Of a stretch of 64,000 bases of DNA, positions 1-64,000 are shown one piece after another. The notes under the pieces are model-generated. The model saw only the letters and a program-made list of their open reading frames with translations, made no database searches and was not told the DNA's origin. Where the stretch lies: contig NZ_KQ948144.1 in assembly GCF_001513955.1 (NCBI RefSeq), forward strand, positions 750,853 through 814,852, given 5' to 3'. Source of the stretch: Streptomyces pseudovenezuelae (GTDB lineage Bacteria; Actinomycetota; Actinomycetes; Streptomycetales; Streptomycetaceae). Both the position numbers and the translations under genes were made by a program. Every line of letters begins with the position of its first letter. The stretch's first letter is position 1.

Positions 1-2
1 TC

Positions 3-44
3 GCAGAGTTGGGGCCGCTCCGCGTCCGTGTCACGCCTGCCTGA
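3..44 (+). CDS. C-terminal end of an upstream gene (possibly cytochrome P450), partial
   Basis: An open frame enters from the left edge and ends at a TGA at 42-44; the visible tail reads AELGPLRVRVTPA. Too little is left for identification by sequence. A ferredoxin and ferredoxin reductase follow directly, and such pairs usually sit downstream of the P450 they serve, so a P450 C-terminus is the natural guess. This is inference from context only. Confidence 0.25.
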   Translation, partial: AELGPLRVRVTPA

Positions 45-91
45 TCGCACAGTCCACCCCGGACACACCTGGAACTAAACGGAGCGCGACC

Positions 92-292
92 ATGAAGAAG
101 ATCGACGTGAACTCTCCCGTCTGCATCGGAGCGGGAATGTGCACCGCCGCCGCCCCGGCCGTCTTCGACCTCGGAGCGGACGGGCTCGTCGTACTGAACG
201 ACCCCTCGGGTGATGTCCCCGACGACGCGGTGGAAAGCGTCGACAGTGCCATCGCCGTGTGCCCGGCCCAGGCGATCGGGTGGCGGGAGTGA
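92..292 (+). CDS. [3Fe-4S] ferredoxin
   Basis: A 66-residue acidic protein with Cys11, Cys17 and a CP motif at Cys57, the three-cysteine pattern of the small [3Fe-4S] ferredoxins that pass electrons to bacterial cytochromes P450. The position between the first two cysteines that would complete a [4Fe-4S] set is not cysteine. An RBS-like GGAGCG lies a few bases before the ATG. Its TGA stop overlaps the GTG start of the reductase gene, so the two are translationally coupled and probably form one redox chain in the cytoplasm. The P450 partner, if there is one, would lie left of the window. Confidence 0.88.
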   Translation: MKKIDVNSPVCIGAGMCTAAAPAVFDLGADGLVVLNDPSGDVPDDAVESVDSAIAVCPAQAIGWRE

Positions 293-1491
293 GCCCCGGA
301 GCCAGAGCGCGGCGTGTCTGCGTCATCGGCGCCGGCGCCGCCGGCCTGGCTTGTGCCGAGCGTCTTCGCGCGCTCAGCGCCGACGTGTCGATCACCGTGG
401 TCGATGCCGACGCCGATCAGCCCTACAACCGCCCACCCCTGTCGAAGGACGTCCTCAGCGGGCGCGTCGGCGCCACGGAAGCCCGTTTGCGCAGCGATGA
501 GCAACTGGCCGAACTGCGCATCGATCTGCGCGCGGGGACACCCGTCGAGCAGGTGGACACGACGACGCGGACAGTGGTGACGAAGGACGAGCCGGTCCCG
601 TACGACGACCTGGTACTCGCACCCGGCTGCACACCGGTCACTCCCTGGCACGAGAGTGCCCCGTGGATCCGCACGCTGCACTCACTCGCTGATGTGCGCG
701 TGCTCCGTGACGACCTTGTCCTCCCCAGCAGGGTCGTCATCGTCGGAGGCGGCCTGATCGGGCTCGAAGCAGCCGCGGTCCTGCGCGGGCTCGGCCACGG
801 TGTCGTGGTGGTCGAAGCCGGGGAGGGTCCGCTTCAGCGCATTGTCGGCCCCCAGGTCGCCGCGTGGATGGAGGGCCGCCATCGCAAAGAGGGCGTGGAG
901 TTCGAACTGGGGCGCCGGGTCGTGGCGGTCTCCGGAAGCGCCCACGCCGGCGTGGTCACGCTCGACGACGGCCGCCGGGTGGACGGCGACGTCGTGGTCT
1001 GCGCCGTCGGGGTCCGCCCTGCCACACAGTGGCTCGTGGGCAGCGGTGTCGAGCTGGGCAGCAGGGGGGAGATTCTTGCCGACGAGCGTCTCAGGACGAC
1101 GGCCCCCGATGTGTGGGCGGCCGGCGACGCGGTGTCCTGGCCCAGTGCCTCGGCAGAACGCCGTCTGCGCGTCGAGCACTGGACCTGCGCCAGGGAGCAG
1201 GGCCGCCATGTCGCGGAGCAACTGCTGGCCGCGGATGCGGCGCAGACCGCGGCCTTCGACACGGTCCCGTACTTCTGGTCGTCCCAATACGGCGCCCTGC
1301 TTCAAGGGGCCGGTTCCTTCCACGGTGACGAAGTGATCGTCGATGGGCCGTCCACATCGCTGGACAGCCTGGTCGCGCGCTACCTCACCGGCGGGAGACT
1401 CACCGGCGTCCTCACGGTCGGCAGTCCTCGAACCTTCCAGGAACTCAGGTCCCGACTGCCCGGTGGACGGCCGACCACCGCCGCCACCTGA
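289..1491 (+). CDS. FAD-dependent ferredoxin reductase
   Basis: A 400-residue flavoprotein of the putidaredoxin-reductase type, which transfers electrons from NAD(P)H to the neighbouring ferredoxin. The N-terminal FAD Rossmann motif VIGAGAAGLACAERL is at about residues 11-25. A second dinucleotide site, VIVGGGLIGLEAA, is in the middle, and the FAD-contacting AAGDAVSW motif is near residue 280, followed by a C-terminal reductase domain. I chose the GTG at 289 because it overlaps the ferredoxin stop (GTGA) and puts the Rossmann fold at the usual distance from the N-terminus; an upstream ATG at 259 lies inside the ferredoxin gene. Length is normal for the family. Confidence 0.88.
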   Translation: MSPGARARRVCVIGAGAAGLACAERLRALSADVSITVVDADADQPYNRPPLSKDVLSGRVGATEARLRSDEQLAELRIDLRAGTPVEQVDTTTRTVVTKDEPVPYDDLVLAPGCTPVTPWHESAPWIRTLHSLADVRVLRDDLVLPSRVVIVGGGLIGLEAAAVLRGLGHGVVVVEAGEGPLQRIVGPQVAAWMEGRHRKEGVEFELGRRVVAVSGSAHAGVVTLDDGRRVDGDVVVCAVGVRPATQWLVGSGVELGSRGEILADERLRTTAPDVWAAGDAVSWPSASAERRLRVEHWTCAREQGRHVAEQLLAADAAQTAAFDTVPYFWSSQYGALLQGAGSFHGDEVIVDGPSTSLDSLVARYLTGGRLTGVLTVGSPRTFQELRSRLPGGRPTTAAT

Positions 1492-1636
1492 TCCCCGAAT
1501 CCTGAGACGGTTCGCCGCCTCTAGGCCACGGCACCCGCCCCGTGTGATCCATCCCGCCAAATAGCCCCCATACACCGATTTACAGCTGATACCTGATAAA
1601 TGAGTCATGGGGGTTTTCGTCCCCGAGAGGAACACG

Positions 1637-3133
1637 ATGAAACAAGGGGTTGCAAGAAGCAGCGCAGACGGCCGGTCCGCGACACAGGACGGGCTCAAAG
1701 CAGGAGCCATGGGCGTCTGGGGGGTCGTCTTCCTGGTGATCTCGGCGGCCGCACCGCTCAACCTCATCGCGGGCTACGGGCCGTTGGGGTACATCGTCGG
1801 AGGTGTCGGCGCCCCAGCCGGGTTCCTCCTCGCCGGGCTGGTCCTCGCCCTGTTCGTCCTGGGCTTCATGGCGATGACCCGCTACGTCGACCGCCCGGGC
1901 ACGTTCTACGCGTACATCGAATCAGGTCTGGGACGCCGGATCGGCGGGGCCGCCGCCGCGGTCGCGCTCTTCGCCTACCTGGCCATCCATATCGGCGGCG
2001 CAGGCATCCTCGCCACGGTGACCCAGTCCCTCGTCGACCACTTCTTCCACATACACCTGCACTGGTCCGTCTACGCGATCGTGTTCACCGTGCTGGTGTG
2101 GTACCTCGGCCGCCGCGGAATCGACGTCGGCGCCAAGGTCCTCGCCGTGCTCCTGCTCGCCGAGGTCGCCATCCTCACCATCATCACCATCGGCGTCCTC
2201 GCCCACGGCGGAGCCCACGGCTTCAGCGGCGCCTCCTTCGCACCCCACAACGTGTTCACCGGCGGGATGGCCGCCTCCTCCCTTGTGTGGTTCGGCGCGT
2301 TCATCGGTATCGAGTACACGGCCGTCTACCGCTCCGAGACCCGGGACCCCGAACGCACGATGCCCCGGGCGGCCGTGATCTCCCTGTCGTTCCTGGCCCT
2401 GTTCTACTGTCTGGTGTCCTGGGTGATCATCCAGGCGTTCGGGACCGCCGACCTCGCCACCGCGGCCGGCACCCATCCGACCGACATGGTGTTCGTCGTC
2501 GCCGACAAGTTCGTCGGCCCGTGGGCAGGCGACGTGACGCAGGTCCTGATGGTCACCAGCTCCATCGCTGCCTCCCTCGCCTACTTCAACACCATCAGCC
2601 GCTACGGACACGCGATGGCGCATGACGGACTGCTTCCCGCTCGTCTCGGGCTGGTACACCCGGTCCATCGCTCGCCCGTCGCCGGGAACTACCAGGCGCT
2701 GATCGCTCTGGTGGGCGTCGCGTTCTTCGCCGTCGCCGGTCTGGACCCGTACACGAAAATGGCGGTGTGGCTCAGCACACCGGCCGTGCTCGGACTGATC
2801 CTGTTGATGGTGCTGACGTCCGTGGCCGTCGTCGTCTTCCTACGAGGGCGCACCCCCGAACGCCGGCCCTCACCTGTGATCATCGGTTCCAGCGCCATGG
2901 CCGCCGTACTTCTCGCCGGCGTCCTGTATCTGCTCATCGACAACATCACGCTGATGACCGGTTCCAACGGCAGCGTCAACATCATCACCTCCGTCACCCC
3001 GTTCGCCGTCCTGGTGATCGGACTGGCCGCGGCCTGGCGGCGGCGAAGCACCCCGTTCGAGCCCGCTCCGGCACCGGCCGGCCCGTCGCCCCTGCCGACC
3101 AGCACCGTGCCCGCGATCGGAGACGTCGACTGA
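1637..3133 (+). CDS. APC-family amino acid permease
   Basis: A 498-residue polytopic membrane protein of the amino acid-polyamine-organocation superfamily. The first helix carries the family signature region (MGVWGVVFLVISAAAPLN), and about 12 hydrophobic segments run to residue 470, followed by a short polar Pro/Ala-rich tail. It should take up an amino acid or related amine across the cytoplasmic membrane; the substrate cannot be read from the sequence. The start at 1637 is preferred over an in-frame ATG at 1607 because GAGAGG precedes it and no RBS precedes the earlier one. The amidohydrolase gene follows after 288 bp on the same strand, which suggests uptake and hydrolysis of an amide-like compound (inference). 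Confidence 0.85.
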   Translation: MKQGVARSSADGRSATQDGLKAGAMGVWGVVFLVISAAAPLNLIAGYGPLGYIVGGVGAPAGFLLAGLVLALFVLGFMAMTRYVDRPGTFYAYIESGLGRRIGGAAAAVALFAYLAIHIGGAGILATVTQSLVDHFFHIHLHWSVYAIVFTVLVWYLGRRGIDVGAKVLAVLLLAEVAILTIITIGVLAHGGAHGFSGASFAPHNVFTGGMAASSLVWFGAFIGIEYTAVYRSETRDPERTMPRAAVISLSFLALFYCLVSWVIIQAFGTADLATAAGTHPTDMVFVVADKFVGPWAGDVTQVLMVTSSIAASLAYFNTISRYGHAMAHDGLLPARLGLVHPVHRSPVAGNYQALIALVGVAFFAVAGLDPYTKMAVWLSTPAVLGLILLMVLTSVAVVVFLRGRTPERRPSPVIIGSSAMAAVLLAGVLYLLIDNITLMTGSNGSVNIITSVTPFAVLVIGLAAAWRRRSTPFEPAPAPAGPSPLPTSTVPAIGDVD

Positions 3134-3421
3134 CGGAATCGGACCCGGTAGCGGCGACGTGGCCTCAGGCTCACGTCGCCGCCAGGGGCTGGCGTCGGAC
3201 TCGGCGAATCCATGTGCCGGGCCCCGAGACCGGAGCCGGCGAGAGGTTGTGGTCACCGCGTGCAGTGGGCAAGAGACGTACCCATACGCCAGGGCCTGTC
3301 CGGTCCGGCGTGCACTCCCCGCCGATCGGACAGCCCTCGCATCGACCTCATGAGTTCCGTGGACGACGGACAGGACCAAACCCTGTCCGTCACCGCTGCT
3401 GTACGACCCGAAGGAGCCCGC

Positions 3422-4993
3422 ATGCCCACCGCCGACCTCATCGTCACCGGCGGCTCTGTACGCACCCTCGACCCCGAGCGCCCGCACGCCTCAGCGGTCG
3501 CCGTACGCGAAGGAACGATCGTCGCGGTCGGCGAGCAGGACGTCGTACGCGACTGGCGCGGTCCAGCAACCGAGGTCGTGGACCTGGCCGGGGCGTGTCT
3601 GGTGCCGGGGCTGGTGGACAGCCACAGTCACCCCGTGTGGGGCCTGCACCTGACCACCGGAGTCGACCTGGCGCAGGTCCGCGACCTCGACGGGCTGCGC
3701 GCGGCGCTCGTCTCGGCCGAGCGGATCGACGGCTGGGTCGTCGGCTACGGCCTGGACCACAACGTCTTCGGGGGCCGGCCCGTCGACCGTGCCCTGATCG
3801 AAGACATCCTGGGGGGATCCCCGGCTTTCCTGCGCCTGTACGACGGCCACTCCGCCCTCGTCACCGGTACGGTCCTGAAGGCGGCGGGCGTCACCGGGCC
3901 CCGCACCTTCGCCCAGCGTTCCTACCTCGCGACCGACGCCGACGGTCGGCTCACCGGACATCTGGTCGAACACGCGGCGATGGATCTGGTCGACGCCGTT
4001 CTGCCGCGCCCGTCGTACGCCCAACGGCGGGCCCGGCTGGTCGAGTTGCTCTCCGAGATGGCCGCCACCGGCCTCACCGGGGCCCACGTCATGGACGCCG
4101 GTGACCTCGAACTCGTCGGCGCGGTGGCCGAGGAGACCGTGCTGCCGCTGCGGCTCAGGTTCGCGCCCTGGTGCATGCCGGGTGTGGACGAGGAGGCGCT
4201 GGAGGCACTCGTCGCCCTCCAGGGCCGCGGCGGACGGCACTGGCGCGTGGGCGGCGTGAAGTTCTTCATGGACGGCACCGTCGAGGGCGGCACCGCCTGG
4301 CTGGAACATCCGGACTGTCACGGTCAGGGCACCGAGGCGTTCTGGCCCGACCCGGGCGCGTACAGCGAGGCCGTACGGTTTCTGCACCGGGCAGGTGTGC
4401 GTACTGCGACCCACGCCATCGGGGACGCGGCGGTGCGGCACGTCCTTGACACCGTCGAGTCGCTCGGGCCGGACGCGCGCCTCGCGCACCGTGTGGAGCA
4501 CATCGAGTCGGTGCCCTCCGAGATGGTCACCCGGTTCGCCCAGCTCGGTGTCATCGCCTCCATGCAGCCCCCGCACAGCGACTACACCCGGGCCGACCAT
4601 CGCGACGAGTGGTCCCGGCGGCTGGGCGGGCCCCGTGCCGCGCGGGCCTGGCGACTGCGCGACCTGCGGGACGCGGGCGCGGTCGTCGCACTGGGCTCAG
4701 ACTGGCCCATCGCCCACCACGACGCCCGTGCGGTCCTGGCCACCGCACGGTCCCCGCGGGGAGCGGCCGCCGCACGCACAGGGCTGACCGGTCTCCAGGC
4801 CCTGGAAGGTTGCACCACCCATGCCGCCCTCGCCGCCGGGGAGGCCGACGTGGCCGGACGGATCGCCGTCGGTTTCCGGGCCGACCTCACCGCACTCGCC
4901 ATCGACCCCGTCACGGCCCCCGCCGACGAAGTGGCTCACGCGCCGGTCCAACTCACCATCACCGGAGGGCACATCGCGCACCGCGGCGCCTGA
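3422..4993 (+). CDS. YtcJ-like metal-dependent amidohydrolase
   Basis: A 523-residue amidohydrolase-3 family protein. The N-terminal LIVTGGSVRTLD segment is the small beta-sandwich typical of the family. Metal-binding HSHP comes next (in LVDSHSHPVWG), and a GGVKFFMDGTVEGG segment stands where the family has its bridging lysine. Later come THAIGD and HRVEHIE, and ALGSDWPI supplies the catalytic Asp. Members hydrolyse amide or imide bonds of varied small molecules; the substrate is unknown. GGAG lies seven bases before the ATG; the frame is open further upstream, but that part is Arg-rich and unlike the family. Confidence 0.85.
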   Translation: MPTADLIVTGGSVRTLDPERPHASAVAVREGTIVAVGEQDVVRDWRGPATEVVDLAGACLVPGLVDSHSHPVWGLHLTTGVDLAQVRDLDGLRAALVSAERIDGWVVGYGLDHNVFGGRPVDRALIEDILGGSPAFLRLYDGHSALVTGTVLKAAGVTGPRTFAQRSYLATDADGRLTGHLVEHAAMDLVDAVLPRPSYAQRRARLVELLSEMAATGLTGAHVMDAGDLELVGAVAEETVLPLRLRFAPWCMPGVDEEALEALVALQGRGGRHWRVGGVKFFMDGTVEGGTAWLEHPDCHGQGTEAFWPDPGAYSEAVRFLHRAGVRTATHAIGDAAVRHVLDTVESLGPDARLAHRVEHIESVPSEMVTRFAQLGVIASMQPPHSDYTRADHRDEWSRRLGGPRAARAWRLRDLRDAGAVVALGSDWPIAHHDARAVLATARSPRGAAAARTGLTGLQALEGCTTHAALAAGEADVAGRIAVGFRADLTALAIDPVTAPADEVAHAPVQLTITGGHIAHRGA

Positions 4994-5019
4994 CTTCACG
5001 GAAACTCACAGGACCCGGC

Positions 5020-5058
5020 GGGGAGCCCGTCAATCTGACGGGGAGCCGTCAATCTGAC
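5020..5058. repeat. Tandem duplication of about 20 bp
   Basis: Two adjacent copies of a unit reading GGGGAGCC(C)GTCAATCTGAC lie just downstream of the amidohydrolase stop, differing by one base. It looks like a recent slippage or repair duplication; no function is evident. Confidence 0.7.
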
Positions 5059-6132
5059 GATGGTCCTCCTGCCCACCGGCACTGAATGCAGCGCGTAGGC
5101 CAGTGCTGCGCATGCCGTCGGTCACGCGAGCGAACGCGCGGACAGCTCGCGTACTTGGGGCGCGATCCACCCGCCCTTGAGTTGCTGCGGGTTGGAAAGG
5201 AAATCCGCTGCGCGTAGTTTCGAGACCCTTTCCTCAGCGGGGGAGAGGGGCCGTGAACCGGGTGCGCGTGCCCATCTGGGACGCGTTCTGGACGCAGGTT
5301 GGACACAAGGATCGGAAAATGCTGACAAGGGCCGAGAAAGGCTGAGGCACCAAACCGCGCCTGACCTGGGAAAACTTCCAAGATTGGCATGGATCGACAA
5401 GGGCCGCCAAGATCCTCGAAGGACTCATAATCCGTCGGCCGTGGGTTCGAGTCCCACCCGCCCCACTTGCGTAGGCCTCTGACCTGCGGAAACGTTCATT
5501 TTGTCCTGTCGGGTCGTCAACTCTGCTTCAACGGATTGAATCCGCTGCTCACAAGTTCAACGGTGTCTGCGGCGACTGTGGTTGATGCTGCCCTGACCTG
5601 CGAGAACGGGGCGGACCTTGGTGCGCGGGGGCTGTAACGGCGGCCTGCACGAGAGGTCGAGGGCGGGGTTGAGGCCGCATTGAGGCCCAAGGTATGAGGA
5701 AAGTGGCCCGCGGGCGCGCTGCTGTGGGTGGTGGATGGCGCCGATGCGGCCGGGGACGTCCGCAGCGCGGCGTGGAATTGCCGCCCTCGTGGGGCGCGGG
5801 AAACTGCCCGTACTGGAAACGGCCCAGGAGGGACTCTGCCCGCGGGCCGACTGCCCCTCGGCAAGCTCGGTGCGTTCGACGGATAGAGCCTGGGCGGCAG
5901 CCAGGACCGTATAGAGGATCACGTCCTGCGGTGCCGCTGTCGGCTCCGAGGTGACCCGGTGTCGGCCTGGCGGAAGACGTCGTGCGAGGCGCCGGGTCCG
6001 GGGCGGGTGCACGGGGCGGGTACGTGGCTGCGGGCGAGGCGGAGCTGCTCGAACTTCGGGCGGCGGCCGTAGCAGAATCGTTCTGACCAGAGGAAGGTCC
6101 TTCTCCGGGGCGCTTCGCGTCAGGTGAACGCC
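5059..6132. other. Gene-poor 1.1 kb stretch around a tRNA-derived att-like site
   Basis: No open frame here has convincing coding character. Several overlapping frames of 60-150 codons exist on both strands, but none has a good RBS or any family resemblance I recognise. The one clear element is the tRNA 3' fragment at 5422-5466. The sequence left of it resembles the short tail often seen before tRNA-type attachment sites in actinomycete elements. The stretch may contain decayed remains of an integrated element. Confidence 0.5.
5422..5466 (+). other. 3' half of a tRNA-Met(CAU) gene: probable attachment site (attL/attR)
   Basis: The 45 bases begin in the anticodon stem, continue through a CTCATAA loop (anticodon CAT), the variable loop and the T-arm GTGGGTTCGAGTCCCAC, and end in the acceptor strand CCGCCCCAC. 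The 5' half of a tRNA (acceptor, D-arm) is absent: the bases upstream do not pair with the acceptor strand, so this is not a functional tRNA gene. A frame running across it ends in ILEGLIIRRPWVRVPPAP, the kind of peptide produced when integrase-side sequence runs into a tRNA-derived att core. Tyrosine integrases of actinomycete elements commonly recombine in tRNA 3' ends. No integrase gene is visible in the window. Confidence 0.72.
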
Positions 6133-7356
6133 TCAGCCTTCCCGGTGCCCCGGCGCGTGGCTGTGCGGAGAGGCGACGAACGAGCGGACGGGTGCCGAGG
6201 TGTAGGCCCGGGCCAGCCCGATCAGGTGGGTCTTCTCGGCCGAAAGGGTTGACGCGTACTCCTGGCGGGTGGGGAGCAGCGGAGGCTTCTCATGGTCAAA
6301 CGATTCTGCGGGGAATTCGCACCGGGGGCTGCCCGCGAGCCTTGCCTGGTGGGCCTCCTTCATCACACACGCCAGGACCACCGCGTCGGCCTGGACGGGT
6401 GTGAGGTCCAGGGTTCCGACATGGTCGCGGGCGAGTAGAGGGAGCTCGGGTGGAACGTAATGATCGAGTTCCAGCATGGCGTCCCGGATCTCGATGAGCT
6501 TGCGGTAGGCGAGCAGTCTGTGTGGTACCGGTGGCCAGAGGAGTTCGAGGAGTCTCGTGCGGCGCCTGGTCAGGACGACATGAGGGACGGCGGCCACCAG
6601 TTCGTGCCATAGGGGCCAGAGGCGCCACACGGTGCGGGCGTTTGCCAGGGTGCGGGCGAGCGTGACGATGGTGGGTACGAGGATGGCTGACGCGCGCAAG
6701 AGGGCGTGCAGGTTGATCAGGAGCGGGAGGTATGGCAGAGCCCACGACACGTCCAGCACGAGGCGGAGCAACCGACCGATCCAGAAGAGCGTGGCGAGCG
6801 CGGTGCCTGAGGCGAACAGCCAGAGAGCGGTGGCGAGGGGGCGGTCGTCCGTGCGCGGGCCGTACCAGCAGCAGACGAGCACGCACACGGAGTTGGCCAC
6901 CACGTGGGTGGAGATGAGTGTCAGCCAGTAGAAGAAGGATGGCGAGGGGCCCCCGGCGACGATCACCGAGTGGGAGGGATGTGCCGGGGCAGAGAGGTCG
7001 AGGATCGTCAGGACGACCAGGATCGTGCCGATGGCGCCGCAGAGGCTGGCGTGGAGCCGGCGACTCCCCATGGGGGCGGAGACGAAGAACAGGACAGCGC
7101 CTGCCGAGACCACTCCGGTCAGGTTCTTCACGAGGTCGACAGCGTGGCTGGTGCCAGCGAGATCCGTGGCGAGCCTGGTGACGTCGGGAAGGTCCAGCGC
7201 CATCGCCACGCCCGCGGTGGTCACGGCCATCCACAGCCCGCGCTGGTCCGCGGTGCGTAGAGACGGCGCCGCGCGAAGGAGCACGGCGAGGCAGAGGCAG
7301 ACGCAGCTGGGGTACGTGAGCCACGTGCCGAACGCGGTCAGGTGCGAGGTCAGCAC
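6133..7356 (-). CDS. MAB_1171c-like integral membrane protein
   Basis: A 407-residue protein with about seven hydrophobic segments in the first 240 residues and a soluble helical C-terminus, the layout of the MAB_1171c-type putative transporter domain found in mycobacteria and Streptomyces. Its biochemical role is unknown. The GTG start overlaps the stop of the ImmA-like gene by seven bases, so it is the third gene of a coupled trio (XRE regulator, ImmA-like, membrane protein) transcribed leftward. The recurrence of such trios suggests a regulatory or membrane-sensing unit (inference). It has no signal peptide distinct from its first membrane helix. Confidence 0.72.
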   Translation of the reverse strand: MLTSHLTAFGTWLTYPSCVCLCLAVLLRAAPSLRTADQRGLWMAVTTAGVAMALDLPDVTRLATDLAGTSHAVDLVKNLTGVVSAGAVLFFVSAPMGSRRLHASLCGAIGTILVVLTILDLSAPAHPSHSVIVAGGPSPSFFYWLTLISTHVVANSVCVLVCCWYGPRTDDRPLATALWLFASGTALATLFWIGRLLRLVLDVSWALPYLPLLINLHALLRASAILVPTIVTLARTLANARTVWRLWPLWHELVAAVPHVVLTRRRTRLLELLWPPVPHRLLAYRKLIEIRDAMLELDHYVPPELPLLARDHVGTLDLTPVQADAVVLACVMKEAHQARLAGSPRCEFPAESFDHEKPPLLPTRQEYASTLSAEKTHLIGLARAYTSAPVRSFVASPHSHAPGHREG

Positions 7357-7913
7357 GCGGATTCCTCGACCCCGAGGGCCGCACTCAGACTGGCGAGCGG
7401 GCCGTGTCGTTCCTGTCGCGGCGGCTGGTCCGCCCCGGTGCGCAGGAGACTCGCGAGCAGCTCGGCTTCGCGCTCTTGGCGGGTGGAGTAGTTGGTGCGC
7501 CCGAGGATGCGTCCTATCATGCGCGGATCGAGATCCGGCAGGACCGCGCCCAGGGCGTCACCGTCGCCCACTTCCCCCGCCACCGGATGGTGGTCGAAGA
7601 GCATGTGACCGAACTCGTGGAGCACGATGTGTTCCTGATGGAGCGCGGAAGTGTGCTGTTCGTAGAAGATGTGGTCATCGGCGGTCGTGGCGAGCCAAAG
7701 GCCGCAGGCGCCGACCGTTGCGGCTTCGAGCGGTAACGCATGGAGGTACAGCGGTCTTCCACGCTGCGCCGCGACGTGGTCGCGGAAGCTCGCGATCGAG
7801 AACGGCTGGGGGAGCCGGATCTGTTCGGCGAGCTTCCGACACCGCCGATGCAAGGTGAGGGGGCGCAGCAACTGCCGCTCCTTGGTATCGGGTTCGAAGG
7901 TGGCCCGCGTCAC
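7350..7913 (-). CDS. ImmA/IrrE-like zinc metallopeptidase-domain protein
   Basis: A 187-residue protein with a zinc-binding HExxH motif, HEFGH, at residues 99-103 within VLHEFGHMLFDHHP, followed by a glutamate-rich helix (REAELLASLL). This is the ImmA/IrrE (DUF955) core. ImmA-type proteases typically cleave or inactivate the XRE repressor encoded beside them. I chose the GTG at 7913 because it overlaps the XRE stop (GTGA) and removes a long Arg-rich run that is shadow sequence. It is followed by the membrane protein with a seven-base overlap. What triggers the system cannot be told from sequence. Confidence 0.8.
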   Translation of the reverse strand: MTRATFEPDTKERQLLRPLTLHRRCRKLAEQIRLPQPFSIASFRDHVAAQRGRPLYLHALPLEAATVGACGLWLATTADDHIFYEQHTSALHQEHIVLHEFGHMLFDHHPVAGEVGDGDALGAVLPDLDPRMIGRILGRTNYSTRQEREAELLASLLRTGADQPPRQERHGPLASLSAALGVEESAC

Positions 7914-8407
7914 GTGGCCGTCGTTTCTCCGTCGGCCCCGGCGTCCGTGCCCGATCCCTGGTGGCCGCCCTCGGGGAGGTTCTGAACCTTCCTCGTCTCG
8001 TTCACGATGGTCAGTAGGGAGTCGAGACTCGCGGGCGAGAGCCCCGAGGCCCGCATCGCCAGACTGCGTACCTTGGCATCTCTCAGGGCGGTGGCGAGCG
8101 CCAGCTGAGCCTTGACTCGCTGCGACACCTCCTCGTTGAGGAAGTACTCGGGAGGTACCCCGAAGAACTGGGCAAGGACGTCGAGTTGTTCGAGGGTAAT
8201 GTTCCGCTTCTTGCCCGTGGCGAGTTCCCACAAGTACGTCCCGGAGATGGAGCCACCGGTCGCGGCGCTGATCTCCCGGGCGAGGCGGGCGTATCCCGGC
8301 CGCTGTTGTTCATCGGGGTAGAGGGCGTGGATCAGTTCGTTGAGCCGTTGATCGAACTTCCGCAGTAGCGGACGCACCCCGTCGTGGTGTGCCGGTTCCC
8401 CACCCAT
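7910..8407 (-). CDS. XRE-family DNA-binding regulator, EspR-like
   Basis: A 165-residue protein. An N-terminal helix-turn-helix (about residues 15-80, with ISGTYLWELATGKKRN) is followed by a helical domain with FFGVPPEYFLNEE and SLAMRASGLSPASLDSLL. Layout and motifs resemble mycobacterial EspR, a nucleoid-associated regulator that binds DNA as a dimer of dimers. The start at 8407 is set by a strong GGAGGAAGAGG; the frame runs further upstream to 8482 without an RBS. It is coupled to the ImmA-like gene, so the pair may form a derepressible switch. An array of CGGACA elements lies directly upstream and is a candidate operator. Confidence 0.82.
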   Translation of the reverse strand: MGGEPAHHDGVRPLLRKFDQRLNELIHALYPDEQQRPGYARLAREISAATGGSISGTYLWELATGKKRNITLEQLDVLAQFFGVPPEYFLNEEVSQRVKAQLALATALRDAKVRSLAMRASGLSPASLDSLLTIVNETRKVQNLPEGGHQGSGTDAGADGETTAT

Positions 8408-8459
8408 GCGACCTCTTCCTCCCGAAGACACAGGCCATGTGTATCCCTGTTCGCTGGAG

Positions 8460-8519
8460 CGGACAAGATTGATCTCGGACACGTGTGGAGGCGGACAGGG
8501 GTGTCCGCGTCAGCGGACA
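8460..8519. promoter_or_regulatory. Array of CGGACA elements: candidate operator of the XRE regulator
   Basis: CGGACA occurs at 8460, 8476 and 8492, spaced exactly 16 bp, then as the inverted TGTCCG at 8502 and again directly at 8514. The middle part forms a perfect inverted repeat, GCGGACA-N4-TGTCCGC, at 8491-8508. The array lies 50-110 bp upstream of the regulator's start codon, where its promoter should be. EspR-like proteins bind clustered sites, so autoregulation is plausible. Binding is inferred. Confidence 0.5.
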
Positions 8520-8956
8520 TGTTGACGATTCATCGTACGCTGACCTAGCGTCATATTCCGGCTACGTTCAGCGCCCGACGGGGCGTCGCTCATCCTTCGA
8601 AAGGATCGCGATCGCATGGTGCAGCCGCGTGACACGCAGGACCAGTGGGTGAACCAGTCGAGTGCCACTCGTCTGAGGCCGGCGTCCCCTCCGGACGCCA
8701 CGGCCATGACGAGAACCGGCCTTCGTCGGCACGGCAGTTGACACCTCTGCATCCCTGCATCGCGCGCTGACCCGCAGCCGCTTTCTCGGCCCTGCTTCCA
8801 TGCCCCCGACCCCCACTTGTGATCCCTGCGCGCCCCGGTGCGGTGATTCCTGTCTCCGCGCCGCCGCTGTGCGTTGGCGCGCCGCTCCGTCGTGCTCGGG
8901 GCGGCGGACCCACCCACCATTCCTGTCATGGATGACGTGCATTCCTGGAGGCATTG
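8520..8956 (+). promoter_or_regulatory. Upstream region of the StrR-like activator gene
   Basis: About 435 bp without a convincing gene. TTGACG at 8522 and TAGCGT at 8546 could be a sigma-70-type promoter reading right (18-bp spacer). A short perfect palindrome, ATCCTTCGAAAGGAT, lies at 8592-8606. The octamer CATTCCTG occurs twice, at 8918 and 8940, exactly 22 bp apart and just before the RBS, which would place two protein contacts on one DNA face. GGAGG at 8947-8951 is the activator's RBS. All regulatory roles here are inferred. Confidence 0.35.
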
Positions 8957-9946
8957 ATGTCCGCAGTATCGGATGAACGACAGGCGTCGACCTTCGAAAT
9001 CGACGTACGCACCCTGCTGCCGGCTGACTCGCCACGTTTCGCGCTCGACCAGGCACACGTACGGGCACTCGCGGAGAGCGAGGTGGAGTTTCCGCCGATC
9101 CTGGTGCACCGGGCGACCCTGCGCGTAGTCGACGGCATGCACCGGGTAAGGGCCACGGAGCTGCGCAACCGGCACACCATCCGCGCACACTGGTTCGAGG
9201 GAGACGAGCACGCGGCCTTCCTGCTCGCCGTGGAGTCCAACACACGGCACGGCCTTCCGCTCTCGAGCGACGAGCGGAAGCGGGCCGCGTTACGGATACT
9301 ACGCACGCACCCCCACTGGTCCGACCGCAGCATCGCCGAGAGGACCGGCTGGAATGCCACCGGCGTGGGTGCGCTGCGCAGGGACATCGCTGACCCGGGC
9401 GCGCGCCCGGACGCGCGTGTCGGCCGTGACGGCCGGGTCCGTCCGTCCACCACGGCGGAGGGACGCCGGGTAGCCGCCGAGGTGATCAGAGAGAACCCGG
9501 CAGCCTCGCTGCGGGAGATCGCCAAGCGGGCCGGGATCTCCGTGGGGACCGTCCGTGACGTGCGCTACCGGCTGGCCCAGGGGCGGCCGGCGGTTCCGGA
9601 CAGTCGCGGGTCCGACGGTCCAGCGGGCCCAGCCGCTCCCACCGCCGCCATGGCGATCGCACCGGACGAAGACCGTCCGGGTAGTGGAGCCGCGCCCGAT
9701 CTCGCTCGCCGCATCACCCTCTTCGACGGTCTCCGCAACGACCCCTCGCTGCGGCTCAGTGAGAGCGGACGGCTTGTCCTGCACCGACTGCACACACAGC
9801 TCCGGACGACCGAGGAATGGAAGCGCCTCGCCCCCACCATCCCCCTGCACGGACGGAGCGCGGTGGCCGACATCCTGTCCGCCTGCGCCGACGACCTCAA
9901 GGGAATGGCTCAGGAACTGCGTTGCGAGGACTCCCTGACCGGTTAG
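8957..9946 (+). CDS. StrR-like (ParB-domain) cluster-situated transcriptional activator
   Basis: A 329-residue protein with a ParB/sulfiredoxin-like N-terminal domain (VEFPPILVHRATLRVVDGMHR, about residues 30-90) and two helix-turn-helix-like regions: RSIAERTGWNATGVGALRRD near residue 120 and SLREIAKRAGISVGTVRDVR near 190. This is the architecture of StrR, NovG and similar antibiotic-cluster activators. By position it matches the activator Sven0913 of the S. venezuelae chloramphenicol cluster (from memory). GGAGG five bases before the ATG sets the start; a TTG three bases earlier is less likely. Codon 112 is TTA, so translation should need the bldA tRNA. Its stop overlaps that of the convergent phosphopantetheinyl transferase gene. 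A probable target site lies at 25130-25158. Confidence 0.85.
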   Translation: MSAVSDERQASTFEIDVRTLLPADSPRFALDQAHVRALAESEVEFPPILVHRATLRVVDGMHRVRATELRNRHTIRAHWFEGDEHAAFLLAVESNTRHGLPLSSDERKRAALRILRTHPHWSDRSIAERTGWNATGVGALRRDIADPGARPDARVGRDGRVRPSTTAEGRRVAAEVIRENPAASLREIAKRAGISVGTVRDVRYRLAQGRPAVPDSRGSDGPAGPAAPTAAMAIAPDEDRPGSGAAPDLARRITLFDGLRNDPSLRLSESGRLVLHRLHTQLRTTEEWKRLAPTIPLHGRSAVADILSACADDLKGMAQELRCEDSLTG

Positions 9947-10683
9947 CGCCGCCCGTACGCGGTGTTGGAGCCAGCCTCCCGCTGGACGTAGGTCATGCCT
10001 CCCTGGTCGGAGGCCGTGACCCTGTGGGCGACGGCGGTGACGACGAGCCGGCGGCCGACCCGCCACCGCCCGTGAAGGATGTGGAGCGGTCGCCCTTCGT
10101 CGTCGTGTCCGGTCCGCAGGAGACGAGCGCGGAAGGTCTGCCGATACGGGTCCAGGATCAGCTCCGCCTCGCGGAAGTCCAGCCAGGTCCCGGTCAGGGG
10201 GAACCATGCCTTGTACACGGACTCCTTCGCACTGAAGAACAGCCGGTCCCAGTGGAGCGTGGGACGAGTGTGGCGCAGTGCCGTCAGGTGGCTGCGCTCG
10301 GCCGGTGACGCGATCCGACGGAGAAGACCCGGCGGCAGTGGCGCGTGGGGCTCGGCGTCGATTCCCAGGGCGGCGACGTCGATCCTCCGGGACACCGCGG
10401 CAGCACGATAGCCATCGCAGTGCGTCATCGAACCCACCACGCCCTCCGGCCAGGTCGGGGCACCTCTCTCGCCCGGGACCATCGGTCCGGCCGGCCGTCC
10501 GAGGCGGGTCAGGGCGACCCGCGCGCAGTGCCGCACGGTGGCGAACTCCCGGCGTCGGCGGTCCTCCGCTCGACTCAGCACGGCCTCCTCCTCCGGAAAG
10601 ATCCAGGCGTCCGGTACGTCGCCGAACTCCTCGGCGGTCAGGGCCGCTTCCGGTACCAGCCCGGTCAGGAGCGTGGGCATCAT
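9943..10683 (-). CDS. 4'-phosphopantetheinyl transferase (Sfp/EntD type)
   Basis: A 246-residue enzyme that should attach phosphopantetheine from CoA to the CmlP carrier domain and the stand-alone ACP. Family motifs are visible in order: GSMTHCDGYRAAAV, the Mg-binding LGIDAEPHAPLP, and the helix WDRLFFSAKESVYKAWFP with the WxxKES-like signature. The start ATG overlaps the TGA of the antiporter gene (ATGA) and has GGAGG seven bases upstream. Gene order matches sven0914, reported as needed for full chloramphenicol production (memory). Its TAA overlaps the TAG of the convergent activator gene. Confidence 0.88.
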   Translation of the reverse strand: MMPTLLTGLVPEAALTAEEFGDVPDAWIFPEEEAVLSRAEDRRRREFATVRHCARVALTRLGRPAGPMVPGERGAPTWPEGVVGSMTHCDGYRAAAVSRRIDVAALGIDAEPHAPLPPGLLRRIASPAERSHLTALRHTRPTLHWDRLFFSAKESVYKAWFPLTGTWLDFREAELILDPYRQTFRARLLRTGHDDEGRPLHILHGRWRVGRRLVVTAVAHRVTASDQGGMTYVQREAGSNTAYGRR

Positions 10684-11999
10684 CGCTTTGCCTCCGTCGG
10701 CTTCCCGTCCACAGGCCGGGCGGGCTCGGTGCGACATGCCGCCGCCTGCCATTCCGCGGCCAGTTCTCGCAGATCCGCGTCGACCATCTGACGTGGGTAG
10801 GCCCAGCGCAGCAGGGGCGCGGTCATGGCGGTGGTGACGAGGGCCATGACCACCATGAGTGAGTACAGATCCGTGTCGAGCAACTCCAGTCGTAGTCCCA
10901 CGCCGAGGATGATGAGTTCGGTGAGACCGCGGGTGTTCATGAGGATGCCCAGTGTCGTCGCCGACCGCCCGGGTCGGCCCGCGACCCGCGCTCCGAGGTA
11001 ACCGCCGCCGAACTTGCCGCCGATCGCGACGAGGAGGATCAGACCCAGCTCGCCGAGTCCGTCCCCGTCCACCGTGCTCAGGTCGACCTTCAGCCCGGCC
11101 ACCGTGAAGTACGCGGGTAGCAACATCCAGGTGATCGTCTCGAACCGGTCGACGACCGCCGCGCGCAGCCGCTCCGTGCCGTCGCGCGGCACGATCGCGC
11201 CGGCGAGGAATGCCCCGAAGATGAAGTGCAGCCCGAACCATTCGCTCAGTGCGCCGGAAACCAGTAGCACCACCGTCAGCACACATAGGGGTGCGGTACC
11301 CGGCCCAGGCTCCCCGTCATCCGCTCCGTGCGGCTCGCGGGTGGCCAGGAACCTGCCGAGGAGCGGCCGTACCACCGCGATCATGACCACCGCGTACGGC
11401 AGGACCAGCAACACCTGCCACGAACTCTGGCTCCCCGTGAAGGTGAGGACGGCCGCCAGCAACAGCCAAGCGACGACGTCCCCGACGGCCGCGCTTGCCA
11501 TGGCCAGCGCACCGACCCTCGTGTGCTGGATGCCGCGGTCGGTGAGGATGCGGGCCAGGACCGGGAAGGCCGTGATGGACATGGCCGCGCCTATGAACAG
11601 CACGAAGCCGAGTTGGTCGCCGACCGCGTGACCGTTCCACAGCCACATCGCCAGCACCACGCCGAGTCCGAACGAGCAGACGATCGAGCCCACGGACACT
11701 CCCAGCGCAGCACGTTTGTTCCCGCGCAGCAGCCGGCTGTCGAGCTCGAGCCCGACGAGGAACATGAACAGCGCGACGCCCAGGTTGCCAAGCGTGCTGA
11801 GCATCGGCCGGACGTCCGAGGGGAGGACGGCGTCTGAAAGAGCGCCGTGGAACAGCGTCGGGCCGAGCAGGATGCCGGCGAGGATCTCCCCGAGGACGGC
11901 CGGCTGGCCGCACCGCTGGGCGAGGCGCCCGAGCACATGCGCGAGCAAGAGGATCAACGCCAGACCGACCATGATCATGGCTGTTTGATGGGTCGTCAT
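10680..11999 (-). CDS. Cation (Na+/H+) proton antiporter, CPA2 type
   Basis: A 439-residue membrane protein of the Kef/NhaS3-type antiporters with about 12-13 helices. Family features include GQPAVLGEILAGILLGPT in the first third, the conserved FLVGLELD helix, a MSITAFPVLARIL segment and GILMNTRGLTELIIL near the C-terminus. The frame is open upstream, but the ATG at 11999 gives the normal N-terminus directly before helix 1. It is coupled to the phosphopantetheinyl transferase gene. It corresponds by position to sven0915 of the S. venezuelae cluster, which was linked to chloramphenicol production. Its exact contribution (pH or ion balance, or indirect export) is unknown. Confidence 0.84.
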   Translation of the reverse strand: MTTHQTAMIMVGLALILLLAHVLGRLAQRCGQPAVLGEILAGILLGPTLFHGALSDAVLPSDVRPMLSTLGNLGVALFMFLVGLELDSRLLRGNKRAALGVSVGSIVCSFGLGVVLAMWLWNGHAVGDQLGFVLFIGAAMSITAFPVLARILTDRGIQHTRVGALAMASAAVGDVVAWLLLAAVLTFTGSQSSWQVLLVLPYAVVMIAVVRPLLGRFLATREPHGADDGEPGPGTAPLCVLTVVLLVSGALSEWFGLHFIFGAFLAGAIVPRDGTERLRAAVVDRFETITWMLLPAYFTVAGLKVDLSTVDGDGLGELGLILLVAIGGKFGGGYLGARVAGRPGRSATTLGILMNTRGLTELIILGVGLRLELLDTDLYSLMVVMALVTTAMTAPLLRWAYPRQMVDADLRELAAEWQAAACRTEPARPVDGKPTEAKR

Positions 12000-12095
12000 G
12001 AACACTCTTTCCGTACAGGGCGATGGGTGCGAGACGATCCGCCGTACCGGTCGGAGACAGCGGAGGGGGCGGGTGGCAGGAGCTGTCGAATCCGT

Positions 12096-12125
12096 TAGAC
12101 ACGGTGATCTGGGCGTTGCTATGTT
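12096..12125 (+). promoter_or_regulatory. Candidate promoter of cmlF
   Basis: TAGACA at 12096-12101 and TATGTT at 12120-12125 are separated by 18 bp, a reasonable sigma-70-type promoter reading toward cmlF. A start point 6-8 bases after the -10 box would fall at or next to the A of an ATG at 12133, making a leaderless transcript. Predicted from sequence only. Confidence 0.42.
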
Positions 12126-12132
12126 GAGAGGC

Positions 12133-12192
12133 ATGTCGAGTCCTGAGGCGGAAAGAAGCGGGCCACCGGTGATCCGGTGGCTGATCGCGTAA
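12133..12192 (+). CDS. Putative leaderless 19-residue leader peptide of cmlF
   Basis: ATG at 12133 opens a 19-codon frame, MSSPEAERSGPPVIRWLIA, ending in TAA at 12190-12192. It has no RBS, but the predicted promoter would start transcription at or beside the ATG, and leaderless translation is common in Streptomyces. A stable hairpin (12163-12180) is formed by its second half. Leader ORFs with hairpins precede many chloramphenicol- and macrolide-inducible resistance genes, where stalled ribosomes free the downstream gene. Whether this one works so is inference; it could equally be a chance frame in a 240-nt 5' leader. Confidence 0.35.
   Translation: MSSPEAERSGPPVIRWLIA
12163..12180 (+). other. 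RNA hairpin within the cmlF leader
   Basis: CCACCGG and CCGGTGG form a perfect 7-bp G+C-rich stem with the 4-base loop TGAT. It overlaps the last third of the putative leader ORF. A ribosome translating or stalling on the ORF would melt or block this stem. Confidence 0.55.
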
Positions 12193-12278
12193 ACCTCTGA
12201 CGACCCTGCTTTCTCCGGCCCCGTCGCCGAGCAGGACGTCGTGCATCCGCCACGGATCAACCGCATCGCGGGATCACG

Positions 12279-12296
12279 CCCGGAACTCTCTCCGGG
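12279..12296 (+). other. Second RNA hairpin in the cmlF leader
   Basis: CCCGGA and TCCGGG pair around the loop ACTCTC, about 80 bases before the cmlF start. With the hairpin at 12163 it could form part of an attenuator, but I see no U-run, so an intrinsic terminator is not supported. Between the hairpins and the gene I see nothing else beyond the small inverted repeat CATGCG-AC-CGCATG at 12305-12318. Confidence 0.35.
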
Positions 12297-12373
12297 GCGT
12301 CTCCCATGCGACCGCATGACCGCCCGTCCATGCGTCGCGTCCCCTCTTTCTGCGATGTAGTTGGAGCATCTTC

Positions 12374-13585
12374 ATGCCATTTGCCATCTACGTTCTCGGG
12401 CTGGCCGTATTCGCCCAGGGAACGTCGGAGTTCATGCTGTCCGGGCTGGTGGAGGACATGGCCACCGACTTCGGTGTGTCCCTCCCCGCCGTCGGTTCGC
12501 TCACCTCGGCCTTCGCCGTCGGCATGATCGTCGGCGCACCGCTGGTCGCGATGCTGAGCCTGCGATGGCCGCGACGCCGAGCCCTGCTCACCTTCCTCAT
12601 CACCTTCCTCCTGGCCCACGTCGTAGGCGCCCTCACCCACAGCTTCGAGGTCCTCTTCGTCACGCGAGTGATCGCCGCACTGGCCAACGCGGGCTTCCTC
12701 GCTGTCGGCCTCGCGACCGCGGCGAGCATGGCAGGACCGCAGGCCAAGGGCCGTGCGACATCGGTGCTCCTGAGCGGTGTCACCCTCGCCCTGATCGCCG
12801 GTGTTCCCCTCGGCGCCGTACTGGGCGAGGTCTGGGGCTGGCGCTCGACCTTCTGGGGTGTCGCGATCGTCTGCACCCCGGCGGTCTTCGCGGTGCTCCG
12901 GTCTGTACCGGCGACGCCCGTAGACCCTGCGGCGCCCAGCGTCCGCCACGAGCTGCGGGCGTTCCGGACGCCCCGGGTGATCATGACACTCGTGCTTGGG
13001 GCGCTGGTCAACGGAGCGACGTTCTGCTCGTTCACGTACCTCACACCTGTCATCACCAACGTGACGGACCTGAGCTCCGGGTGGGTGCCTGCCACTCTGG
13101 CGCTGTTCGGAATCGGGGCCTTCGTCGGGGTCAACGTGGGCGGCCGACTCGCGGACAGCCGTCCCGGCCAGGTGCTGGCGGTCGGTGGTGCGGCGCTTCT
13201 GGTGGGCTGGCTGCTCTTCGCCCTCACGGCCGCGAACCCCGCCGTGGCGCTGATCCTCGCCTTCGTCCAGGGGACATTGTCGTTCTGCGTGGGTTCCACG
13301 TTGATCGCGCAGGCCCTCTACACGGCCTCGGCCGCCCCCACGCTGGCCGGCGGCTTCGCCACCGCCGCGATGAACGTCGGCGCCGCTGCCGGACCCGCCC
13401 TGGGCGGCCTCGCCCTGGGCGCCGACTTCGGTTACCGCTCGCCACTGGTGGTGAGTGCCGTGCTCGTCGCCATCGCCTTGGTCCTGGCGGGGGCTGCCCG
13501 GGCCATCGGCATCACCGGTGGCAAGGGTGACCCCGGCGGCGCCCAGAACCGTCCGGCCGAGCGTCCTCTGGAGGCCCGTTCCTGA
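12374..13585 (+). CDS. cmlF: Chloramphenicol efflux transporter CmlF (MFS, DHA1-type)
   Basis: A 403-residue, 12-helix major facilitator that should expel chloramphenicol and protect the producer. The N-terminus MPFAIYVLGLAVFAQGTSEF is nearly that of the S. lividans/S. coelicolor Cml resistance proteins as I remember them. WPRRRALLTFLITF (loop 2-3), LVNGATFCSFTYLTP and GGRLAD are also shared. GGAG lies eight bases before the ATG. It is transcribed divergently from the antiporter and faces cmlE across a strong terminator. The 5' leader holds a candidate drug-responsive attenuator. Confidence 0.92.
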   Translation: MPFAIYVLGLAVFAQGTSEFMLSGLVEDMATDFGVSLPAVGSLTSAFAVGMIVGAPLVAMLSLRWPRRRALLTFLITFLLAHVVGALTHSFEVLFVTRVIAALANAGFLAVGLATAASMAGPQAKGRATSVLLSGVTLALIAGVPLGAVLGEVWGWRSTFWGVAIVCTPAVFAVLRSVPATPVDPAAPSVRHELRAFRTPRVIMTLVLGALVNGATFCSFTYLTPVITNVTDLSSGWVPATLALFGIGAFVGVNVGGRLADSRPGQVLAVGGAALLVGWLLFALTAANPAVALILAFVQGTLSFCVGSTLIAQALYTASAAPTLAGGFATAAMNVGAAAGPALGGLALGADFGYRSPLVVSAVLVAIALVLAGAARAIGITGGKGDPGGAQNRPAERPLEARS

Positions 13586-13602
13586 CCGCCGCCCCCCGTG
13601 TT

Positions 13603-13639
13603 CCGGTGGCCCGTCCTCCTTGTGAGGATGGGCCACCGG
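13603..13639. terminator. Bidirectional terminator between cmlF and cmlE
   Basis: A long stem, CCGGTGGCCCGTCCTC pairing with GAGGATGGGCCACCGG around a short loop (16 pairs with one G-T wobble), lies between the convergent cmlF and cmlE stop codons. It has no clear T-run on either side but is positioned to end both transcripts, as strong G+C-rich hairpins do in Streptomyces. Confidence 0.78.
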
Positions 13640-13670
13640 CCGTATCCGTGGGGGGACTACGGGAGATGCA

Positions 13671-14849
13671 TCAGAGCAGGGAGAGGAAATGGGAGACCAT
13701 CTCCGCCGACTGCTCGGGGTTCAGACGCGGGTCGCACGTGGACCGGTAGTTCGTGAACCGCGGCGGCTCGTCCCGCTCTGACACGCACTCGGTGACCGGG
13801 TCCGGGGTCAGCTCCAGGTGGAGGCCCGCCGGCCACTGCCCGTGCGCCCGCAACGCTCGGGTGAAGACCGCAATCTCGGCACGCATCGGCTCGATCAACC
13901 GGGTCTTCTGGCCGGACAGCTTCAGCCCGTTGCCGTGCATGGGGTCGCAGAGCCAGACGACCGGCGCGCCGTGGCGGGTGACCGCTTCGACCACCGGCGG
14001 CAGGAGCCTGTCCACGTCCTTCGCGCCGAAGCGCACGATGAACGTCAGCCGTCCCGCAACGCCCTCCGGGTTCAACAACCGGCTCAGGGTGACCGCATCC
14101 TCCGGCGACACCGACGGCCCCAGCTTGACGCCGATCGGGTTGTGCACGGCCTGGGCGAGGGCGACGTGGGCGCCATCGTCCCGGCGCGTCCGCTCGCCGA
14201 TCCATCCGAAGTGGGCCGAACCACTGTACGTACCGTGCACACCCCTTCGTACCAGCGGCCGTTCGTAGGGCAGGAGAAGCAACTCGTGTGAGGTGTAGAC
14301 CCGTTCCAGGACAGGCCGCCCAGACCAGGAGTGCCGGATCTCGTCGAGGACGAACCGCGAGCACGTGTACGCGGTGAGCAGCCGGCGGGGGTCCGGGTTC
14401 CGGGCCGACGGTTCGAACTCGGGCTTGTTCACGGCGTCGCCGCAGTAGCTGGGCAAATTCCGTCGCGAGCCCGAGTCCTCCGTCTCGAAAGGCGAGGAGC
14501 GTGGCTTTCCGTACTGGCCGGCGATACGGCCGACGGCCACTGCGGGCAGCCCGCTGCCGGCACGCATGATCGCGGCGATGCCCTGGAGGTTGTCCACCTT
14601 CTGGCGGACCAGGTCGGGAACGGCCTCGTGGAAGCGTTCGGCGCAGTCACCGCCCTGGATGAGGAGCGCCGACCCGCGGGCGACCAGGTCCATCCCGTTC
14701 ATCAGGTCGATGACCTCGTTCTCGGTGGTGAGCACGGGGAGCCGTGCCAGCTCCCGTTCCACTTCGTCGAGGGCTTCCGGGTCCGGCCAGTAGGGCTGTT
14801 GCGCCGCCGCCCGCCCGGTCAGGGACGCGAGCGTCGTGGTCGCGTGCAT
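13671..14849 (-). CDS. cmlE: Class II DAHP synthase CmlE
   Basis: A 392-residue plant/actinomycete-type 3-deoxy-D-arabino-heptulosonate-7-phosphate synthase, which joins phosphoenolpyruvate and erythrose 4-phosphate at the entry to the shikimate pathway. Class II motifs are clear: ALLIQGGDCAERF (metal-binding Cys), VGRIAGQYGKPRS and WLCDPMHGNG. A cluster copy presumably boosts chorismate supply and may escape normal feedback. GGAGGAG six bases before the ATG sets the start; the open frame continues upstream without family resemblance. It is the last gene of the leftward biosynthetic operon, 80 bp after cmlD. Confidence 0.93.
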   Translation of the reverse strand: MHATTTLASLTGRAAAQQPYWPDPEALDEVERELARLPVLTTENEVIDLMNGMDLVARGSALLIQGGDCAERFHEAVPDLVRQKVDNLQGIAAIMRAGSGLPAVAVGRIAGQYGKPRSSPFETEDSGSRRNLPSYCGDAVNKPEFEPSARNPDPRRLLTAYTCSRFVLDEIRHSWSGRPVLERVYTSHELLLLPYERPLVRRGVHGTYSGSAHFGWIGERTRRDDGAHVALAQAVHNPIGVKLGPSVSPEDAVTLSRLLNPEGVAGRLTFIVRFGAKDVDRLLPPVVEAVTRHGAPVVWLCDPMHGNGLKLSGQKTRLIEPMRAEIAVFTRALRAHGQWPAGLHLELTPDPVTECVSERDEPPRFTNYRSTCDPRLNPEQSAEMVSHFLSLL

Positions 14850-14929
14850 CGTGGTCTCCTCCGCCCTCCACGGAAACGTGCCGGCAGGGCTGTAGTGGGT
14901 GTCGTGCGGGGTGGTCCGGAGGGAGGGTT

Positions 14930-15237
14930 TCAACGCAGGTCCCCGGAGGGCTGGTTCGCCCGACTCATCACCAGGTCCTCGACGCGGCACATCTCCGTGA
15001 TGATCGCGTCGTAGAGGTTCACCAGGAACGTCTCGTCGAGGCCGTGGGTGGCCGCATAGCGGGCAGCCCTCTCCTTGACCAGGTTGACCCGTCCGGGCTG
15101 CATCATCGGGACACCGTGCCGGGATTTGTACCGTGCGATTCGGACGCCGCAGTCGATGCGGCGGCGCAGTGTGTCCAGGAGCGTCCCGTCGAGAGTGTCC
15201 AGTTCCGAACGCAGTCGGTGCAGCTCGTCCTGCTGGG

Positions 15238-15241
<4 letters not shown>
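14930..15241 (-). CDS. cmlD: Chorismate mutase-type 4-amino-4-deoxychorismate mutase CmlD
   Basis: A 103-residue all-helical AroQ-class protein: [20 protein letters not shown] with the active-site arginine, then [16 protein letters not shown] with the conserved lysine. In this cluster the substrate is 4-amino-4-deoxychorismate made by CmlB and the product 4-amino-4-deoxyprephenate, as for PapB in pristinamycin and CmlD in S. venezuelae. Its start codon overlaps the cmlC stop (ATGA). Distinguishing it from a true chorismate mutase rests on cluster context. Confidence 0.9.
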
Positions 15242-19927
<4,686 letters not shown>

Positions 19928-19949
19928 GGGGGCAACGGCTCCGTTCCTG

Positions 19950-22812
19950 TTAGCGCGACGACGACACGTGGGTGGCGCCCTTCTGGGCCTCCGTGACGGT
20001 CCCCGTCCCGTCCCCGGTCCGGGCGTCCGGCGGTGTGCCGAGCAGCCGGCCGAGGATGTCGTGGTCGACCTCCCGGCAGGAGGAAGGCCAGCCCGGACCG
20101 CTCAGTGCGGCCTGCATGGCGGCCAGCAGCGGCGCGGGGACGTCTCCGCCGTCCCGCACTCGTTCGAACCATTCGGCGGGCGGCAGGACGTCCGACTCCG
20201 TGAGCCCGGTGTGGTGCAGCAGCTCGTCGAGCGCGTACGTGCGGTGGACCACGACCGCCGACCGGGAGTCCGAACCCCGGGATCGGCCGCGGGCCGGGCC
20301 CGGGCTCGCGGCCAGGTCCCCGAGAACGGTCTCGGCCAGGGGGCCGACGTCGCAGACCGGCACGTAGCCGCTGAGCCGGGGCATCGCGTGCACCCGGCGC
20401 GCGGTCTCGATCAGAGCGGTGAACCAGTCATCCTTGAGGTAGCCGTGGTCCTCGGGCCGGTGCCCGTAGACCAGACCGGGCCGGTAGTGGGAGACCGCAC
20501 ATCCAAGGACGGCGAGGGTGTTCACGTACTCCTCGCTGATCAGTTTCGACCGCGAGTAGGGGTCACCCACGGTCATGAGGGTCTCGGCCGACAGGGGGAG
20601 GAAGTCCGCCCCGGCCGAGGCGGCCGAGAGGAAGACGAAGGAGCGGGCTCCCAGAGCCGCCGCGCCGCGGACGACCAGCGCCGTGTTGCGTACGCTGCCG
20701 CTCATGTGGCTTTCCAGCGGCAGGAGGTGGTTGACCTGGTAGCCGCAGTGCACCACCGCGTCGAGGACGGGTCCGCGCCGCCGTTCGACCCACCGTTCCA
20801 GTTCTTCGTAGGAGATCGCCTGCACCTGGGCGTAGTCGGCGGCCTCCCGCCCGAACCGGGTGCGGTGCTCGGTCAGCACCCGGTCGGGATCGCCGGTGCT
20901 GACGACCAGGACGGGGCGACCGGCGCGGAGCAGCCGGTCCAGAACGTGTCCTCCGATGAAACCCGACGCGCCGGTGAGGAGCACGACCCGGTCGCCGGCC
21001 TCGGCCCACGGCACCGGCTCGTGTTGGGTGTCGTGGAGTAGTACCGGAAGCTCGGCTCGCAGGGCGTCCAGCTCGGACTCCACCCGGCGCAGCAGTGTCT
21101 CGACCGCGGACTCGGCCGGGGCGACGGCCTCTCCGCGCACGTGGCGCAGAAAGGCGGACGGAGCGAAGTCGTATTCCATCGCGGCGAACGCGGCCTCGAC
21201 GGCCTCCTCGCCATACGTCTCGGAGAGTTTGACCTGTACCTGGATCATGGCGAGGGAACTGCCGCCGGCGTCGAAGATCGACGTGTCCGGGCCGATCTCC
21301 TGCCCCAGGACGGCGGTCACGACGTCGAGCACCTGCCGCAGCTCCGCCGCGTCCCCGTCCAGTGTGTCGACCGTGGGCGTGAGCTGCTCCCGCACGACGT
21401 TCCGGTCCACCTTCCCGGCGGAGGTCAGGGGGAGCGCGTCGACCAGCACCACCCGGTCGGGCGCCTCCCAGACGGGCACCAGGTCCCTGATCCGGCCCAT
21501 CAACGACTCCTCGGTGGTGTCACCGTCGACGGTCGTGACCAGCAGGATCGTGTCGCCCTGCCGTACGAGCGCCACGGCCCGGTCCAGGTGGTGGGCGAGC
21601 GTGGACTCGACGTGGGCGAGGTTCACCCGGTGGCCGAGGCGTTTGATCTGCTCGTCCGTCCGTCCGACGTACGCGAGGTGACCGTCGTCGGAGAGGGTCA
21701 CGACGTCCCCGGTGGCGTAGGCGGGGGAGCCGTCGACCGTGGCGAACGCCTTGCTCTCGGCCGGGCTCCCGCCGGCGTAGCCGAGTGCCACGCCGTCGCC
21801 CACGATGACCAGTTCGCCGGTGCCCGTCGTGGCGTGCTCGCCGGTCTCGGGGTCGCGGACGAAGGCGCGGAAGCCGTCGAGAGGGGTGCCGATGGTCGGG
21901 GTGAACTCCGTCAGCTCGGCGAGGGAGAAACAGACGGTGGCCTCCGTCGGGCCGTACGCGTTGAACACGCGGCTGTACCGGGCCGCTTTGCGGTACTGGC
22001 TCTCGCTCAGGGCCTCGCCGCAGAACTCCACCTTGCGGATGCGGCGGCGCGCCGCCTCGTCGAGCCGGGCGTAGACGGACGGCGAAAGCATGGCCAGGTC
22101 ACAGCCGTGGGCGGCGAGGTGCCGTGAGACGGACCCCAGCCACGAAGCCTGGTCCCAGACCGGGACGACGAGGGTCGCCCCGGCGTACAGGGTGCCGAGG
22201 ATCTCACTGGTGGAGGCGTCGAACGAGAGCGACGCGAAGTGGAGGACCTCGTCGTCCGGCGTGATGTCGAGCAGGCGCCGCAAGGAGCGGCACAGGTTGA
22301 GGAGACCGCCGTGCCCGACGTCGACGAGCTTGGGGGTGCCGGTCGAACCCGAGGTGAAGATGGAGTAGGCGATGCGGGAACGGGCCGGCTCCTCAGGCAC
22401 GCTCCCCGCAGGCGCAGGCGCAGGCGCAGGCGCAGGCGCAGGCGCAGGCTCGTTGGGGCGGCCCACGTCACCGGCGTACAGGGCGCGGACGCCGGCCTTC
22501 TCGGCTCGCTCCAGCGCCTGGCGGTCGAAGCAGAGGAGGAGTGCCGCGTCCGCGACACCGGCGAACTCCTCGAACCGGTCGGCAGGCAGGCCGGGGCTCA
22601 TCGGGGTGTGAACGGCGTGGCTACGCATCGCCGCGAGGGCCCAGACCACGGCTTCCGCCGTGTGCTCCCCGGTGACCAGGACGCGGCGGCCCGCGGGGCA
22701 CTCGCGGTCGATCCGGCCGGCGAGGGCGCGCGTGACCCGGTCGAGCTCCTCGTACGTCCAGGTACGCCCCGCGGTCCGCAGCGCGGTCCGTCCGCGATGG
22801 CGCCGGAAGAGG

Positions 22813-22838
<26 letters not shown>
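19950..22838 (-). CDS. cmlP: Monomodular NRPS CmlP (A-T-reductase)
   Basis: About 962 residues, with no N-terminal condensation domain. The adenylation domain (about 1-480) has SIFTSGSTGTPK, FNAYGPTEATV, YATGDVVTLSDDGHLAYVGR and LTSAGKVDRN. The carrier domain follows (DAGGSSLAM, phosphopantetheine site at about Ser528), then a C-terminal thioester reductase (LLTGASGFIGGHVLDRLL, about 618 onward, with YxxxK-like YSRSK). It activates p-aminophenylalanine, holds it for CmlA and the acyltransferase, and releases it reductively. The start is not certain: I chose GTG at 22838, six bases after GGAG, overlapping the end of the upstream gene; TTG 22850 and GTG 22841 are alternatives. A (GCAGGC)7 tract encodes an Ala-Pro run in the A domain. 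Confidence 0.93.
22408..22449. repeat. (GCAGGC)7 hexanucleotide repeat inside cmlP
   Basis: Seven perfect copies of a 6-bp unit encode an alternating Pro-Ala run on the minus strand, between the first core motif of the adenylation domain and its SGSTG loop. The unit is a multiple of three, so copy-number change would lengthen or shorten a surface linker without shifting the frame. Confidence 0.9.
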
Positions 22839-25244
<2,406 letters not shown>

Positions 25245-25285
25245 TCAGCTGTTCTTGACTTTTGTGCTGGACGGGAGGCCTGAAG

Positions 25286-25591
25286 GTGACGGAGCGAATC
25301 CAAAGCGTCGTTGTGGCGGCGCTCGACGAGATCAATCTGACGCGCGAGGAGAAGATTCCCACCGATCGTGTGCTCGACTTGTGTCTGTATGGCGATTCCG
25401 GTGTCTTCGAATCGATGTACCTGGTGGCCTTTCTCTCGCTGGTCGAGGAGAACATCGAGGACGAGTTCGGCGCGGAGGTCTCGCTCACGTCCGAGAAGGC
25501 CGTGTCCCGCCGGGTGAGTCCGTTCAGCAGCGTCCGCAGGCTGGTCGGATTCATCGAGGAAGAACTGGAACTCGTCGGCGTGCGTGGTTAG
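25286..25591 (+). CDS. Stand-alone acyl carrier protein
   Basis: A 101-residue acidic helical protein. GDSGVFESMYLVAFLSLVEE has the shape of a carrier-protein DSL helix with Asp replaced by Glu, making Ser43 the likely phosphopantetheine site. GGGAGG seven bases before the GTG sets the start. It matches sven0925, the overlooked acyl carrier of the S. venezuelae chloramphenicol cluster, and probably carries the acetyl/dichloroacetyl unit loaded by CmlK, halogenated by CmlS and transferred by the condensation-like enzyme. The odd DSL motif explains why annotation tools miss it. Confidence 0.8.
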   Translation: MTERIQSVVVAALDEINLTREEKIPTDRVLDLCLYGDSGVFESMYLVAFLSLVEENIEDEFGAEVSLTSEKAVSRRVSPFSSVRRLVGFIEEELELVGVRG

Positions 25592-25608
25592 CACAGGCCG
25601 TCGCTCTC

Positions 25609-26307
25609 ATGATCCTCATGATCACCGGCACCCGGACCGGCATCGGAAAGGCCCTGGCGGAGCACTTCCTGGAGGTCGGGCATGACGTCGTCGGGTGCAG
25701 CAGAAGGCCATCGACCATCGATCACCCCCGCTACCGGCACCACGAGGCGGATCTCGCGGACCTCGGTCAGACGAAAAGAATGTTCCGGAGTGTCCGGCAG
25801 GAGTACGGAAAGCTGGACGCACTGGTCAACAATGCGGGAACCTCGTCGATGAACCACTTCTTGACGACCCCCGACGAGGTTTCCCGCAAGATATTCGACA
25901 TCAATTTCTTCGCCGTGCTGAACTGTTGTAGAGAAGCGGTCAAACTGCTGCGGAAGTCGACGGAACAGACCTCCGCGATCCTGAATGTCTCGACGGTCGC
26001 GGTGCCCTGGGCCATAGAAGGACAACTCGCTTACTCGGCCAGCAAGAGCGCGGTCGAACAACTCGTCCGCGTGATGAGCAAGGAGTTGTCCACGTTCGGA
26101 ATCAGGGTGAACGGGATCGGGCTTCCGCCCGTTCACACCATGCTGACGAGGACCGTACCCCGGCCCAAGATCGACACTCTGATCGCGCGCCAGGCGATAT
26201 CCCGCCAGTGCACGACGGCCGACATCGTCGGACCGGTGGAGTTCCTGATCGGTCGGCAATCAGAGTTCATCACGGGCGAGACTCTCTTTCTTGGGGGTGT
26301 GCACTGA
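25609..26307 (+). CDS. cmlJ: Short-chain dehydrogenase/reductase CmlJ
   Basis: A 232-residue classical SDR. The nucleotide-binding TGTRTGIGKALAEHF is near residues 6-20, NNAGTSS near 75, and the catalytic Ser and YSASK (Tyr-x-x-x-Lys) near 130-150. It is the cmlJ equivalent and is proposed to act in a redox step of the pathway, for example reduction of the released aldehyde to the terminal alcohol; the exact step is not shown by sequence. No clear RBS precedes the ATG at 25609, so coupling to the ACP gene 18 bp upstream is likely; a second ATG is at 25618. cmlK starts directly after its stop. Confidence 0.88.
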   Translation: MILMITGTRTGIGKALAEHFLEVGHDVVGCSRRPSTIDHPRYRHHEADLADLGQTKRMFRSVRQEYGKLDALVNNAGTSSMNHFLTTPDEVSRKIFDINFFAVLNCCREAVKLLRKSTEQTSAILNVSTVAVPWAIEGQLAYSASKSAVEQLVRVMSKELSTFGIRVNGIGLPPVHTMLTRTVPRPKIDTLIARQAISRQCTTADIVGPVEFLIGRQSEFITGETLFLGGVH

Positions 26308-27753
26308 ATGCGCGACGAACTGGTGCGGAGGTTCGAGGACTTCGGTACGCGTACGGCGCTCTTCGACCGCGGGACCGCCGTCACGTACGCGGAGCTCCTG
26401 AAGCGGATCCGTGACACGCGGGAACGGCTGGCACTCCACGGAGTGAAGCCCCGGGAGACCGTGGTCGTCCATGGCGACTACTCGACGGACTCGGTGGCCA
26501 CCCTGTTCGCGCTCTTCCTGGACAGGAACGTCGTCGTGCCGGTGGTCACGCTCACCGACACGACGCTCGACACCCTCACCGAGCACTGCCGGCCGAGTCA
26601 CCTGGTCGGGACGACCGAGGCCGGTGTCGAGATCCGGGACCTCGCGCAGCCGACGGCCGCCTCCACCGGCCAGTCCGGCGGCGCCGGTCCGGCCCAGGCC
26701 GCCGCCCCCGACGCCGCTGAGGGCGCCGGCACGGTGCACGCCAGGCTCGGCGACCCGGGCGCTGCCGGACTCGTGCTGCTGAGCAGCGGCAGCACCGGCG
26801 CACCGAAGGTCATCCTGCACAGTCTCGATGTCCTCGTCGGCGAGAAGCTCCAGAAGCGACCGCGCCGTCGGCCGAACGCCCTCAACATCCTCATGGTGCT
26901 GATGTTCGATCACATCGGAGGCATCAACTCCCTGCTCAGCACCCTCCTCGTCGGGGGCACCGCGGTCCTTCCCCGCCACCGCACCCCGGACGAGATCTGC
27001 GCGCTGATCGAGCGCCACCGGATCCTCGTCCTCCCCACGAGCCCGACCTACCTCAACCTGATCATGGTCGGCGGCTACCACCGCACGTACGACCTCAGCA
27101 GCCTGCGCCTGATCACGTACGGCACTGAGCCGATGTCCGACGAACTGCTCGACCGGGTCCACCGGACCTTCCCGGGGGTGCGGCTGCTCCAGACCTTCGG
27201 CACCAGCGAGACCGGCATCGCCACCACCACGAGCGAATCGTCGAGCAGCACGTACTTCAAGATCTCCGACGCCGGTGTGGAGTACCGGATCGTCGACGGC
27301 GAACTCCAGCTCAGAAGCCGGACTCAGTTCCTCGGCTATCTGAACTACGACGACGACTCGCTGACCGAGGACCGCTGGTTCAGGACCGGCGACCTGGTCG
27401 AGGAGGCAGCCGACGGCTACCTCCGGATCAAGGGCCGGGCCAAGGAGGTCATCAACGTCGGAGGCGAGAAACTCCTCCCGCTGGAACTCGAGTCGGTCCT
27501 CATGGGCAGTCCCCTCGTCGAGGACTGCGTCGTGTACGGGAGGCCCAACGCGATCACCGGCCAGGCGGTGTGCGTGGACATCAAGCCCAGCGGCGAGCTC
27601 ACCCGCGCGGCCCTGCGAAAGCATGTGACGGAGTTCCTCGCCGGCCGGGTCGAACCGTTCAAGGTCCCTTCGAAGATCAACGTGGTCGACACGATCGCGA
27701 TGTCGGACCGCCTGAAGAAGCTGCGGTCCCGGCCGGGCGCGGACGAGGAGTGA
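26308..27753 (+). CDS. cmlK: Acyl-AMP ligase / acyl-CoA synthetase CmlK
   Basis: A 481-residue ANL-superfamily enzyme with the P-loop LVLLSSGSTGAPKV, the FGTSETGIATT motif, RTGDLVEEAADGYLRIKGR and a C-terminal catalytic lysine region (MSDRLKKLRSRP). It should activate an acetyl-type acid and load it onto the adjacent ACP for halogenation. ATG follows the cmlJ stop without a gap (TGAATG). A Pro/Ala/Gly-rich insertion lies at about residues 115-145, before the P-loop. Confidence 0.9.
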   Translation: MRDELVRRFEDFGTRTALFDRGTAVTYAELLKRIRDTRERLALHGVKPRETVVVHGDYSTDSVATLFALFLDRNVVVPVVTLTDTTLDTLTEHCRPSHLVGTTEAGVEIRDLAQPTAASTGQSGGAGPAQAAAPDAAEGAGTVHARLGDPGAAGLVLLSSGSTGAPKVILHSLDVLVGEKLQKRPRRRPNALNILMVLMFDHIGGINSLLSTLLVGGTAVLPRHRTPDEICALIERHRILVLPTSPTYLNLIMVGGYHRTYDLSSLRLITYGTEPMSDELLDRVHRTFPGVRLLQTFGTSETGIATTTSESSSSTYFKISDAGVEYRIVDGELQLRSRTQFLGYLNYDDDSLTEDRWFRTGDLVEEAADGYLRIKGRAKEVINVGGEKLLPLELESVLMGSPLVEDCVVYGRPNAITGQAVCVDIKPSGELTRAALRKHVTEFLAGRVEPFKVPSKINVVDTIAMSDRLKKLRSRPGADEE

Positions 27754-27874
27754 ACGTCCTCCTCGCGCCCGCACCCGTGCGCCGATCCCATACGACCGCG
27801 CCCCACCCCCAGCTCTCCGCGTGCCGCACCGGCGCGCAGTCACATCAGCCCGTCCTCGTCCCAAGGAGTACGTG

Positions 27875-29590
27875 ATGGCACAAGCGAAGGTCGCGATCAT
27901 CGGCGGAGGGCCGGCCGGTAGTGTCGCGGGCCTCACCCTGCACAAGCTCGGCCACGACGTCACGATCTACGAGCGGTCCGCCTTCCCCCGCTACCGCGTC
28001 GGTGAGTCCCTCCTGCCCGGCACGATGTCGATCCTCAACCGCCTCGGTCTCCAGGAGAAGATCGACGCGCAGAACTACGTCAAGAAGCCGTCAGCGACCT
28101 TCCTCTGGGGCCAGGACCAGGCCCCCTGGACCTTCTCCTTCGCGGCTCCCAAGGTCACGCCCTGGGTCTTCGACCACGCCGTCCAGGTGAAGCGCGAAGA
28201 ATTCGACCAGCTCCTCCTCGACGAGGCCCGGACCCGCGGGATAACAGTCCACGAGGAAACCCCCGTCACCGACGTGGACCTGTCCGATCCGGAGCGCGTG
28301 TCCCTGACGGTGCGCCAGGGAGGCGAAAGCATCACCGTCACGAGCGACTTCGTCATCGACGCGGGCGGCTCCGGCGGCCCCGTCGCCCGCAAGCTCGGCG
28401 TGCGCCAGTACGACGAGTTCTACCGCAACTTCGCGGTCTGGTCGTACTTCCGGCTGAAGGACCCCTTCCAGGGGGACCTGAAGGGCACCACGTACTCGAT
28501 CACCTTCGAGGACGGCTGGGTCTGGATGATCCCTGTCAAGGAGGACCTGTACAGCGTCGGACTGGTCGTCGACCGCTCGAAGGCCGCCGAGGTACGCGAC
28601 CAGGGCGCCGACGCCTTCTACTCGACCACCCTCGCGAAATGCGTCAAGGCCGTGGACATCCTCAACGGCGCGGAACAGGCCGACGAGGTGCGGATCGTTC
28701 AGGACTGGTCCTACGACACCGAACTGTTCTCCGCCGACCGCTTCTTTCTCTGCGGCGACGCCGCCTGCTTCACTGACCCACTGTTCTCGCAAGGCGTGCA
28801 CCTGGCCTCGCAGTCGGCCGTCTCAGCCGCCGCAGCCATCGACCGCATCACCCGCCACGGCGGCGAGAAGGACGCGGTGCACGCCTGGTACAACCGCACC
28901 TACCGCGAGGCCTACGAGCAGTACCACCAGTTCCTCGCCTCCTTCTACACCTTTGCCTCGTTCACCGAGCCTGACTCCGAGTTCTGGCGCAAGCGCCGTA
29001 TCACCGAGTCCGACGACGACCGTCTGAACCGGAAGAAATGGTTCGAGAGCCTGGTGGGCAACGGCCCCGAGGACTCCGGCGGGACCGTGGCCTCCTTCCG
29101 CGACCGCGCGTCCACGATGATCTCCATCGGCCGCCACCAGCGTCCCGAGCTCAGCGACGAATTCAGCGAGGCCGAGCTGAACGCGGCGCGGATCCGCTGG
29201 ATCAGCGACCTCACCAAGCGGCTCAACAGCATCAGCCGCTTCCAGTGGACCGGCGGCAAGGCCGTGCTCAAGCCGCACTACCGCGTCGAGCCGATCGGCT
29301 TCCGGCTGGAGCAGCGGGAGATCCTGGCCAACGAGGACGGGCTCGACATGGCCCAGTACCCGATGGACGACGACACCCGGCAGATCTTCCAGGACCTCGC
29401 CGAGGAGGAGTTCGGCTACAAGACGCTGGTCAAGCGCCTCGGCGCTGTCGGCAGGCAGGAGCTGAGCACCCAGATCGTCCTCCGGCTGATGGAGGCGGGA
29501 CTCCTCACCGGCTACGACGAGCAGGGCCACAAGGTCCTCGTCCAGGGCCGGCTCCACTTCGGAGGCGTCGGCGTCGAGTACGAGGTCTGA
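27875..29590 (+). CDS. cmlS: FADH2-dependent halogenase CmlS
   Basis: A 571-residue flavin halogenase, the length I recall for S. venezuelae CmlS. The FAD motif [12 protein letters not shown] is at residues 8-19, the halogenase WxWxIP motif appears as GWVWMIP, and [14 protein letters not shown] binds the flavin diphosphate. Asp277 (in IVQDWSYD) is in the position reported to link FAD covalently in CmlS. The long C-terminal region (about 360-571) is characteristic of this enzyme. It makes the dichloroacetyl moiety. AAGGAG six bases before the ATG sets the start. It is the last intact gene of the rightward operon. Confidence 0.95.
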
Positions 29591-29712
29591 CCGCCACCGC
29601 GCTGCCGCCGGGCAGCACTGTCCCCTCCGCCTCCGCCCTCTTCCACCGGAGCGGACGGGACGGTGCCCCGGCGGCACCCACACCCACCCTCGCGTCCCAA
29701 GGAAGCGGTCCG

Positions 29713-30425
29713 ATGAGGCACACGAAATTGCGGGACCTGGAGGTCTCCCGGATCGGCCTGGGGGCCATGGGCATGTCCTTCGGCTACACGGGCTCCGGCT
29801 CGGACGAAGTGGGCTCCGTCCGTGCCCTGCACCGCGCCCTCGACCTTGGTGCGACTTTCCTCGACACCGCCGAGATCTACGGGGCCCTACACCAACGAGC
29901 GGCTCGTCGGCCGGGCGATCGGCGGCCGTCGCAACCAGGTGGTGCTCGCCACGAAGTTCGGCTTGGTCTCCCACGCGGGCGGCGGGACGGGACGGCTCGA
30001 CAGCAGCCCGGCGAACGTCCGTACCGCCGTGGAGGGTTCGCTGCGGCGGCTCGGGACCGACCACATCGACCTCTGCTACCAGCACCGCGTCGACCCCGAT
30101 ACCCCTATCGAGGACACCGTCGGCGCCCTTGCCGACATGGTCGCCGAGGGCAAGATTCGCCACATCGGTCTCTCCGAGGCGGGACCCGCCACGATCCGCC
30201 GCGCACACGCCGTCCACCCGATCACCGCGGTCCAGTCCGAGTATTCCCTGTGGACCCGCGACCCGGAGGAGACCGTACTGCCGGTCCTGCGGGAACTGGG
30301 CATCGGATTCGTGGCCTACTCGCCGCTCGGCCACGGCTTCCTCACCGGCACCGTCCGCTCGGCCGGGTGTTTCGACGCCTTGGACCTCCGGGCGGACAAT
30401 CCCCGCTTCACTGCGGAGAACCTCC
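29713..30425 (+). pseudogene. Aldo/keto reductase, frameshifted and C-terminally truncated
   Basis: The reading starts well (AAGGAAG, then [27 protein letters not shown]), but an extra G in the GGGG run at 29881-29884 shifts the frame. The homologous sequence continues one frame over ([42 protein letters not shown]) until about NPRFTAENL near 30423. There it stops matching the family, about 80 residues short of the usual end. The next recognisable sequence is the back end of an NmrA-like gene on the other strand. The gene lies 122 bp after cmlS, but I cannot say whether it ever belonged to the pathway. Confidence 0.78.
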
Positions 30426-30466
30426 CGCAGGTGTGGACGAAGGTCAGCGGGACGGTGGTCTTGCCG

Positions 30467-30919
30467 GAAGGCTCCCGGGCGCAGTGCGAGAAACGGGACG
30501 CCGAGCTGTTCGAGCTTGTCCTCGGCGAGTTTCTTGTGCCAGAAGTGCGGGACGTGGGGCGTCCGGTCGCTGGTGAGGATGCTGGTCAGGACGAATCGCC
30601 GGATGCCGGTGCGGTGGGCGGCCTCGGCGAGGTTGGCGTTGCCGACGGTGTCGATGTCGTGCGCGTTCCTGCCGCCGCGGGTGTAGCCGGCAGCGGTGGT
30701 GATGACGGCGTCGGCGCCGTTCATGGCGGCGACGAGTGAGTCGAGGTCGAGCATGTCGCCGCGGGCGATCTCGACACCTCGCCTTTCGAGCCTGCTCGCG
30801 TCGGTGGTGGGCCGGACCAGGGCGCGGACGTTCTTGCCGCGCCCCAGCAGTTCGTCGACGACCTTGCCCCCGAGGGAACCGGTCGCGCCGACGACGAGGA
30901 CGGGGAGGGCGGTGGTCAT
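30467..30919 (-). pseudogene. NmrA-like NAD(P)-binding protein, C-terminally truncated
   Basis: The start codon at 30919 opens MTTALPVLVVGATGSLGGKV with a GxxGxxG Rossmann motif, followed by [26 protein letters not shown] and FLALRPGAF. Family resemblance ends at about 30467, near residue 151 of roughly 280. The frame then runs on without stop into antisense sequence of the aldo/keto reductase and CmlS, which is not coding. Together with that reductase it marks a deletion joining two convergent genes. Confidence 0.75.
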
Positions 30920-31030
30920 GGGGGGACTTGGGTGGGTGGGGTAGCCGTGGTCGGGGGAGGCTGGCGCTGTTGGCCGGGTCGCTCGGGGGGCCGGCCTGTG
31001 GTGTGTCGCCCCGGCCCCCGAATGAGTTCC

Positions 31031-31058
31031 GGTCCGCCTCCACCGGTCCGCCTCCACC
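31031..31058. repeat. 14-bp tandem duplication
   Basis: GGTCCGCCTCCACC occurs twice in direct tandem in the 220-bp gap between the NmrA remnant and the MarR gene. I see no other element in that gap. Confidence 0.8.
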
Positions 31059-31141
31059 GGGACAGCTCGCGCTTGGCGGCCCTCACACCGATACCCGTTC
31101 ACCCCGGTTCTCACCGACGTACAGGCACAGGCCGAGGGGGG

Positions 31142-31621
31142 TTACTCGGACTCTCCCGCCGCGACATCACGGCAGTTGAGCGCGTCGGCGATGGCGTAGG
31201 CGATGCCGACGAAGGACTCTGCCTGCTGCGCCGACAAGTTCACCGCGGAGGTCTCCTCCAGGGCCCGCCACATGGCTGCCAGGGGCTCGCGCATGGCACG
31301 GCCCTTGTCGGTGAGGTGGACGACCATGACGCGCCGGTCGTGTGCGGCCGGCTCGCGCACGAGCAGTCCGGCGTCCTGCATGCGGCGCAGGGACTTGGAG
31401 ACGGTGGAGTGGTCCAGGCCGACGCTTTCGAGCAGTTCGGACTGGGTCTGGCCGTCCCGGTCGAGGAGTTGCATGAGCAGCAGTTCCTGGCCGGGATGCA
31501 GGTCCATCTCGCGGAGCATGGCGGCGGCGCGGGCGCGGTGGGCGCGGGCGAGCTGGAAGATCGCGTAGCTCATCGGACCCTCGCCGGCCGTAGAGGGGGT
31601 GCGGTGGGTGGAGGCGGGCAT
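31142..31621 (-). CDS. MarR-family transcriptional regulator
   Basis: A 159-residue winged-helix regulator: AIFQLARAHRARAAAMLRE, LLMQLLDRDGQTQSELLE, the recognition region HSTVSKSLRRMQDAGLL and the wing REPAAHDRRVMVVHLTDKG. It is the last gene of a leftward operon with an old yellow enzyme and a quinone oxidoreductase and probably represses that operon in response to an electrophile or phenolic ligand. The start at 31621 has GAGG eight bases upstream; ATG at 31573 with GAGGG is an alternative that would begin at the first helix. Confidence 0.87.
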   Translation of the reverse strand: MPASTHRTPSTAGEGPMSYAIFQLARAHRARAAAMLREMDLHPGQELLLMQLLDRDGQTQSELLESVGLDHSTVSKSLRRMQDAGLLVREPAAHDRRVMVVHLTDKGRAMREPLAAMWRALEETSAVNLSAQQAESFVGIAYAIADALNCRDVAAGESE

Positions 31622-31632
31622 GGTGCGGTTCC

Positions 31633-32694
31633 TCAGACGGTGTGGGTGGGGTAGTCGGTGTAGCCGGCCACTCCGCCGCCGTAGAAGGTCGCCGGGTCGG
31701 GGGTGTTCAGCGGCGCGTCAGAGCGTAGCCGCTCGACCAGGTCCGGGTTGGCGAGCGCGAGGGCGCCGACGGAGACGAGGTCGGCCGTGCCGTGTTCGAT
31801 GTCCTTGGCGCGGGTGGGCAGGTCGGTGCCGCCCCGGTTGAGGATCAGCGTGCTCGGCCACAGCGCGCGCAGGGTGCCCAGCAGCTCCTCGTCGCCGGCG
31901 TGCAGCACGTGGAGGTAGGCGAGGCCGAGCGGGCTCAGGGCGCGCAGGAGCGCCGGATACAGCTCGGCGGTGTCGGACTCGGCGATGTCGTTGTAGGGGT
32001 TGCCGGGGGAGATGCGCAGGCCGGTGCGGGCGGCGCCGATCTCGTCGGCCACGGCGGCGGCGACCTCGACGGCGAAGCGGATGCGGTTGTCGACGGAGCC
32101 GCCGTACTGGTCGGTGCGCTGGTTGGTGTTGTCGGACAGGAACTGGTGCACGAGGTAGCCGTTGGCGCCGTGGATCTCCACGCCGTCGGCGCCTGCCGCG
32201 ACGGCGGCCGCTGCGGCGCGGCGGAAGTCGTCGACGGTCGCCACGACCTCCTGCGTCGACAGCGCACGGGGCGTCGGCATCTCCTGGGGCCCGGACGCGG
32301 TGAACATCGCGCCCTGCGGCTGGACCGCCGAAGGGGCGACCGGCTGACGGCCGTGAGGGGTGTTGTCGGGGTGGGAGATGCGTCCGGTGTGCATCAGCTG
32401 AATGACGATCCGGCCGTCGGCCGCGTGCACGGCATCGGTGACCTTGCGCCACCCGGCGATCTGCTCGTCATTGTGGATGCCGGGGGTCAGGAGGTAGCCC
32501 TGGCCGTCGGCGTTGGGCTGGGTCCCCTCGGTGATGATGAGCGCGTGCGAGGCCCGCTGGGCGTAGTACTCGGCGTTCAGCTCGGTCGGTACGCCTTCGG
32601 GGGTGGAGCGGTCACGGGTCATGGGGGCCATGACCAGGCGGTGCGGGAGGGAGATGTCGCCGACGGTGGTCGGTGTCCACAGGGCGTTCAGCAT
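31633..32694 (-). CDS. Old yellow enzyme-family ene-reductase
   Basis: A 353-residue FMN-dependent TIM-barrel enzyme of the NemA/OYE class: LVMAPMTRDRS, LIITEGTQ, IVIQLMHTGRISHP, the HGANGYLVHQFLSDNTN active-site segment, RTDQYGGSVDNR and the C-terminal phosphate-binding region. It reduces activated C=C bonds of quinones, maleimides and nitro compounds with NAD(P)H. GGAGGA precedes the ATG. It lies 11 bp before the MarR gene and 73 bp after the quinone oxidoreductase gene. A nitro-reducing enzyme near a nitro-aromatic antibiotic cluster may be coincidental. Confidence 0.9.
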   Translation of the reverse strand: MLNALWTPTTVGDISLPHRLVMAPMTRDRSTPEGVPTELNAEYYAQRASHALIITEGTQPNADGQGYLLTPGIHNDEQIAGWRKVTDAVHAADGRIVIQLMHTGRISHPDNTPHGRQPVAPSAVQPQGAMFTASGPQEMPTPRALSTQEVVATVDDFRRAAAAAVAAGADGVEIHGANGYLVHQFLSDNTNQRTDQYGGSVDNRIRFAVEVAAAVADEIGAARTGLRISPGNPYNDIAESDTAELYPALLRALSPLGLAYLHVLHAGDEELLGTLRALWPSTLILNRGGTDLPTRAKDIEHGTADLVSVGALALANPDLVERLRSDAPLNTPDPATFYGGGVAGYTDYPTHTV

Positions 32695-32767
32695 GAGGGG
32701 TCCTCCGGTGCGGTGACGGCCAGGTGATGAGCAGAACAAGGCAGAACAAGGGGAAAGGCGGGCGTGA

Positions 32768-33673
32768 TCAGCCGAGGGTGAGGACGAGCTTGCCCCGGCC
32801 ATGCCCGGCGTCGCTGACCTGCTGGGCCGTGGCGGCCCGGTCGAGGGGGTAGGCGGTGACGGTGGTGACGACCTTGCCGGTCGCGGCGTCCTGCGCCAGC
32901 GCGGCCAGGCGGGCGGCCGAGCGTTCCTGGCCACCGCTGGAGAAGGTGATGCCGAGCTGGTGCGCGCGGAAGTCGGCGATGGTGACGATGCGCTCGGTGC
33001 CGCCGCGCAGGGCGATGGAGTCCTCCAGGGCTCCCTTCCCGGCCAGGTCGAACACCGCGTCCACGCCGTCGGGGGCGAGCGCCCGGACCCGCTCGACCAG
33101 GCCCTCGCCGTAGAGGGTCGCGGTGGCGCCGAGCGAGGCGAGGTAGTCCTGGTTGGCGGGGCCTGCGGTGGCGATGACACGCGCTCCGCGGGCCGTGGCG
33201 AGCTGGACCGCCAGGGTGCCGACCGCTCCGGCCGCGCCGTGCATCAGTACGGTCTCCCCGGCGGCGACGCCGAGCAGGTCCAGGACCCGCTCGGCCGTCT
33301 CGCCCGCCACCGGCAGCGCGGCCGCGTGCTGCCAGTCGAGGCCGGCGGGCTTGGGGGCCACGGTGGTGGCCAGCGCGTACTCGGCGTACGAGCCGGTGTC
33401 CGACCAGCCCAGCACCTCGTCGCCGACCTGTACGTCCCGCACGCCCTCACCCAGGGCGTCCACCACGCCGGCGAACTCGGCACCGGGGACGGCGGGGAGT
33501 GGTGTGGGGAACGCGGCCTGCATCGCTCCGGAGCGGATCTTGCCGTCCAGCGCGTTCAGCCCGGCCGCCTCGACGCGGACACGGATCTGCCCGGAGCCGG
33601 GCTGCGGGACCTCGATGTCCGCCTCGTGCAGCACTTCCGGGCCTCCGAAACGGTCGAACAGGATGGCTCTCAT
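32768..33673 (-). CDS. Zinc-free quinone oxidoreductase (MDR superfamily)
   Basis: A 301-residue medium-chain reductase: MRAILFDRFGGPEVL at the N-terminus, GAEFAGVVDALG, and the NADPH motif LMHGAAGAVGTLAVQLA near residue 145. The zinc-binding cysteines of alcohol dehydrogenases are missing, as in QOR-type enzymes. AAGGAG six bases before the ATG sets the start. It is the first gene of the leftward redox operon, directly behind a good promoter with a palindromic element. Confidence 0.88.
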   Translation of the reverse strand: MRAILFDRFGGPEVLHEADIEVPQPGSGQIRVRVEAAGLNALDGKIRSGAMQAAFPTPLPAVPGAEFAGVVDALGEGVRDVQVGDEVLGWSDTGSYAEYALATTVAPKPAGLDWQHAAALPVAGETAERVLDLLGVAAGETVLMHGAAGAVGTLAVQLATARGARVIATAGPANQDYLASLGATATLYGEGLVERVRALAPDGVDAVFDLAGKGALEDSIALRGGTERIVTIADFRAHQLGITFSSGGQERSAARLAALAQDAATGKVVTTVTAYPLDRAATAQQVSDAGHGRGKLVLTLG

Positions 33674-33721
33674 GACGACTCCTTCCGTGCCCCACCCATT
33701 TAGGTGGCTGGACACATAATG

Positions 33722-33750
33722 AACATAGCAGCAAACATGTGGCTAGCCAA
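33722..33750 (-). promoter_or_regulatory. Promoter of the redox operon with a candidate MarR operator
   Basis: On the minus strand TTGGCT (33750-33745) and TATGTT (33727-33722) are spaced 17 bp, the best sigma-70-type match in this area and in unusually A+T-rich sequence. The palindrome TGGCTAGCCA (33740-33749) overlaps the -35 box. A related GTGGCTGGACACAT lies just after the -10 box. A MarR dimer on either would block transcription (inference). Confidence 0.5.
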
Positions 33751-34219
33751 GTATTTGCTTTCGCTCAGGCTGCGCAAGGTCGGCCGCGGTCGCATCGGCG
33801 GCTTCCTTCGGGTTCGGGTCCGGGTCGGCTCGCGGTGGGCCACGCGGGCAGCCTCCAGCTCCGCGTCCCTCGCGCGACGACCCCACAGGCCGCCAGGTTG
33901 GAGGGTCCGGCGGCAGGGAGTGCAGCTCTCACCGCAGCGGGCGCTGTTCGCGCGCTGACGTCGGATCAAGAAGAAGACACCGACCTCTTGCGGGAGGTCA
34001 GACCGGGCCCGTTGGCCGACGATCCGGCTGTCGGCCGTGCAGGAGAAGCTCATGGCCTGCACCGAGATCTTGTTGCCGAAGTGTCGTCTGGTGACCACCG
34101 GGTGACCGCCATCCGCCGGGCGTTTTGTCGGATCCCGGGAAACGATGGGAGGCGTCACCGCGAGCAACCAGCCGCCGAAGCACCGCGCGAACACCTGAAT
34201 CGCGCCGGAAGGACCTGCC
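33751..34219. other. Intergenic region without a supported gene
   Basis: About 470 bp between the redox operon promoter and the carboxylesterase gene. Open frames cross it on both strands, but they have no RBS or recognisable motif and their codon use is not that of neighbouring genes. I see no convincing regulatory element apart from GGAAGGA before the esterase start. Confidence 0.5.
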
Positions 34220-35656
34220 TTGACCGCCACCGCTCCCAAGGCCCCGACCGCACCCCGGGTGCGGTCCTGGTGGGGAATCCCTTACGCCACCGCCGAGCGG
34301 TACCGCCGCCCCGTGGTCGCGGATTTCGATCCGTACCGTCCCTCTGACCGCAAGGGCGTCGTCTCTCCCCAGCCCGACAGCGGCGACTGGCTGGAAGCGG
34401 ACAGCGGGATGGGCGAGGACTGTCTGAACCTGAACGTGTGGGCTCCCGAGCAGCCGGCCGGGACGGCGCTTCCGGTGGCCGTGTACATCCACGGCGGCGG
34501 ATTCGAGTACGGCGCGAACACGCAGATCACCTCGAACACCTCCGGCCTCGCCGCCTCGGGGCGCGTGGTGGGTGTGTCGGTCAACTACCGGCTCGGCGCG
34601 CTGGGCGCGCTCTCGCTGTCGCAGTACGGCGGGCGGCTCGCCGAGGCCAGTAACCTCTGCCTACAGGATGTCATCGCCGCACTGACCTGGATCAAGCGGA
34701 ACATCGCCCACTTCGGTGGCGACCCCGAGAACGTCACCGTCTACGGCCACAGCGGCGGCGCCTATGCCACCTTCGGGCTGCTCGGCGCCGCCTCCGCAGG
34801 CGGCCTGTACCGGCGATTGGCCGGCTTCTCCGCCGGGCCCTCGCGTCTCCAGCCGGTCTGGTGGGCCGAGGAACTCGCCCACCGGTTCGTCACCGAGCTC
34901 GGCGTCGCGGACAACCCGGAGAAGCTGCTCGACCTTGATACGGCCTCCCTGGTGGCCGCCCTGCACAAGGTCACCCCGACGGACCTCGGAGTCCGTGGCG
35001 GGATGGACAGCAAGAGCCTCGGCGTCGTCCTGGACACCGGACAGCCCGGCGCGGTGCTGCACGCCCACCCCATGGACGAACTCGCCTCGGGCGCACACCG
35101 TGATGTCGACGTGCTGCTGAGCATGGCCAGTGACGACATGGGCTGGTGGGTGGCGAACGACCTCGACCGGTTCGACCCGCACACCGTCGACCGCATCGTC
35201 GACGAGGTCGCCGGGTGGCGCATTCCCCGCTCCCGCGCCAAGAAGATCGTCGACGCCTACGACCAGGGCGGCCGCACCCCTGCCGAAGTCCGCGCCGCAC
35301 TCCTGTCGGACTACATCTTCGGGCTCCCCGCAGCCCGCGGCGCCCTGGCGCACACCGCGGCGGGCGGCAACGCCCATCTCCTTCTGATCGGGCCCGCCGA
35401 GGGCGCGCCCGCCGTGCACGGCACCGAGATGTACGCGCTGGTCGGCCAGGAGCGGCCGGGCCGCAGCGCGGAACAGGCCGAGCGTGACCAGCGTATCCGC
35501 GACATCGTGCTCGACTTCGCCGCCGGCGAGCAGCCCCGGCTGTGGCCCGCCGTCACGAGCCGGCCCACCTCGGAAAGCGTCGGCAACCCTCCCTTCGAGG
35601 CCACCACCCACTACCAGCAGGCCCTCGATCTGTGGGAGGGCATCGACCGCCCCTGA
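34220..35656 (+). CDS. Type-B carboxylesterase
   Basis: A 478-residue alpha/beta-hydrolase of the carboxylesterase/cholinesterase family. EDCLNLNVW is followed by the oxyanion-hole region VYIHGGGFEYG and the nucleophile elbow GHSGGA (Ser near residue 178). There is no signal peptide, so it acts in the cytoplasm. TTG at 34220, six bases after GGAAGGA, is the start and puts the RSWWGIPYA segment at the expected N-terminus. It is slightly shorter than the usual 500 residues. The alcohol dehydrogenase gene follows after 58 bp. The substrate is unknown; hydrolysis of an ester or amide such as acylated chloramphenicol derivatives is a speculation prompted only by proximity. Confidence 0.85.
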   Translation: MTATAPKAPTAPRVRSWWGIPYATAERYRRPVVADFDPYRPSDRKGVVSPQPDSGDWLEADSGMGEDCLNLNVWAPEQPAGTALPVAVYIHGGGFEYGANTQITSNTSGLAASGRVVGVSVNYRLGALGALSLSQYGGRLAEASNLCLQDVIAALTWIKRNIAHFGGDPENVTVYGHSGGAYATFGLLGAASAGGLYRRLAGFSAGPSRLQPVWWAEELAHRFVTELGVADNPEKLLDLDTASLVAALHKVTPTDLGVRGGMDSKSLGVVLDTGQPGAVLHAHPMDELASGAHRDVDVLLSMASDDMGWWVANDLDRFDPHTVDRIVDEVAGWRIPRSRAKKIVDAYDQGGRTPAEVRAALLSDYIFGLPAARGALAHTAAGGNAHLLLIGPAEGAPAVHGTEMYALVGQERPGRSAEQAERDQRIRDIVLDFAAGEQPRLWPAVTSRPTSESVGNPPFEATTHYQQALDLWEGIDRP

Positions 35657-35714
35657 CGGGCATCGGGCGATACCCCACCGCGCACCACGGGGCGAACAGA
35701 GTGAGGAATCCGGC

Positions 35715-36737
35715 ATGAGCCAACCGACAGCAGCCGACGACGCCGCACAGGCGACGATGCGGGCCGTCGTCGTCACCCGGCCCGGCGGCCTCGACGCACT
35801 GGAGATCCAGGATGTGCCGGTGCCCGCACGCGAGCCCGGCTGGGTGCGGATCAGGGTGAAGGCGTTCGGCGTCAACGAGTCCGAGGTCACCACCCGCAAG
35901 GGCGAGTCGGACGCGGAGGTCGGCTACCCGCGGGTGCCCGGCATCGAGGGCGTCGGCGTGGTCGACGAGGCCGACGAGGACAGCGGGCTGCGGCCGGGAC
36001 AGCAGGTGGCCACGATGATGGGCGGCATGGGCCGCTCCTACGACGGCACGTACGCCCAGTACGTGAGCGTCCCGGCCGGACAGGTCATCCCGTTCGAGTC
36101 CGGTCTGCCGTGGGAGGTCGTCGGTGCGCTGCCGGAGATGTTCCAGACCGCCTACGGATCGCTGACCACCGGCCTGGACCTCAAGGCCGGGCAGACGCTG
36201 CTGATCCGCGGCGGCACCTCCACGGTCGGGCTGAGCGCGGCCACGCTGGCGAAGGACCTCGGAGCCACCGTGCTGTCCACCACCCGCAGCCCCGGTCGGG
36301 CCGGGGAATTGCGGGCCGCAGGCGTAGACCATCCCCTCGTCGACAGCGGCACGATCGCCGACCAGGTGCGCGAGCTGATGCCGGAGGGTGTCGACGCCGT
36401 ACTGGAGCTGGTGGGCTGCTCGGTCCTCGCCGACACCCTCCGCACCGTTCGCCGGCACGGCACGGTCTGCTTCACCGGAGCCCTGGCGGGTCAGTGGACG
36501 ATCCCCGATTTCAGCCCGTTCATGATCCCGGGCGGGGTGCGGCTGACGTCCTACGGCGGTCAGGCGGCCGACCTCCCGGCCGACGTCTTCGCCCACCAGC
36601 TCCAGGCCATCGCCGCAGGACGCCTCAGCGTCCCGGTCGCGAAGGTCTACCACGGCCTGGAACAGGTCCGTGACGCCCAGGCCGACGTCGAGTCCGGCAC
36701 CATGCCGGGCAAGCACGTCGTCGTCCTGGACGACTGA
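35715..36737 (+). CDS. MDR-superfamily NAD(P)-dependent alcohol dehydrogenase/quinone reductase
   Basis: A 340-residue medium-chain reductase: MRAVVVTRPGGLDALEI after a short polar extension, VPGIEGVGVVDEAD, and the dinucleotide motif LLIRGGTSTVGLSAATLA near residue 165. The catalytic zinc ligands are not in place, so it is more like the quinone or enone reductases. GAGGAA precedes the ATG. It probably forms a two-gene operon with the carboxylesterase. Confidence 0.84.
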   Translation: MSQPTAADDAAQATMRAVVVTRPGGLDALEIQDVPVPAREPGWVRIRVKAFGVNESEVTTRKGESDAEVGYPRVPGIEGVGVVDEADEDSGLRPGQQVATMMGGMGRSYDGTYAQYVSVPAGQVIPFESGLPWEVVGALPEMFQTAYGSLTTGLDLKAGQTLLIRGGTSTVGLSAATLAKDLGATVLSTTRSPGRAGELRAAGVDHPLVDSGTIADQVRELMPEGVDAVLELVGCSVLADTLRTVRRHGTVCFTGALAGQWTIPDFSPFMIPGGVRLTSYGGQAADLPADVFAHQLQAIAAGRLSVPVAKVYHGLEQVRDAQADVESGTMPGKHVVVLDD

Positions 36738-37096
36738 GACCCGGGCAACCGGGAAACGACTCGTACGGGCCGACTTCGTCCCGCCCGACGCCACCGACCC
36801 CGCGATCGTGGACGAAGCCGTCGCCCTCCGGGACAGGTGCACGTATGGGGTGCTCGATCGACAACGGATGGCGGCGAGCGCGACCGGTCCTGCCAGTGAC
36901 CAACAGCGGTGGACCCGTGGCCTGCCGGTACTCCAGACGTGCGACCCCGGCGTTGCGCTCGGTGGCGCGACCCACCGGCAAGCCCCGGACGGGGTGCAGG
37001 CGAGGCGGCTCAGTGCGCGGGGCGGGTGCGAGGGCGCGGGAAGAGGGCCGTTCGGCAGTGGGGGAATTGACGCCCGTCCGTGCAGCCGCGCGGACT
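36738..37096. other. Intergenic region without a supported gene
   Basis: About 360 bp between the alcohol dehydrogenase and vapC stop codons. One frame continues across the region but has no start signal or family resemblance. No repeat or hairpin of note. Confidence 0.45.
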
Positions 37097-37510
37097 CTAC
37101 TGCCTGAGATCGATCATGCGGACCGGCTGCCCCGTCGTGCGAGCAATGGTTTCGAAGTCGCGGTCGAAGTGGAGCAGGGTGAGGCCTGCTTCTTCCGCGG
37201 CGGCGGCCACCAGGAGATCGACGGGGCCCGCACCGCGGTGTTCCCCTTTGGTGGTCAGTTGTTCCTGGACGATGCGGGAGCGGCGGTAGATGCCGTCAGG
37301 CATGGGGCACCACGCGTAGTGGGCGTCGAGTGCATCCTTCAGCCGCGCGCGGTCCGCGGTTGAGCGGGCGGAGTGGAGGACCTCGAGTTCCGTGATGTCG
37401 CAGATCGCGACGAGGCCGGCGCCGATCCTGTCGTCCCACTCGGTTGTGGTCTGACGGAGCAGGACGCGGGCGAGGGCGGAGGTGTCGATGAGGTAGTCGG
37501 CGACGGTCAC
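37097..37510 (-). CDS. vapC: PIN-domain ribonuclease toxin, VapC-like
   Basis: A 137-residue PIN-domain protein. The first acidic residue is in YLIDTSALARVL, a second in CDITELEVLHSA, and the last pair in GPVDLLVAAAAE and LLHFDRDFETIA. These four acidic positions bind the metal ions that cut RNA in VapC toxins, which usually target tRNA or rRNA. The GTG start overlaps the vapB stop (GTGA). Length is typical, and all catalytic positions look intact, so the module is probably functional. Confidence 0.88.
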   Translation of the reverse strand: MTVADYLIDTSALARVLLRQTTTEWDDRIGAGLVAICDITELEVLHSARSTADRARLKDALDAHYAWCPMPDGIYRRSRIVQEQLTTKGEHRGAGPVDLLVAAAAEEAGLTLLHFDRDFETIARTTGQPVRMIDLRQ

Positions 37511-37722
37511 GGCCGGTACTGGTTCTTGTTCAGGAGAATGTCGATGTCCAGGGCTCCGTCGGTCACCAGTTGCCGGGCGTCTTCGAGCGCGCGCAGGCGC
37601 CGGTAGCGGGCGGTGACCTCTCGCAGGGCGGTGTTGATGGTGTCGCGCTTGGTGGTGGTGCCGAGTTCCTTGGCGGCTTCTTCCAGTGCCTCGTCGTCGA
37701 GGTCGATCACGGTGCGGCTCAA
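37507..37722 (-). CDS. vapB: VapB-like antitoxin
   Basis: A 71-residue protein with the N-terminal ribbon-helix-helix pattern SRTVIDLDDEALEEAAKELG-type (type II VapB), followed by TKRDTINTALREV and a C-terminal tail that would wrap the toxin. TTG at 37722, five bases after GGAGG, is the start; upstream the same frame runs into a HAD remnant. It overlaps vapC by four bases and probably autoregulates from the A+T-rich palindrome at 37757-37778. Confidence 0.84.
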   Translation of the reverse strand: MSRTVIDLDDEALEEAAKELGTTTKRDTINTALREVTARYRRLRALEDARQLVTDGALDIDILLNKNQYRP

Positions 37723-37756
37723 GACGGCCTCCTCATGCACACTGCGGAATATATCA

Positions 37757-37778
37757 ATATACATGATCGATTGTATAT
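37757..37778. promoter_or_regulatory. Candidate VapB operator
   Basis: ATATAC and GTATAT form inverted arms around a 10-bp centre (ATGATCGATT), about 35 bp upstream of the vapB start. The stretch is strikingly A+T-rich against the surrounding 70% G+C, as expected for a promoter with a ribbon-helix-helix operator. Confidence 0.6.
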
Positions 37779-37804
37779 CGACGGGCGTCCCTGGGTGGTC
37801 TGAC

Positions 37805-37915
37805 TTGGCCCACGCGTCGACGACGGGCGCGAGTTCGGCCCGGCTGTCGAAGACGTGGCCGTTCATGCCGACCGCTTGCGCCGCGCGGACGTTCTCCTCG
37901 CGGTCGTCGAGGCGG
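37805..37915 (-). pseudogene. C-terminal remnant of a HAD-family hydrolase
   Basis: The segment LDDREENVRAAQAVGMNGHV followed by FDSRAELAPVVDAW is the last motif (the two Asp before the EN helix) and tail of a HAD hydrolase. Nothing of motifs I-III is present upstream, and the frame runs on without stop into vapB, so this is a fragment of about 37 codons. Confidence 0.62.
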
Positions 37916-37994
37916 GGTTTCCACCCCGGCCCCGGTGACCCGGGGGAGGAGAGCTTGTGCGGCACGGTTGTCAGGGACCGTGCCGCACAAGCGG

Positions 37995-38363
37995 TCAGTG
38001 GCGGCAGGTCGCGGTCTCGGTCCGGCGGGTGTGGTCGGACGCCGGACCGGACCGGTGTGTGCGGTCGGGGCCGGTGCGCAGGACGTCGGCGCCCACGGCG
38101 GTGGTCGCGCACAGCAGGGTCGGCAGGACGAAGGCGTGGTTGAGCGTGACGAGGTGGGACAGCCGGCCGATCACTGCGGGGCCGGCGGGCATGCCGATGT
38201 AGCCGAGTCCGGCGACGCGGGAGACATTGGCTCCGGCGGCGGAGGGGTCGGCGTGCCCGGCCGCGCTGAACAGCTGCGGGACGCGGCCGGACAGGCCCAG
38301 GCCTCACAGAGCCCAGCCGGTGAACGCGGCCCACATCCACGGGCCGAGGGCCACCGGGTGACC
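37995..38363 (-). pseudogene. C-terminal remnant of an MFS transporter with an internal stop
   Basis: The minus strand encodes WMWAAFTGWAL, an in-frame TGA at 38304-38306, then GLGLSGRVPQLFSAAGH, NVSRVAGLGYIGMPAGPAVIG and a last helix, ending at 37995. These are the final three to four helices of a major facilitator. The N-terminal two thirds are missing, and the break lies where the TetR remnant on the opposite strand begins. Confidence 0.62.
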
Positions 38364-38672
38364 GCGAACGTCCTGCGGGTCAAGAACACCTGGCGCTTCA
38401 CCCTCAGTCACGCCACGCCCCATAGCAGCGCCGCAGCCGCCATCTGGGAAGAGATCGACACCTACACCGTCGAACTCCTCGCGCGAGCGCAGAAGGAGAG
38501 ACTCCTCGCCCCGGACGCGGACCTGGACTGGACGCGGCAGGTGTATTACGCCCTCCTCGGCGAAGCCCTCGACAGGCCGGGCGCCGACCAGGATCCAGCC
38601 GCGCAGGACCCGGACGCGCTGGTCGCACTCGTCATCGACACACTCCTGCACGGCGCGGGACCACGCGGCTGA
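38364..38672 (+). pseudogene. C-terminal remnant of a TetR-family regulator
   Basis: The plus-strand frame ending at 38672 contains AAAAIWEEIDTYTVELLARA, DADLDWTRQVYYALLGEALD and DALVALVIDTLLHG, typical of a TetR ligand domain. The helix-turn-helix part is absent. With the MFS remnant on the other strand this looks like a once-divergent regulator/transporter pair whose shared promoter and both N-termini were deleted. Confidence 0.6.
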
Positions 38673-38811
38673 GCCGCACCTGCCCGACACGGCGACGGAT
38701 CCACCGACCGACCCCGCTGGGGGCCGGCTGCCTCGGACCTGGTGCTGCTGCACATGGCCAACGCCGGTGTCGTCCCCGACGCCCTCTCATCGTCTCGTTC
38801 GTGTCGTCGTG

Positions 38812-39093
38812 TCAGGCGTCCCGCGTGGGGGAACTCCCGTGCGCGCGCACGCGCTCGGCCAGGGGGAGGGGCGTCTCGTCCAGGCCGTCGACCGACGCGC
38901 CGGCCATGCGCGCGCACGTGCCGCGGCAGGCGAGCAGCTGCTTGTCGTCGCGGTGGGTGACCACCACCGCCTCCGCGTCGGGCGCGTTGCGGTAGTCGGT
39001 GCCGCAGATGAGGCAGGCGAGTCCCGCGAGCACCTCCGGGGTCGGTTCGCGGCGGCCGCGGCGGTGGCCGGAGATCGAGTCCTGTGAATACAT
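38812..39093 (-). CDS. Small cysteine-containing protein of unknown function
   Basis: A 93-residue protein with CLIC near residue 28 and LLACRGTC near residue 65, a CxxC...CxxxC arrangement that could bind zinc. The middle reads as a beta strand-rich segment (EAVVVTHRDDKQLLAC). AAAGGATC lies upstream of the ATG at 39093. I recognise it only as a type of hypothetical protein seen in Streptomyces and cannot assign a function. It is divergent from the desaturase gene. Confidence 0.5.
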   Translation of the reverse strand: MYSQDSISGHRRGRREPTPEVLAGLACLICGTDYRNAPDAEAVVVTHRDDKQLLACRGTCARMAGASVDGLDETPLPLAERVRAHGSSPTRDA

Positions 39094-39503
39094 GCGTCCG
39101 GATCCTTTTGGTCGGTTCGGGCGTATGCCAGATGCCGGAACGCCCGGAGGACGCTCCGATGGCCGGGAGATCCGCTGCGCTGGGCGCGACCGGATACGGG
39201 AGGGGGTGCGCTCGGTGCCGCAACCGTACTCCCCTCCCGACCTCGCGGGGACCGGACCGGGACTCCCAGCGGCCGCAGGGAGCGCCGTCGAGCCCGTGCA
39301 GGACCCGGAGGGAACGTTCCTCGCGCGCCGGTCGTTCCAGTGGGTGGTTGTAGTTGGAGTTTGCGAACGTGGAAGCGCCCGCGGAGTTCTGCCGGCGGGC
39401 GTTCCGTCGTTTCCAGGGTTTTCTTCGACGGCTGGCGACCAACAGCCCGGGACCGCGCGATCACGCGCACCCGACCTACTCGCCATCTCGAAGGAGACGT
39501 CCC
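39094..39503. other. Divergent intergenic region upstream of the desaturase gene
   Basis: About 410 bp. It holds the inverted repeat CGGGCGT-N15-ACGCCCG (39118-39146), which could be an operator near the small Cys-protein start. AAGGAG (39491-39496) precedes the desaturase ATG. I see no clear promoter hexamers and no further gene. Confidence 0.4.
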
Positions 39504-40610
39504 ATGGCCCTGAGCGCCGACATCATCGACCGGGGCCCCGACCCGGTCGCCCCGTCCGCCGGGCCGACCGCCCCGGCTCCGGACACCCGGGGCAGCGACT
39601 ACGCGGCGCTCTGCCGTGAGGTGAAGCGGAGCGGGCTGCTGAAGCGCCGGCCCGGCTACTACTCCGTCAAGGTCGGTGCGAACCTCCTCCTGCTGGCCGC
39701 CGGCTGGACCGCGTTCGCCCTGATCGGCCCGTCCTGGTGGCAGCTGCTGACAGCCGCCTTCCTCGCCGTGATGTTCACCCAGACGGGCTTCATCGGGCAC
39801 GACGCGGGACACCAGCAGATCGCCGGTTCCAAGCGCGTCAACAACCTGCTCGGCCGCGTCCACGCCGACCTGCTGATCGGCCTCAGCTACGGCTGGTGGA
39901 TCACCAAGCACAACCGCCACCACTCCCACCCGAACCACGTCGACCGCGACCCCGACATCGCCGACGGCGCGATCGCCTTCACCGAGGACCAGGCCCGTGT
40001 CCGCAGCGGGGCGTACGCCTGGCTGGGCCGTCACCAGGCCTGGCTGTTCTTCCCGATGCTGCTGCTGGAAGGACTCGCCCTGCACGTCGCCGGCGTACAG
40101 GCCCTGCTCGACCGCACCGGCACGGCGACCTCGCGGACGACCAAGGTGGCCGAGGCCGGCCTGCTGACAGCGCATCTCGTCGGCTATCTCGCGGCACTGT
40201 TCCTGGTCCTGACCCCCGTGCAGGCCGTGGTCTTCCTCCTCGTGCACCAAGGGCTGTTCGGCCTGTACATGGGGTGCTCGTTCGCCCCGAACCACAAGGG
40301 CATGGCCCTGTTCGGCAAGGACGACAAGGTCGACTTCCTGCGTCGGCAGGTACTGACGTCACGCAACATCCGTGGTCACCGGCTCACCGACCTCGCGCTC
40401 GGCGGCCTCAACTACCAGATCGAGCACCACCTGTTCCCCTCCATGCCGCGGCCCAGCCTGCGCCACGCCCAGGAACTCGTGCGCACCTACTGCGCCCGGC
40501 ACTCCATCGCGTACCACGAGACGGGTCTCCTCGACTCCTACGCCCAGGTGCTGCGGCACCTCCACGCGGTCGGCGGCCCGCTGCGACTGCGCCCCGAGCT
40601 GGAGTACTGA
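39504..40610 (+). CDS. Membrane acyl-CoA/lipid fatty acid desaturase
   Basis: A 368-residue integral membrane diiron desaturase with the three histidine boxes GHDAGH, HNRHHSHPN and QIEHHLF, spaced by pairs of hydrophobic helices (around 55-100 and 190-260). It should introduce a double bond into membrane acyl chains using O2 and reduced ferredoxin, typically in response to cold or envelope stress. AAGGAG eight bases before the ATG sets the start. The QxxHH form of the third box resembles front-end or omega-type desaturases. The sigma factor gene follows after 130 bp. Confidence 0.9.
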   Translation: MALSADIIDRGPDPVAPSAGPTAPAPDTRGSDYAALCREVKRSGLLKRRPGYYSVKVGANLLLLAAGWTAFALIGPSWWQLLTAAFLAVMFTQTGFIGHDAGHQQIAGSKRVNNLLGRVHADLLIGLSYGWWITKHNRHHSHPNHVDRDPDIADGAIAFTEDQARVRSGAYAWLGRHQAWLFFPMLLLEGLALHVAGVQALLDRTGTATSRTTKVAEAGLLTAHLVGYLAALFLVLTPVQAVVFLLVHQGLFGLYMGCSFAPNHKGMALFGKDDKVDFLRRQVLTSRNIRGHRLTDLALGGLNYQIEHHLFPSMPRPSLRHAQELVRTYCARHSIAYHETGLLDSYAQVLRHLHAVGGPLRLRPELEY

Positions 40611-40740
40611 CCGAGCCCGAGCGGACCCCGCCTCATCTCCGCCTCGTAGTCACTCGTCACCGGTCGCGAGAAAGTCCGGCCGGCAGGGCAGTCGAACCCC
40701 CTTCCCCGCCCGTCTATACGGGGGAACGAGGGAGGGCGCA

Positions 40741-41262
40741 TTGAACGCCGACGAGGAACGCCAGTTCCGCGAGTTCGTGGCGGCGCGGTCGAGATCGCTG
40801 CTGCATACGGCCTACCTGCTGACCGGGGACTGGGAGCAGGGCCGGGACCTGCTCCAGACCGCGCTGGCCGCCACCGCCCGGCGCTGGTCGAAGCTGCGGG
40901 ACCGGGAGCAGCCCGAGATCTATGTGCGCCGGGCGCTCTACCACGCCCAGGTGGACCGTTTCCGGCTGCTCAGCTGGGGACGGGAGACGGTCACCGACAC
41001 CCTGCCGGACCAGCCGTCCGCGCAGGCCGCCGACTGGGCCGACACCGTGGTGCAGCGGCAGGACATCATGGCCGCGCTGCGGAGGCTGCCCAAGCGCCAG
41101 CGTGCGGTGATCGTGCTGCGCTACTTCGAGGACCGGCCGGACGCCGAGATCGCCGCGATTCTGGGCGTCGCCCAGGGGACCGTCCGCAGCCAGACCCACA
41201 AGGCGCTCACCTCGTTGCGCAGCACCCTGTCCACTGCCTCCGGAAGGGGCGTCGTCGCATGA
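40741..41262 (+). CDS. SigE-family ECF RNA polymerase sigma factor
   Basis: A 173-residue sigma factor with only regions 2 and 4: FREFVAARSRSLLHTAYLLTG and EIYVRRALYHAQVDRFR in region 2, then ALRRLPKRQRAVIVLRYFED and ILGVAQGTVRSQTHKAL in region 4. This is the SigE-family pattern common in Streptomyces. TTG at 40741, after GGGAGGG, is the start; the frame is open upstream into desaturase sequence. The membrane protein gene overlaps by four bases (ATGA) and is the natural candidate for its anti-sigma factor. Confidence 0.88.
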   Translation: MNADEERQFREFVAARSRSLLHTAYLLTGDWEQGRDLLQTALAATARRWSKLRDREQPEIYVRRALYHAQVDRFRLLSWGRETVTDTLPDQPSAQAADWADTVVQRQDIMAALRRLPKRQRAVIVLRYFEDRPDAEIAAILGVAQGTVRSQTHKALTSLRSTLSTASGRGVVA

Positions 41263-41954
41263 ACGACTCGACCGAACACCCGCTGCGCGAGGCCCTGCAC
41301 GCCGAGGTCCGGGGGAGCGGAGCCGACGCCGCCGGTGTCCGGCTGGCCGGACTCGCCGACGGCGCGTTGCGGATCGCCCGGCGGCGGCAGCGGCTCGTCC
41401 GCGCCGGGGCCGGCATCGCCGTCGCCGCCGCGGTCGCCGCCGCCTGGGTGGCCGTCCCGGACGGGACCAGCCCGCGCGCGCACGTGGTGCAGCCCGCGGC
41501 GGGGGACAGCACCGGGAAGGCGGCCCTGATGTCCCTCCTGCCGGTCACCTCGTCCACGCAGCACGCCTGTGCCCCCGGCAGCAGCGGGTACAGCGTGCGG
41601 GCGAGCGCGACCCACCCGGGGTTCTGCGTCCAGGCCGACCGGACCAGGGGCATGGTCGACGTCCGGGTCGCCTCCGCCAAGGCCGCCAGGAGCACCCTCG
41701 ACGGCACCTGGCAGGTCGAGGTGACCTTCAACTCCGCCGACCGGGCCCGTTTCGCCGCCCTCACCGGTTCCCTCGCGTCGGCTCCGCCCCCGCGCAACGA
41801 ATTCGCCATCGTCGTCGACGGCAAACTGTGGAGCACCCCCTACGTGGCCTCCTCGATCACCGGCGGCCGTATCGAGATCGTCGGTTCCTACGTCGGGGAC
41901 CTCACCAGCGCCACCGCCCACGACCTCGCCCGCCGCCTGGACCCCGGCAGGTGA
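41259..41954 (+). CDS. Membrane protein with SecDF head-like domain, probable regulator of the sigma factor
   Basis: A 231-residue protein. A basic cytosolic segment (about 1-48) is followed by a single membrane helix (AGIAVAAAVAAAWVAV). The external domain ends in WQVEVTFNSADRARFAALTG, FAIVVDGKLWSTPYV and GRIEIVGSY, which resembles the P1-head domain of SecD. Gene coupling to a SigE-family sigma factor and the topology suggest an anti-sigma factor with an extracytoplasmic sensor. I see no classical zinc-anti-sigma motif (HxxxCxxC). Confidence 0.65.
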   Translation: MNDSTEHPLREALHAEVRGSGADAAGVRLAGLADGALRIARRRQRLVRAGAGIAVAAAVAAAWVAVPDGTSPRAHVVQPAAGDSTGKAALMSLLPVTSSTQHACAPGSSGYSVRASATHPGFCVQADRTRGMVDVRVASAKAARSTLDGTWQVEVTFNSADRARFAALTGSLASAPPPRNEFAIVVDGKLWSTPYVASSITGGRIEIVGSYVGDLTSATAHDLARRLDPGR

Positions 41955-42030
41955 CCGGACCGAGGCACGGCTGCCGTCCGAGGGCCGCGGGACGTTCGAT
42001 CCGCCGCCGAGGCAGAGACGAAGGGACGAG

Positions 42031-42546
42031 CTACGTCTCGGGGAGCTCCGCGCGCAAGGTGTCGCGCAGCCGGCGCAGGTCGTCCGCGGGGCGGCCCAGG
42101 CCGTTCAGGCGCAGCCGGGCCGCCTCGGTGCGGTCGCCGGGGCGGACGGTGAAGGCCAGGTTCATCGAGGCGCGCAGCATCCACAGGTCGTAGGCGAGCA
42201 GCCGGGCCGCGCGGGCCTGCGCCGCCAACAGTTCCGGGTCGGTGGTGCCCAGGTCCTGGAGCCGGGCGCGCAGCCGGTGCAGGGCGATGCTCTGCTGCCC
42301 GCAGTCCCGGGCCGTCCCGCGGGACACCGGGCCGGGCTCGCCGCACGCGGCGACCGCCTCGTCGGCCGGCCGCTGCGCGGCCACCGCCTCGTCCAGCACG
42401 GCGACGAGCGCCCTCAACTGGTCCGGCCGGGACGGGCCGACGGGGGCCGGGCGGCGGCGTACCAGGGAGCGCAGCAGTGGCCGTAGGGCCGCGAGCCACC
42501 GGGCGGCTCGGGGCGCGGGCGCGTCCGGAGCTGTGCCTGTGCGCAT
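42031..42546 (-). CDS. Hypothetical helical protein
   Basis: A 171-residue Arg/Ala/Leu-rich protein predicted to be helical throughout, without membrane segments or recognisable motifs. AGGAGGGG before the ATG at 42546 supports the start, and the codon pattern is good. It faces the sigma factor operon tail to tail. No function can be proposed. Confidence 0.5.
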   Translation of the reverse strand: MRTGTAPDAPAPRAARWLAALRPLLRSLVRRRPAPVGPSRPDQLRALVAVLDEAVAAQRPADEAVAACGEPGPVSRGTARDCGQQSIALHRLRARLQDLGTTDPELLAAQARAARLLAYDLWMLRASMNLAFTVRPGDRTEAARLRLNGLGRPADDLRRLRDTLRAELPET

Positions 42547-42862
42547 GGCCCCTCCTGGCGTCCGTGGGTCCGTGGCGACCGGGCCCCGGGCAGGCCCTCG
42601 CGGGTGCGGAGGACCGGCGTCCGGCCGCCGCGTTTCTCCAGTGTGCGCCTCGTGCGCGGGCGTGTGTTCCTTCGTGTCCTGTCCGACAAGGCTTGATCGG
42701 GCCTTCTCGGGGGTAGTTCTCCTCCCCCGGGCGTAGCGGGAGGCGGTGCGGTCGTCCCGGGGAGGCAGGGCAGGTGCCTCCGTGGGCACGATGTGCGGGC
42801 GGGTCTCAAGGGCGAGGCTGGTTCGTGTCGGGGAACAGGAATCCAGGCCCTGGGAGGGCGCC

Positions 42863-42973
42863 ATGAACCGTCAGATCCGTGTTCGCGTCAGCCGCCGGCC
42901 CTCGTCCTCCCGTGACACCCGGCAGCCCGAGATCGACCGCAGGACACCGTCGGGACGACTGCTGCCGTACTGA
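42863..42973 (+). CDS. Possible 36-residue basic peptide
   Basis: ATG at 42863 follows GGGAGGG closely and opens a 36-codon frame rich in Arg and Ser (MNRQIRVRVSRRPSSSRDTR), ending in TGA at 42971. It lies alone in the 460-bp gap between two minus-strand genes. The RBS is good, but there is no family support. Nothing else is evident in the gap. Confidence 0.3.
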   Translation: MNRQIRVRVSRRPSSSRDTRQPEIDRRTPSGRLLPY

Positions 42974-43006
42974 CGGGACAACGGCACAACGGCCCACGGC
43001 CGCGGC

Positions 43007-43708
43007 TCAGTTCAGACAGCGGTCGATCGCGGTCCGCAGCGCCCGGCGGAGTTCGGGCGACGGATGCGGACCACCGCCCTCGGCACCGGCCGTGACCACC
43101 TCGGCGACCTTGCGCAGCTTGGTGTTGGAGAGCTGGGAGGCCTCCCGCAGGACGTCCCACGCCTGGTCCGGCGAGCAGGCGTGGGTGGCCATCAGGACCC
43201 CGCGCGCCTGGTCGATGACCGGGCGGGTGGCGATCGCCTGCCGGAGCTGCTCGACCTCCGTGCGCAGCCGGTCCAGTTGCCGGGTGCGCTCCAGAATCAC
43301 CGTGGTGGGCACGGGCTCCCGGCGCGTTCCGGGGCCGTGCAGCGGATCGTCGGGGTCGAGACCGGCCATCTCCAGGACCTGGCGCGGCTGTTCGGCCCAG
43401 CCGGTCGCCGTCACCCGTACGCGACGGCCGCGGCCGTAGGTGTCGAGGACTTCCAGGAAGTGCAGTCCCGTCGTGTCCATGAAACAGACGCCGGTCATGT
43501 CCAGCTCGACCCGGTCGATGTCCTCCGGCAGCCGGGCCAGGGCCCTGGTCAGGGTGTCCGCACAGCCGTGCATCAGATCGCCGCGGGGGACGAGCACGGC
43601 CCTGCCCCCGGCCACGCTGCTGTCGATGGCCAAGGTCTTCAGCCGCTCCGCGCGCGATGTGTGTGTCGCTGACCTCATGTCCGCCTCGCTGCTCCCCACA
43701 GTCGTCAC
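43007..43708 (-). CDS. STAS-ANTAR domain protein
   Basis: A 233-residue protein with an N-terminal STAS (anti-sigma antagonist-like) domain, VLVPRGDLMHGCADTL to VELDMTGVCFMDTTGLHFLE, and a C-terminal ANTAR RNA-binding helix bundle, QLRQAIATRPVIDQARGVLM and AWDVLREASQLSNTKLRKVA. The conserved phosphorylatable Ser of active STAS antagonists is replaced by Thr in MDTTGL. It could link sigma-factor partner switching to antitermination at RNA hairpins. It is divergent from a MEDS-HATPase gene, the matching kinase type. Confidence 0.8.
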   Translation of the reverse strand: MTTVGSSEADMRSATHTSRAERLKTLAIDSSVAGGRAVLVPRGDLMHGCADTLTRALARLPEDIDRVELDMTGVCFMDTTGLHFLEVLDTYGRGRRVRVTATGWAEQPRQVLEMAGLDPDDPLHGPGTRREPVPTTVILERTRQLDRLRTEVEQLRQAIATRPVIDQARGVLMATHACSPDQAWDVLREASQLSNTKLRKVAEVVTAGAEGGGPHPSPELRRALRTAIDRCLN

Positions 43709-43940
43709 GACGTTGAGTCACCGATCGCCGCCGGATTCCCGCTCTGCCCAGGGGTGTGGCCGTGCGGGAACCCGCGGCGCTGGGAATCGCCTGCCCGGCC
43801 CGTCGGGGGAGTACACCCGGTCCGGCGGGGCGTGACGGGCGTACTCAGGGGGTAAAAGCGGTCTCATCCAGGTCTTGACAGGAGACGTTTCGGGCGGAGA
43901 GACGTATCGGAGCAGTGGAGGGGAGAGAGGCGGGTCGGCA

Positions 43941-44957
43941 GTGGGGAGTGGGTATGACGGTCCGGTACCGGGCGCCACGGCGCCGCTTTCCGGCGTACGG
44001 GTACGTGGCGACGCCGCGGTGAACGCGCCGACCGAGGCGGCGGATCCGTTCGCGCATCCCGCGCTCTTCTACCGCGACGAGCGCGAGTACCTGGCCGCAG
44101 TGGTGCCGTTCGTGCACAAGGCGCTCGCCGCCGGGGAACCGGTCGCCGTGGCCGTGCCCACCGAGAACCTGCGGCTGCTGAAGGCGGAGATCGGCGCCGA
44201 GCAGGCCGTACGGTTCCTCGACATGCGGGAGGCCGGGCGCAACCCCGGCCGGATCATCCCCGGGGTGCTGCGCGCCTTCGCCGACGCCCAGCCGCCCGGC
44301 ACCCGGGTGCGGATCGTCGGGGAACCGATCTGGGCCGGCCGCTCGGCCGTCGAGTACCCCGCGTGCGTCCAGCACGAGGCGCTGATCAACGCCGCCTTCC
44401 AGGGCCGCGAGGTCACCATCCTGTGCCCCTACGACACCCGCCGCCTCGACCCGCAGGTCGTCGCCGACGCCCACGCCACCCACCCCGTCGTCGTCGACGC
44501 CGGCTCCGGGCGGGAGGAGGAGAGCGGACGGTACGACTTCGAGGCCGTGCACGCCCGCTACAACGCCCCGCTGCCCCCGGCCCCGGACGTGGCCGCCCAC
44601 GCCTTCGTCGCCGATGTGCTCGGCGAGATCCGGCACTTCGCGTCCGACGCGGCCGAGCGGTTCGGGCTCGTGCGGCCCCGGCTCGACGACCTGGCGCTGG
44701 CCGTCGCCGAGCTGACCACCAACAGCGTGGTGCACGGCGGCGGTTCGGGCCTGCTCAGGGTGTGGGCCGAAGACGGGCATGTGGTGTGCGAGGTCCGCGA
44801 CCAGGGACACCTCACCGATCTGCTGGCCGGCCGCCGGCCACCCTCGCGGGACCAGTTCGGCGGCCGCGGCCTGCTCGTCGTCAACCTCGTCGCCGACCTC
44901 GTGCGCGTGCACACCGGGCCGGACGGCACGACCGTCCGCTGCTGGTTCGCCCTCTGA
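43941..44957 (+). CDS. MEDS-domain RsbW-like histidine-kinase-fold anti-sigma/serine kinase
   Basis: About 338 residues. The first domain (HPALFYRDEREYLAAVVPFV to VTILCPYDTRRLD) is the MEDS/DcmR-type sensory fold. The second (LDDLALAVAELTTNSVVHGG, CEVRDQGH, GRGLLVVNLVADLV) is an HATPase_c fold with the N, G1 and G2 boxes of RsbW-like kinases. Such proteins phosphorylate STAS antagonists or hold sigma factors. The start is uncertain: I use GTG 43941, behind GGAGAGAGG; TTG 43875 and GTG 44019 are alternatives. Confidence 0.78.
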   Translation: MGSGYDGPVPGATAPLSGVRVRGDAAVNAPTEAADPFAHPALFYRDEREYLAAVVPFVHKALAAGEPVAVAVPTENLRLLKAEIGAEQAVRFLDMREAGRNPGRIIPGVLRAFADAQPPGTRVRIVGEPIWAGRSAVEYPACVQHEALINAAFQGREVTILCPYDTRRLDPQVVADAHATHPVVVDAGSGREEESGRYDFEAVHARYNAPLPPAPDVAAHAFVADVLGEIRHFASDAAERFGLVRPRLDDLALAVAELTTNSVVHGGGSGLLRVWAEDGHVVCEVRDQGHLTDLLAGRRPPSRDQFGGRGLLVVNLVADLVRVHTGPDGTTVRCWFAL

Positions 44958-45140
44958 CCACCGAGGCCCGCATGTCACGGCCACCGGTCACGGCGGGACC
45001 TGTGCGGGATGGCCGAACTGCGCCGGTCGCAGCGGCCCCGGCCCCCGCTTGACCTGCGTGTTCGTTTCGCCGTACGCCCGTGTGGGCAGGGTTCGGGCAG
45101 CGTTGGCCCGGTCAAGGCCTCGGGTGGGGGGAGCGCGGCG

Positions 45141-46019
45141 GTGCCCGATCATGTGCGCACGGCGGACGGACGACGATTACGGGTGGAGGTCTCGGGGGAC
45201 CCGCACGGACGTCCCGTGTTCCTCCTGCACGGCATGCCGGGCAGCCGGGTGGGGCCCAAACCCCGTTCGATGTTCCTCCACCAGCGCGGCGCGCGTCTCA
45301 TCAGCTACGACCGTCCGGGGTACGGCGGTTCGGACCGTATGCCGCGCCGCCGGGTGGCCGACGTGGCCCAGGACGTCGCCGATGTCGCCGACGCCCTGGA
45401 ACTGGACCGGTTCGCGGTGGCCGGCCGGTCCGCGGGCGCCCCGCACGCCCTCGCCTGCGCCGCGCTGCTGCCCGGCCGGGTCACCAGGGCGGCCGCGATG
45501 GTCGGTTGGGCCCCGCGCGACGCCGAGGGCCTGGACTGGTACGCCGGGATGGCGCCGTCCAACGTCGCCGCCCTGAGCACGGCCGCCACCGACCCCGAGC
45601 GGTTCGCCGCCGGGATCATCCCGCGCTCCGCCGCCATCCGCAGCGATCCAGCGCGTCTGCTGGAGGAACTGCGCGAGGACCTCACCGCCGACGACCGGCT
45701 GATCGTCTCGGACAACACCATCCGCTCGATGCTGCTGCGCAACTACCGTGAGGCGCTGCGGACTTCACCGTACGGCTGGATCGACGACGCCATCGCCCTC
45801 ACCGCGTCCTGGGGCTTCGACCCGGCGCGGATCAAGGTGCCGGTGCTGCTGTGGCACGGCAAGGACGACGCCTTCTCGCCGGCCTCGCACGCCTCCTGGC
45901 TCGCCGACCGCATCCCGCGTGCCACGGCCGTCCTGGAACCCACCTCGGCCCATTTCGCCGCACTGCGGGCGCTGCCGGCGGTACTGGACTGGCTGCTTGC
46001 CGACGTGATGGCGCATTGA
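45141..46019 (+). CDS. Alpha/beta-fold hydrolase
   Basis: A 292-residue hydrolase: HG in VFLLHGMPGSRVG (oxyanion region), DRPGYGGSD, the nucleophile elbow GRSAGAPH (Ser near residue 94), the acid in LWHGKDDAFSP and the His in PTSAHFAAL. The GRSAG elbow fits GxSxG. GTG at 45141 has GGGGGAG eight bases upstream; the open frame starts earlier, but that part is low-complexity. The substrate is unknown. It ends at the edge of a repeat tract. Confidence 0.82.
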   Translation: MPDHVRTADGRRLRVEVSGDPHGRPVFLLHGMPGSRVGPKPRSMFLHQRGARLISYDRPGYGGSDRMPRRRVADVAQDVADVADALELDRFAVAGRSAGAPHALACAALLPGRVTRAAAMVGWAPRDAEGLDWYAGMAPSNVAALSTAATDPERFAAGIIPRSAAIRSDPARLLEELREDLTADDRLIVSDNTIRSMLLRNYREALRTSPYGWIDDAIALTASWGFDPARIKVPVLLWHGKDDAFSPASHASWLADRIPRATAVLEPTSAHFAALRALPAVLDWLLADVMAH

Positions 46020-46171
46020 CGGTGGGGGCGGCCGGGTGGGGCGTCTGGGTGTGCGGGGACGCTGAGGGGTGGGTGCGGGTGGTGTGCCTTGCCGGTTGTC
46101 TGCCCGTGCGGGGCGCGTCGGCTTGTTGAGACGCAGGGCGTCTGTTCGTGACGGTGCGTCGGCGGGTGGGT

Positions 46172-46453
46172 GGGCGGATGTGCGGGTGTATGCGCGATGC
46201 CCGGTTCTCTGGGCCCGCGGGCGTGCTGACAGGGCGGCTGCGTGGACGCGAGGGTGTATCGCCGTGCGGAGCGTCTGACAGTGTGAGGGTGCTGACGGGC
46301 GGGGGCTTCGGTGGGCGGATGTGCGGGTGTATTCGCGTTGCCGGGTGTCTGAGCCTGCGGCCGTGCTGACAGGGCGGGTGCGTGGACGCGAGGGTGTATC
46401 GCCGTGCGGGTGTATTGCCTGCCGGGTGTCTGGCTGTGCGGGCCCGCGGACGT
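46172..46453. repeat. Imperfect tandem repeats of about 141 bp / 98 bp
   Basis: A unit starting GGGCGGATGTGCGGGTGTAT and ending GGTGTATCGCCGTGCGG occurs at 46172-46270 and 46313-46410 with most bases shared, and the start of a third copy follows at about 46404 (GTGCGGGTGTATT). The repeats sit in the 510-bp gap between the alpha/beta hydrolase and fxsT stop codons. On the minus strand they give Pro/His/Arg-rich frames that I do not consider genes. I see no terminator hairpin as such; the rest of the gap is similarly G+T-rich on the plus strand. Confidence 0.65.
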
Positions 46454-46532
46454 GAGGGTGCCGTGTGAGGCGTTTGGGTGCGGCACGCTCGCGCGGGGGC
46501 CGTGCCACGCGGGCGTGCCGCACCCTCCCGGG

Positions 46533-49500
46533 TCACACCGACAGCGGCTCCAGGTCCCGGTAGATCCGTCGTTCGCGGCTCGCCAGCAGGGTGATGCCGT
46601 TGTCCTCCCCGAGCAGCAGGCGCAGCTCCGCCATCGCCTCGTCCCGCAGGGCGCGGGCCTCGCCGTCGCGGCCCAGGGCCCGCAGGGTGAGCCCCAGGTT
46701 GGTGACCACCGCGAGCGTCTCGGGGTGGTGGCCGCCGAGCGCCTCGCGCAGCACCGGCAGCGCCGCCTCGTCGCGTTCCCGCGCCTCCTCGTAACGGCCC
46801 TGGTCGTAGAGGACGTTGGCGTAGTTCACGCTGCAGAACACGGCGTGCGGATGGTGCGCTCCCAGCACCTCCGCCATCCGGGGGAGCACCTTCAGGAACA
46901 CCGCCTCCGCCTCGTCCAGGTCCCCGCAGCCCCAGTGGAAGATCCCCAGGTTGTTCAGGGCCGCCTGGGTGTACGGGTGGGCCTCGCCCGGCACCTTCAT
47001 GTACTCGGCGAGCACCTCCCTGGCCACCTCGCGCCCCCGGTCCCGTTCGTCCGCCGCGAACAGGTCCGCCGCCAGGTTCAGGTCGCAGGCCAGCGAGTCG
47101 GGTGTCGGGGCCGTGTACTGGTCCTTGTACTGCTTGCGGGTCGCCTCGGTGAGCCGGCGGGCGTCCTCCAGCTGGCCGTTGCGGCGCAGCGACACCGCAA
47201 GCGACTTGGCGCAGCGCAGGGTGCCGGGGAACTCTCTGGTGAGGATCCGTTTGTGGGCCGCGTACGTCCGGGACAGGATCGACACCGACTCCGCGTACCG
47301 CCCTACCTCCCTGAGGTCACGGCCGAGGCACTCGGCCGAGGCCAGCGTGTACGGGTGGTCGGGACCGAGGATGGCCATGCGCCGGTCGAGCGTGTCCTGG
47401 TCGATGCCGCGTGCCTCGCCGTAGTTGCCCACCATCCGCAGGGCGAGGGCGAGGTTGTTGGCCGCGCTGAGGGTGCGCGAGTGCGACTCGTGGAAGATCT
47501 CGCTGAAGCCGGTGTGCGCCTCCTTGGCCAGCCCGACGGCCTTGGTGTACTCCCCGAGGGCGGCCAGGTCGCTGGAGAGTCCGGACATGGTGGCGTATGT
47601 GTGCGGGTGCTGCTCGCCCAGTTCGCGGCGCTGGCGTTCCAGCAGGTCCTCGCCGATCTCCCGGGCCTCCACGTAACGCCCTTGTGAGCGCAGCACGTTG
47701 GCGAGGTGGAAGCGCAGGTAGAGGTAGTAGACGTCGTCCTCGCCGAGCATCGGCTTCCAGTGCTGGAGCAGGTCCTCCGCCAGGCGCCGGGCGGCCAGGA
47801 AGTCACCGCGCTTCCACTGGTAGCGGACCCGGTCGATGAGCAGCCGACGGGTGTCGGCCTCACGGCAGTTGCGGGCGTCGGAGGCCGCCAGGTGCGGCCA
47901 GATGACGGCGAACCGGGGCCAGGTCGTCGGGTCGTCTATGGGCTCGTCGCCGTCGGGCCGGGCGCCCGCCAGGACGGTGTGCACGACATGCCGGGCCTCC
48001 CGCTGCCTGTCCTCCGGCATCTGGGAGCGGATCACCGCCTGCACGAGCCGGTGCACCTGGAGGCTGTTGGTCTTCTGGTCGACCTTGGCGAGCGCGAACC
48101 GGCCGATCTCCCGGATGACCCGGCCGAGCAGCAGACTCTCCTGCAGCGAGGGGTCGTACGGCTTGAGGGCCGCGATCATCTCCTTGCTGTAGAGCAGCTG
48201 CTGGGAGATCGGCTCGGGCGCGAGGAAGGCGCACAGCTGCAGCAGCCGTACCGCCGCGGGTGATCGTTTCTCCAACTGCTCGATGGAGACGTTCCAGGTC
48301 GCCGCGACCGTGCGCGGATAGTCGGGCGGCTGGTTGAGGTCCAGGACCTCGGTGGTCTGACGGGCCAGCTGCCGCAGGTAGTCCTCGATGGGGGTGGCGG
48401 TCTCGGCCAGCCAGGCCGCCGCCTGTTCGACCGCGAGCGGCAGGTCGCCGACGGCCTCCGCCACCCGGTCGGCGTCCTCGGCCGACAGCCCGCCCTCGCG
48501 ACGCCGGGTCAGGTGCTCGATGCTCTCCTGGCGTTCGAAGACGTCGATCTGCTGGGACGCCCCGTGCTGGGACCAGGTCTGGTTGCGGGAGGTGACGAGG
48601 ATGTGGCCGCCGTCCCCGGTGGGGAAGTAGCGGGTGAGCTCCGCGGGATTGCCGGCGTTGTCGAAGACCAGGATCCAGCGCTTGGTGGGCAGCCCCCGGG
48701 ACAGCCGCTGCACGGCTTCCTGGCTGGCCTTCGTCATGTCCTCCTCGGTGCCCACCGCGCCTATCAGCGGCGCGAGTTCGGCGAGCGAGGCGACCACGTC
48801 GTCGATGTGCTCGGCGGATATCCACCAGACCAGGTCGTAGTCGGCCATGAACCGGTGCACGTACTCGATGGCGAGCTGTGTCTTGCCCACGCCGCCCAGG
48901 CCGAACAGCGCCTGGGGCTGCGGCGGCCCGGACAGGTCGCCGAGCTGGGTGCGGATGCGGTCCATGATCGAGGTCCGGCCGGTGAAGGTGGTGTTGCGCT
49001 GGGGCGCGTTCCAGATGCCGGGGGTGATGCCGGGGAAGCGGGGCGCCGAGGGGCTGCTCTCCGCCTGCTGCAACGGCAGTTCCAGTGCCCGCTGGAGTGC
49101 GGCCACGCACTCCGTCTCGTCGAGCCGGTGCAGGTCGGCGCACGGCTCCGGGAGCGGGACCTCCTCGACGCGCAGCGGCACCACCGAGCCGCGTACGGCG
49201 TCCGGGGTCCGCTCGCCGAGGGCGCGCCACACGGAGTCGGCGTACCGGGACTCCTGGAAGGTCTTCGACAGCAGCACCACGGTGTGGGCGGTGGTCTCCG
49301 CCGGCTCGACCGGCCCGGTGGATATCTCGTGCAGGGTGACGTCGCAGCCCGCCCGATTGAGGAGGTACTCCACCCAGTCGGCCCACATCCGCTTCTCCGC
49401 CGCGTACGCCACCACGACGTCGGCCACGCTGGTCAGCGGCCGGCGCCTGAGGTAGGCGTCCCGGCAGCGCAGCCGGACCGGTTCGGGGATCTGCGGCAGT

Positions 49501-50453
49501 GAGGTGACCTCGCGGTCGGAGATCACGGCGGTGAGCCGCTCGAAGGCGGACAGCAGCGAGTTGGCGATGCCGCTCTCGTCCCCGACGGTGGCGAGCGTCT
49601 CCTCGTAGGCGTAGTAGGGGCGGTAGGGGATCTCGACGTTGCCCCAGTAGGCGCTCAGCTCCTCCTGGCTCAGCGGCCGGCCGTCCGCCCCCTTGGGCAG
49701 TCCCTCGAACCGCATCCGGGCCAGCGCGCGGCCGGCGTCGACCTTCTCCTTCTCGCCCTCGTCGATGCGCATCGGCACCGGCAGGACCCGTATCCGCCGC
49801 GGCCGGTACCCCTCCTCGACACTGCGGGCGACCACCGCCGCGCCCTCCAGCGCCTGGTCGCTCAGGGTGAAGCAGTCCACCAGGACGTCGGGCATCTCCA
49901 TGGTGCAGATGTCGGCGCTGTCCGACAGACCGGTGCGGCTGTCGATCAGGACGTAGTCGTACGTCGCCTTCATGCTGGCCCGCAGTGCCCTGAGGAAGGT
50001 GCCGCCGCCGAGACGCTCGTAGAAGTTGTCCCACTCGAAGGAGGTGACAGCCGTCGAGTAGGCCCGGTCCTGGCGGCCGGCGGACAGGAAGTCCAGGGAG
50101 CCGCCCTCGGGGAAGTGCAGGTCGAAGCGCTCGGGACGGATGGACACCGCGTGCTGCTCGACCTGGGCGTGGGACAGGTGCCAGTCGTCGGGGCGCTGGG
50201 TGTTGGTGGTCGCGGCCCAGGCGAAGTCCTGGATGATGTTGATGACGCCCGGCGTCGCGGACAGCGCCTTGGGGTCGAGGAACGGGTGGAAGAAGCGGTG
50301 CAGGCCCGGTGCCTCCAGGTCCCAGTCGACGGCGAGGACCCGCTTGCCGTTGGCGGCCAGGATCCAGGCGGTGTTGGCCAGCGCCATGGTGCGCCCCGTG
50401 CCGCCTTTGTACGAATAGAAAGTGATGACACGTCCGTCGCGCGGGCCCGTCAT
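46533..50453 (-). CDS. fxsT: FxsT: multidomain ATPase with TIR-like, NB-ARC and TPR regions
   Basis: A 1306-residue protein of the FxSxx-COOH system. Residues 1-300 are a MinD/ParA-like domain with a deviant Walker A (FYSYKGGTGRTMALANTAW). Residues about 335-455 form a TIR-like domain (VVVAYAAEKRMWADWVEYLL, VVLLSKTFQESRYADSV). Then comes an NB-ARC STAND NTPase (GLGGVGKTQLAIEYV near 515-530, WILVFDNA, PLAVEQAAAWLA), and from about 830 to the end tetratricopeptide repeats (EHPHTYATMSGLSSDLAALG and repeats). The start overlaps the fxsC stop (ATGA). The architecture is that of a signal-transducing STAND protein with TPR sensor; its role in RiPP biology is unknown. Confidence 0.88.
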   Translation of the reverse strand: MTGPRDGRVITFYSYKGGTGRTMALANTAWILAANGKRVLAVDWDLEAPGLHRFFHPFLDPKALSATPGVINIIQDFAWAATTNTQRPDDWHLSHAQVEQHAVSIRPERFDLHFPEGGSLDFLSAGRQDRAYSTAVTSFEWDNFYERLGGGTFLRALRASMKATYDYVLIDSRTGLSDSADICTMEMPDVLVDCFTLSDQALEGAAVVARSVEEGYRPRRIRVLPVPMRIDEGEKEKVDAGRALARMRFEGLPKGADGRPLSQEELSAYWGNVEIPYRPYYAYEETLATVGDESGIANSLLSAFERLTAVISDREVTSLPQIPEPVRLRCRDAYLRRRPLTSVADVVVAYAAEKRMWADWVEYLLNRAGCDVTLHEISTGPVEPAETTAHTVVLLSKTFQESRYADSVWRALGERTPDAVRGSVVPLRVEEVPLPEPCADLHRLDETECVAALQRALELPLQQAESSPSAPRFPGITPGIWNAPQRNTTFTGRTSIMDRIRTQLGDLSGPPQPQALFGLGGVGKTQLAIEYVHRFMADYDLVWWISAEHIDDVVASLAELAPLIGAVGTEEDMTKASQEAVQRLSRGLPTKRWILVFDNAGNPAELTRYFPTGDGGHILVTSRNQTWSQHGASQQIDVFERQESIEHLTRRREGGLSAEDADRVAEAVGDLPLAVEQAAAWLAETATPIEDYLRQLARQTTEVLDLNQPPDYPRTVAATWNVSIEQLEKRSPAAVRLLQLCAFLAPEPISQQLLYSKEMIAALKPYDPSLQESLLLGRVIREIGRFALAKVDQKTNSLQVHRLVQAVIRSQMPEDRQREARHVVHTVLAGARPDGDEPIDDPTTWPRFAVIWPHLAASDARNCREADTRRLLIDRVRYQWKRGDFLAARRLAEDLLQHWKPMLGEDDVYYLYLRFHLANVLRSQGRYVEAREIGEDLLERQRRELGEQHPHTYATMSGLSSDLAALGEYTKAVGLAKEAHTGFSEIFHESHSRTLSAANNLALALRMVGNYGEARGIDQDTLDRRMAILGPDHPYTLASAECLGRDLREVGRYAESVSILSRTYAAHKRILTREFPGTLRCAKSLAVSLRRNGQLEDARRLTEATRKQYKDQYTAPTPDSLACDLNLAADLFAADERDRGREVAREVLAEYMKVPGEAHPYTQAALNNLGIFHWGCGDLDEAEAVFLKVLPRMAEVLGAHHPHAVFCSVNYANVLYDQGRYEEARERDEAALPVLREALGGHHPETLAVVTNLGLTLRALGRDGEARALRDEAMAELRLLLGEDNGITLLASRERRIYRDLEPLSV

Positions 50454-51781
50454 GCTTCTCCTCCGTGGTCGGATCCGCCTTCGGGGTACGGCGGCTGGAT
50501 GGGGCCCAGCAGACGGGGCCTGGGCACGTGCGGACCCGGCGGCGGATGGGCCTCCGCGTGTTTCAGGTACTGCCGGGTGGTGTGCGCCACGACGGCGGGC
50601 AGCACGTCGGTGAACGCCTTGAGCGTGGGGACGCCGTTGACCGCGGTACGGCAGTCGGTGCGTCGGCCGCGCTCCAGCAGCAGGGGCAGGGTCCGCTCGA
50701 ACTCTTTGGTCAGGCGCTGGCCCTCGTCCCCGTGGCACTGCAGGTCGGCCCGGTTCCAGGGGACGACGACGCTCACCCACGGCTCGGCCTGGGAGTCGAA
50801 CGCCTTGAGCCGGCGCCGCTGTTCCTCGTCCGTCAGCGTCCACCGGTCCACCAGCAGGATGCGCGGGCGGCCGGTCTTGCCGCCCTCCTCGCCGGCGTCG
50901 GCCGTGAGGGGCCCTTCGGTGTCCTCGTCGTCGAAGGAGGAGACCGTCGGCCGGTAGTCCAGGGAGCGGATCAGCTCCTCCGCCAGTGCGGGCAGCGGGC
51001 GGGTCGACTCGGAGTGGTACGGGTTCCAGTCCAGCGGGTCCTCGCCGTACGGGCGCCGGTCCCGGTCCTCGGGAACACTGTCGAGGGTGGGCGCGGCCAC
51101 CGTCAGATGGATGTGCCGCGGTTCCTCGCCGCGCGGCCGGAACGCGCTCGGGGTGGTCTCGTAGTCGCGCAGCCGGCCGGGGGGCAGCGGCGACTCCTCG
51201 GCCACCTGGACGATGCGCTGGGCGAGGGTGAGGACGGTCTCCTCGTACTCGTCGCGCAGTCTGCTGAGCTTGATGAGCCCGTAGAAGCCGTTGGTCGCGT
51301 AACGGTCGCCGAAGGTCGTGCGGTCCAGGTGTATGTGGCGTATGGAGTCCGGCAGTTGGTGGAAGTCGACGCGCGTCCACAGGGCCGGGACAATGGCGGA
51401 CACCTCGCGTCCGCCGACGGCCCTGGCGTGCAGGATGCGCTCGTTGAACGCGAACAGTTCCCGGCCGCACATCTCGCTGGTGAAGTACCGCGGGGACAGC
51501 AGCGGTATGAAGACCCGGCAGCGGGCCAGGTTCTCGCTGAGCTTGCGCGGCCAGCCGACCCCGGATCCCATCTCCCGGTCTATGAAGCCGACTTCGGAGC
51601 CGGCGGGCAGGTCGGTGAGCGCCATGATGTGGTTGCACAGGTCCCGGTAGAGCTGGTGCACCCAGTGGTCGGGGTCGCCGCCGCCCGATCCCCACGGCGG
51701 GGTGTGGGCGTAGCTGAGGAAGAAATAGGGCTGCCCCTCGGCCGAGGCCTGCCCCCACTCCCCGTCAGGTGTGTCCAACAC
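50450..51781 (-). CDS. fxsC: FxsC: TIR-like domain protein
   Basis: A 443-residue protein whose N-terminal half is a TIR-like fold: PYFFLSYAHTP, VGFIDREMGSGVGWPRKLSE, CRVFIPLLSPRYFTSEMCGRE. The C-terminal half (about 225-440) has VAAPTLDS, ILLVDRW and SVVVPWNR and looks like a second Rossmann-type region. It matches the FxsC family found next to FxsB. GTG at 51781 is the first possible start; TTG at 51778 has slightly better spacing from AGGGGGG. It is coupled to fxsT and lies 86 bp after the AAC(3)-like gene. Confidence 0.85.
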   Translation of the reverse strand: MLDTPDGEWGQASAEGQPYFFLSYAHTPPWGSGGGDPDHWVHQLYRDLCNHIMALTDLPAGSEVGFIDREMGSGVGWPRKLSENLARCRVFIPLLSPRYFTSEMCGRELFAFNERILHARAVGGREVSAIVPALWTRVDFHQLPDSIRHIHLDRTTFGDRYATNGFYGLIKLSRLRDEYEETVLTLAQRIVQVAEESPLPPGRLRDYETTPSAFRPRGEEPRHIHLTVAAPTLDSVPEDRDRRPYGEDPLDWNPYHSESTRPLPALAEELIRSLDYRPTVSSFDDEDTEGPLTADAGEEGGKTGRPRILLVDRWTLTDEEQRRRLKAFDSQAEPWVSVVVPWNRADLQCHGDEGQRLTKEFERTLPLLLERGRRTDCRTAVNGVPTLKAFTDVLPAVVAHTTRQYLKHAEAHPPPGPHVPRPRLLGPIQPPYPEGGSDHGGEA

Positions 51782-51867
51782 GCCCCCCTGCGCGTCGGTG
51801 ACCCCGTAGCCGGAGCCACCTGGAACCGGAAGAACAATGTGCCCGACCGTGAGGCCTTACGGATCGC

Positions 51868-52719
51868 TTATTTCACGTCATTCCGGAGACGAGATCTGGA
51901 CAGTTGATCGCGTACGTCGTCGACGGCGGCCCGCATCCCGAACAGTGTGACGGGTCTTCCGGCCCACTCCCGTCGCAGGAGGAGTGCATCCGGAAGCCGT
52001 GCGCCGGCCTCCGCGAAGTCACCGTCGTACAGGGTCAGATCCTCGTAGGTGACCCAGTTGCCCCGGTGGCCCACCACGCAGCGGTACAGCCTCGGGGGTG
52101 GTGGCGGGGTCATGCGGTACTCGGCGAGGTGGAAGGCGCTGCACACCTCGAATCCCATGCGCAACAGCAGGACCTGGGCGTCCGCGGCGTACAGCCGGGC
52201 GAGCGGTGAGCGCTCGCCGAGGTGACAGTGCGGGTCGTGTCCGGCGAGCAGTTCGCCCGCCCGCGGGCCGATCGCGGCCAGCGAGGTCTGCGGGTGGGCA
52301 CTGCGCACGGCTCCCGGCGTGGTCCGCACACACTCGGCCAGCGCCCCCATCGACGGGCAGGGGGTGGAGTCCGGTGCGAAGGGCGGCATCGACGCGCGGA
52401 ACTGCTCGGCCTCCTGCGCGCTGAGGTGCGCGACCAGGGCCTGGTGGGCGCGGGAGCTGTCCGAGTTCTCAGGGGTGAAGGCGGGCACGACGAGCGTGCC
52501 ATGGGGGCCGAGCGTTTCGAGCAGCGCGTCACGGACCCGGGTGGGGGATAGGCCGGTGCCGCTCAGGGAGGCGTGCACCATGAGGGGGCGCTCCGACCGG
52601 ATGGGCAACTCGGCCAGCAGGCCCACCAGTTGGTGCTCCTGTGCGCCTGGGTCGGCGGCCCTGCGGGTGTCACGCCGGGCGGCGCCCGGAGCTTCCGCCG
52701 CGAAGGCCGTGCCCGTCAC
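51868..52719 (-). CDS. AAC(3)-family N-acetyltransferase-like protein
   Basis: A 283-residue protein of the aminoglycoside 3-N-acetyltransferase fold: MVHASLSGTG, GTLVVPAFTPENS, GALAECVRTTPGAVRSAHPQ, GERSPLARLYAADAQVLLL and AFHLAEYR, in family order with the conserved histidines. In an FxSxx-COOH locus its substrate is more likely the peptide or a related metabolite than an aminoglycoside, though resistance activity is not excluded. The GTG start overlaps the fxsB stop (GTGA). Confidence 0.82.
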   Translation of the reverse strand: MTGTAFAAEAPGAARRDTRRAADPGAQEHQLVGLLAELPIRSERPLMVHASLSGTGLSPTRVRDALLETLGPHGTLVVPAFTPENSDSSRAHQALVAHLSAQEAEQFRASMPPFAPDSTPCPSMGALAECVRTTPGAVRSAHPQTSLAAIGPRAGELLAGHDPHCHLGERSPLARLYAADAQVLLLRMGFEVCSAFHLAEYRMTPPPPPRLYRCVVGHRGNWVTYEDLTLYDGDFAEAGARLPDALLLRREWAGRPVTLFGMRAAVDDVRDQLSRSRLRNDVK

Positions 52720-54905
52720 GGCCGTCCCGCGATCGCATCCCACTCCGCCCGCAGTTCGGCCGCCAGCACCTCGCCGCTCTCGGTGAGGTCGCGGTCGGGC
52801 AGTTCGGCCAGAGCGGCCAGGGTGCGGCCGGCCCGGGCCAGCGCCCTCACGCCCTCGGGGGTCCCGCGGCCCCAGTACGCCACGTCGCCGAGCGCGTCGA
52901 CGACCTCGGTGAGCAGCCGGCCGGCCTGGTTGCCGAGCACATGCAGATCGGTTGTCGCGCGCAGGGCGGCCAGCCGGGCCCGGCGTCCCAGCCGGGGCAA
53001 CTCGCGTACGAACAGGTCCGGTTCGAAGTCGACGGCCACCCCGAGTCCGCCCAGGCCGTCGGTGGCGAGCCGGACTCCGGCCCCGGCGACGAGCGGGGTG
53101 ACGGCGTCCACCCGCAGGGCGTTCCGGTCGTCCTCCGCCGCGGGCCCCCGCTCCGCCCGCAGCTCGTACGCGGCACGCAGCCGCTCGCGGAACGCGGCGA
53201 GTTCGTCCGGGGTCAGCGGGTCGGTGACGGGAGCGGGGTAGACGGCACGGCGGGGATCCGCGTCGTCGATGAGCAGCGGCTCGGCGGCCGCCACCTTCAG
53301 CACCGACAACGGGCGCCAGAAATCGGTGAGTTGATCGCGGACGGCAAGGCGGGTCCCGTCGGCGGTGTGCACGTCGAGTCCCCGCGCGCTCACGACGGCC
53401 TCCACCCGTCCCGGCGCCGGCAGGGTCAGGGTGCCCAGGGTCGGCAGGTGCATCTCCCGGTCCCACTGCTCCCAGGCGAGCCGGAGCGGGGCATGCGCGT
53501 GCACGGCCGCCGCCACGGCGACGCGGGCGAAGCGGGCCGCGGTGATGCGGGCAGCCTCGGCGCTCCGCAGAGCGGCGCGCAGGTAGGGGTGGGACAGCAC
53601 CCGGTTGAGATGCTCCGCGGTGCTCCGGTCCGCGTCCAGCCGGAGGAGGGCGGGCCAGGTCTCGTCCCAGTCGGGGTGCCCGGCCAGCCGCTGGTTGGCG
53701 TAGGCGAGGAGGGTCCGATCCAGCTCCTGCCGGGCGAACCGCAGGGCCTCGGGGTCGAGGACGGCGGGCGAGAGGGAGCGGTCGGTGATCCGCTCGGCGA
53801 TCCCGTCGACGAGGGCACGCAGGTCCTCGCAGAACACCGAGGGGTTATCGAACTCCCGTTCGCTGCTGTACCGGTGGGCGTAGAGACCGCCGCCGCAGGA
53901 CTGGACGACCGGGCATTCCTGGCAGGTTCTGGAAAGCCCCAGCAGGCCCCGTTGCCGGGCCTGCACTCCGGGATGCCGGGCCACTTGCTCGAAGGTGTGT
54001 TCATCGACGTGGTAGCCCGTGGCGGGCGCCCCGTCGTAGGCCGTCTTGAGCGAGTCCACCTGCTCGAAGGAACCGTCCGTCTCCACGACGGCCAGGTCGG
54101 AGGGCGCCAGTCCCATGGCCTCGGTCAGGCTGGGTCCGCCCCGCAGGGTGCTGAGCACCGAGTCGAAGGTCCGCACCCGCACGGTGCGGCCCTGCTCCGT
54201 CCAGCGGTCGAACACGGCCAGCAACCACTCGGCGTACGCGGTCGCCGAACCGGAGGAACCTCGCGGCGGCGGGGTGTCCCAGGTGGAGTGGGGCAGCAGG
54301 TAGTCGATCCGGGGCGGCGAGAGCGCGGTCAGCGCGTCGTGCACGGCGATGGGGTCGTTCGCCACGTCCACCGTGCAGAGCAGCCCGCCGAAGAGGTGGC
54401 GGTACTCCTCGGTGCGCAGCAGGTCGATCGCGCGCAGCACCCGGTGGTAGCTGCTCCGGTATCTGCGGTCGAGCCGGTGCCGGTCATTTGCGGCTTGATC
54501 GCCGTCCAGTGAGACGCTCACGGCGACGTCGTACTCCCGGAAGACGTCCAGGTGGCGGCGGCTCAGCTGTACAGCGTTGGTGTGGATCTTGAGCTTGAGC
54601 CTGCTGACGCCGGCGAAGGCCTGGCTGAACTCGTCGCAGATGGCGCGCAGTCGGGCGGGGCCGGCCAGCAGGGGCTCACCGCCGTGCAGGATCACGGTGA
54701 CGTCGGCCAGGTCGTGCTCGCGTGCGTACGTGGCGAACCGCGCCGCGGTCCGACTGACCGTGTCCTGCCCGATCACGACCGGGCGGGTCTTCCAGCTCTT
54801 GTCCGCGTGCTCGTACACATAGCAGTGGTCGCACGCCAGATCACATCGACTGTGAATCTTCAGGACGAGTTGCTGGAGTGGGTGTTCCCCCAGAGAGACG
54901 GTCAC
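52716..54905 (-). CDS. fxsB: FxsB: radical SAM/SPASM cyclophane-forming maturase with degenerate HExxH-type extension
   Basis: A 729-residue protein. The radical SAM cluster motif Cys21, Cys25, Cys28 (CDLACDHC) starts a barrel with VTVILHGGEPLLAG and VSVSLDGDQAANDRHR. A SPASM region with CQECPVVQSCGGG and FCEDL ends near residue 370. FxsB-type enzymes join the Phe ring to the residue two positions on in FxS-type precursors. Residues about 420-729 look like the peptide beta-hydroxylase extension found in some FxsB proteins, but where HExxH should stand the sequence reads RLGRRARLAAL (about 638-648), so metal binding is lost. GTG at 54905 has no good RBS. It follows fxsA after a hairpin. Confidence 0.88.
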   Translation of the reverse strand: MTVSLGEHPLQQLVLKIHSRCDLACDHCYVYEHADKSWKTRPVVIGQDTVSRTAARFATYAREHDLADVTVILHGGEPLLAGPARLRAICDEFSQAFAGVSRLKLKIHTNAVQLSRRHLDVFREYDVAVSVSLDGDQAANDRHRLDRRYRSSYHRVLRAIDLLRTEEYRHLFGGLLCTVDVANDPIAVHDALTALSPPRIDYLLPHSTWDTPPPRGSSGSATAYAEWLLAVFDRWTEQGRTVRVRTFDSVLSTLRGGPSLTEAMGLAPSDLAVVETDGSFEQVDSLKTAYDGAPATGYHVDEHTFEQVARHPGVQARQRGLLGLSRTCQECPVVQSCGGGLYAHRYSSEREFDNPSVFCEDLRALVDGIAERITDRSLSPAVLDPEALRFARQELDRTLLAYANQRLAGHPDWDETWPALLRLDADRSTAEHLNRVLSHPYLRAALRSAEAARITAARFARVAVAAAVHAHAPLRLAWEQWDREMHLPTLGTLTLPAPGRVEAVVSARGLDVHTADGTRLAVRDQLTDFWRPLSVLKVAAAEPLLIDDADPRRAVYPAPVTDPLTPDELAAFRERLRAAYELRAERGPAAEDDRNALRVDAVTPLVAGAGVRLATDGLGGLGVAVDFEPDLFVRELPRLGRRARLAALRATTDLHVLGNQAGRLLTEVVDALGDVAYWGRGTPEGVRALARAGRTLAALAELPDRDLTESGEVLAAELRAEWDAIAGRP

Positions 54906-55007
54906 TTAGCACACGCTAGCGCGCGCCGTCACTACCGCACGCCCCGAATCGGCCAATTGGGTTACCGCACAGGTGTGTTGTGGCATCAGATCGAACGCCC
55001 AGCGGAT

Positions 55008-55044
55008 CGACCGCGCGCCCCATCGTGGACGGTGTGCGCGGTCG
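55008..55044 (-). terminator. Hairpin between fxsA and fxsB, possible attenuator
   Basis: CGACCGCGC and GCGCGGTCG pair perfectly (9 bp) around a 19-base loop, about 20 bases after the fxsA stop. A second small stem (CGGAC-A-GTCCG) precedes it. There is no U-run. Such a structure after a precursor-peptide gene usually lets more peptide mRNA accumulate than maturase mRNA. Confidence 0.5.
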
Positions 55045-55061
55045 CGGCCGGACTGTCCGCC

Positions 55062-55214
55062 CTACAGAGAGGAGTTGAACCCTGCCTGGTCTCCCGTGAC
55101 CCGGTCGGCGGCCTTGGTCGTGGCAGGGGAACCGATCGCACCGAGCGGGGTGTGCTGTCCGTGCGGGGCGGAGCCGGCGGCCGTCGTGTGTTCCGTGACC
55201 GTCTGAGCCTTCAT
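55062..55214 (-). CDS. fxsA: FxsA: FxSxx-COOH precursor peptide
   Basis: A 50-residue peptide that starts MKAQTVTEH, contains PLGAIGSPATTKAADRVTG and ends FNSSL at the C-terminus, exactly the Phe-x-Ser-x-x-COOH signature that defines the family. Residues Phe46 and Ser48 are the expected sites of the cyclophane cross-link made by FxsB. GGAG lies 11 bases before the ATG at 55214, a little far but acceptable. Gene order fxsA-fxsB-AAC(3)-fxsC-fxsT on one strand supports it. No leader cleavage site can be read, and no exporter or protease is in the locus. Confidence 0.87.
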   Translation of the reverse strand: MKAQTVTEHTTAAGSAPHGQHTPLGAIGSPATTKAADRVTGDQAGFNSSL

Positions 55215-55418
55215 CTGTCTGATGTCTCCTTCCGTGGGGACCGGCGTGTCCCCGGCCCAAGGAGGCCAGAGGCCCGGTGTCGGAAAACGAACCATGAGAC
55301 AGAGACAACCCGGTTTTAGGCGGACGATACCGCAGCCGAAGGGTTCCTGAGCATGGCTGGGGGGCTCGTGCGCGCCCATACTCGAATGTCCGGGGGAGCT
55401 TGCTGTCGGGGGTGGACC

Positions 55419-56333
55419 ATGAGGGTCGGTATTCCGGGGCCGGGGGTCACGTGGAAGGACGACGACCTCCCCCCACTCTTCCGCGTTAACGATCAACTCG
55501 CGATCGCCCATCAGAGTGAATCGTTCCGTGCCGTCCGCGCCCAGTTGGTCGTCCTGCTGGCGGCCACGACCGCGGCCATGCTGGCGGAACGCCTGGACAG
55601 CCATGTCCCGGCACTCCTGGCCGCGCTGCTGTACGCCCTGACCATCGCCATCGGTCTGCACACCACGCGCCGGCGTGCCCGCGCGCGCTGGCAGGCCCAT
55701 CGGGCCGTCGCCGAGATGCTGAAGTCCCTGGCGTGGCAGTACATGGTGCACGGGGGTGTCTTTCACTCCCAAGTGGCCAACGCGGACGCGCTGTTCGCGG
55801 AGCGGGTCGAGGAACGGCTCAGGGAGATGCGCAAGGTGGGCTGGGAGGACTCCAGGAACGACGCCCACGCCCGCGGCGAGGGGCAGATCACGCCGGTGAT
55901 GCGGCAGGTGCGGGCGAAGGCCTTCTCGGTGCGGCGGGACGTCTACCTGCGGGAGCGATTACTGGAGCAGCACGCCTGGTACCGACGGCGTGCCGCGCAG
56001 GCCCACCGCGCCTCCGTGCAGTGGTCGTCCGTGACCGCCGTACTGACCCTGCTGGCCCTGCTCGCCGCCGTGCTCAGGGCGGCCGGGCTGCTCGGCGGCT
56101 GGGACCTGACCGGCGTGCTCAGCGCGGCCGCCGCGGCCGGCGTGGCCTGGCAGGAGGTGCGCAGGCACCGGCCGCTGACCTACGCGCACTCGCTGGTCGA
56201 GCAGGATCTGGAGACCCTGAGGGTCGAGATGAGCACGACCGTGACCGAGGACCGGTGGGCCCTCGCGGTGGCGGAGGCGGAACGGCTGGTGTCGCCGCAG
56301 CACTCGGACTGGCTGGGACGATTCGGCAATTGA
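55419..56333 (+). CDS. SLATT/DUF4231-type membrane protein
   Basis: A 304-residue protein with two hydrophobic hairpins, residues about 43-80 and 205-245, separated by a helical cytosolic region (AVAEMLKSLAWQYMVHGGVF, VRRDVYLRERLLEQHAWY). This arrangement and the WY-rich middle are those of DUF4231 proteins in the SLATT group, proposed as pore-forming effectors in nucleotide-signal-dependent conflict systems. ATG at 55419 follows GGGGGTGG. Codon 181 is TTA. It is divergent from fxsA and ends 21 bp from the stop of the SLOG-like gene on the other strand. Confidence 0.72.
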   Translation: MRVGIPGPGVTWKDDDLPPLFRVNDQLAIAHQSESFRAVRAQLVVLLAATTAAMLAERLDSHVPALLAALLYALTIAIGLHTTRRRARARWQAHRAVAEMLKSLAWQYMVHGGVFHSQVANADALFAERVEERLREMRKVGWEDSRNDAHARGEGQITPVMRQVRAKAFSVRRDVYLRERLLEQHAWYRRRAAQAHRASVQWSSVTAVLTLLALLAAVLRAAGLLGGWDLTGVLSAAAAAGVAWQEVRRHRPLTYAHSLVEQDLETLRVEMSTTVTEDRWALAVAEAERLVSPQHSDWLGRFGN

Positions 56334-56354
56334 CGGTCCATCAGAGATCGCGGG

Positions 56355-56903
56355 TCATGGCTGACGGCGTACGTCCGGCTCCCACAGCACGGTCACCGGA
56401 ACCCCGGTCCTGCGCGCGTAGGCCACCACGTCGCCGGTGCCCCCGAGGCCCCGCGCGGGGCGGCCGTCCCACACCGCGATCAGGCGGTCGCAGTGGTCGA
56501 CGATCCAGCGGCCCGCCGCGAAGTACGCCTCCTCGTGCGTCGGCTCGGGCGGCAGCTGGACGCGGTGCGCGCAGGCACGCAGGATCCTGCGGTACCCCGC
56601 GCGTGCCGCGTCGTCGTCGAGGTGGGCCTCGTAGTCCATGCCCGGGATCACCGCCGTCACCGGGACACCGCTGTTCAGGGCGATGTCCGCGAACAGCTGG
56701 TCGGCACCGGCCGCGAGACAGGTGAGGGCCTCCAGGGCGCCGCCGCCGAGGTGTCCGCGCATCCCGGCCCGCACGACCGGCAGCACCTGGCCCGGGATGG
56801 AACGGTGCCCCGTCACCCCGATCCGGGTGACGGTGGTGAGAGCCGGTCTGGTCACGGTGGGAGAGGTGCCGGCCTGTCGGGTCGTCGCGGTTCCGCTCGT
56901 CAC
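56355..56903 (-). CDS. SLOG-superfamily (LOG/DprA-like Rossmann) protein
   Basis: A 182-residue protein with RIGVTGHRSIPG near the N-terminus, EALTCLAAGADQLFADIAL, VTAVIPGMDYEAHL and RWIVDHCDRLIAVWDGRPA-GGTGD. These are the nucleotide-binding elements of SLOG-type Rossmann domains, proposed to sense or make nucleotide signals. GTG at 56903 is preferred since GGAGG lies seven bases upstream; the frame also opens at 56918. SLOG and SLATT domains are repeatedly found together as sensor and membrane effector, and here they are neighbours, but convergently arranged. Confidence 0.7.
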   Translation of the reverse strand: MTSGTATTRQAGTSPTVTRPALTTVTRIGVTGHRSIPGQVLPVVRAGMRGHLGGGALEALTCLAAGADQLFADIALNSGVPVTAVIPGMDYEAHLDDDAARAGYRRILRACAHRVQLPPEPTHEEAYFAAGRWIVDHCDRLIAVWDGRPARGLGGTGDVVAYARRTGVPVTVLWEPDVRRQP

Positions 56904-57006
56904 GAGAGAGCCTCCCACAGCCGTCGGTGACTACAACCGTAACGCCGTCGGCGGGGAGCACACAGGGGCGCACCCGCTCACGCCCCGCTCGTCGGGCGAG
57001 GTCCGC

Positions 57007-57982
57007 TCAGCCCAGCCGCACTCGACTGCCGCTCCGCGCAGACGACTTGGCCGTGTCCAGCAGCCGGTGCACCCGGACGGCGGTCGTGAAGTCCGGGCCG
57101 AAGTCGTCGCCCGTGCGGATCGCGCGGGCCGGGTCCGTGTACACCTGGGCGGCATGGCTGACAGGGGAGGGGGTGCCCAGCAGTGGGCGGTGTGCGGCGG
57201 GGACGGTGAGCTGCCGGGCGGGGGAGCCGTCGGCCGGCGCATGGGTCAGGGTCGGGCGGGTGCCACCAGGGAGTCGTCCGGCGAGACCAGGACCAGCCAG
57301 CCCGCCCGTGCACCTCGATCCGCGGCGCCCGACTCCAACAGGCCGCCCCGCGCGATCTGGTCCGGCGAGGTCACCTCGGTCGGCTCGCTGGTCTCCTCCA
57401 TGGTGATCCCGGTCGATCCGGGTCGCCAGGGCCGCCGAGATCTCGGTGAAGTCCCCCACGGCGTACTGGGACATGTCCAGCGAGTGCCCGCCCACCACGG
57501 CGAGGTGGTTGACGCCCTTGGCCGTGTCGAACAGGGCCGCGTGCCGCGTCGACCACACCTCGGGCGTGGCGAGGCGTGGCGAGCGAGTACAGCGGGGACG
57601 CCGACAGCACATCGATCAGTGCCTGCGCCGGCACCTCCCGCAGCAGCCGTCGTTCGCGGTGGTGCCGGCTCTGCAGCCCCACCGCGTGCCGTACGACCGC
57701 CGCCCGCGTGGCCGACTGACCTGGTCACCCTCGTGGTCCAGCTCCTCCCCTCCCGGGACGGACCGGTGGGACGTCCGGGGCCGGCGGCAGGGTGCGGGCG
57801 TCGGTGTACGACTTCTGCGCGCCCCACGCCGCGGCCGCCGCCCGCGCCGACGCGGAGGTCGTGCCGGTGACCGCCGTGACCTGAAAGTCGTTTAGCGCCC
57901 GCGGTGCCGGGAGATGGATGTTGCGACCCCATCCCCGCTCGGCATGCGCGCCCACGACCCCCACCCGGATCCTGTCCGCCAT
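57007..57982 (-). pseudogene. Gfo/Idh/MocA oxidoreductase with multiple frameshifts
   Basis: The start is good (RIRVGVVGAHAERGWGRNIH, NAD-binding), but the coding sequence breaks into at least four frames. The first part ends near 57770, a middle part holds GLQSRHHRERRLLREV and LYSLATP, the next reads GVNHLAVVGGHSLDMSQYAV, and the last part ends VRVHRLLDTAKSSARSGSRV at 57007. All pieces are in family order, so this is one decayed gene of about 330 codons and not several small genes. It is divergent from the ScbR-like regulator gene. Confidence 0.75.
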
Positions 57983-58025
57983 CTGAACTCACCCCGATGG
58001 CCGCGGAGTTTGCCCGGCCCGTCGG

Positions 58026-58048
58026 GAAAGTGCCAGTCGGTAGGTTTC
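58026..58048. promoter_or_regulatory. Candidate autoregulatory element (ARE) for the ScbR-like regulator
   Basis: The half-site CGGTAGGTTTC (58038-58048) closely resembles the CGGT-x-x-GTTT half of gamma-butyrolactone receptor AREs, and GAAAGTGCC opposite gives a weak dyad with outer GAAA/TTTC. It lies 65-90 bp upstream of the regulator start, where AREs of autoregulated receptors are usually found. Confidence 0.45.
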
Positions 58049-58050
58049 TT

Positions 58051-58079
58051 TGTGGATCGGGAAGGCACACTGATCCACA
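58051..58079. promoter_or_regulatory. Inverted repeat upstream of the ScbR-like gene
   Basis: TGTGGATC and GATCCACA form a perfect 8-bp inverted repeat around a 13-base spacer, between the ARE-like site and the start codon. It could be an operator or an mRNA leader hairpin. Confidence 0.45.
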
Positions 58080-58112
58080 CAGCTCGTCGTGACACAGGCA
58101 GGGGTGGGTCGC

Positions 58113-58742
58113 ATGGTCCAGCAGGAACACGCGGAGGTCACCCGGTCGGCCATCCTCGACGGGGCGGCCCGCGTCTTCGACGCCGAGGGCTACCACGGGA
58201 CGTCGCTCGGGGACATCGTCAAGGAGGCCGGGGTGACCAAGGGCGCGCTGTACTTCCACTTCGGCTCGAAGGAGGAGCTCGCCCAGGCCCTCGTCGACGA
58301 GCAGTTCTCCGCCCTGGAGTCGGTCACGGAGACGGGCAGACCCGGGGTGCAGACCGTCATCGACATCGTGCACTCGATGGCCCGGCGGCTGGTGGCGGAC
58401 GTCCGGGTGCGGGCCGGCATCCGCCTGGTCATCGACCAGAGCTCCAAGTCGGGCATCGTCAGTGAGCCGTACACCCGGTGGATCGAGCTCTTCCGGGAGT
58501 GCCTCGTCCAGGCCCAGCGGCGCGGGGACGTCAAGGCGGACCTTGACCCCAAACGGGTGGCCCGGCTGGTCGTCGGCTCCTGGACCGGACTGCAGCTCAG
58601 CTCCCAGGTCCTCAGCGGGCGGGCCGATCTGACCGAGGAGACCACCCTCATGTGGGAGATGCTGCTGCCGAGCATCGTGCCGCCGCGCCGGCTGGAACGC
58701 TTCCACCCCGAGGGCACGGCCCGGGTGCCCGAGATGGTCTGA
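58113..58742 (+). CDS. ScbR/ArpA-like gamma-butyrolactone-receptor-family TetR regulator
   Basis: A 209-residue TetR-family protein. The DNA-binding part (SAILDGAARVFDAEGYHGTS, IVKEAGVTKGALYFHFGSKE) and the ligand domain (VRAGIRLVIDQSS, CLVQAQRRGDVKADLD, VGSWTGLQLSSQVLSGR) are close to ArpA/ScbR/AvaR. It may be a true gamma-butyrolactone receptor or a pseudo-receptor that binds antibiotics; sequence alone does not decide. There is no ScbA-type synthase gene beside it. ATG at 58113 is preferred; the frame opens at 58089. Confidence 0.85.
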   Translation: MVQQEHAEVTRSAILDGAARVFDAEGYHGTSLGDIVKEAGVTKGALYFHFGSKEELAQALVDEQFSALESVTETGRPGVQTVIDIVHSMARRLVADVRVRAGIRLVIDQSSKSGIVSEPYTRWIELFRECLVQAQRRGDVKADLDPKRVARLVVGSWTGLQLSSQVLSGRADLTEETTLMWEMLLPSIVPPRRLERFHPEGTARVPEMV

Positions 58743-58762
58743 GCGGGCCCCGGGGGCGCCCC

Positions 58763-59800
58763 TCAGGTGGCCAGCGGGTCCAGGGACAGCGGCTCGATCC
58801 GGCCCTCCAGCATGTACCCCAGTCCCTGTACGGCGCAGACGTCGGGCCGTTCCGCGATGTGCACCGGCATCCCGGTGGCGTGCCGCAGCATCTGGTCGAG
58901 CCCGGGGAGCAGCGCGGAACCGCCGACCATCATGATCCCGCGGTCGGCGAGGTCGGCCACGAGGTCGGGCGGGCAGTTGCGCAGCACCCGGCCGATGCCG
59001 TCGAGCACGGCGGTCAGCGGGGTCTCGATCGCGTCCCGTACGGCGGCGGTGTCGACCTGCACGGAACGGGCCAGTCCGGTGGCGACGTCCCGTCCGTGGA
59101 TCTCGGTGGAGGCGGGACCCTGCGAGGTGAGGCCGTTGCCGGAGAGGGCGAGCTGGAGCGGCCGTACGGACTGACTGGGCAGCATCAGCTCGTGCTCGTG
59201 ACGCAGGTGCTGGACGATCGCGTGATCGACGGCCTCGCCGCCGACCGGGATGCGCTCGGCGGTCACGATCGACCCGAGGGAGAGCACGGCGACCTGGGTG
59301 GCGGCGGCCCCGCACACCATGATCATGGTGGCCTCGGCGCGCTCGACGGGCAGTCCGCAGCCGACGGCGGCCGCGATGAGGGTGTCCACGAGCTCCACGC
59401 GCCGCGCCCCGAGTCCCACGAGGGTCTCGATCGCCGCGCGCTGGGCCAGTGGGTCGGCGTCGTGCGGAGTGCAGGCGGCGGCCCGCAGCCGGGGCTTGCG
59501 GCGCAGGTTGCGACGGATCTTGTCGCCGAGCAGATGGCGCAGCATGCGCTGGGCCATCTCGATGTCGACGACGGTGCCGCCGGAGACGGGCCGCACGACA
59601 CGGATGTAGTCGGGGGTGCGCCCCGTCATCTTCTCGGCGAACTCGCCGACCGCGATCAGCGCGCCGGTACGGGTGTTCACGGCGGCGGCCGACGGCTGGT
59701 CGACGACGAGCCCGGCCCCCTTCACGTACACCCGCGTCCTCGCCGCGCCCAGGTCGACGGCGAAGTGGCAGCGGCGCAGCTGCTCCAGACTGGCGGTCAT
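58763..59800 (-). CDS. MreB/Mbl-like actin-family protein
   Basis: A 345-residue actin-fold ATPase: FAVDLGAARTRVYVKG (phosphate 1), VVRPVSGGTVVDIEMAQRML, MIMVCGAAATQVAVLSLG (phosphate 2) and IMMVGGSALLPGLDQML (adenosine). It is a divergent MreB paralogue; Streptomyces usually has MreB, Mbl and one such shorter, divergent protein. It may act in spore wall synthesis. It converges with the ScbR-like gene (21-bp gap). The ATG at 59800 is preceded by GAGGACC. Confidence 0.85.
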   Translation of the reverse strand: MTASLEQLRRCHFAVDLGAARTRVYVKGAGLVVDQPSAAAVNTRTGALIAVGEFAEKMTGRTPDYIRVVRPVSGGTVVDIEMAQRMLRHLLGDKIRRNLRRKPRLRAAACTPHDADPLAQRAAIETLVGLGARRVELVDTLIAAAVGCGLPVERAEATMIMVCGAAATQVAVLSLGSIVTAERIPVGGEAVDHAIVQHLRHEHELMLPSQSVRPLQLALSGNGLTSQGPASTEIHGRDVATGLARSVQVDTAAVRDAIETPLTAVLDGIGRVLRNCPPDLVADLADRGIMMVGGSALLPGLDQMLRHATGMPVHIAERPDVCAVQGLGYMLEGRIEPLSLDPLAT

Positions 59801-59929
59801 GGAGGTCCTCCCGAGAGCACAGACCGTGGGCCGCGCCGGGTGGCGGGCTTAGTGGCATCGTGCGGGGGTGGGGGAGGGCGCGCCTTTCTTAGGGGGCCGG
59901 GCGGGGTGCCGCTGAATGGGGGTTTTGTG

Positions 59930-59948
59930 GCTTATGCCCTAAATAAGC
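59930..59948. other. Inverted repeat in the gap before the mreB-like gene
   Basis: GCTTAT and ATAAGC flank a 7-base centre (GCCCTAA), about 70 bp after the carboxyltransferase stop and 130 bp before the mreB-like start, in locally A+T-richer sequence. It may be a weak terminator or operator. Confidence 0.35.
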
Positions 59949-60016
59949 TCCCCGTAAGGTCGGGTGAGTCAGGGTCAGGGGGTCCCGTGGGCGGTCCCCT
60001 TCCCCGGGAGGCGTGA

Positions 60017-61390
60017 TCACCCCGATTCCCCGGTGGGCGTGATCACCCCGAGCTCCACCAGGTCCTGCGGCCGGATCCGCAGCTGGTCCGCCGTCGGCTC
60101 GACCTCCCGCGGCGCCCGCTTCAGGATCGCCGCCGCCAGTTCCGGCGCGATCACGGAGAAGTAGCTGTCCGGTGTGGCGTACGTGCGCCCGGGCGCCGCC
60201 AGGGCCAACGCCCCGCCGGAGCCGCCCTCGCCGATGAGGAGGGAGGTGATCGGGGTGCGCGCGGAGGCGACCGCGGTGAACAGGTCGGCGATCGCCGCGC
60301 CCACGCCCTGGCGCTCGGCCTCCGCGTCATTGGCCGCGCCCGGGGTGTCCACCAGCGTGAGCACCGGGATGCCGAGGCGGTCCGCGAGACGGATCAGCCG
60401 GGTGGCGGTGCGATAGCCGGCGGGGCGGGTCGCCGTGCCGGTCTGGGCGGCGTACGCGACGGTACGGCCCCCGTGCTCGCCGAAGCCGCACAGCATGCCC
60501 GGGTCGGTGCCTCCGCAGCGGTCGCCGGAGACGGCCGCGCGGTGGGTGAAGTAGGCGTCCAGGTAGGCCCGTGCGCGCGGCCGCTCGGGCGAACGGGCGC
60601 GGCGGACCGCGTCCCACCCGGTGGCGGGCAGGTCGGTCGCGCCGAGCGGGGCCGGGACGGGGGCGGGCGCCGCGTCGGGGGTACGGCCGTCCGTGGGCAG
60701 GTCGCCGGACCCGCCCGACGGCCTCGCCAGCAACCGCAGCCACCTCCCCAGCGTCTCCCGCAGCTCCCGCGGCCGTACGACCGCGTCCGCCGCACCCGCC
60801 GCCACCTGCGCCTCGGCCGTGTAGGCCGCCGGGTCCGCGTCCGCGGGCCGCACCCGGGAGCCCGCGAAGCCGACCTGGGCGCCCGCGAGGGCGAGGACCA
60901 CGTCGGCGCCCGCGCCCAGGGTGGCCCAGCCGCCGCCCGTGGTGGGATCGCGCAGCACGGCGATCTGGGGCAGGCCCGCCGCCCTGGTGAGCGCCGACTG
61001 ACGCGCCACACGCTGCAGTTGGGTCAGGGCGAGCATGCCCTCCTGCATACGGCTGCCCCCGGTGGCCACCAACGGGACGACCGGCAGCCGGTGTTCGCGG
61101 GCATACGTGTACGCCGCCTCCAGACGGTCCCCGGTGCGTTCGCCCAGCGAGCCGCCGAGAAAGCCGAACTCGAAGGCGATCAGGACGGCCCGGGTGCCCT
61201 CGACCCGCGCGGTGCCGCAGACGACCGACTCCCGCTCGCCGGTGCGCTCGGCGGCGCGGGCGCACGAGGCGTCGTAACCCTGCCAGGCGAGCGGTCCGTC
61301 CGGCTTCGACTGCCGTTCGGGGTACGGGATTTCGCGGAAGTCGTCGGCGAGCAGCGCGACCATCTCGCGTGCGGATTGGCGCTCAGTCAT
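60017..61390 (-). CDS. Fused acyl-CoA carboxyltransferase (AccD-AccA type)
   Basis: A 457-residue fusion of the two carboxyltransferase halves. The N-terminal AccD-like part has VLIAFEFGFLGGSLG and LVATGGSRMQEGMLAL; the AccA-like part (about 255-457) has RAYLDAYF, RLADRLGIPVLTLVDTPGA, LLIGEGGSGGALALA and YFSVIAPELAAAIL. They are joined by a Pro/Ala linker (210-245). It lacks the zinc-finger of bacterial AccD. Next to MatB and a permease it may carboxylate or decarboxylate a malonyl/acyl-CoA, but biotin carboxylase and carrier subunits are not in view. It overlaps matB by eight bases. Confidence 0.85.
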   Translation of the reverse strand: MTERQSAREMVALLADDFREIPYPERQSKPDGPLAWQGYDASCARAAERTGERESVVCGTARVEGTRAVLIAFEFGFLGGSLGERTGDRLEAAYTYAREHRLPVVPLVATGGSRMQEGMLALTQLQRVARQSALTRAAGLPQIAVLRDPTTGGGWATLGAGADVVLALAGAQVGFAGSRVRPADADPAAYTAEAQVAAGAADAVVRPRELRETLGRWLRLLARPSGGSGDLPTDGRTPDAAPAPVPAPLGATDLPATGWDAVRRARSPERPRARAYLDAYFTHRAAVSGDRCGGTDPGMLCGFGEHGGRTVAYAAQTGTATRPAGYRTATRLIRLADRLGIPVLTLVDTPGAANDAEAERQGVGAAIADLFTAVASARTPITSLLIGEGGSGGALALAAPGRTYATPDSYFSVIAPELAAAILKRAPREVEPTADQLRIRPQDLVELGVITPTGESG

Positions 61391-62834
61391 GCAGTGCCCG
61401 CTTCATGATCTTCCCCATGTCGTTGCGGGGGAGGGCGGCGAGGTGGTGGACGACCCTGGGGCGCTTGTGCGGGGCCAGGCGGCGCGCCACGTGGTCCGCC
61501 AGATCCTCCAGCGACGGGGGCGACTGGGGGTCCGCCGGGACGACCCACGCCACGATCCGCTCGCCCAGGTCCGGGTCCGGCTCCCCGGTCACCGCCGCCT
61601 CCCGCACCCCCGGGTGCTCCAGCAGCGCGTTCTCGATCTCGCCAGCCCCGATCTTGTAACCGCCGCTCTTGATCAGGTCGGTCGCCTTCCGGCCGACGAT
61701 CCGGACGTACCCGTCCCCGTCCCGCACCGCCATGTCCCCGGTACGGAACCAGCCGTCCGCCGTGAACGCGGCCGCCGTCGCGTCCGGCCGGTTGAGGTAC
61801 TCGGTGAACAGGTTCGGGCCGCGCACCTGGATCTCGCCCACCGTCTCGCCGTCGTACGACGTGATCGGCGACCCGTCCTCCTCCACCAGCCGCAGCTCCA
61901 CGCCCGGCAGCGGTACGCCCACGGTCCCGGCGCGCGGCTCGCCGTCCGCGCGCACACTGGTGTTCATGAGGGTCTCCGTCATGCCGTAGCGCTCCACCAC
62001 CCGCCGGCCGGTCGCGGCCGCGATGCGCTCGTGGTCGTGCACGGGCAGTGCCGCCGAACCGGAGACGAGGAGCCGGGCCCCGGCCAGGGACTTCACCAAC
62101 TCCGGTTCTCCGGACAGGGTTTCGGCGATGCGGTGGTACATCGTGGGGACGCCGAAGAGCATGGTCGCGCCGTCGTTCAGCTCCCGGGCCACACCGTCCG
62201 TGCTGAAACGGCCCAGGTGACGGACCGAGCCGCCACGGCGGAGCGGGCCGAGGATGCCCAGCACCAGGCCGTGCACATGGAAGAGGGGCAGGCCGTGCAC
62301 GAGGACGTCCTCCGACGTCCACTGCCAGGCGTCCGCGAGGGCGTCCAGGGTGGTGGCGACCGCCCGGCGGGGGATCACCGCGCCCTTCGGGGGGCCCGTC
62401 GTGCCGGAGGTGTAGACGACCAGAGCGGGGTCGCCGTCCCGCGCCGGGCTCGCAGGGGAGGGGCCGCCGGTGCCCTGCACATCGATGTCGATGTCGATAC
62501 GCTCCAAAGCGGCTACCGCGGAGGGGAGTTCGGTACCGGGCGCGGTGAGCAGCAGGCCCGGCGCGCTGTCCTGCAGGATGTGCCCGAGCTCCTTCTCGCC
62601 GGACTTCGGGTTGAGCGGCACCGCGGCGACACCGGCCTCCAGGGCCGCCACCACGGCCACCGCGGTCTCCAGTTCCGGCGTCGCCCACACGGCCACGCGG
62701 TCGTACCGTGCGAGACGGGCCGCCAGGGCGCCGGTCGCGGCGGCGAGTTGCGCGTAGGTGAGTGAGCGGTCACCGAACCGCAGGGCGGGACGGTCCGCCG
62801 TGGCGCCCCTGAGGGCCGGGAAGAGAGAGGTCAC
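61383..62834 (-). CDS. matB: Malonyl-CoA synthetase MatB
   Basis: A 483-residue ANL-family ligase that makes malonyl- or methylmalonyl-CoA from the free diacid, ATP and CoA. It is closely similar to S. coelicolor MatB (SCO2444) as I remember it: VVYTSGTTGPPKGAVIPRRA, PLFHVHGLVLGILGPLRRGG, VERYGMTETLMNTSVRADGE, RTGDMAVRDGDGYVRIVGRK and the catalytic lysine in NDMGKIMKRAL. It supplies extender units for polyketide or fatty acid synthesis. Same strand as, and adjacent to, a permease and a carboxyltransferase. Confidence 0.92.
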   Translation of the reverse strand: MTSLFPALRGATADRPALRFGDRSLTYAQLAAATGALAARLARYDRVAVWATPELETAVAVVAALEAGVAAVPLNPKSGEKELGHILQDSAPGLLLTAPGTELPSAVAALERIDIDIDVQGTGGPSPASPARDGDPALVVYTSGTTGPPKGAVIPRRAVATTLDALADAWQWTSEDVLVHGLPLFHVHGLVLGILGPLRRGGSVRHLGRFSTDGVARELNDGATMLFGVPTMYHRIAETLSGEPELVKSLAGARLLVSGSAALPVHDHERIAAATGRRVVERYGMTETLMNTSVRADGEPRAGTVGVPLPGVELRLVEEDGSPITSYDGETVGEIQVRGPNLFTEYLNRPDATAAAFTADGWFRTGDMAVRDGDGYVRIVGRKATDLIKSGGYKIGAGEIENALLEHPGVREAAVTGEPDPDLGERIVAWVVPADPQSPPSLEDLADHVARRLAPHKRPRVVHHLAALPRNDMGKIMKRALHD

Positions 62835-62870
62835 GCTTCACCACTCCTAATCTGTTGTCGCCTGTCGGTC

Positions 62871-64000
62871 CTACCCGAACCCCGGCACGACCATCACCAG
62901 CCACACCACCGCGGGCACCACCGCGACCACGATGCCCCCGTAGATCATCAACTGCCGGAAGAAACGCTCGCGGTCCACGTCCGGCGCCGCGGCCAGCACC
63001 AGCGCCCCGTTCGTGGAGAACGGACTCACGTCCACCACCGTCGCCGACACCGCCAGCGCCGCCACCATCCCGACCGCGCCGATCTCGCCCTGCGCGAGGA
63101 ACGGCACGGCGAGCGGGATCAGCGCGCCCATGATCCCCACGGAGGAGGCGAACGCGGAGACGATCGCGCCGATATAGCACAGCAGTACGGCGGCCAGCAG
63201 CGGGACACCGATGCCGCCGACGCCCTCACCGGCCCACTTGATGGTGCCCATCTGGTCCAGCACGCCGACGTAGGTGAGGACACCGCAGATCAGCAGCACC
63301 GTGGTCCAGGCGATCTGCCCGACCGCCGTTCGGCTGTCCTGCGGCCAGGCGGCGCTCAGGATCACCGCGAGGGTGATCGAGGTGAGCCCGGCGTCGAGGT
63401 CGAAGACGAGGACGGCGACGACCAGGGCGACCAGGGCGGTGAGCGTCGCGACCCGGGCGGGGGTGAGGCGGGTGGTGTCGGGGGTCTCGGGACGGGCGGC
63501 CACCGCGGTGCCGGAGCGGGCGGTGCCGGAGGAGGGAGCCGTGCCGGTGCCGGTGCCGGTGCCGTCGGCCGGTGCGTCATGCCGGTCCGGGGTGCCGGTG
63601 GCGCCATGCGCCTCGTCCAACGGCACCGCCCCCTGCGCCCACAGCTTCAGCCCGCCGAACAGCACGAACATCACGCCCGCGATGACGAGGTTGACGATGA
63701 GCGAGGCCAGGAAGAGGAACACGGCGTTGCCCGGCAGGTGTTCGCGCTCGACGATGCCGTTGACGATCGTGCCGTAGATGCTGATCGGCGAGAAGCCGCC
63801 GCCCTGGGCGCCGTGCACCACCATCGCGCCCATCAGCAACGGGCTGATCCCGTACCGCGCCGCGAAGCTCAGCGCGATCGGCGCGACGATCGCGACCGCG
63901 GCCGGGCTGACCGCGCCGATCGCCGTCAGCGCGCCGGTGAGCGCGAACATCACCCACGGGATCAGCGCCACCCGGCCGCGCACGAGCCGGATGGACGCGT
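62871..64000 (-). CDS. Dicarboxylate (MatC/SLC13-like) permease, N-terminus beyond the window
   Basis: At least 376 residues of a polytopic membrane protein; the frame is still open at the window edge. Features include TGALTAIGAVSPAAVAIVAP, a QGGGFSPISIYGTIVNGIV re-entrant region, a long polar Gly-Thr/Ala-rich loop (around 63480-63640) and a second half with SSVGIMGALIPLAVPFL and SATVVDVSPFSTNGALV. Two similar repeats with SP-containing hairpins fit the ion transporter superfamily dicarboxylate carriers. Beside matB, malonate uptake is likely (inference). matB starts 36 bp after its stop. Confidence 0.82.
   Translation of the reverse strand, partial: ASIRLVRGRVALIPWVMFALTGALTAIGAVSPAAVAIVAPIALSFAARYGISPLLMGAMVVHGAQGGGFSPISIYGTIVNGIVEREHLPGNAVFLFLASLIVNLVIAGVMFVLFGGLKLWAQGAVPLDEAHGATGTPDRHDAPADGTGTGTGTAPSSGTARSGTAVAARPETPDTTRLTPARVATLTALVALVVAVLVFDLDAGLTSITLAVILSAAWPQDSRTAVGQIAWTTVLLICGVLTYVGVLDQMGTIKWAGEGVGGIGVPLLAAVLLCYIGAIVSAFASSVGIMGALIPLAVPFLAQGEIGAVGMVAALAVSATVVDVSPFSTNGALVLAAAPDVDRERFFRQLMIYGGIVVAVVPAVVWLVMVVPGFG
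63541..63564. repeat. (GTGCCG)4 repeat within the permease gene
   Basis: Four perfect hexamers encode alternating Gly-Thr in the central polar loop of the permease. In-frame copy-number variation is expected to be neutral. Confidence 0.85.

What the first reader, a model, noticed from the sequence alone, without database searches (positions are those of the whole stretch)
46533..55214. FxSxx-COOH RiPP locus with conflict-system-like partners
A 50-residue precursor ending FNSSL, a radical SAM maturase, an AAC(3)-like enzyme, TIR-like FxsC and a 1306-residue ATPase/TIR-like/NB-ARC/TPR protein form one leftward gene set. There is no exporter or leader protease, so the cyclophane peptide may act inside the cell, perhaps as a signal or ligand for the STAND protein. 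The biological role of these loci is, as far as I know, not established.
Basis: partly seen in the sequence, partly recalled or inferred. Interest (0 to 1): 0.75.

Follow-up and report, generated by a model that had tools for sequence, protein, structure and literature searches.

The report
Stapled-peptide alarm system in Streptomyces

Summary
In detail: fxsA (50 aa...GFNSSL), fxsB (radical SAM/SPASM, TIGR04269), an AAC(3)-fold acyltransferase, fxsC (TIR) and fxsT (1306 aa: ParA-like, TIR-like, NB-ARC, TPR) lie on the minus strand at 46533-55214. The class is already in print: Kaur et al. 2020 (PMC7159879) describe 'standalone peptide-processing systems'. Added here: (1) The locus is larger. 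A divergent SLATT membrane-effector gene (55419-56333) is linked: 33 of 41 SLATT_3 places in 121 genomes of the genus lie within 12 kb of fxsB or fxsC (about 0.25 expected). A convergent alpha/beta hydrolase follows fxsT in 26 of 29 testable loci and in two other families. (2) AAC is fused to the HExxH peptide hydroxylase in 19 homologues, so it is probably a peptide-tailoring enzyme. (3) Precursors with tail F-[DNS]-[SA]-x-x lie upstream of fxsB in 26 of 26 related loci; the window's FxsB has lost its HExxH. (4) S. canus has a swapped fxsA-fxsB-aac tract; S. geranii lost these genes but keeps SLATT, fxsC and fxsT open, so the peptide is probably no required inhibitor. Best reading: the stapled peptide likely triggers STAND, then TIR, then SLATT. 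Function is untested.

The parts
55419..56333 (+). SLATT gene (304 aa; open frame from 55353): tandem SLATT_3 + SLATT_1, predicted membrane effector, divergent from fxsA
   Evidence: PF18184 160 bits, PF18181 128 bits; NF033610/NF033634 over cut-off; 33 of 41 SLATT_3 places linked to fxsB/fxsC; all-helical model pLDDT 83. Start chosen because L016 has an in-frame stop upstream of the aligned Met
55320..55331 (-). GGTATCGTCCGC in the fxsA/SLATT intergenic region, shared by part of the relatives, possible promoter element of fxsA
   Evidence: alignment of 22 intergenic regions; present in several of them, not in all; promoter role inferred
55062..55214 (-). fxsA, 50-aa precursor peptide
   Evidence: similar precursors in 26 of 26 loci with complete fxsB; 7 other database proteins
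55065..55079 (-). core codons F46-N47-S48-S49-L50; predicted Phe46-Ser48 cross-link
   Evidence: 28-precursor tally: F 28/28; next D14 N13 S1; then S24 A4; last residue L15 I6 V5 A1 S1; 21 of the 28 were found with a pattern that fixes F and S
52716..54905 (-). fxsB, radical SAM/SPASM peptide maturase
   Evidence: TIGR04269 579 bits; nearest solved structure ChlB radical SAM domain 9gm3, E 1.7e-77
52740..53774 (-). FxsB C-terminal domain: beta-hydroxylase relative that has lost HExxH
   Evidence: NF040587 304 bits; HExxH is missing in the window, L015, L019, L031 and L067, kept in the own paralogue L048 (HEIQH), in f15 loci L054, L055, L056, L058 and f32 loci L064, L065
51868..52719 (-). AAC(3)-fold acyltransferase, predicted peptide-tailoring enzyme
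   Evidence: PF02522 212 bits; closest solved structure FrbF 3sma; in 25 of 26 loci with complete fxsB; HExxH-AAC fusions
50450..51781 (-). fxsC, TIR protein with a second domain of open fold
51458..51460 (-). Glu108 codon, predicted NADase catalytic Glu (YFTSEMCGRE)
   Evidence: invariant in the 32 aligned of 37 FxsC held; aligned to the CxxE Glu of L7 and Roq1 TIRs, weak profile match E 0.18-0.37
46533..50453 (-). fxsT, 1306-aa STAND protein
   Evidence: NF047398, NB-ARC, TIR_2, NF040586
49818..50432 (-). FxsT ParA/MinD-like domain with KGGTGRT variant P-loop
   Evidence: NF047398 138 bits; among the best conserved parts of the protein
49113..49418 (-). FxsT degenerate TIR-like domain
   Evidence: TIR_2 36 bits; least conserved part, no CxxE in the sequence
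48348..48965 (-). FxsT NB-ARC with intact GLGGVGKT
   Evidence: PF00931; P-loop conserved in the 31-sequence alignment
46629..47834 (-). FxsT TPR array, inferred ligand sensor
   Evidence: TPR_12, TPR_10
45009..46019 (+). alpha/beta hydrolase, convergent with fxsT, conserved partner
   Evidence: PF00561 66 bits; next to fxsT in 26 of 29 testable loci, in the fetched f15 and f32 loci and own paralogue L048; GRSxG, D and H conserved over 36 sequences

Best explanation
The locus encodes a seven-gene system in which the radical SAM enzyme FxsB is predicted to staple Phe46 to Ser48 at the tail of the peptide FxsA, and the finished peptide likely stays in the cell and switches on the sensor FxsT, which would then activate the TIR protein FxsC and, through its nucleotide product, the membrane protein SLATT. 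Shown: the seven genes, their domains, their linkage across genomes, and the fixed C-terminal F-x-[SA]-x-x tail. Inferred: the cross-link (ring of Phe to C-beta of residue +2, because Ser and Ala interchange there and both have a C-beta); acylation of the peptide by the AAC-fold enzyme; recognition of the free C-terminal carboxylate by the TPR repeats; NB-ARC-driven assembly that activates FxsC as an NAD+-consuming enzyme; opening of SLATT; and removal or trimming of the peptide by the alpha/beta hydrolase. The likely outcome is growth arrest or cell death in response to invasion (phage or plasmid), as in other TIR and STAND systems.
Against: No chemistry or phenotype is known for this locus. 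The FxsT-peptide contact is inferred only. SLATT is not near 12 of 44 high-scoring FxsB loci with FxsC, and 8 of 41 SLATT_3 places are unlinked, so it is not obligatory; in the class-wide draw 7 of 17 are unlinked. The AAC is missing in L045 and was not seen in the f15 and f32 loci. The distance test did not favour an FxsA-FxsB partnership: the FxsA leader tracked FxsT (partial rank correlation 0.37) more than FxsB (0.20); this may be phylogeny. The locus sits at a conserved place in many Streptomyces loci, less typical of mobile defence. No phage record matched FxsC. Foldseek alone gave no FxsC match with E <= 0.001 (best 2.2e-3, a plant TIR). S. geranii has two other FxsB genes, so it is not a clean null.
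Confidence: 0.4

Rival explanations
1. Same wiring, different purpose: the peptide is an internal signal in Streptomyces physiology or development, and the TIR/SLATT arm adjusts NAD+ or membrane state rather than killing infected cells.
For: The locus lies between the same two neighbours in many Streptomyces loci; FxsC over cut-off in 45 of 121 genomes; no phage record matched.
Against: Present in about a third of the genus sample, several paralogous FxsB per genome (own genome has three), swapped cassette in S. canus, FxsC as part of conflict-type proteins on plasmids.
Confidence: 0.25
2. The processed peptide is itself a toxin (or toxin-like effector) released by the system, as Kaur et al. 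put forward as one option.
For: Stated as 'peptide toxin or signal' in PMC7159879 section 24.
Against: No exporter domain reported for the neighbours scanned; tail is nearly constant between species; the zincin 'peptidase' of that model is an alpha-ketoglutarate hydroxylase (PMC12636437 passages; the same preprint reports that one relative, PflC, can cut peptides when the leader is absent) and its motif is lost here.
Confidence: 0.15
3. The modified peptide holds FxsT/FxsC off, like an antitoxin or guarded self-ligand, and loss of the peptide triggers them.
For: Precursor gene upstream of a STAND gene; a polymorphic maturase would fit a guard.
Against: S. geranii L025 carries open SLATT, fxsC and fxsT frames with no fxsB or aac found and a shortened fxsA, though its genome has two other FxsB genes; 10 of 63 FxsC places have no FxsB within 12 kb (some may be contig ends).
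Confidence: 0.12
4. Exported antimicrobial or pheromone RiPP using a general exporter; the other genes are neighbours by chance.
For: Some radical SAM cyclophane peptides are secreted natural products (recalled).
Against: fxsC stays near 44 of 48 high-scoring FxsB genes; fxsC, fxsT and the hydrolase stay with fxsB in other families.
Confidence: 0.08

Closest known systems
Standalone FxSxx peptide-processing systems with AP-ATPase and inactive MinD/ParA domain (Kaur et al. 2020 eLife, PMC7159879; section 24 read, other passages)
   Same: FxSxx precursor, radical SAM/SPASM gene, NB-ARC/TPR protein with ParA-like and TIR domains in actinobacteria
   Different: Their core peptidase (HExxH) is lost here; the passages that I read name neither an AAC-fold enzyme nor SLATT for the FxSxx type (figures are not held); they do mention alpha/beta-hydrolase domains in related MoxR-vWA and GTPase systems
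Triceptides and the FxsB/ChlB maturases (Phan and Morinaka 2022 and Morishita et al. 2024: seen only as references; ChlB domain structure 9gm3)
   Same: Radical SAM/SPASM homologue; Phe-x-Ser motif of the kind cyclised by MscB (PMC11002830 passages)
   Different: No hydroxylase activity expected; conflict-type partners; cross-link not tested
Thoeris and other TIR-signal systems (recalled)
   Same: TIR protein with predicted catalytic Glu plus a separate effector
   Different: No PADLOC Thoeris hit; SLATT and a STAND sensor instead; a modified peptide as proposed input
Systems with SLATT effectors, such as DRT9-SLATT (PMC12483538 passages)
   Same: SLATT as predicted membrane effector
   Different: Neither nucleotidyltransferase nor reverse transcriptase among the neighbours scanned
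AAC(3) aminoglycoside acetyltransferases and FrbF
   Same: Fold and conserved HP-TS, GERSP and HLAE stretches; FrbF is the closest solved relative
   Different: Below the AAC(3) cut-offs; genetically tied, and elsewhere fused, to peptide maturation

Membership tests
FxSxx-COOH system (standalone type) | short precursor ending F-x-S-x-x-COOH | tested here: met
   ...FNSSL read directly; same kind of tail in 28 precursors
FxSxx-COOH system (standalone type) | precursor matches TIGR04268 | tested here: not met
   no hit; the model hits a peptide at the own third locus only
FxSxx-COOH system (standalone type) | FxsB maturase TIGR04269 | tested here: met
   579 bits, cut-off 370
FxSxx-COOH system (standalone type) | FxsC and NB-ARC/TPR protein with KGGVGR domain | tested here: met
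   NF040588, TIGR04276, NF040586, NF047398 over cut-offs
FxSxx-COOH system (standalone type) | HExxH enzyme (called MPTase by Kaur et al.) | tested here: not met
   motif missing in the FxsB C-terminal domain; none reported for the neighbours scanned
Triceptide (three-residue cyclophane RiPP) | C-C cross-link between aromatic i and C-beta of i+2 | not testable with these tools
   needs MS/NMR; S/A interchange at i+2 fits
Triceptide (three-residue cyclophane RiPP) | radical SAM/SPASM cyclophane synthase homologue with cluster cysteines | tested here: met
   HSRCDLACDHCY and SPASM cysteines conserved over 29 aligned FxsB; ChlB homologue
Thoeris | ThsA/ThsB recognised by PADLOC | tested here: not met
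   no PADLOC hit for FxsC and no Thoeris hit for the other four proteins
VMAP/MoxR-vWA ternary system | MoxR AAA+ ATPase and vWA protein next to the locus | tested here: not met
   none reported for the window neighbours scanned
AAC(3) aminoglycoside resistance enzyme | reaches a curated AAC(3) cut-off | tested here: not met
   109 bits against 270 (NF033082), the other four lower
TIR NADase | TIR fold | tested here: met
TIR NADase | catalytic Glu at the CxxE position | tested here: inconclusive
   Glu108 in 32 of 32 aligned, but its alignment to known TIRs rests on weak profile matches, E 0.18-0.37
TIR NADase | NAD+ cleavage or cyclisation | not testable with these tools
   assay needed
SLATT effector | SLATT profile over cut-off with hydrophobic helices | tested here: met
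   PF18184, PF18181; two strong hydropathy peaks, about residues 83-105 and 222-249 in open-frame numbering
SLATT effector | pore formation | not testable with these tools
   predicted in the literature only

The most novel reading that the evidence does not exclude
A radical-SAM-stapled, acyl-capped C-terminal peptide is the ligand of a bacterial NLR-like receptor: it activates a TIR enzyme whose nucleotide product opens a SLATT pore. That would be a Thoeris/CBASS-like alarm whose first messenger is a RiPP, used inside the cell rather than secreted, with the fxsA-fxsB-aac cassette exchanged between strains as an adaptable input module.
Probability: 0.25. Interest if true: 0.88.

Novelty: new variant of a known kind. 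Interest (0 to 1): 0.62.

Why it matters
FxsB-type radical SAM enzymes are common (79 of 121 genomes of the genus), and in the papers that I could see their peptides have no shown job. Tying the peptide to a STAND receptor, a TIR enzyme and, newly, a SLATT membrane effector gives a complete input-to-output circuit that can be tested gene by gene. If right, RiPPs would join nucleotides as internal immune messengers in bacteria. The HExxH-AAC fusions also warn that AAC(3)-annotated genes at such loci are probably not resistance genes.

Tried and rejected
Aminoglycoside resistance as the role of the AAC: rejected (no cut-off reached; FrbF closest; HExxH-AAC fusions). The zincin-peptidase model for peptide release: rejected here (HExxH lost; the enzyme class is a hydroxylase, although one relative, PflC, cuts peptides when the leader is absent). 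Mutual exclusion of hydrolase and HExxH: considered, dropped, because f15 and f32 loci have both. Leader-maturase co-divergence: tested on 25 loci; the leader follows FxsT more than FxsB, so not supported. SLATT structure search: no match with E <= 0.001, best rows unrelated helical proteins, so uninformative. FxsC C-terminal domain: matches cover residues 13-197 only, its fold stays open. FxsC in phages: no match. Sequence search of FxsC and SLATT against solved structures: only chance-level rows. Literature: FxSxx, FxsB, cyclophane+FxS, triceptide+SPASM, SLATT+radical SAM, SLATT+TIR+Thoeris, ChlB+cyclophane, triceptide+TIR domain, SLATT+CBASS, RiPP+STAND+TIR; I saw these listings and opened passages of six papers, and saw no report that links SLATT or an AAC to FxSxx. 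The library lacks most subscription papers; two that I asked for (on FxsB maturases and on radical SAM target peptides) are not held.

Rows dropped and choices made: one search used only the 63 FxsC rows over the cut-off, all 119 FxsB rows and all 41 SLATT_3 rows; 'high-scoring' FxsB means 530 bits or more (48 rows), my own border. The chance figure assumes two FxsB per genome except in seven genomes. The identity tables leave out L014 (cut contig), L048 and L049. FxsT conservation leaves out L022, L046, L047, L050-L052. The FxsC alignment holds 32 of 37 (left out: L014, L024, L033, L043, L048). Of the 26 locus precursors, 21 were found with the pattern F.S.. and five by reading the interval, so the counts of F and S are partly by construction. 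In one search a pattern F.[SA].. with a ribosome-site filter over 20 loci gave 13 rows in 8 loci; I take 8 rows in 6 loci as precursors and 5 as chance. I looked at two of the five plasmid matches. In one search four of the five genomes asked for were held.

Full report
WHAT IS THERE. Curated models confirm fxsB (TIGR04269, 579 bits, cut-off 370), fxsC (NF040588 222 bits, TIGR04276 171 bits) and fxsT (NF047398 138 bits; NF040586 1013 bits); Pfam adds TIR_2 in FxsC and, in FxsT, a second weak TIR_2 (346-447), NB-ARC (497-702) and many TPRs. The AAC-like protein belongs to PF02522 (212 bits) but stays below the five AAC(3) cut-offs listed. FxsT's ParA region also matches PDC-M28B, a candidate defence family of PADLOC (74 bits). 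The window lies in a 9.6-Mb genome; FxsC is 94-95% identical to that of named Streptomyces loci (L014, L015, L037, L039), so the host is almost certainly a Streptomyces (inference).

THE PEPTIDE IS REAL. TIGR04268, the model for such precursors, does not match it. But among the 34 related Streptomyces loci, each of the 26 with a complete fxsB has a similar precursor just upstream; 21 were found with the pattern F.S.. and five by reading the same interval. Over 28 precursors (26 loci, the window and the own paralogue L048) the fifth-last residue is Phe in 28, then D 14, N 13, S 1; then S 24, A 4; then A 21, S 4, three others; the last is L 15, I 6, V 5, A 1, S 1; the F and S counts are partly by construction. 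A pattern scan of 20 further loci gave 8 plausible precursors in 6 loci (L054 FNSSI, L058 three, L061, L065, L072, L073) and 5 rows that look like chance. The window peptide lacks a few residues between leader and tail compared with most of its nearest relatives. It has a ribosome-binding site and, upstream, a GGTATCGTCCGC that several relatives share.

THE LOCUS IS LARGER THAN REPORTED. The divergent neighbour at 55419-56333(+) is a tandem SLATT_3/SLATT_1 protein. Over 121 genomes of the genus, 33 of 41 SLATT_3 places lie within 12 kb of fxsB or fxsC; by genome the counts are 33 both, 7 SLATT only, 6 Fxs only, 75 neither, Fisher p 7e-17 (data); a rough estimate of chance is 0.25. SLATT is on the fxsB side in 24 and on the fxsT side in 8 cases, so this is not one inherited arrangement. 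In 296 genomes of the class, read by eye, 10 of 17 SLATT_3 places are within 9 kb of FxsC, one of them (G389, locus L054) in another family and on the same strand as fxsB; 7 are not. Twelve of 44 high-scoring FxsB loci with FxsC have no SLATT_3 near, so it is a common but not obligatory part.

On the other side, an alpha/beta hydrolase (45009-46019, +) follows fxsT in 26 of the 29 loci that hold an fxsT match and enough flank (misses L025, L046, L047), in the five f15 loci and two f32 loci fetched, and in the own paralogous locus L048. Its GRSxG motif, acid and His are conserved over 36 sequences. It was not seen in the f16 loci L059-L063, four of which have a short FxsB.

THE MATURATION ENZYMES. 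FxsB's nearest solved structure is the ChlB radical SAM domain (E 1.7e-77). Its C-terminal domain is related to the HExxH beta-hydroxylase: f15 loci (L054, L055, L056, L058), f32 loci (L064, L065) and the own paralogue L048 keep HExxH in the fused domain, whereas the window, L015, L019, L031 and L067 lack it. In f16 loci L060-L062 the hydroxylase is a separate gene. Kaur et al. called this enzyme a zincin peptidase; [quoted passage not shown] The AAC-fold enzyme is in 25 of 26 loci with complete fxsB (L045 lacks it) but was not seen in the f15 and f32 loci. In locus L072 and in the genome's own third locus L049 it is fused to the HExxH hydroxylase, and 19 of 26 homologues found with L072 carry PF02522 together with a HEFLH motif. 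With FrbF as closest structure, a peptide-acylating role is the simplest reading. Because the window clade keeps AAC but lost the hydroxylase, its acceptor is probably not the beta-hydroxyl (inference).

TWO NATURAL EXPERIMENTS. (1) Between S. sp. LUP47B (L015) and S. canus (L039), FxsC, the hydrolase, FxsT and SLATT are 99, 99, 96 and 95% identical, but FxsB is 69% and AAC 78%. Window against L039, in 500-base bins, DNA identity is 84-95% on both sides but 69-80% from 55500 to 52501 and 84% in the next bin; the only other low bin is the gapped intergenic stretch below 46500. A tract with fxsA, fxsB and part of aac was replaced, while the tail stayed of the F[DN]S[AS]L kind (FDSAL in L039, FNSAL in L015, FNSSL in the window). 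(2) In S. geranii L025, fxsB, aac and the hydrolase are not found and fxsA is cut short, yet SLATT, fxsC and fxsT are open frames. So the peptide seems not needed to hold these proteins off, which favours an activating ligand; but the genome has two other, short FxsB genes.

HOW IT LIKELY WORKS. Shown: parts, linkage, tail. Inferred: FxsB forms the Phe-x-Ser cyclophane; MscB makes C4(Phe)-C-beta(Ser) links (PMC11002830, passages), and S/A interchange here fits a C-beta target. AAC caps the peptide. The mature tail with its free carboxylate binds the FxsT TPRs, NB-ARC assembly activates the FxsC TIR, and its product gates SLATT, as Kaur et al. proposed for SLATT in other systems. The hydrolase may end the signal or trim the peptide. 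The likely biological setting is defence, but a physiological role is a serious rival.

WHAT IS KNOWN. PMC7159879 section 24 (that section read in full; other passages) already names standalone peptide-processing systems of this type and suggests that the peptide is a toxin or signal. I saw no report linking SLATT, the AAC-fold enzyme or this alpha/beta hydrolase to the FxSxx type in the searches listed, of a library that lacks most subscription papers and holds no figures.

AGAINST MY READING. No experiment on this locus is known to me; FxsA leader distances follow FxsT more than FxsB; the conserved chromosomal position argues for a house-keeping side; SLATT is not near about a quarter of the high-scoring FxsB/FxsC loci; the predicted catalytic Glu rests on weak alignments.

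Noticed in passing
window 16179-29590: Genes like those of chloramphenicol biosynthesis: aminodeoxychorismate-synthase-type fusion (16179-18239), CmlA-type diiron hydroxylase (18332-19927), AMP-binding/reductase protein (19950-23567), AMP-ligase (26308-27753) and CmlS-type halogenase (27821-29590); the pathway name is recalled from the CmlA/CmlS domain names.
   Followed up: no
window 58763-59800: An MreB/Mbl paralogue (365 bits) close to the fxs locus, with carboxyltransferase, acyl-CoA-ligase and MatC-type carrier genes (60017-63983) beyond it.
   Followed up: no
L048 (own C1:520001-540000) and L049 (own C5:265001-285000): Two further FxSxx loci in the same genome: L048 with two FxsC N-terminal domains in a row and an intact HExxH; L049 with a short FxsB and an HExxH-AAC fusion.
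   Followed up: partly
L058 83(+), 4680(+), 14172(-) (start positions): Three different FxSxx-type precursors (ending FTSSY, FQSAY, FQSAF) around one fxs locus of another family.
   Followed up: no
window 43875-44957: A MEDS sensor plus HATPase protein, possibly an anti-sigma-type regulator, near a sigma-70 region-4 gene at 40372-41262.
   Followed up: no
L074 5605-10179: Plasmid protein of 1524 aa fusing a SAV_2336 N-terminus, FxSxx-type TPRs and FxsC, next to an AAA ATPase and a protein with a sub-threshold caspase match.
   Followed up: partly
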